IMG/VR virus record: IMGVR_UViG_3300042114_000006
Location: 1 to 23,870 of that record
Strand: one strand, 5' to 3'
Length of the DNA stretch: 23,870 nucleotides
Origin: a virus
This document shows, one piece after another, positions 1 through 23,870 of the stretch (positions within the stretch are counted from its first letter, which is position 1; each line of letters begins with the position of its first letter). Position numbers and translations under genes: made by a program. Under the pieces are notes generated by a model. That model saw nothing but the letters and a program-made list of their open reading frames with translations. It ran no database searches and was not told the DNA's origin.

Positions 1-32
1 TAGAAAAATAGAACAATTAACAAGGAGTTAAT

Positions 33-443
33 ATGGCAGAGTTTGGAAAGAGAAGTATGGATAGGTTAGCTACGGCTCATCCTGACCTACAGAAAGTGAT
101 GAAAGAGGCTATTAAGGATTTTGACTTCACTATACTATATGGGTATAGAACACCTGAAGAACAGAAAAAGCTGTATGAGGTTGGTAGACACTTGGATGGT
201 GATACATGGCAAGTGGTAGGTAAGACTGTCACTAACTTAGATGGGGCTGTGAAGAAGAGCAAGCATAATTATAACCCTTCACTGGCAGTAGATATAGCAC
301 CATATCCTATAGACTGGGAAGATATAGATAGATTTAAGACTATGGTACAGGTAGTAAAGAACGCTGCTTTAAGAGTAGGTGTAAGTATCAAGTGTGGTGC
401 TGACTGGAAGATGAGAGACTACCCTCATATAGAACTAGTATAA
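33..443 (+). CDS. M15-family peptidoglycan peptidase (endolysin-type)
   Basis: A 136-residue protein that probably cuts the peptide part of peptidoglycan at lysis, as in the L-Ala-D-Glu / D-Ala-D-Ala peptidase family M15 (VanY/Ply500-like). The visible signature is SKHNYNPSLAVDIAPYP (residues 76-92), giving zinc ligands His78 and Asp87, and DYPHIEL (129-135), giving catalytic-type Asp129 and ligand His132. The GYRTPEEQKKLY stretch (37-48) is also typical of the family. There is no signal peptide, so it would need a holin or similar to reach the wall. The start has a strong AAGGAG site seven bases upstream. It sits directly before the portal gene, the place where N4 also keeps a lysis enzyme, although N4's is a muramidase. 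The family call is secure; the exact bond cut is inferred. Confidence 0.9.
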   Translation: MAEFGKRSMDRLATAHPDLQKVMKEAIKDFDFTILYGYRTPEEQKKLYEVGRHLDGDTWQVVGKTVTNLDGAVKKSKHNYNPSLAVDIAPYPIDWEDIDRFKTMVQVVKNAALRVGVSIKCGADWKMRDYPHIELV

Positions 444-447
444 ATAG

Positions 448-455
448 TGTATAAT
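448..455 (+). promoter_or_regulatory. Candidate -10 promoter element upstream of portal
   Basis: TGTATAAT lies in the 114-base spacer between the lysis and portal genes, with TATAAT at 450-455. The TG is directly adjacent rather than one base away, so this is a weaker extended -10 than the four later ones. No TTGACA-like -35 box is visible at normal spacing. A short imperfect hairpin (ACTCT/AGAGT) follows at 476-487. The spacer otherwise holds only the tiny open frame at 491-550. Confidence 0.4.
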
Positions 456-490
456 ACCAAAAAGTAAAGGACTACACTCTACAGAGTATC

Positions 491-550
491 ATGGATGAAA
501 TCGTAAGAGAGTATCTGAGAACATTATATAAACTAAGACAGCTAAAGTAG
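491..550 (+). CDS. Possible 19-residue leader peptide before portal
   Basis: ATG to TAG encodes MDEIVREYLRTLYKLRQLK, a charged amphipathic helix-like peptide ending seven bases before the portal start. The frame is closed upstream by a stop at 452-454, and no other start is available. No convincing Shine-Dalgarno sequence precedes it, and a short hairpin (476-487) ends just before it. It could be a leader peptide coupled to portal translation, or simply a chance open frame in the spacer. Support is weak. Confidence 0.2.
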   Translation: MDEIVREYLRTLYKLRQLK

Positions 551-557
551 GTAAAGA

Positions 558-2567
558 ATGAGCACAAACGAATATACTAGTATGGGACAAGGCACTAGAA
601 ATAAGAAAGTAGGTACATCTGAGATGCTGCGTATATTCAAGAGTGACCTGAGAAGTGCTGAATTACAAAGACGTGACCTCGATGGTAAGATAGATAAGTG
701 GAAAAATGAGTATGAAGGTAAGCCTTATGGTAATGAGGTAAAAGGTAGATCCTCTATAGTATCTAGGGATGGGAAAAGACAAGGTGAATGGCAACATGCA
801 ACCCTGATAGATCCATTCGTAAGTACTGGAGATATAGTGAAGGGTAATCCTGTAACATTCGAGGATAGACCCCTAGCTAGACAAAATGAGCTGATACTCA
901 ATACCCAATTCTGTAGACAGTTCAATAGATTTAACTTCATGACTAAAGCTATCAAAATCCTAGATCAAGAAGGTACGTGTATAGTTCAAACTGGATGGGA
1001 GTATGCTGAAGAAGAGGTCGAGGTAGAAGTACCTGTGATGGAAATCAACCCATTCGATGGCATGCAATATCAAAGAGGTACTAGGCTGGAGAAACAAATC
1101 AGAAAGCTAGTGAATAGACCTACTGCTAAAGTATGCAGAAATGAAGATGTGTTTATAGATCCTACATGTCAAGATGATATAGATAATGCTCAGTTCATAA
1201 TATATAGGTATGAGAGTGATATATCTACACTGAAAGCTGATGGTAGATATAAGAACCTAGATAAGATAGATCTAGATGTAAATCAGACTCTGGATGGATC
1301 TAGCTACATGTATATCAGTGAAGATGCGACTAAGTTCCGATTCAGTGATGATGCTAGAAAGAAACTACTAGTGTACGAATACTGGGGTAACTTTGATAGA
1401 AACGGTGATGGAATCGTAGAGCCTATCGTATGTACGTGGGTAGGAAGTACCGTAATCAGAATAGAAGAGAATCCGTTCCCTGATGGGAAACTTCCATTCA
1501 TAGTAGCCCCATTCAATAGTGTACCGTTCAGTCTGTTCGGTGAGAGTAATATGGAAATGATAGGTGATAATCAGAAGGTGAAGACTGCTATTCTGAGAGG
1601 TATCATAGATAATATGGCTCAAAGTACGAATGGTCAGAAAGGTGTCAAGAAAGGTGCCCTAGATACACTTAATAGAAAGAAATTTCTGAGTGGTGATAAC
1701 TTTGAGTTCAACAATAGTCCTACAGACTTCTGGGATGGTAGTTTCAATCAAATACCTGGTAGTGCATTCGATATGTTCGGACTAATGAATAATGACATAG
1801 AGTCACTGACTGGCGTCAAATCATTCAGTGGTGGTATCAGTGGAGCAAGTCTCGGAAGTACAGCGACTGGTGCTAGAGGTGCACTAGATGCAACTAGTAC
1901 ACGTAGATTAAATATAGTGAGAAGTATAGCTGAGAATCTAGTGAAGCCATTGTTGAGAAAGTGGATGGCGTATAATGTAGAGTTTCTAGATGCAGAAGAC
2001 ATCATGCGAATTACTAATGAGGAGGTAGTTCCAGGCCATGATGATGATGTGAGTGGTCTGATAGATATAGATATCACTGTAAGTACTGCTGAAGATAATG
2101 CTGCTAAGGCGCAAGAGCTAGGTTTCCTAATGCAAACTATGGCTCAATCTATGGATGAAGGTATGCGTAAGATAATTATGAGTGAGATAGCTAGATTGAA
2201 TAAGATGCCAGACCTAGCTAAGATGATAGAAGAGTATGCACCTCAACCAGATCCTATGGCTATGAAGATACAAGAGCTACAGATAGCTAAACTAGAAGCT
2301 GAAGTATTCAATGAACAAGCTAAGGGTCAAGAGAATGCTGTGGATGTAGAACTCAAGAAAGCTAAGACAGCAGTGGAACAAGCTAAAGCTAGAATGGCTC
2401 ACTCTGAGACTGATCTTAAGGATATTGACTTCCTTGAGAGAGAGCAAGGTATACCTCATAAGAGAGAGCTGGAGAAGGAAGCTATGAAGGCGGATAAAGA
2501 ACTAACAAAGCAAGCTATGGCAGATCAAGCTAGACTAGATGGTGTCAGACAAAAAGTAGGCATATAA
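558..2567 (+). CDS. Portal protein (N4 gp59-like position)
   Basis: A 669-residue protein expected to form the dodecameric ring at the capsid vertex through which DNA is packaged and ejected. The N-terminal region (about 20-140) resembles the podovirus/P22-type portal family, with a KGRSSIVSRD-like segment and a following stretch setting an attachment surface (WQHATLIDPFVSTGDI). The middle is a mixed alpha/beta body, including GESNMEMIGDNQKVKTAILRG-type helices around residues 325-350. A long charged coiled coil (about 580-660) closes the protein, as expected for a portal stem or barrel. The gene precedes the scaffold and capsid genes in N4-like order. The ribosome binding site is weak (AGGTAAAG). 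It overlaps the next gene by one base (TAATG). Family assignment is from recalled similarity and position, not a search. Confidence 0.85.
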   Translation: MSTNEYTSMGQGTRNKKVGTSEMLRIFKSDLRSAELQRRDLDGKIDKWKNEYEGKPYGNEVKGRSSIVSRDGKRQGEWQHATLIDPFVSTGDIVKGNPVTFEDRPLARQNELILNTQFCRQFNRFNFMTKAIKILDQEGTCIVQTGWEYAEEEVEVEVPVMEINPFDGMQYQRGTRLEKQIRKLVNRPTAKVCRNEDVFIDPTCQDDIDNAQFIIYRYESDISTLKADGRYKNLDKIDLDVNQTLDGSSYMYISEDATKFRFSDDARKKLLVYEYWGNFDRNGDGIVEPIVCTWVGSTVIRIEENPFPDGKLPFIVAPFNSVPFSLFGESNMEMIGDNQKVKTAILRGIIDNMAQSTNGQKGVKKGALDTLNRKKFLSGDNFEFNNSPTDFWDGSFNQIPGSAFDMFGLMNNDIESLTGVKSFSGGISGASLGSTATGARGALDATSTRRLNIVRSIAENLVKPLLRKWMAYNVEFLDAEDIMRITNEEVVPGHDDDVSGLIDIDITVSTAEDNAAKAQELGFLMQTMAQSMDEGMRKIIMSEIARLNKMPDLAKMIEEYAPQPDPMAMKIQELQIAKLEAEVFNEQAKGQENAVDVELKKAKTAVEQAKARMAHSETDLKDIDFLEREQGIPHKRELEKEAMKADKELTKQAMADQARLDGVRQKVGI

Positions 2568-3172
2568 TGCTTACTATAGATCAAGAACTACTAGATGTAG
2601 CTATAGAAGCACTAGCTACTGCTAATGCAGATGGGAGTATCACCGTGATAGCTACCGTGAGTGGTAGTGTAGTTGCCGCACTGGCTGGAATAGGTTCGTC
2701 TGTGACATTGACGACTGTAGAGGGAAGTGTAGTTGGTGCGGTGAATGGTATTGGTAACTCACAGGTTGCTGTTACTATCAATGCTGGTATGGTAGGTATC
2801 TTCGGAAGCAGTGTGGCTCTAAATGCTATGAGTAGTCTTGGTATTGCCGTTGTGTCTGGTAAAGCTAACGCTGTTATAGGGCTGGTAGGCACAAGTAGTA
2901 CAAGTGGTACTATGTTGGCTAAGGGGTATATGAGTGGTAGTACAGAAGATAGAAGTAGCGGATTGACCGCTAAGGATGTGTGGGAATATTACCAAAGAAC
3001 ACTTACAAACGGCAGCAGTAGTTACACCCTCGAACAGATTGCTGATGTTGTATGGACGAGAGCACAAAGAGAGCTTACAGCAGCTTCTACAAGCTCGTTA
3101 ACACAAGAACAGAATGATAAGCTTATGGCTAGTGCTAGTAAGTCTGATGTGTTTAATGCAGCTATGCTGTAA
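2567..3172 (+). CDS. Repeat-containing virion-type protein
   Basis: A 201-residue protein of unknown function. Residues 31-70 contain two near-copies of a roughly 20-residue glycine/valine unit of the form GSVVxAxxGIGxSxVxxT, followed by degenerate versions to about residue 110, suggesting a stacked beta structure. The C-terminal half has two copies of a VWxxxxRxLT motif (138-147 and 162-171), which I recall from phage tail-fibre and head-associated proteins. The last helix is rich in Ala, Ser and Gln. It is translationally coupled to portal through TAATG and followed by the decoration-like gene. I infer a virion surface or connector role; no enzymatic motif is visible. Confidence 0.6.
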   Translation: MLTIDQELLDVAIEALATANADGSITVIATVSGSVVAALAGIGSSVTLTTVEGSVVGAVNGIGNSQVAVTINAGMVGIFGSSVALNAMSSLGIAVVSGKANAVIGLVGTSSTSGTMLAKGYMSGSTEDRSSGLTAKDVWEYYQRTLTNGSSSYTLEQIADVVWTRAQRELTAASTSSLTQEQNDKLMASASKSDVFNAAML

Positions 3173-3181
3173 GGAGGGTAA

Positions 3182-3778
3182 ATGGAAACTAAGGTGTACT
3201 CGAAGAATGATGGTAGGGTGTTTAGCGATAAAGTGTTTAGAACGTATCAAGAATTGATAAGTGAGAGTGTTAGGGTTGGTATGGATAGGGCTGCTCAGAA
3301 AGAGCTGTTCGTACGTAGGTTGGATACTGTAGGTGATGGTAGTGGGACAGTCAATATGGCTGTCAATGGTAGTGTAACTCCAGTAGTTTTTAAGGTAAAA
3401 CCACCAGTAGGTGAAGTGTGGAGAATAGCTACATGGAACTTATATGTTCAGGATGGTGGTTCATTTGATGCAGCTGGATGGGGTAATGGTATAGTAATGG
3501 TTAATGGTATGGTTCTAGAGTTGATAAATGATGGAGTAGTAGCTTTGTTACAATTTCCCATAAAAACTTCTGGAGACGTAGCTGCAATAACTCAAAGTGT
3601 AAATTTTATAACTATAGGTACAGGAGATAATATAATGACTGCTATATGGTCGTTTATTGATTCGGGTCAGTATCTAGTGTTGGATGGTAGTAAAGGACAT
3701 ACGTTACAAGTAATAGTGAATGATGACTTGACAAGTCTGAGTTCACAGTATATACAGGTGTCTGGGTATAAAGAGTAA
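3182..3778 (+). CDS. Decoration-like virion structural protein
   Basis: A 198-residue beta-rich protein with no transmembrane segment or enzyme motif. The pattern RRLDTVGDGSGTVNMAVNG (residues 46-64), a VFKVKPPVGEVWRI strand pair, GIVMVNGMVL, and a late NDDLTSLSSQYIQVSGY segment match a small family of phage virion proteins with a jelly-roll look, often encoded between portal and scaffold genes. I therefore read it as a head or tail accessory protein. Its start has the best Shine-Dalgarno in the region (AAGGAGGG, three bases from the start), implying high expression, in keeping with a structural product. The precise location in the virion is not known. Confidence 0.6.
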   Translation: METKVYSKNDGRVFSDKVFRTYQELISESVRVGMDRAAQKELFVRRLDTVGDGSGTVNMAVNGSVTPVVFKVKPPVGEVWRIATWNLYVQDGGSFDAAGWGNGIVMVNGMVLELINDGVVALLQFPIKTSGDVAAITQSVNFITIGTGDNIMTAIWSFIDSGQYLVLDGSKGHTLQVIVNDDLTSLSSQYIQVSGYKE

Positions 3779-3784
3779 ATTCTG

Positions 3785-3793
3785 TGATATAAT
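3785..3793 (+). promoter_or_regulatory. Extended -10 promoter ahead of scaffold/capsid genes
   Basis: TGATATAAT is a perfect extended -10 (TGn followed by TATAAT). It lies in the 80-base spacer between the decoration-like gene and the small gene before the scaffold. It is flanked by a direct repeat of AATTCTG (3778-3784 and 3791-3797). No -35 box is recognisable 17 bases upstream. It would drive the scaffold and capsid genes from the host's sigma-70-type polymerase. The same element occurs before 7120, 11004 and 12797. Confidence 0.55.
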
Positions 3794-3858
3794 TCTGCAA
3801 GCACTAAAAACTGATGTGGGTAAAAGCTGAATCTTGTAAATAATTGAAAGGGTCCTTT

Positions 3859-4170
3859 ATGATTAAAGACAAACCGAATACCAACTTACGTGAAAATGCA
3901 GAACTAACTGCTGGATTGTATGATGCTTATGAGCGTCTAAGTAAAAATGCTGACTTCAAGCATCTGATTGAGTATGGTTTTATGGAGCTGTATTCGTTAA
4001 ACCAAGTGAGTATGCTGGCTTCACCTGGTGTAGATAGAGCTGGAATCTATTCTGATCTACATGGTGTGAGTGTGCTGCAAAACTTTTTACTCATTATTGA
4101 GAGACTTGGAGAAGGTGCTCATGAGGCATTGAGAGCAGAGGCAGAATCTGTGATAGATTCAGAAGAGTAA
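3859..4170 (+). CDS. Small conserved phage protein next to scaffold
   Basis: A 103-residue, mostly helical protein of unknown function. An upstream TTG at 3844 could extend it by five residues, but the ATG at 3859 has a GAAAGGG site six bases away and is preferred. The pattern of an ALxxAYERLSKNADFKHLIEYGF-type first helix pair, then a stretch rich in Leu/Met/Ala, matches small podovirus proteins found beside scaffold genes (N4 gp58 position). It sits between an extended -10 promoter and the scaffold gene, three bases before the latter. An assembly role is inferred from position only. Confidence 0.6.
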   Translation: MIKDKPNTNLRENAELTAGLYDAYERLSKNADFKHLIEYGFMELYSLNQVSMLASPGVDRAGIYSDLHGVSVLQNFLLIIERLGEGAHEALRAEAESVIDSEE

Positions 4171-4173
4171 ACC

Positions 4174-5235
4174 ATGAGTGATATAATAGAAATGACTGCT
4201 GAAGAAGAGGCTCTATGGAGAGCTTCTGATGAAGAGGTAGAACAAGGGGCATATGATGCCAACAAAGTGTTTGATGAAGCGGAACAACCTGACGAAACAC
4301 AGGATGATGAACCAGAGGATGAGGTGAATGAAGCACCTGATGAGACTGACAATTCTGAAACTGTAGGTGATGAAGACTCCGATGATGAACAAGCAGATGA
4401 AGAAACAGTAGTAGAGGAATCCATAGAGGAAGAGCCAGAAGCTAAAGTGGAAGATGATGCTAAAGCAGAATCAGGTTTAAGACCAGTTCGTGCTAATGGT
4501 GTCGATATACCAGTGAAGAGTCTAGATGAAGTCTACCAGATGGCGAGTATGGGTGCTGACTATAAGAGAAAGATGGCTGACATAGCCCCTTTCAGACGTA
4601 GTATAAGTGCTATGAAAGAGAATGGTTTGACAGAGTCTGACATCAATACGTTGATAGATATGAAGAAGGGGAGTAAAGAAGCTCTTCAATCGTTCGTCAA
4701 GGGGTTAGGTGTAGATCCGCTGGATATTGATACTGAAGCTAAGAACGAGTATGTACCTAATGTGCACGGTGTAGATGAATCTACAAATGCTATTAGAGAT
4801 ATCATAGACGTGATTAGCAAAGATGCTGAATATACTACTACTCAGAGAGTAGTGGATGAACAGTGGGATAGTGAGAGTAGAAAGGTGCTTGCTGAGAATC
4901 CTAATATGATTCGTGGGCTACATGAAGAGATCAAGAAAGGGGTATATGCGAAAGTAGCTCCTGAAGCTCTCAGACTGGAGATCCTGGATAATGGGAAGAA
5001 GAGTAAGCTGGATTACTATCTAGCTGCAGAAAAGCTATACTATGAGGCAGAGACTGCTAAGAGTGGACGGATAGCAGAGGTAAAGGATGTGAAACATCAA
5101 CAAGTGGTAAGTAAGAAGAAAGCCGCAGCGTTTACTAATAGTAAAGCTACGTCAAGTAAGACTACTGCTCCTGACTTCGCTACTATGTCTGACGAAGAGT
5201 ACGATGCATTCTATAATAGCGTGATGCGAAGCTAG
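4174..5235 (+). CDS. Scaffold-like assembly protein (N4 gp57 position)
   Basis: A 353-residue protein expected to guide capsid assembly. Residues 1-95 are extremely acidic (runs of Glu/Asp), followed by a short domain beginning LRPVRANGVDIPVKSLDEV, then GADYKRKM (from about residue 127). The segment after it (LIDMKKGSKEALQSFVKGLG, then DPLDID) matches a conserved phage scaffold-type protein found directly before major capsid genes. The C-terminal half is helical, with a basic lysine-rich tail region, as in scaffolds that bind the capsid shell. It lies immediately upstream of the capsid gene. There is no protease motif. Assignment is from composition, recalled motif pattern and position. Confidence 0.75.
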   Translation: MSDIIEMTAEEEALWRASDEEVEQGAYDANKVFDEAEQPDETQDDEPEDEVNEAPDETDNSETVGDEDSDDEQADEETVVEESIEEEPEAKVEDDAKAESGLRPVRANGVDIPVKSLDEVYQMASMGADYKRKMADIAPFRRSISAMKENGLTESDINTLIDMKKGSKEALQSFVKGLGVDPLDIDTEAKNEYVPNVHGVDESTNAIRDIIDVISKDAEYTTTQRVVDEQWDSESRKVLAENPNMIRGLHEEIKKGVYAKVAPEALRLEILDNGKKSKLDYYLAAEKLYYEAETAKSGRIAEVKDVKHQQVVSKKKAAAFTNSKATSSKTTAPDFATMSDEEYDAFYNSVMRS

Positions 5236-5241
5236 ATGAAT

Positions 5242-5249
5242 AAAAGGAG
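5242..5249 (+). promoter_or_regulatory. Strong ribosome binding site of capsid gene
   Basis: AAAAGGAG ends six bases before the capsid ATG. It is among the best-matched and best-spaced sites in the window, consistent with the capsid protein being the most abundant product. Confidence 0.7.
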
Positions 5250-5255
5250 CTAATA

Positions 5256-6500
5256 ATGGCTGGAGAGATGATTTACGGGAATGGTACGACAACTACAACA
5301 AGTGGGGCTAACACAGTTACTCATCATTATGATAGAGCTGGTGTTAAGGCGGCAACTGCTGACTTAATCTATTCTGCGTTTGCAGATTCAAAAAGTATGC
5401 CACAGAAATATGGTAAGACTTTCAAAATTTCAATGTTTCAACAAATTCTAGATGGTGCTGGTGTAGCTGGTAAGGGTCTTGATTCTGCTGGTAATCCAAC
5501 TACTGGTAACTTATATGGTTCAAGTAGAGATTTAGGTGATATTACTGCTGGTCTTCCAGTTCTTGGTGAAGGTGCTTCTGAAGTGAATAGAGTTGTAGTT
5601 ACAAAGAAAACTGGTGAAGTAACATTTAACCGTTTTGGTCTACACTTAGCGTATACTGATGAAGTAGATTTGTTCAGTGAAGATCGTACTCAAATGATCT
5701 ATCGTGAGATGTTAGGTGATGCAGCTGCTCAAATAAATGAGGACTTAATTCAGAAAGATATGTTGTCTGGTACGAATGTATTCTATGTAGGTTCTGCTGT
5801 AAGCCGTGCTACTGTAGGTGCCGATACTACTAATGCTACTGGTACTGATGATGCTGATTCTCTAATCAGTTATGATGATACTCGTAAAATTGTAGCTACA
5901 TTGGTTTCTAACCGTGCTAAGAAGTTCACTTCTATCGTGACTGGATCTACTAAGATTGATAGTAAAACTATTAATGCGTCATATGTAGGTATTATCGGGC
6001 CTGAAGTTAAGTTTGACTTACAAGGTATAGCTGATACGTTTGGAAGACCTGCATGGATTCCTGTTAATCAGTATGGCTCAGCAGCTACGTTAATGCCTCA
6101 TGAGGTAGGTGCTATCAATGAGTTAAGATTCGTAGAGACTGAACGTGCTCAAAAATGGGAAGGTGCTGGTGCAAACATTCCTGCATCATATACTGGTACA
6201 TTAGCAAATGATGGTACTAAGTTCAATGTATATCCAATTCTTTGTCCTACACAGGGTGCATTCGCAACTGTTGGTTTACAAGGTTGGGGTAAAATGAAGT
6301 TCAATGCTAAAGCTCCTGGTCAAGTATCCGATACTGACAAATATGGAACAAGAGGCTTCTTCTCAGTGAACTGGTTCTATGCTGGTATCATCTTAGATGA
6401 GTCTAAATTGTTACGTGTAGAGACTGCAGCTACTGATATCGGTATTGGTGCGTATGGTTCAGGTGGAACTACTAACGTGAACGGTCCAAAAGTAATGTAA
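5256..6500 (+). CDS. Major capsid protein, N4-gp56 family
   Basis: A 414-residue HK97-fold shell protein; N4 gp56 is of about the same size. The family pattern is visible: an N-terminal glycine/threonine-rich arm, AFADSKSMPQKYGKTFKISM (about 45-64), a GLPVLGEGASEVNRVVVTKK loop, a FGLHLAYTDEVDLFSED helix start, and a DDTRKIVATLVSNRAKKF spine helix (about 207-224) followed by YVGIIGPEVKFDL. No decoration or Ig-like insertion is present. Arginine is encoded about as often by CGT as by AGA here, while neighbours mostly use AGA, a bias typical of highly expressed genes. It is followed by two tandem hairpins rather than directly by another gene. Confidence 0.93.
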   Translation: MAGEMIYGNGTTTTTSGANTVTHHYDRAGVKAATADLIYSAFADSKSMPQKYGKTFKISMFQQILDGAGVAGKGLDSAGNPTTGNLYGSSRDLGDITAGLPVLGEGASEVNRVVVTKKTGEVTFNRFGLHLAYTDEVDLFSEDRTQMIYREMLGDAAAQINEDLIQKDMLSGTNVFYVGSAVSRATVGADTTNATGTDDADSLISYDDTRKIVATLVSNRAKKFTSIVTGSTKIDSKTINASYVGIIGPEVKFDLQGIADTFGRPAWIPVNQYGSAATLMPHEVGAINELRFVETERAQKWEGAGANIPASYTGTLANDGTKFNVYPILCPTQGAFATVGLQGWGKMKFNAKAPGQVSDTDKYGTRGFFSVNWFYAGIILDESKLLRVETAATDIGIGAYGSGGTTNVNGPKVM

Positions 6501-6503
6501 GGT

Positions 6504-6539
6504 GTCCCTTCGGGGGCTGATCTGAGGGTCTAGGCCCTC
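6504..6539 (+). terminator. Tandem GC-rich hairpins after capsid gene
   Basis: Two hairpins follow the capsid stop codon by four bases. The first (6504-6517) is GTCCC-TTCG-GGGGC, a five-pair stem closing a very stable UUCG tetraloop. The second (6524-6539) is GAGGG/CCCTC with a CTAG-containing loop. The DNA after them (TATATAAATC) has no clear run of T, so full rho-independent termination is uncertain. Partial termination or 3' stabilisation of capsid mRNA fits equally well and would raise capsid expression over downstream genes. Confidence 0.65.
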
Positions 6540-6569
6540 TATATAAATCAATAGTTTTAAGGATATAAA

Positions 6570-7064
6570 ATGGATATTAGAGAAGACTTGAAGGCAAAGC
6601 TAACATCTCTCGGAATTGAGTTTAAAGAAAATGCGCCAACATCTAAGTTGGAAGAACTGGTAGCTAAGGCTGAAGAAGAGCCAGTAGTTGAGGAACGTGT
6701 CAATGTGAGGGTAGTAGTACCTGCAGATGACAAACGTACTAAGAGAGCTAAAGTAATCAGTGCTGCGAGAAAACGTAGTCTATGTATCGTGTACAATAAT
6801 GACAAGCGTAACTCAGAAGATACTGAGTGTTTCTCAAGTGTACGGAATAGTTTCTTCGGTGATGCTAAAGTAATTCCTATTGGTATAGAGTGGTGGATTC
6901 CACAGATGCATATAGATAATCTTAAAAGTGTTGAGTATATCAACTTTGTGAAAGACAAAGAAGGCAATGCTACAGCTAAGTCTGCTAAGAAGTATACAGT
7001 AGATGTACTAGATACAGATGAAGAAGAGTACAAACGTAAACTAGAGAAAAAGAATAAAGCATAA
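6570..7064 (+). CDS. HeH/SAP-like domain protein after capsid (gp55 position)
   Basis: A 164-residue protein with an N-terminal helix-extended-loop-helix look (LKAKLTSLGIEFKENAPT, then KLEELVAKAEE; residues 7-36), as seen in small nucleic-acid or assembly-associated HeH/LEM-type phage domains. A short acidic/valine linker leads to a basic middle (DDKRTKRAKVISAARKR) and a compact C-terminal domain containing IGIEWWIPQMHIDNL. The end is lysine/glutamate rich. It occupies the slot after the capsid gene, as gp55 does in N4. The site TTAAGGATATAAA supplies a ribosome binding site. The function is unknown; a head completion or connector role is only inferred. Confidence 0.6.
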   Translation: MDIREDLKAKLTSLGIEFKENAPTSKLEELVAKAEEEPVVEERVNVRVVVPADDKRTKRAKVISAARKRSLCIVYNNDKRNSEDTECFSSVRNSFFGDAKVIPIGIEWWIPQMHIDNLKSVEYINFVKDKEGNATAKSAKKYTVDVLDTDEEEYKRKLEKKNKA

Positions 7065-7070
7065 CGTATA

Positions 7071-7094
7071 CAGAGTCTATCTAGATAGATTCTG
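7071..7094 (+). repeat. 24-base near-perfect palindrome abutting a promoter
   Basis: CAGAGTCTATCT followed by its near-exact inverse (AGATAGATTCTG) forms two 12-base arms with a single G-T wobble position and no spacer. The right arm ends in the TG of the extended -10 element at 7093-7101. It could be a transcription-factor operator covering the -35 to -14 region or the 3' structure of the upstream transcript. The absence of a T-run makes a classic terminator less likely. Confidence 0.65.
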
Positions 7095-7101
7095 ATATAA
7101 T
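7093..7101 (+). promoter_or_regulatory. Extended -10 promoter ahead of tail-tube-like gene
   Basis: TGATATAAT, identical to the element at 3785, lies about 20 bases before the start of the gp54-like gene. The -35 position is occupied by the palindrome rather than a TTGACA-like box. The first transcript base would fall close to the ribosome binding site AAAAAGGA, giving a very short leader. Confidence 0.55.
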
Positions 7102-7119
7102 CTAGTAAAAAGGATAATT

Positions 7120-7698
7120 ATGGCAGATATATTATTTAGTGACATAACTACAGGGGATACAGCTGGTAATGGGTGCTTTGATGTACTGATGAGAAGTGTA
7201 AAAGCACATATACAACTAGAATACGATGCTAATAGATTGAAAGGCACTGACTACGCTACTGTATACCTAGGTGCCATGCAGTCGGCTATGCAATTAGCTG
7301 AACAGTTTATATTGACTGAAAAATTACAAGAAGCTCAGATAAACAAAATACAAGAAGAAGTGGATTTACTGCAAACTCAGGATAGTGAAGTACAACTTAA
7401 TGGTACTGCTGATAGACTTATAAAGGCGCAACAAGTGCTAAATGAGGCAGATAAAAGGCTGTCTACTGATAAAGCTAGGGCTGTTCAAGAGTCTCAACGC
7501 AGACTGTATGAAAGACAGATACATGGATTTGATGATAATAAGAAGATAAAAGCGTTCGAATCACAATTAAACGCATGGGCACTGATGTTTAGTTCTGGTG
7601 TATCTGATGTACTAACTCCTGCAGGTGTAATAACTGACGTTAATTTAACGGCTTCTTATAATGCACTTACTTTTGATTTTGATGAAAACTCACTATGA
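7120..7698 (+). CDS. Tail-tube-like protein (N4 gp54-like)
   Basis: A 192-residue, mostly helical virion protein. The N-terminal pattern FDVLMRSVKAHIQLEYDANR, then LKGTDYATVYLGAMQSAM (residues 20-57), followed by a long helix rich in Gln/Glu (60-135) and a HGFDDNKKIKAFESQLNAWAL segment, matches a recalled podovirus family that includes N4 gp54, reported as the tail-tube component. It has a strong ribosome binding site and its own promoter candidate. Its stop overlaps the next start (ATGA). The family is reasonably clear; the tube role is inferred from N4. Confidence 0.7.
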   Translation: MADILFSDITTGDTAGNGCFDVLMRSVKAHIQLEYDANRLKGTDYATVYLGAMQSAMQLAEQFILTEKLQEAQINKIQEEVDLLQTQDSEVQLNGTADRLIKAQQVLNEADKRLSTDKARAVQESQRRLYERQIHGFDDNKKIKAFESQLNAWALMFSSGVSDVLTPAGVITDVNLTASYNALTFDFDENSL

Positions 7699-8102
7699 TT
7701 CGAGTGATGACTGATGATGATATAGATACCATACTTCCTTACCTATATGAAGAGTATAGTAATGTACTCTCTGGAAAAGCTATAGTGATGACATTAAAGT
7801 ATGTATTGAAACTATCTAAACATAGGTATGTAGTACTAACTGATAATGGTGAACTCGTAGGGTACTATGCGTATGCTCAACGTACCCCAAGCACTGTAGA
7901 ACTATCATCTGTGTTTGTAATCCCAAAGTGGCGTACTAGTAAGTACTTACTAGAGCTTGCTGTGCATGTATCAGAAGAGTTAGTAAAGTACCCTTTAGTA
8001 AAATGTATAGCTGCATATAGTAATCAAATAATGCCTAGTCAGTATTACAATAAGCATAGAAAGATATTTGATGTAAAGAAACTGTTTAAAAAGGTACACT
8101 AA
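7695..8102 (+). CDS. GNAT-fold protein, internal-virion-protein candidate
   Basis: A 135-residue protein with the layout of a GCN5-related acetyltransferase: a first helix-loop pair (DDDIDTILPYLYEEYS), a YVVLTDNGELVGYYAYA beta-hairpin (about 50-66), a VELSSVFVIPKWRTSKYLLELAV strand-turn-helix (73-95) where the acetyl-CoA loop normally lies, and a late strand-helix containing KCIAAYSNQIMPSQYY. The usual Q/RxxGxG/A loop is degenerate (KWRTSKY), so catalysis is doubtful. T7 gp13, an internal virion assembly protein of nearly the same length, also has a degenerate GNAT fold. The position among virion genes supports a structural or assembly role. Confidence 0.6.
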   Translation: MIRVMTDDDIDTILPYLYEEYSNVLSGKAIVMTLKYVLKLSKHRYVVLTDNGELVGYYAYAQRTPSTVELSSVFVIPKWRTSKYLLELAVHVSEELVKYPLVKCIAAYSNQIMPSQYYNKHRKIFDVKKLFKKVH

Positions 8103-10948
8103 TGGGGGGTAGAAGCAGAACGTATACTGATCTACAAGTCATACCTGTAATGGATGAATATAGAGACTTAGATAAAGTGCTTGCTTCCTATGATGCACAA
8201 CAAATAAGTAATGGTATGAGGGCTGTGCTTGAGGCTAAAAAACGCACTATGCTAAAGATGAGATCCACTTTTAATCCTGCATTAATGGATAAGTGGGGAT
8301 TTCTACCAGCATCTACTGCTACTATGAAAAGAGTAGATAGAGATTTACTGTTAGACTACCTTCAGATAAATGTTGATGCGAATATAGATTCATTGTCTGA
8401 TGTAAGTATGGGGTTTATGTCTGCTGAAGAACTAGGTCATCAGTATTTACAGGATACATATAGCGAGTATACTGTCAATTCTCGTACATTTTCGTACTCT
8501 GATGGATATATATATAAGTATGTAACCTCTCAAAATGTAGGAGGTATGCTACAACTAACTACGTATAAACTTCCTACAGAGGCCGTTCTTCTCCCTCTAC
8601 TATCTGCATATGATACAGTCACAATAGACACGTTTAGTGAATACCTCGTATACATAGATCCTGATGGGTATATGGTAGAGGTAGGTATAACATACAAGCT
8701 CTATCAAGTAACTATCGTGAAAGATGCTGATGGGATAATTACTACAACTATATATGAGACTACTATTATAGGTAACGTAGTTGAAGGAGTTGTAGTTGAG
8801 GGTACCACTACGACTACTACTACAATAGTAACCTCACAAGTAGTGGGTACAGTATATGTAGCTCCTGAATACCTATACATAGGTACTACTGATAAGTATG
8901 ATACCTTTATTGAAAATATGATAAGTACGTATTCAGGTACCTATAGTACATCTATAGCTGGATGGACCACTTCAGGTACGTATAATAAAGTGTATGGTAT
9001 TCTAACTCCCCCCCCCACCTATTATGATGATAGTGCGTACCTTATCACTATTAATTACAGCTATACTAGTACTGTTACAATAGTCGATTCTACTACTTTA
9101 AATGTAGACGTTGTAGTCACCGCCTCTAGCCATCCTGAGACTAATAGTCTAGTAGAAGCCTATGAAAAAACTAGAATAGATACTCTAATGCAAGCAGCTG
9201 CTAAAGCTGAGTTTAGTAACTTAGTTGTATACTACACGTTGGTAGGTAATACATACATATACTACGTAGAGCCTGCTATAGCGTCTGGTTTCTTAGTGGA
9301 TGTTGAGCTTCCAACTATGCCTATATTCTCATTAAAAGTAGGGGGAGTACTAACAGATAATCCTAAAATGCAAATAGCACTACGCACTATGGGTATGACT
9401 GGACGAGAGTTCGATGAAAGTCTTACTAATGGTGCTTTAAAGTATGCATCACTAGGGTTTATGTTTGATCCTAATCAAGATAACCCACTAACTACTAAGT
9501 TAATGTTTGAGACGTTCTACCATTTATCTTCACAAGTAATGGAAGAAAGTGCAAAGACTACTGCGTCAACTGCTGGGTTTGTGATGTCATATGAAAGCCT
9601 ATCCATAGAAGTTAAATCTACTCATATTATTGGTTATGTTATAGGTACTGTAGGCACTATAGGTAAATATACTAGTGAAATATCTACATATATGGTAGAA
9701 GAACAAGTAGCTGATATAGAAGGGGGGTTTAGTAGTCAAACTGTCACTAAAGTAAGACGTATATACCGTAAGCAAGTAGAGACAAATGTCTATATAGAGC
9801 TGAATATCTCTAGTTTAACTGTAACGCATACCTATAGCGGTACATCCAGTACGTCATTTAAGTCGACAAATGGTAATTATATGGATCTAGGGAGAATACC
9901 TTTATTACGAGAGGTGTTGAGAAAACTACCATTCAATGAGTATCTAGAAACATTACAGATGTCTATGGCGCTGTTTGTGTACTCTTCTGTAACTGTAGAG
10001 TATAAGTGGTACCAAAGTGGGTTATTTCAGTTTGTAATGTTAGCTGTAGCTATTGGAGCTGCAGTATACACTGGTATGCAATCTATTAACGCTTGGTCTG
10101 CGGTATTTGCTGGTACTGCTACTGTAACAACTACATTAGTGTTAGGTACAGTGGCTACCATCGGAGCTATAGCTGGAGCTATATTAGCTGTAGCTGCTTT
10201 CATAGGCGTAGATTTAGGTACATTTGGGGATGCATTAAAAGTAATAGCTATCATAGGTGCAGTCGCTGCTGTAAGTAACTTAACTATAACCATGATGAAT
10301 ACTCCAGCTAGTACAGCAGGAGTAGGGGCAGCCACTCTTAATGGTGCCTCCACAGAACTTAGTGCTACAGCTAATACACTAATAGAGCAAGGAAGTCTAA
10401 ATTTAGGTACAAAATTTCAAGCATTAGCCTCTGAGATGTATGAGTTATCCTCGCAGTTCAGTATAACTAGTATGGGGAGCCTAGGTATAGGGGAGGCGCT
10501 ATCTCCAGTTATGAGTACGGTAGAAAGTAACTTAGCCAATATATTGACTACAAGTAATATACCAAGCGTTGCTATTCCTACTGTATCTACTTCTATGGCG
10601 GATGTACTAATGGCTACATTTGAGGAGTATGGTGTAACACCTGTGCTAAAGGTAGTAGATAAGGTAGGGGATATAGTATCTCAGATAAAAAGTATGCAAG
10701 ATCAAAGAGAGCTAAATGATATGGCTGAGGATCTTAAAAAGATGCAGGATATGAGAGATTTAGCGCAAGCTGAACTGGATGCACTGAGAGAGACTCAAGG
10801 GAGAGCACTGATGTTGGCCCCTGTATCTATAGATACTATGTATGATAGACTGTGTCAGATGCCAGATCCTATGCTAGGAATGACTGACATGCATGCATCC
10901 TTAACTGTAGGTGTAGAAACTACTATGGAGCAGATGATATGGGTATAG
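8102..10948 (+). CDS. Large membrane-segment virion/ejection protein (gp52 position)
   Basis: A 948-residue protein I do not recognise beyond its context. Residues 1-140 are helical and start with MGGRSRTYTDLQV. Residues 140-370 are beta- and Thr/Tyr/Val-rich, including a run of threonines near 234-240. Residues about 641-735 form a hydrophobic block (GLFQFVMLAVAIGAAVYTGM, then TLVLGTVATIGAIAGAILAV and further Ala/Ile-rich stretches), enough for three to four membrane helices. Residues 858-905 are a charged coiled coil. Such a protein in the virion module of a short-tailed phage could be ejected to form part of a channel across the cell envelope, as T7 internal proteins do. The role is inferred. 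It contains a C9 tract and is coupled upstream through TAATG. Confidence 0.6.
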   Translation: MGGRSRTYTDLQVIPVMDEYRDLDKVLASYDAQQISNGMRAVLEAKKRTMLKMRSTFNPALMDKWGFLPASTATMKRVDRDLLLDYLQINVDANIDSLSDVSMGFMSAEELGHQYLQDTYSEYTVNSRTFSYSDGYIYKYVTSQNVGGMLQLTTYKLPTEAVLLPLLSAYDTVTIDTFSEYLVYIDPDGYMVEVGITYKLYQVTIVKDADGIITTTIYETTIIGNVVEGVVVEGTTTTTTTIVTSQVVGTVYVAPEYLYIGTTDKYDTFIENMISTYSGTYSTSIAGWTTSGTYNKVYGILTPPPTYYDDSAYLITINYSYTSTVTIVDSTTLNVDVVVTASSHPETNSLVEAYEKTRIDTLMQAAAKAEFSNLVVYYTLVGNTYIYYVEPAIASGFLVDVELPTMPIFSLKVGGVLTDNPKMQIALRTMGMTGREFDESLTNGALKYASLGFMFDPNQDNPLTTKLMFETFYHLSSQVMEESAKTTASTAGFVMSYESLSIEVKSTHIIGYVIGTVGTIGKYTSEISTYMVEEQVADIEGGFSSQTVTKVRRIYRKQVETNVYIELNISSLTVTHTYSGTSSTSFKSTNGNYMDLGRIPLLREVLRKLPFNEYLETLQMSMALFVYSSVTVEYKWYQSGLFQFVMLAVAIGAAVYTGMQSINAWSAVFAGTATVTTTLVLGTVATIGAIAGAILAVAAFIGVDLGTFGDALKVIAIIGAVAAVSNLTITMMNTPASTAGVGAATLNGASTELSATANTLIEQGSLNLGTKFQALASEMYELSSQFSITSMGSLGIGEALSPVMSTVESNLANILTTSNIPSVAIPTVSTSMADVLMATFEEYGVTPVLKVVDKVGDIVSQIKSMQDQRELNDMAEDLKKMQDMRDLAQAELDALRETQGRALMLAPVSIDTMYDRLCQMPDPMLGMTDMHASLTVGVETTMEQMIWV
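9008..9016 (+). repeat. Nine-C homopolymer within coding sequence
   Basis: A run of nine C in an AT-rich gene encodes three prolines (codons 303-305, TPPPTYY). G/C homopolymers of this length are typical slippage sites, and a one-base change would truncate the 948-residue protein early. The same gene also has two G6 runs (8104-8109 and 9722-9727). Confidence 0.8.
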
Positions 10949-10980
10949 TAAGCTTTATAGATGGTTATGGTATACTATAC
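10943..10980 (+). repeat. Inverted repeat around the promoter before 11004
   Basis: GTATAGTA (10943-10950) and TACTATAC (10973-10980) are perfect inverse arms separated by 22 bases, with an AAGCTT palindrome between them. The right arm overlaps the extended -10 element. The left arm begins in the last codons of the upstream gene. An operator role is possible; the long loop and AT content make a stable RNA hairpin less convincing. Confidence 0.4.
10968..10976 (+). promoter_or_regulatory. Extended -10 promoter ahead of internal protein genes
   Basis: TGGTATACT fits TGn plus a five-of-six match to TATAAT, in the 55-base spacer before 11004. The surrounding TATGGTATA is shared with the promoter at 12757, suggesting the two are co-regulated. 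No -35 box is seen. Confidence 0.5.
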
Positions 10981-11003
10981 AAAATAAATATGGAGAGTTA
11001 ATT

Positions 11004-11381
11004 ATGAGTTACTTAGATAATCAAATGTCATCAGAGTCGGATTTACTATTTGGAGTAGGTAGATATAGCACTCCTGTAGAAACTCCTAAAACAAATACAC
11101 CTTGGTCTTTAGACTCATTAGGTAATACTGTTGGCGGTATGATAGGTACCGATGCTAAAGGCCTGCAAGGGCTTGGTAGTGCTATAGGGTATGGTGCAGG
11201 TATTGGTAATACATTATATGGCATGTACAACCAAGGGCAGATGGTAGATCTAGCTAAGGATAAGTATAACTTCGAGAAAGGCATAGCATCTGAACAATGG
11301 AAATTGGCAAAAGAAGACAGAGCCTCTGCACTAGCTGATAAGAAAAGAGTAGCAGATGCATACCTAGGTAGAACATCATGA
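11004..11381 (+). CDS. Small internal virion protein candidate
   Basis: A 125-residue protein with a polar N-terminus, a glycine-rich middle (GNTVGGMIGTDAKGLQGLGS, then AIGYGAGIGNTLYGMYNQGQ; about 43-83), and a charged C-terminal helix (MVDLAKDKYNFEKGIASEQW onwards). The combination of a glycine-rich, membrane-friendly patch and a helix beginning MYNQGQMVDLAKDKY is one I recall from small proteins encoded next to the internal or ejection proteins of podoviruses. It has a GGAGAG ribosome binding site and overlaps the next gene by four bases (ATGA). No catalytic motif is visible. The role is inferred from context. Confidence 0.5.
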   Translation: MSYLDNQMSSESDLLFGVGRYSTPVETPKTNTPWSLDSLGNTVGGMIGTDAKGLQGLGSAIGYGAGIGNTLYGMYNQGQMVDLAKDKYNFEKGIASEQWKLAKEDRASALADKKRVADAYLGRTS

Positions 11382-12712
11382 GTATGCCATGGGAACAAAG
11401 TAGGATAGCTATTGGAAGTATCCGTCCTAATGTTTCTAGTGCTGGTGATAGTCTACTTCAGGTGATGGCTAACAATACTAAACCATTGGATGTATACCTA
11501 GAACGTACTAAACTTGAAGCTCAAACAGAGAAAGATAGACAGGATAGACTAGCACAACAAGATATAGCTAATAAAAGAGCGGATGCTGGACTACTAATGC
11601 AACAGGAAGAAGCACAGCAAAAAAAGGATGCTATACTTCAATCTAAAGGTACAGATAGAGCACTCAAAGAGTACAGTATGGGCATGAATGATGCTACTTC
11701 TGACTTCGGTGCTAGTATAGGTGATGTATACAATGCTAATGTAGCTAAGATGGGTTCAGAGGCAGCAGCTAAACAAGCTGAACAGGACATAAAAAATGCT
11801 GAAATAGCGTTTGTCAAGTCTCCTGAGCTACAGCAAGCACAGCTGCTAAGAACTCAGATGCCTACTGGATATGAGTATAACTCTGCTCCACTACTAGCTA
11901 CTCGACAACAACGTAGTACAGATATAGAAAACATGAGAGAGACCCTAGCTCAAGAACAATATAGGAAAGATACACTTACTGAAAGTAAACGTGCCCGTGA
12001 AGTAGCTCAAGCTAATGCTGATAGAGCGTATAATTATACTGTAAATAAAGATATTACTAACACTAAGCTATTCAAAGATATGGCTGGAGTAACTAAAACT
12101 AAAACTGCAGGTGAGATAAATGGTAACAAAGCAGTGGAAACCTTCTTTAGAAATATAGAGAGTAAAACTCCTAAAGACCAGGCAGCTATGGATCCTAAGC
12201 TAGTGGTTAGAGGGTATGAAAACGCACTATCCAAAGATCGAGAAGTAGTAGCTAACCCTAGGTATGAGGAAGAAATACAACAAATCCTAGCCAATAGCGG
12301 GGCTGATATACCTACTAGAAGTATACTCTCTCAAATGATATATAAAAGTAAAGGTAAAAAGGAAGATACACCTGAAAGTATAGAAGCTGCTGCATATGCT
12401 AAAACTCTCGGTGTGGAGAAAGCTAAGAAAGAGGTAGGGTATGGTAAAGAGGATGGTAAATTGCTGACAAGTATGCTAGCGTCAGAGATAAAACCTATAT
12501 TAGCATCTGATGATAACGTAGAAGACTCCTTACGTAAGGTGATCTCAGCCAAACCTGAGATAGAGACATACGCTAAAACTCACGGTATGTCTAACAGAGA
12601 GGTTGTAGACTTACTCAAAGTAAAAATAGCAGGAGCTAGAAGTGCATTACCGAGTATATATGATACAGATGCAGAAGACGCTCTTGATGAGCTTTTAGGA
12701 ACTAACCACTAA
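11378..12712 (+). CDS. Helical internal virion protein candidate (gp51 position)
   Basis: A 444-residue, almost entirely helical protein rich in Gln, Lys, Ala and Glu. Residues about 45-90 and 110-220 look like long coiled coils (runs such as TEKDRQDRLAQQDIANKRAD). The C-terminal third (residues 300-444) is more globular. There is no membrane segment or enzyme motif. It lies directly upstream of the vRNAP genes, where N4 encodes gp51 and gp52, proteins packaged in the capsid alongside vRNAP. It is coupled to the upstream gene by an ATGA overlap. I infer an internal or ejected protein; no family is recognised from sequence. Confidence 0.5.
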   Translation: MSMPWEQSRIAIGSIRPNVSSAGDSLLQVMANNTKPLDVYLERTKLEAQTEKDRQDRLAQQDIANKRADAGLLMQQEEAQQKKDAILQSKGTDRALKEYSMGMNDATSDFGASIGDVYNANVAKMGSEAAAKQAEQDIKNAEIAFVKSPELQQAQLLRTQMPTGYEYNSAPLLATRQQRSTDIENMRETLAQEQYRKDTLTESKRAREVAQANADRAYNYTVNKDITNTKLFKDMAGVTKTKTAGEINGNKAVETFFRNIESKTPKDQAAMDPKLVVRGYENALSKDREVVANPRYEEEIQQILANSGADIPTRSILSQMIYKSKGKKEDTPESIEAAAYAKTLGVEKAKKEVGYGKEDGKLLTSMLASEIKPILASDDNVEDSLRKVISAKPEIETYAKTHGMSNREVVDLLKVKIAGARSALPSIYDTDAEDALDELLGTNH

Positions 12713-12730
12713 CCCTCTCATTTCCTCTCA

Positions 12731-12760
12731 ACCATACGCTAGAGGAATCTAGTGTATGGT
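12731..12760 (+). repeat. 12-base-arm hairpin covering the vRNAP promoter
   Basis: ACCATACGCTAG (12731-12742) and CTAGTGTATGGT (12749-12760) are inverse arms with one wobble position and a six-base loop, AGGAAT. The right arm runs into the extended -10 element at 12757-12765, so the dyad covers the -41 to -12 region. It is the longest stable inverted repeat in the plus-strand spacers. It may be an operator, or an RNA 3' end for the upstream gene, which stops 18 bases earlier; no T-run follows. Confidence 0.7.
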
Positions 12761-12765
12761 ATAAT
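12757..12765 (+). promoter_or_regulatory. Extended -10 promoter ahead of vRNAP gene
   Basis: TGGTATAAT is a perfect extended -10, followed by a 31-base stretch to the ATG at 12797. No TTGACA-like box is found 17 bases upstream, where the dyad arm lies instead. It would give vRNAP its own late transcript. Confidence 0.6.
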
Positions 12766-12796
12766 ACTCATAATAAAACTTACTAAAAGGCTTTTC

Positions 12797-15700
12797 ATGA
12801 GTATAAATGATATATACGGTATAGATTACTCTAAACCACTCTACTCACAAATGTATGGAGTAGCCCCTACAAAAGCAGACCAAGAACAGATGATTCGTGA
12901 TGAGCGCCTACAACGACTTGAACAAGCTAAACTGGATAAACAAGCTAGGTTAGGGTTCAATGTTACAGAAAGCCTACAGCAAAACCTATCCAATGCTCTG
13001 GATGCTCAAATCTATAAAGAAGCAGACGGGTCACTCTATCAAATAGATTATATGCTAGATGATCAAGGTATGAGTCAAGGTACTAAAAAAGTACCATTTA
13101 TAGGTAAAACTAGAGACCTGTATATTGATAGTACTGCTGAAGGTAATATGAAACTAGGGTTAGCTAGAACTGATCAAGGTGGGTATACTGGTAGGTATGA
13201 TACTCTACTCCACCCTGAATGGGAGACTGCAAGTAATAATCAATTAGCTGGACCCAAAGGTGTAACCCCTAAAGACGGTGCCCTCATGAATATAACCCTC
13301 CCATACAACTATGCTACTCAATTTGAGTATGGTGTACATTCAGATGTAGATCAGATAAGAAACAGGGCTATGGGTGTAGGTCCGAAATCTGGTACATCTC
13401 AAGCTGAATATGGGAGTGGTCAGACTGAGTATACCACTCAAGATGCACCTATGTGGAATGCAGACTATATCAGAGGCGCTACTGGAAGCGATGTAGGAGT
13501 AAATACACCTATGCCAGAAACTCCAAAATTTACAAGTAGTCCTGATGTACCATACACCTCTGCTGTATATACCCCATCTGAAGGTCTGCAAATTCCAGAA
13601 GCTCTAGGCGCTGGTGCAGGTACACTACTGGGAAAAGGTGCTGAGTTATTAGGTGAAGGTATGGAACTAGGTGGCTCTATAATGGAGATGCCAGGTAAAG
13701 CTGTTGAATCCTTTGGAGAATGGCAAGAAAAGTATAATTTGAAACACCCCCCAAAGACTGGGGATAAAGTATCTGAAACTATTAGTAAGTGGCAATCAGC
13801 GTTTGCTGCAGGTGCCAAAGATCTAGGTAAATGGATGAATACAGACAATGTACTGGCCGATACTTTTAGAGAAGAAGGGGCTCAAATACAGCAAGAACAG
13901 AAAGACTTTAGGGATAAAAGTCAATGGAATGACTTAACTGGGTATGATCCTAAAGATGTACAGAGGTATGGAGAAGAGTTCGCAGATAGAGTAGAAAAAG
14001 GTAACTATGGAGATGCTATAGGTGGGCTATTTGATACTAGGGCTATCACAGCGTTTTCAAACTCCCTACCTGAAATGGTGGCTATGGCTAATCCATGGGG
14101 ACTAGGTACAGTAATGGCCAGCAATGTTAATAAAAACCTAAATGATCTATATGCTAATGCTGATAAAAAAGGAGAGGTTGTAACTAAAGGACAAGTGGCT
14201 GCATCTACTGGGTTAAGTATAGTAAGTACATACCTTGATAGACTTGGAGATAAAGCAGTACTCAGTGGTAATACAGTAACACTTGCAAAAATCATAGATA
14301 AAATGCCTGCAAGTGTCACAAATAAAGTAATGTCTGTATATGAAGTGCCACTAAAAGGTATAGGGATTAGTATGTCTGCTACTGGTAAAGTGGCTGTAGA
14401 AGGTATAACAGAAGGGGCACAGGAAATACTAGAAGGTAAGGCGCAAGATTCCAATCTGCAAAATCTAACCCTAACTGCAGAAGAGAAAAGAAAAGCCTTG
14501 GAAGCTACAGGGATAGGTCTGGGTGCAGGAGGTATTCCTGTGGCTGGAAGACAAGTACTCGACTCTGCAAAACTCCTTGATTCTACTATTTCTTTAATGG
14601 CTGCAGGCATAAAGGGTATTACAAACAGTGAATCTGAAGCCATTAGTGAGGAACCAGTAAAGCTTACTGAGGCTCAAGTTAAGAGTGCTGAAACTGTTGA
14701 TAAATTGAAGAAGTTTGTAGATACGGATGAGCCTAAAGGGTATGTAGCCGTACTTAAAAAACTAGATTTGTTAGATATGGGTGAAGATACTGAGATAGAA
14801 GCTCAAAAGTTACGTCAAACAATCGCTGATAAGCTGTCACAAACTGATGTGCCTATTAGGCTGGAAGAGTTACGCTTAGGTAGTAGTGAAGAAGCTGAGG
14901 CATTTATAGAAGAGATGTTTGTAAATGCTACAGATAGGGATAGTACATCTTTGATGGATAACCTACTGAAAGTTGGAGAAAAGTTTGATATTGGCTCTGA
15001 AACAGTTAAACTTATAAAAGATAGTGCAACTGTAGAGTTTGAAGCTACTGCTGGAAAGAAAGGGTATGAGACTTATGACAGAGCTTTAAAAAGATTAAGT
15101 GCAGACCCAGAAGGAAATAGTAAAACTATATCTCAAATAGAGGATCAACTAGAGCATTTTGAGAACACGCAAATAGATAGGTTAGATAGGTTTGAAAAGA
15201 AAGTATCTACTATTGAAGCTAACTTAAAAAGTGGTATTCAAAAAAACGGAAAAGAGAGAGTGTCGTATGCTGGCGGAGGTGGGTTCGATATCTACGTTAA
15301 AGATGGTAAGATAATCCCTGCTACCTATGATACCATCAAAGCAATTAAACGCAACGTGGAAGGGATCGGTAAGGTTATAGATAAGTATGGCATTCAACGT
15401 GCTGAATCTACTGTTGTAGATCCTTACTCACCTATAGGGAAGTTTAGAGTAGATAAGAAGGTTACACCTAAAAATAGGTTGGGATTTTTAAGTAAGTTAG
15501 AGTCTAAAATAAAGAAGGGTGAAACTATCTTTATGGATATAGCAAGTAAGCGTACTAAAACAGAGCATATTACTGCTAACAAGTTAGCCAAGAATGGGTA
15601 TGTAGAAGTAGATGTTGTTGGACACCCACAACCAAAATCAGGCAGATGGGTAAGTAAGATTAATATAAAAGTAGATGAGACTAAAGTTGAAGCAAAGAGA

Positions 15701-18700
15701 CAGAAGCTAGAAAAGAAAACAGAAAGTATGGAAGTTACTAAAGTAGTTACTAGATTACAACGTAAAGAATTACTTACTCTTGAAGAGGAGGCGTTTAAAG
15801 CAGAACATGAAGCTCAGATAAAACAGGAACTACAACAAGTAGATGTCATTGCTAAAATACAGCAGATAGATAATAATATTGATGTATACACAGAAGAGCT
15901 GAAAGAATTAGAAAAGGACGCAGAGAGTAATGGTACAGAGATATTAAAGCTTTCTAATAGGGTAGAAGAGTTAGAGGCACAAAAAGAAAAGATAATTAGT
16001 AAAGACATAACACGAGACCTGTTAGGAAATAGTGTAAGTAATATAGTAAAAGAAGCAGGTAAAGGATATGCAGGTGCTAAGTTTGCTCAACCTACAGAAA
16101 TTAGTAAGTATGTAAAGCTTAGTAATAGCGTATCCAGTTTATTAGGTAGTGTACATGTAAAATATTTCAACAGTGCTGTAGTACAGGATGCTCGACTTTT
16201 AACAACTAAACTGTTAAAAAAGATACTAGCTCCGATAGATAATGAGGTAACAAAGTATAAAGTACCTAAAGAGTTATTACAGTTAATGTCATCCCCTTCT
16301 AGAGGACTTATATTTGATACTGAAGGTAGTATAAATGAGAATGTAGCTGTAGCTATAGATGTTGCACTTACTGAGTATATGGCTATGGGTGCGTATAATT
16401 TAGGTAGTAAAAATAAAGAACAGATAGCAGCTATGACAGGTAAACAAGAGTTTGATGTTGATAAGGATATGATTAAGTTCTTTAAAGACTTAGGTATGTA
16501 CTCTAAGAATGCTGTAGATGATATAGGTAAGACCGTATTACGATCTTTAGGTTTATCTATGAATGAGAATATACCCCAAGATCTGTACGCTAAACTTGTA
16601 GCAGATCTTGGAAATGTGGCACTACATGTAGGTATAGAGAATGGAGACTTAGAGTTTATTGATGTCAAAGCTGCGAAGCATAACAAGTTTTTAGGTTACA
16701 TAATAGATGAAAAGACGGTAGAGACTACTATTCCATTTATTAGGTTTACAGCTAAAGGTAAGGCTGATATGCCTATACATAAAGCTATGTTTGCTGAGTT
16801 TAAGAAAGCGTTTAAAGTGGAAGATACATTTAGAAAAGGACCTCATTCTAAACCTATCAAAACCAAAGATAGAAGTATTAGAAATAACCCTATTACAGAG
16901 CAATCAGATACTGCTGCAAAAGTAATGGACTTATTTAGACAAGATAGGTTTGTGAAAGAAGAAGGTGTATTTACATGGTTAGTAGATGATAAAAATAGAG
17001 ATATAGCATTACACCATCTAGGGTATATGACTGAAAAAGAGATGCAAGAGTTAAGCTATAATGCGAGAGACTCACAAGAAGCTAAGAATGAGGAGATAGT
17101 ACGTAGTTTAGATGCATTGAAAGAACTAGAAATGGATGAGATGTATTTTGATTGGTTCTATTCTAAAAATGGTCGTTATATGATGGATAGTAATACTGTA
17201 AACCCTCAAACAGACAAATTACACAGATTTACTATAGTTATGGAAGCACATAAATCAGAACTAGATGTAAACAATGTAGAACATATGGGACTATTTAGGT
17301 TTGCATTAGCACAAGCTTTTGGTATGAGCACTGATAAGAAGTCTAATATCAAGGTACAAGAGTTTGGAGAGCTACTATTAAAAAAAGACCCAAAAGAATT
17401 GATGCAGATGTTAGAGACTGGTAAGTTTACTGACGGTATTGAGGTAGAACATTTGGGTCATTACTTACAAGGTGTAGAAGCTTTAAAGGTGTATAGTGCA
17501 GCAAAAGATGGGAAGTTTGATACATTTTTAACGGTAGAGTCTGATGCAGTTACATCAGGATTTGGACTGAAACTATTACAATTTCCAATATTGAAAGATA
17601 AGGATGGTATTAAAAGTGTATTTGAAACTGTCAAAGGTTGGTTGGCTAAAACAGGTATGTTTGTAGATAAGACTGTTACATCTATGAATGATGAAATTAG
17701 TGCGATAGATGTTGTTACAGGTAAGAAAATGTTCTTTGATAGTTATGAGACATTGGCTAAAGCTGTACATCATGGTGAGGTTAAAGAAGAGAATTACCCT
17801 AAAAAAGAAGGCAAAGATTGGAATCCTTGGGATGGGGTTGTAAAGTATGATAGTAGCATACCTCATGAGATATTTGTGGCTGTGTTACCTACAGTAGATG
17901 GTGAAGGAGAGGTAGGTAAAGCATTACGTACACTATTTAAAGACCCATTTATGACATTCAACTATAGTAGAGGGATCGGTGCAATCAAGAAGAGCTTAGG
18001 AAGTATTATAGCAGATGGTCTAATAGATAAGTTTGTTGCTGGTAAAGACTTGTCAAAAGAAGAGAGTGCACTACTCTTAAAGCTAAAACTTACGTACGGA
18101 AAGAGTTTAATATCAGACTTAAAAAAGAAAGATCCTAGCACTATTACAGCTATAAGTCCAGGTATGCCAGATTTGTATAAATACTTAAATGATATGGGTG
18201 TAAGTACTTATGGTCATTTGGCAGCTAAATCATTAGAAGATAATTTTAGTGAGTTTGTTAAGGTAAACGACATAACTAATAAAGCATTCACTGAGATGTT
18301 TATGGCATATGAGACTGACTATTTAACTGTGGTAAATGAAATGCAGAATAGTAAGAGTAGAGGTATTACAAAGAAAGAAGACTTAGAGATAATCAAAAGC
18401 TTACGTGGTAAATTCCCACTTATAAAAGGACCATACTCTAAAGCTAAAGATCTAAGTGACACTATTGCAATTTATGATACAGTTAATGTAGACTCTAAAA
18501 CACTAGAAGAGAGCTATGGTACTGTGTCAACTAAGTTGGCAGGTGGTAAAGATAAGAAGGTACAAAGTAAGATACGTCAATTGAAGGCAGCTATTAAATC
18601 TGGTTCTGTTGTACCTATTCACTATTTAGATGGTGCTGCTATTGGAAATACTACATTAAACTTTAATGGTGGTATTTTAGGAATACATGATGCTATTATA

Positions 18701-19090
18701 GCAAATCTACTCAAAACAAAAGAGGTAGTTAGTAATTATAATAAGAACATAGTTGAGGTTAATAAAGAGTATAGCATAATAGAGGCTCTATTAGAGTCTT
18801 ATGCTAGAGTCTTCAAAGATGCTTCTACTAAGGAGTCAGAGAAAACACTAACAGAGTTAAAAGAAGTAACAGAGCTTATTACTAAGATGAGGAAAGAACT
18901 TTTTAGTCATGATATAGATGTAGTGCACATGAGTGCTATGCCTGGAAGTAAGTATGCCCATAAAGGTGAGAATACTAAAGTAGAAAGTACTTATAATGAT
19001 GCACAGAAAAAGGCTATCTTAGAGATACTAAATAAGCCAGTTATAAAGCAGTTACTATTACGCAATAATATACAATTAGAGGAGTGTTAA
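12797..19090 (+). CDS. N4-like virion RNA polymerase, N-terminal domain plus catalytic core
   Basis: A 2097-residue protein, probably packaged in the virion and ejected to transcribe early genes. An alternative start at 12752 is rejected because ATG 12797 has AAAAGG six bases upstream. Residues 1-960 form the N-terminal part, with glycine-rich amphipathic segments (262-300), a VEGITEGAQEI motif near 532 that I recall from ejection proteins, and unknown globular regions. A coiled coil spans about 963-1070. The polymerase core follows, with T7/N4-type motifs: DWFYSKNGR (1452-1460; Arg1460 of the T/DxxGR motif), VESDAVTSG (motif A, Asp1583), RTLFKDPFMTFNY (motif B, Arg1711, Lys1715, Tyr1723, with the same R-4-K-8-Y spacing as T7 and N4) and GIHDAI (motif C, Asp1965), preceded by IHYLDGA. 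The protein ends 132 residues after motif C, where N4's mini-vRNAP also ends, lacking the C-terminal domain. Confidence 0.9.
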   Translation: MSINDIYGIDYSKPLYSQMYGVAPTKADQEQMIRDERLQRLEQAKLDKQARLGFNVTESLQQNLSNALDAQIYKEADGSLYQIDYMLDDQGMSQGTKKVPFIGKTRDLYIDSTAEGNMKLGLARTDQGGYTGRYDTLLHPEWETASNNQLAGPKGVTPKDGALMNITLPYNYATQFEYGVHSDVDQIRNRAMGVGPKSGTSQAEYGSGQTEYTTQDAPMWNADYIRGATGSDVGVNTPMPETPKFTSSPDVPYTSAVYTPSEGLQIPEALGAGAGTLLGKGAELLGEGMELGGSIMEMPGKAVESFGEWQEKYNLKHPPKTGDKVSETISKWQSAFAAGAKDLGKWMNTDNVLADTFREEGAQIQQEQKDFRDKSQWNDLTGYDPKDVQRYGEEFADRVEKGNYGDAIGGLFDTRAITAFSNSLPEMVAMANPWGLGTVMASNVNKNLNDLYANADKKGEVVTKGQVAASTGLSIVSTYLDRLGDKAVLSGNTVTLAKIIDKMPASVTNKVMSVYEVPLKGIGISMSATGKVAVEGITEGAQEILEGKAQDSNLQNLTLTAEEKRKALEATGIGLGAGGIPVAGRQVLDSAKLLDSTISLMAAGIKGITNSESEAISEEPVKLTEAQVKSAETVDKLKKFVDTDEPKGYVAVLKKLDLLDMGEDTEIEAQKLRQTIADKLSQTDVPIRLEELRLGSSEEAEAFIEEMFVNATDRDSTSLMDNLLKVGEKFDIGSETVKLIKDSATVEFEATAGKKGYETYDRALKRLSADPEGNSKTISQIEDQLEHFENTQIDRLDRFEKKVSTIEANLKSGIQKNGKERVSYAGGGGFDIYVKDGKIIPATYDTIKAIKRNVEGIGKVIDKYGIQRAESTVVDPYSPIGKFRVDKKVTPKNRLGFLSKLESKIKKGETIFMDIASKRTKTEHITANKLAKNGYVEVDVVGHPQPKSGRWVSKINIKVDETKVEAKRQKLEKKTESMEVTKVVTRLQRKELLTLEEEAFKAEHEAQIKQELQQVDVIAKIQQIDNNIDVYTEELKELEKDAESNGTEILKLSNRVEELEAQKEKIISKDITRDLLGNSVSNIVKEAGKGYAGAKFAQPTEISKYVKLSNSVSSLLGSVHVKYFNSAVVQDARLLTTKLLKKILAPIDNEVTKYKVPKELLQLMSSPSRGLIFDTEGSINENVAVAIDVALTEYMAMGAYNLGSKNKEQIAAMTGKQEFDVDKDMIKFFKDLGMYSKNAVDDIGKTVLRSLGLSMNENIPQDLYAKLVADLGNVALHVGIENGDLEFIDVKAAKHNKFLGYIIDEKTVETTIPFIRFTAKGKADMPIHKAMFAEFKKAFKVEDTFRKGPHSKPIKTKDRSIRNNPITEQSDTAAKVMDLFRQDRFVKEEGVFTWLVDDKNRDIALHHLGYMTEKEMQELSYNARDSQEAKNEEIVRSLDALKELEMDEMYFDWFYSKNGRYMMDSNTVNPQTDKLHRFTIVMEAHKSELDVNNVEHMGLFRFALAQAFGMSTDKKSNIKVQEFGELLLKKDPKELMQMLETGKFTDGIEVEHLGHYLQGVEALKVYSAAKDGKFDTFLTVESDAVTSGFGLKLLQFPILKDKDGIKSVFETVKGWLAKTGMFVDKTVTSMNDEISAIDVVTGKKMFFDSYETLAKAVHHGEVKEENYPKKEGKDWNPWDGVVKYDSSIPHEIFVAVLPTVDGEGEVGKALRTLFKDPFMTFNYSRGIGAIKKSLGSIIADGLIDKFVAGKDLSKEESALLLKLKLTYGKSLISDLKKKDPSTITAISPGMPDLYKYLNDMGVSTYGHLAAKSLEDNFSEFVKVNDITNKAFTEMFMAYETDYLTVVNEMQNSKSRGITKKEDLEIIKSLRGKFPLIKGPYSKAKDLSDTIAIYDTVNVDSKTLEESYGTVSTKLAGGKDKKVQSKIRQLKAAIKSGSVVPIHYLDGAAIGNTTLNFNGGILGIHDAIIANLLKTKEVVSNYNKNIVEVNKEYSIIEALLESYARVFKDASTKESEKTLTELKEVTELITKMRKELFSHDIDVVHMSAMPGSKYAHKGENTKVESTYNDAQKKAILEILNKPVIKQLLLRNNIQLEEC

Positions 19091-22000
19091 TGAGTTGTCA
19101 AATACCTCAAGCTATTGAGTTAGTGAAAGAAAGAAGTACAAACGCATACAGACAAATTCAAGAGGCTATAGAAAAACATGCTGAAGCCAAATCAGATATA
19201 GTACCTCTTGCAGTAGAGGTGGAAGACACTATGCCTGGTTATAGATTATACTCTATAGATGATGAAGCATCCAAAGCCGTAACTAGAGAGAATGATGATG
19301 GTACATTACTTTTAGATCAAGTAGAGACTGATACTGGAGCTAGAAAGAAAGGATACTCCAGACAAGTTATAAATAAAGTAATAGAAGACTATGGGGATAA
19401 AATTATAACTTTAAGTGCAGAACCTAAAGCTGGTATCTCTATGAAGGATTTGGTTAAATACTATGAATCCTTTGGGTTTACTATAGATAGTAAAGTAGGT
19501 AAAGATGCTACTGCTATGACTCGTGTTCCTACTGAAACTACTTTAGGAAGTGATGGAAGTACAGTTTCGGATTCATATAATCAGGTACAAAGTAAGAAAT
19601 TTAAAGAAGAACTGGAAGATGTGTTAATATTTGAAGGATTGTATGTAAAATTTAGTAATAACCATGAAGAGACTGTAGATGTGTTGGGTATTAATGTAGT
19701 AAAGAAAGGTAAGGTTATAAATATCATTAGAACTAAGGGTGACATATTACAATTACATAATGAGGATGGAGTGTGGTCTACTAAAGATGGAGATGTAGCT
19801 CCAGACTTCGATGAGATATTCCATAAAACTCTACAACAAGTGCTAGGTAGTGACGAAGAGGCTACATATAATAAAAGAGAAGAAAATCTACGGAAGAATG
19901 CATTGGAAAGTGCTGATGGTATGAAGGCTATTATAGATGAATTGAACGATGCTGACGAAGGATATAAGAAATATGTAAAAGGTCTTATTGATATGATAGG
20001 TCCAGAGTTTATCAGGAATAAGAACCTATACTTGAATAAAGATGCACAACGAAATAGTGGGACTGTAGGTATAAATGGTATAGTTATAAATGTTGCGCCA
20101 AATATAGACTATAGTGATAAAACAGCTACAGAAGTATATGCACATGAATTAATGCACGCAATTACTAAATTTGCAATTGAAAGTAAAGATTTAGAAGTGC
20201 AAGCTATTGTTAGACAGCTAACTAAATTAAGAAATCAAGCTGCTAAAATATTCAGTTGGAAGGATTTTATGCCTACACAATCATTAGACAAGGCTGCAGA
20301 TAAAATCAAAGCTCAAGCTAGGTATGAATATATATTTGAAAATGCTAATAGTAGGCATGAATTTTTAGCTTATGGAATGACCAATAAAAAAGTAATGGGC
20401 AAACTCAAGGCAAACAAAACCACTGTTACACCAGATGAGGGTATGACATTATTTGATAAGCTTCAAGTATTTGTACAAAAACTACTTAATGTAACTTTGG
20501 GAAAAGTTAAATGGAGTAATATAGATAAAAATATGAAAGCTCAACTACATCAGCTCACATTTGAATTGATGGTGCATAATGGAAAGGCAATAAGAAGTAA
20601 TAATCGAAAGAACTCAAATTCAGCTTTACACGCTGTTGCTAAATCTATTAACATAGGAAATAAAAAAGTAGGTCAGTTATTTGATATGGTAACAGATGCT
20701 TTTGCAGGGGATCCTGATGCTAGAATAGGTATGCCGAACCCTAATGCAGAGGTACTTGAGAAAACTACTTATATGTTAAGGATGTTACCTAAACTTGCTG
20801 TTAGAGAAGATCTAAGAGGTATTAGAGAAGTAGTAATATCATCATTTGGGTTAAACCCAGAAGGGGTTATTCAAAACATTATGCGAGATGTACAAGGAAA
20901 CCCATCTTCATTAGAGCGGGATATTGAGCACTTAGCTATGGCTTCTGATGGTATTGATAGGGTGAGAGAGCTTACTGTTGTAGAAACTACTAAAGCTATC
21001 AGAGAGAAGTTTGACAAGCTTACTTCAGTGGAAGATGAAGCTATTACATTATCTTTGTTGGATACGGATGTTGGAGTATTAATAAAAGACTACTCTATAC
21101 GAGAGATTGGTGAACTTTTAAGTAGCCCAGAAGCACTTGAAAAGAGAATTGTGGAAGTTAAAAATGAACTTTATAAAATTGATAGTAAAAATTTCTTTTG
21201 GAATATAAATCAAGCTACAGGGTTAGGGTTTTATTTGGCTACTGGTAAAGCAGGTGTTGCTCAAAACCTAAATGCTTATAATATTGCATCTGGAATACTT
21301 ACAGCACATAGAAGAAAAGCTAGAAGAAATGTAGTTGAAAAAATAGATGAGTTAGCTACGCTTGTAGGGATGAAATATACCTCTCAAGACTCTAATGAAC
21401 TAGTGAGTGAGTTAATTACTAAAAATCCAGATGCTATAAAGTATGTATTGGAGTTAAACGAAGGTATTAAAAAAGATGCAAGAGAGCAAATCTTTGAGAC
21501 TGATGTTAATATTATAAAAGGATATAGTAAGGAGATATTTGATGATACTGTGGATGTAAGAATAAGACCATTATCAGAAAAAGCTACTATGGAGTACAAT
21601 GGGTTTGAGTTGGTAAAAGTGCTGGATGGGGGTACTGGAACTATGGCTTTATACAGATCAAAAATGTATGTTAACAGCAGTTATAATAGAGGTGCTAGTA
21701 GGATTACTAATATAGTGAAAAGAGGGACATCTCTAACTGATATCTCATTTACAGATGATTATAGTACATCTAAAAGAGCATTACAGAAAGAGATTAAAAG
21801 GATACGTTATGAGGCTTATGAAGAAGTAGCTAAAATGCAATCTGGGGAATATACTCCAGATACTGGCAATACCCTATCTCCAGTTCTTAATCAGGATGGT
21901 TTAGTTGTGGATTATAGGTATATGATGGGTAAAGCCAATAAGAAAGAGCTGTTAGGGCAGGATACTAAAGCTACTGTAGTAATGGGTAGAACATTAGGAA

Positions 22001-23211
22001 GCATTAGAGATAAAGTAGATACAGATATACAGAATAAGTTAGTATTAGAAGTTATACAAAAAGACATGAAAGCTAACTATGTAAAAGGGGCTACACTTGG
22101 CCGAAATAACCAACAGTACATCAAAATTGAAAATAATAGTCCGAATATTACGGTAAGTGAGATATATAAACTGTTACCAGAACATATGAAAGAAGCTATT
22201 AGAGATAGTGATGATGGCTTTATTGCGGTAAGAAGAGATATGCTGCATAACTACTTTGGGTTTAGGGATATGAGTATCCTAGATTTTAAGTTGATTCATG
22301 GAGTAACTCCTGATGTGTTACATAAATGGGTTAAGTATGCTGAGAAGATGTGGCAACAAATAGTAAGCATAAGTAAAGTGGATATAGTAATTAGAACCCC
22401 TGCAGTATTTATAGGAAATGTAATATCCAATTTTATGTATAGTGTAGTTAATGGGGCAAGTCCATTAAGAGTACTTAAAATGCAAGTTCGTAACATGCAA
22501 GCTATAAAAGATTACTTAGATGTACAAGCAGAGGTTGAAAGACTACGTATTGGAGGATTGGTCGGAAAAGATAATAGTAAAAGAATCAGTATGTTAGAAA
22601 GAGAGTTGAAAAGTAATGCTGTAGCTGATTTAATGGAAGCAGGGATGTATCAAGCTATTGTAGAAGATTTGAAAAAGCAAGATATAAAAAGCTCTAATAA
22701 AGTAGTGAGGAAGATAGAGGATGCAGCAGATAGCTTACCTGAGTATGTAAAGAATGGTGTTAATTGGTTATACCTAGGGAAAGGTACAGGGTTTTTTGAT
22801 TTTATGACTACTGCTACTCAGTATAGTGACTTTGTAGCTAGGGCTACTGAGTACCAATTACTTAGAGAGAGAGGTGTTAGTCAAAAAGTAGCTTTAGATA
22901 ATGTACTCGATGTATTTATTAACTATGGAAAGCCAGCAAGTAGCTTTGAAGAGTATTTGAATAATATGGGGTTATTTATGTTTACAAAGTATATGAAGAG
23001 AATCACCAGAGTAGTACATAAGTCTATTCGTGATAAGCCTCTTAATGTACTTTTAAGTGTGTTTGCACAAGAAGCGTTCTTTGAAGTTGATGACATACAA
23101 GACCAAAACATTCTTACTAGAAGTTTTAGCAATTTACATCAAGATATGTTTAAACATTTTGATAACGCAATAACACCTACTTCCTTACAATTCCTAGGAA
23201 TTCTTAAGTAG
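19090..23211 (+). CDS. Separate vRNAP C-terminal-domain protein with GNAT-like and zincin motifs
   Basis: A 1373-residue protein close in size to the N4 vRNAP C-terminal domain (about 1397 residues), which in N4 is needed to package the enzyme. A GTG at 19084 is possible, but ATG 19090 is preferred because AGAGGAG lies upstream and it forms TAATG with the previous stop. Residues 50-146 look like a GNAT fold: a LLLDQVETDTGARKKGYSRQ loop (73-92), an IITLSAE strand and a LVKYYESFGF helix. Residues 352-356 are HELMH, and E424 in SRHEFLAYGMTN is a plausible third zinc ligand, giving a gluzincin-type site. The last 150 residues (FFDFMTTATQYSDFVARATEY, near 1235, onward) match the helical C-terminal module I recall from giant phage virion polyproteins (LPD38-like). 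No polymerase motif is present, so it should act with the upstream gene product. Confidence 0.8.
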   Translation: MSCQIPQAIELVKERSTNAYRQIQEAIEKHAEAKSDIVPLAVEVEDTMPGYRLYSIDDEASKAVTRENDDGTLLLDQVETDTGARKKGYSRQVINKVIEDYGDKIITLSAEPKAGISMKDLVKYYESFGFTIDSKVGKDATAMTRVPTETTLGSDGSTVSDSYNQVQSKKFKEELEDVLIFEGLYVKFSNNHEETVDVLGINVVKKGKVINIIRTKGDILQLHNEDGVWSTKDGDVAPDFDEIFHKTLQQVLGSDEEATYNKREENLRKNALESADGMKAIIDELNDADEGYKKYVKGLIDMIGPEFIRNKNLYLNKDAQRNSGTVGINGIVINVAPNIDYSDKTATEVYAHELMHAITKFAIESKDLEVQAIVRQLTKLRNQAAKIFSWKDFMPTQSLDKAADKIKAQARYEYIFENANSRHEFLAYGMTNKKVMGKLKANKTTVTPDEGMTLFDKLQVFVQKLLNVTLGKVKWSNIDKNMKAQLHQLTFELMVHNGKAIRSNNRKNSNSALHAVAKSINIGNKKVGQLFDMVTDAFAGDPDARIGMPNPNAEVLEKTTYMLRMLPKLAVREDLRGIREVVISSFGLNPEGVIQNIMRDVQGNPSSLERDIEHLAMASDGIDRVRELTVVETTKAIREKFDKLTSVEDEAITLSLLDTDVGVLIKDYSIREIGELLSSPEALEKRIVEVKNELYKIDSKNFFWNINQATGLGFYLATGKAGVAQNLNAYNIASGILTAHRRKARRNVVEKIDELATLVGMKYTSQDSNELVSELITKNPDAIKYVLELNEGIKKDAREQIFETDVNIIKGYSKEIFDDTVDVRIRPLSEKATMEYNGFELVKVLDGGTGTMALYRSKMYVNSSYNRGASRITNIVKRGTSLTDISFTDDYSTSKRALQKEIKRIRYEAYEEVAKMQSGEYTPDTGNTLSPVLNQDGLVVDYRYMMGKANKKELLGQDTKATVVMGRTLGSIRDKVDTDIQNKLVLEVIQKDMKANYVKGATLGRNNQQYIKIENNSPNITVSEIYKLLPEHMKEAIRDSDDGFIAVRRDMLHNYFGFRDMSILDFKLIHGVTPDVLHKWVKYAEKMWQQIVSISKVDIVIRTPAVFIGNVISNFMYSVVNGASPLRVLKMQVRNMQAIKDYLDVQAEVERLRIGGLVGKDNSKRISMLERELKSNAVADLMEAGMYQAIVEDLKKQDIKSSNKVVRKIEDAADSLPEYVKNGVNWLYLGKGTGFFDFMTTATQYSDFVARATEYQLLRERGVSQKVALDNVLDVFINYGKPASSFEEYLNNMGLFMFTKYMKRITRVVHKSIRDKPLNVLLSVFAQEAFFEVDDIQDQNILTRSFSNLHQDMFKHFDNAITPTSLQFLGILK

Positions 23212-23214
23212 GTG
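23174..23214. terminator. Two-tier inverted repeat, likely bidirectional terminator
   Basis: CACCTACTT (23174-23182) and AAGTAGGTG (23206-23214) are perfect nine-base arms. Inside them is the perfect palindrome AATTCCTAGGAATT (23189-23202). The structure straddles the stop codon of the vRNAP C-terminal gene and the end of the opposing 57-residue gene. A T-rich stretch (ACTTTGCTTTT) follows on the plus strand and a shorter one (TTATTG) on the minus strand. Termination of both converging transcripts is the simplest reading. Confidence 0.7.
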
Positions 23215-23367
23215 AGACTTTGCTTTTAGTAAGTTGTGAAATCCTGAGAATAGTAGTAATACTCCTACACTTAGGATAGCCCAAATTGAAACATAGACTG
23301 TAGCTAATATTACAATTGCAACTATTACTATTATGGTAGTGTAGAGTAAGGATTTTAGAAATATCAT
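23194..23367 (-). CDS. 57-residue membrane protein, coupled gene
   Basis: Reads MIFLKSLLYTTIIVIVAIVI at the N-terminus and gives two hydrophobic segments (about 5-24 and 26-42) separated by very few residues, then a basic tail (HNLLKAKSHLLKNS). Its ATG overlaps the previous stop (ATGA), and GGGAGG lies eight bases upstream inside a small hairpin. The gene's last 18 bases run into the opposing vRNAP gene. Small paired membrane proteins of this kind are often holin or antiholin-like, but no holin family is recognised, so that is only a suggestion. It is too short to appear as a long open frame but is well supported by its start signals and composition. Confidence 0.65.
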   Translation of the reverse strand: MIFLKSLLYTTIIVIVAIVILATVYVSIWAILSVGVLLLFSGFHNLLKAKSHLLKNS

Positions 23368-23636
23368 TTAGGGAGCCTCCCTTTCCACTTGTCCATAAAG
23401 TCTGTAGTATCTACGAAACTTAGGAATGTAGGAGGAGAGAATAGCAAATAGATAGATATCATAAAAGAACTGATTGTGGCTATTATCATACCTCCTAATG
23501 AGTTAGCGAAAACAGAGGAGAGTATTACCAATAGTATAGTATCTAATATTGCATCTTGATATCTATGGTGCTCTACTTTCCACTTTATTATGAGAAGGTT
23601 GAATGCAGCAGCTATCGCAATGATTACTGCTTCCAT
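23364..23636 (-). CDS. 90-residue small membrane protein
   Basis: Three hydrophobic stretches are visible: residues 2-18 (EAVIIAIAAAFNLLIIK), 28-46 (AILDTILLVILSSVFANSL) and 48-68 (GMIIATISSFMISIYLLF), with a charged loop WKVEHHRYQD between the first two and a polar C-terminal tail rich in Lys/Asp. I recall similar small conserved membrane proteins in other phages, with no known function. The start lies one base after the upstream gene's stop. It is opposite in direction to the late block, so it belongs to another transcription unit (in N4, the early/middle genes end facing gene 50). A lysis or membrane-remodelling role is possible but not shown. Confidence 0.65.
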   Translation of the reverse strand: MEAVIIAIAAAFNLLIIKWKVEHHRYQDAILDTILLVILSSVFANSLGGMIIATISSFMISIYLLFSPPTFLSFVDTTDFMDKWKGRLPK

Positions 23637-23637
23637 T

Positions 23638-23865
23638 TTATTTTCTCGATAATATGGTGCTTACTACGTTGTTCTTAAACTGCTTATCACTGTCTAAAAG
23701 CATTGATAGTAATATATCTATTTGCTCATAGTTAAAACCTAGTTGTACGAGTTGTTGTAAGTTACAAGCCAGTTCTACCACATTGTCTATTACTAGATCT
23801 GGGCATACATTTAGTGGTGCATCTACTTTGTTCATTAGTTGTGTCTTCTCTATAAAATCTTTCAT
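23638..23865 (-). CDS. 75-residue hypothetical protein
   Basis: A small, soluble-looking helical protein with no recognised motif. The N-terminus is charged (MKDFIEKTQLMNKVD), the middle hydrophobic (VIDNVVELACNLQQLVQLGF) and the end charged. The ATG at 23865 is the first possible start, since a stop codon lies directly upstream in frame. Its ribosome binding site falls at the window edge and cannot be judged. It is the first of three tightly packed minus-strand genes, followed by two membrane proteins. The function is unknown. Confidence 0.55.
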   Translation of the reverse strand: MKDFIEKTQLMNKVDAPLNVCPDLVIDNVVELACNLQQLVQLGFNYEQIDILLSMLLDSDKQFKNNVVSTILSRK

Positions 23866-23870
23866 TTATA

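Follow-up and report, generated by a model that had tools for sequence, protein, structure and literature searches.

A predicted N4-type virion RNA polymerase divided between two proteins whose only cysteines sit at the cut ends

The virion RNA polymerase (vRNAP) of the Schitoviridae phage N4, gp50 (PDB 2PO4, 3C2P, 9PNQ, 9PNR), is a single chain of 3500 residues that combines an N-terminal domain (NTD), an RNA polymerase domain (RNAP) and a C-terminal domain (CTD, residues ~2124-3500, with a HExxH-bearing C1 subdomain and C2), and it has no cysteine at all. Its RNAP and CTD are connected by a disordered linker (residues 2102-2123; PMC12633501). Earlier papers on N4-like genomes took vRNAPs to be cysteine-free so that a disulfide cannot hinder ejection (PMC2784036, PMC3715699, PMC3915230). 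Among cultured phages, the Alteromonas phages AD45-P1 to P4 (KF005317-20) code for this enzyme in two pieces, of 2495 aa with C2493 and 1409 aa with C4; their GenBank record speaks only of a 'potential frameshift', leaving the split and the cysteines unremarked. The Alteromonas phages PT11-V19 (OP751378) and R22Y (PP212876) have a vRNAP split at the other linker, NTD from RNAP+CTD (1000+2082 and 1008+2083 aa, respectively), likewise with one cysteine per cut end, and the R22Y paper names the 2,083-aa protein as the vRNAP (PMC11705849).

The DNA analyzed here (the window) is a stretch of 23,870 nucleotides from the IMG/VR virus record IMGVR_UViG_3300042114_000006. Its vRNAP shares the three domains and the catalytic residues with N4 gp50, but is divided into two polypeptides, at the RNAP-CTD linker as in the AD45 phages, to whose vRNAP it is ~28-30% identical. 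Where N4 has no cysteine, the window has one at each cut end.

Two genes for one enzyme

The features on which the comparison rests are as follows:

11378..12712, + strand: upstream neighbor gene, 444 aa, without cysteine; likely an ejection-protein gene, going by gene order
12797..19090, + strand: part A, 2097 aa, containing the NTD and the RNA polymerase (ORF, profile matches, alignment, AlphaFold model)
16313..18976, + strand: T7-like RNA polymerase domain, residues ~1173-2060, approximate (tblastn and profile matches, AlphaFold model, PDB matches)
17174..17176, + strand: catalytic R1460 (N4 R1421), from the alignment with N4, as are the next four
17543..17545, + strand: catalytic D1583, motif A (N4 D1556)
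17939..17941, + strand: catalytic K1715, motif B (N4 K1667)
17963..17965, + strand: catalytic Y1723, motif B (N4 Y1675)
18689..18691, + strand: catalytic D1965, motif C (N4 D1948)
19080..19084, + strand: AGGAG, Shine-Dalgarno of part B, read from the sequence
19085..19087, + strand: Cys2097, final residue and sole cysteine of part A, read from the sequence
19090..23211, + strand: part B, 1373 aa, containing the CTD (ORF and profile matches)
19096..19098, + strand: Cys3, sole cysteine of part B, read from the sequence
19168..19479, + strand: GNAT-like insert early in part B (alignment, and a weak Pfam match of 0.04, under the cut-off)
20143..20157, + strand: HELMH, the HExxH motif of the zincin-like C1 subdomain, part B residue 352, read from the sequence

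The PHROG virion RNA polymerase profile matches part A at 1.8e-70 (profile positions 711-1905), and a profile of its polymerase region recovers the N4 mini-vRNAP (2po4) with E about 1e-222 to 5e-222; all five N4 catalytic residues are aligned. The AlphaFold model of this region (pLDDT 80) matches 2PO4 and 9PNQ, and the fold of the RNAP domain superposes on the N4 mini-vRNAP with a VIA Z of 30.4 and an rmsd of 4.6 over 784 aligned residues. Part B is matched by the same PHROG profile at 3e-168 (positions 2342-3392) and corresponds to N4 gp50 residues 2722-3451 at E 2e-31; its GNAT-like insert is absent from the sister contig L006 in the alignment. As the last residue of part A aligns to N4 residue ~2095, the cut is placed at the flexible RNAP-CTD linker of N4. 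The preliminary description of this DNA had proposed, from two ORFs of 2097 and 1373 aa, an N4-type vRNAP made as two proteins, ending its first part 132 residues after the motif C aspartate at the N4 domain boundary and supplying the CTD from its second. The comparison with N4 bears out each of these points, including the profile check on the second protein, with enzyme function being predicted. The 3470 residues are thus distributed over two chains rather than forming a single one of ~3,500.

Part A starts with the ATG at 12797 (an earlier GTG at 12752 in the ORF list would give 15 aa more), and part B with the ATG at 19090 (the listed GTG at 19084 gives 1375 aa). The two genes overlap as TAATG with AGGAG upstream, an arrangement also present in an independent contig (L004/L006, 92% identical), and most downstream parts in the relatives are preceded by a Shine-Dalgarno-like sequence; by these signals, part B is a gene of its own. 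The split in the window is no sequencing or frameshift artefact, given that part B has an ordinary start and ribosome-binding site and that relatives, the cultured AD45 phages among them, are split as well. Upstream of the vRNAP, on the same strand, lie N4-like genes for portal, capsid and ejection, as in the Schitoviridae, matched by PHROG_1216 (portal), PHROG_1357 (capsid), PHROG_2120 and PHROG_2050; the family placement is read from these neighbors, the record being a 23.9-kb fragment.

The cysteine rule and the history of the splits

The position of the two cysteines in the window follows a rule that holds across split vRNAPs. In 28 genomes with 31 junctions, the pieces contain 62 cysteines in 96,154 residues, one per cut end of each piece, and all 62 are situated at most 10 residues from a cut N-terminus or at most 5 from a cut C-terminus. 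Both sides of the cut carry one at every junction (31/31), and in these genomes the N-terminus of the first piece and the C-terminus of the last never do. Complete single-chain vRNAPs lack cysteine in 34 of 36 cases (2 cysteines in 126,208 aa altogether), and none of the 36 has one at a chain end; in other ORFs of at least 300 aa from the vRNAP loci the cysteine content is 0.80%. Considering position only, the probability of the pattern in eight lineage representatives is about 1e-37. The open-access PMC papers searched mention the absence of cysteine but do not describe vRNAP splits or terminal cysteines; the AD45 split was already in GenBank, if not recognized as such. One possible exception is L054, with a break near the NTD-RNAP linker and no terminal cysteines; because its homology to the single-chain L115 continues upstream of the second start, we read this break as a frameshift error.

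Split vRNAPs are cut at either linker, NTD-RNAP or RNAP-CTD, and the halves need not be adjacent. In eight genomes (L025, L026, L028, L083, L099, L100, L101 and L127) they are 1.6-7.2 kb apart, and the first seven of these, with NTD-RNAP splits and halves 1.8-7.2 kb apart, obey the cysteine rule, a count of this split type that excludes contigs truncated on the 5' side (L027, L036, L074, L079, L081, L082). In L025 and L100, the far-off NTD half matches the vRNAP profile in its N-terminal portion. In three further genomes (L016, L018, L123), a whole gene lies between the halves, and its middle protein has exactly two cysteines, one per end, together with a HExxH motif and a likeness to C1 seen in the sequence (an AlphaFold model from the alignment of three, with pLDDT 50, was left unused). 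A scan of genome contigs yielded one marginal match.

Our tree has eight layout changes, and the splits arose several times; long branches (L123, L127, L110, N4) leave some placements unsure. The window falls within a clade of split vRNAPs, and its nearest single-chain relative, L005, which is nested in that clade and has no cysteine, is probably a re-fusion. These results lend no support to two further suggestions of the preliminary description. One is that the system is early-diverging; the other is that the split is absent from described phages, among which the AD45 phages are cut alike and PT11-V19 and R22Y at the other linker. While right on the split and the homology, it had missed the single cysteines at the cut ends; the need it saw for the halves to 'find each other' is in keeping with them.

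A proposed disulfide chain and its alternatives

In the virion, the pieces are most likely linked end to end by disulfides between the chains. They would leave it as a single thread and probably be released by reduction in the cytoplasm; the bond, its timing, the co-ejection and the reductive release are all proposed from sequence. The cysteines of part A and part B would form a disulfide that restores the order NTD-RNAP-S-S-CTD, on meeting an oxidizing environment either after lysis or in the periplasm. This bond would hold the pieces 1:1 and in order, such that the narrow tail could be passed as a single thread, and in phages with more pieces a middle protein with a cysteine at both ends would lengthen the chain. 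The CTD of N4 represses transcription. The reducing cytoplasm would probably cut the disulfide and free the RNAP from the CTD. Several points count against such a chain. The cytoplasm in which the phage assembles is reducing, which requires a late or assisted formation of the bond; the earlier N4-like genome papers explained the lack of cysteine by the need to keep ejection free of disulfides; and the open-access PMC papers searched yielded no experimental evidence of the disulfide. For the T7 gp14/gp15/gp16 ejectosome, we know of neither an RNAP among its proteins nor a disulfide chain. It resembles the system of the window in that several ejection proteins go through a short tail ahead of the DNA (PMC12633501).

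Cut-end cysteines also occur in the RNAP cargo of crAss-like phages (crAss001, phi14:2, DAC15, cr128_1, cr111_1, cr55_1, cr50_1, cr4_1, jaberico and crAss002, and likewise phi17:2). In crAss001 (gp47-gp50-gp49) and phi14:2 (g067-g066-g065) this is, like the split vRNAPs, a giant virion-carried multi-chain RNAP with cysteines at facing ends, although the polymerase differs from the N4 type (phi14:2 g066 is PDB 6VR4). For crAss001 virions, six copies of each of the three RNAP-associated proteins are cited by way of example (PMC10172136), which fits a 1:1:1 chain. Some crAss-like RNAP subunits, unlike the split vRNAPs, carry internal cysteines too, so that the ends are not the sole candidates for a bond, which counts against the chain. 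With somewhat less confidence than for the chain itself, we favor the broader reading that the giant injected RNAPs of two or more distant phage groups, the N4-like and the crAss-like, are disulfide daisy chains, stapled in the oxidized virion for passage through the tail as one chain and unstapled by the host. Unstapling by the reducing host cytoplasm would also turn on transcription, and the terminal cysteines would be a portable connector with which domains have been split, moved, inserted and re-fused many times.

Of the alternatives, the one that survives best, albeit an unlikely one, is that the halves bind non-covalently and the terminal cysteines have another task at the junction, such as binding a metal ion, carrying an acyl group or docking to some third protein of the virion. 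In its favor, no disulfide has been observed, and the RNAP and CTD of N4 touch across a large but weak interface that does not need the linker (PMC12633501); however, two cysteines alone make a poor metal site, and the termini inspected show no conserved histidine or extra cysteine beside them. A lipid or docking role leaves unexplained why the cysteines sit at cut ends only, on both sides, and in twos on the middle proteins. Considerably less probable is that each piece forms homodimers or oligomers (A-A, B-B) with no A-B links. Whereas a lone exposed cysteine is able to dimerize and N4 virions have about 4 vRNAP copies (PMC12633501), this does not account for cysteines occurring jointly in both halves, on facing ends, and being gone in the re-fused L005.

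We give very little credence to the split being unreal, with one chain made by programmed frameshift or the break due to faulty sequencing, which is how the AD45 annotation takes it. That annotation and the overlapping gene ends in the window speak for it, but no slippery heptamer was seen at the overlap, and for the group it is refuted by the own ATG and AGGAG of part B, the recurrence of the break in independent contigs, the parts lying kilobases apart in eight genomes and the whole gene between them in three. The least credible reading, chance or drift tolerated near flexible termini that need not traverse the tail folded, is at odds with cysteines present at every junction and never at uncut termini. 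Two other candidates were rejected. One is a split intein: part A ends just after Cys and part B starts MSC, and general family searches gave no intein-like match. The other is that the terminal cysteine simply follows from the Shine-Dalgarno where the genes overlap (GGAGTGTTAATG); it fails since cysteines persist in halves that lie far apart, and the one on the N side is 3-10 codons into the second gene.

Significance for ejected polymerases

In N4, a 380-kDa enzyme has to pass a tail channel of ~35 Å and become active. The cut-end cysteines offer a direct handle on how this happens: a connector that would be visible on a gel, could be broken in mutants and could be timed through the redox state. 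Such a connector would also offer a reason for vRNAPs being otherwise cysteine-free. The rule itself corrects annotations in which a half was taken as the whole enzyme or the cut as an error, and it could locate missing pieces of injected complexes, even kilobases apart. Should the disulfide chain hold for crAss-like phages, it would concern the viruses that are most abundant in the human gut.

The split polymerase locus and its match to N4 gp50

The window is a 23,870-base IMG/VR virus record. Its + strand carries an N4-like structural gene block, comprising the portal, PHROG_2120, the major capsid protein and further virion proteins, which is closed by two long ORFs:

12797-19090, + strand, part A: NTD and RNA polymerase of the split virion RNA polymerase (vRNAP), 2097 aa
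19090-23211, + strand, part B: CTD, 1373 aa counted from the ATG

Part A's stop and part B's ATG overlap as TAATG, and an AGGAG precedes that ATG by five bases. The preliminary description had given these two lengths and placed the cut 132 residues past the motif-C aspartate (D1965); all three figures were confirmed. Just upstream of the vRNAP gene (12731-12758), an almost perfect inverted repeat of 12 bp, CCATACGCTAGA/TCTAGTGTATGG, precedes TATAAT. Within the structural genes, a 948-aa protein (8102-10948) has at its place in the sister contig L006 an 869-aa protein (3385-5994) with 19 cysteines, the start of which, CNIDCEYC, looks like a radical-SAM motif.

Both proteins match the PHROG virion RNA polymerase family, part A over profile positions 711-1905 and part B over 2342-3392. 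The five N4 catalytic residues align exactly with part A, and a profile of its polymerase region recovers the N4 mini-vRNAP structures (E about 1e-222). The AlphaFold model of this region (mean pLDDT 80.5) matches N4 2PO4 with a VIA Z of 30.4 over 784 residues; the match stops near residue 2059, and thus the last ~38 residues of part A, including the cysteine, lie outside the matched fold. The second protein had been proposed to supply the C-terminal part of gp50, and this was borne out: part B matches gp50 2722-3451 and retains the HExxH of the C1 subdomain as HELMH (HELVH in N4). In the alignment with N4, the cut falls at residue ~2095. By cryo-EM, the RNAP and CTD of gp50 are joined by a 23-residue disordered linker (2102-2123) and the NTD and RNAP by one of ~100 residues; the units behave independently of one another, with the CTD acting as a repressor of transcription (PMC12633501). 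The start of part B (19168-19479) further holds a GNAT acetyltransferase-like insert, absent from L006, that could be cargo injected along with the polymerase.

Distribution and origins of the split layouts

Scanning IMG/VR and analysing ORFs with two newly built HMMs uncovered two kinds of cut among genomes that are mostly metagenomic contigs, with gene starts taken as the first plausible ATG.

Table. Split vRNAP layouts (L-numbers, compared genomes or contigs)
RNAP/CTD cut, without middle protein: window, L004, AD45, L013, L014, L015, L017, L020, L127
RNAP/CTD cut with extra middle protein: L016, L018, L123
NTD/RNAP+CTD cut: V19, R22Y, L025, L026, L028, L083, L099, L100, L101, L125, L132, L133, L134, L135, L136, L137

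The sister contig (L004/L006), 92% identical to the window, has the same cut, and the cultured Alteromonas phage AD45-P3 has the same two frames (2495 and 1409 aa). GenBank labels the AD45 vRNAP genes (KF005317-20) only as a "potential frameshift"; the public annotation of R22Y (PP212876) names the RNAP+CTD part alone as vRNAP. In L025, L026, L028, L083, L099, L100 and L101, the halves are 1.8-7.2 kb apart with other genes between them, and for L025 and L100 the remote NTD half matches the N-terminal region of the vRNAP profile. The parts are 1.6 kb apart in L127, where the gap (5785-7412) has no long + strand ORF; this may mark an insertion or the loss of a middle protein.

The three layouts require 8 changes on a tree of 82 vRNAPs (FastTree, with some long branches): 5 were counted for NTD/RNAP and 3 for RNAP/CTD. 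The window, L004 and the single-chain L005 group together within the RNAP/CTD split clade. Given this nesting, L005 looks like a re-fusion in which both cysteines and the greater part of the linker were lost. Over its first ~600 residues, part A of the window (12797-14596) has no similarity to its L004 counterpart (3780-5513); against the 92% identity elsewhere, this indicates that the NTD was exchanged as a module, by recombination.

Cysteines at the cut ends

Cysteine is absent from the vRNAPs of N4, PG11, PT15-A5 and L005, a feature already known in N4-like phages and ascribed to passage through the tail and periplasm (PMC2784036, PMC3715699, PMC3915230). Every split vRNAP has exactly one cysteine per cut end of each piece and none elsewhere. 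Across 28 split genomes and 31 junctions, we counted 62 cysteines in 96,154 residues; contig ends cut some of the pieces short. Each of the 62 lies either at position 3-10 counted from a cut N-terminus or at a distance of 0-5 residues from the C-terminus at a cut, with none at an unexpected position. Among the complete single-chain vRNAPs (36 proteins, 126,208 residues), two cysteines occur in total (L045, L115), and other ORFs of at least 300 aa in the same loci contain 0.80% cysteine. The middle proteins (408, 776 and 661 aa), which bear HExxH modules resembling C1, have one cysteine close to each end. Hence, chain-end pieces possess one connector and middle pieces two.

Some frame breaks lack matching cysteines at the ends: those of L029, L056, L097 and L106 lie inside domains, and that of L054 lies near the NTD-RNAP linker, where homology to the single-chain L115 continues through the break. 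We treated all of these as errors; L054 is possibly the one exception to the rule. A frame break in the motif-C region of L020 (1107; error or real stop) lies in an otherwise regular split vRNAP. In AD45 (L001, 9059-13288), C1 has EEVVH at residue 280 instead of HExxH; thus, the zincin-like site is not kept in all split CTDs. Giant proteins of ~3,950 aa with 15 cysteines in L116 (1355-13219) and L117 match the vRNAP C2 domain and not the RNAP core, perhaps reflecting another use of C2.

The RNAP cargo of crAss-like phages shares the cut-end pattern: it is seen in phi14:2 and crAss001, and likewise in DAC15, cr128_1 and cr111_1.

Table. Cysteines of crAss-like phages and Cellulophaga phi17:2
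phi14:2 g067: C1797 of 1797
phi14:2 g066 (RNAP): C3, C2179 of 2180
phi14:2 g065: C3
crAss001 gp47: C2339 of 2341
crAss001 gp50: C5, C2404 of 2412, plus one internal
crAss001 gp49: C5
phi17:2 gp039: last residue
phi17:2 gp038: C4, C516 of 517
phi17:2 gp036: C3

Two-piece forms (cr55_1, cr50_1, cr4_1, jaberico, crAss002) have fewer, longer proteins with cysteines at the single remaining junction; that of crAss002 gp33 falls at MSC provided that translation begins at the ATG 32 codons downstream of the annotated start. Unlike the split N4-like vRNAPs, several crass phages also have internal cysteines in RNAP subunits, which makes theirs a rule of "ends always" rather than "ends only". Six copies each of three RNAP-associated proteins have been given as an example for crAss001 (PMC10172136).

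A proposed head-to-tail disulfide chain

The most likely mechanism is a head-to-tail disulfide chain, which calls for cysteines that are paired and polar in this way and for middle pieces with two such ends; the disulfide itself, its timing and the release of RNAP are inferred. The chain would close in the virion, or once the proteins reach an oxidising milieu, and would hold the pieces at a 1:1 ratio in the order NTD-RNAP-CTD, so that they might go through the tail one by one, as a thread. The reducing cytoplasm would then open the disulfides, freeing RNAP from the CTD in the RNAP/CTD layout and from the membrane-bound NTD in the NTD/RNAP+CTD layout.
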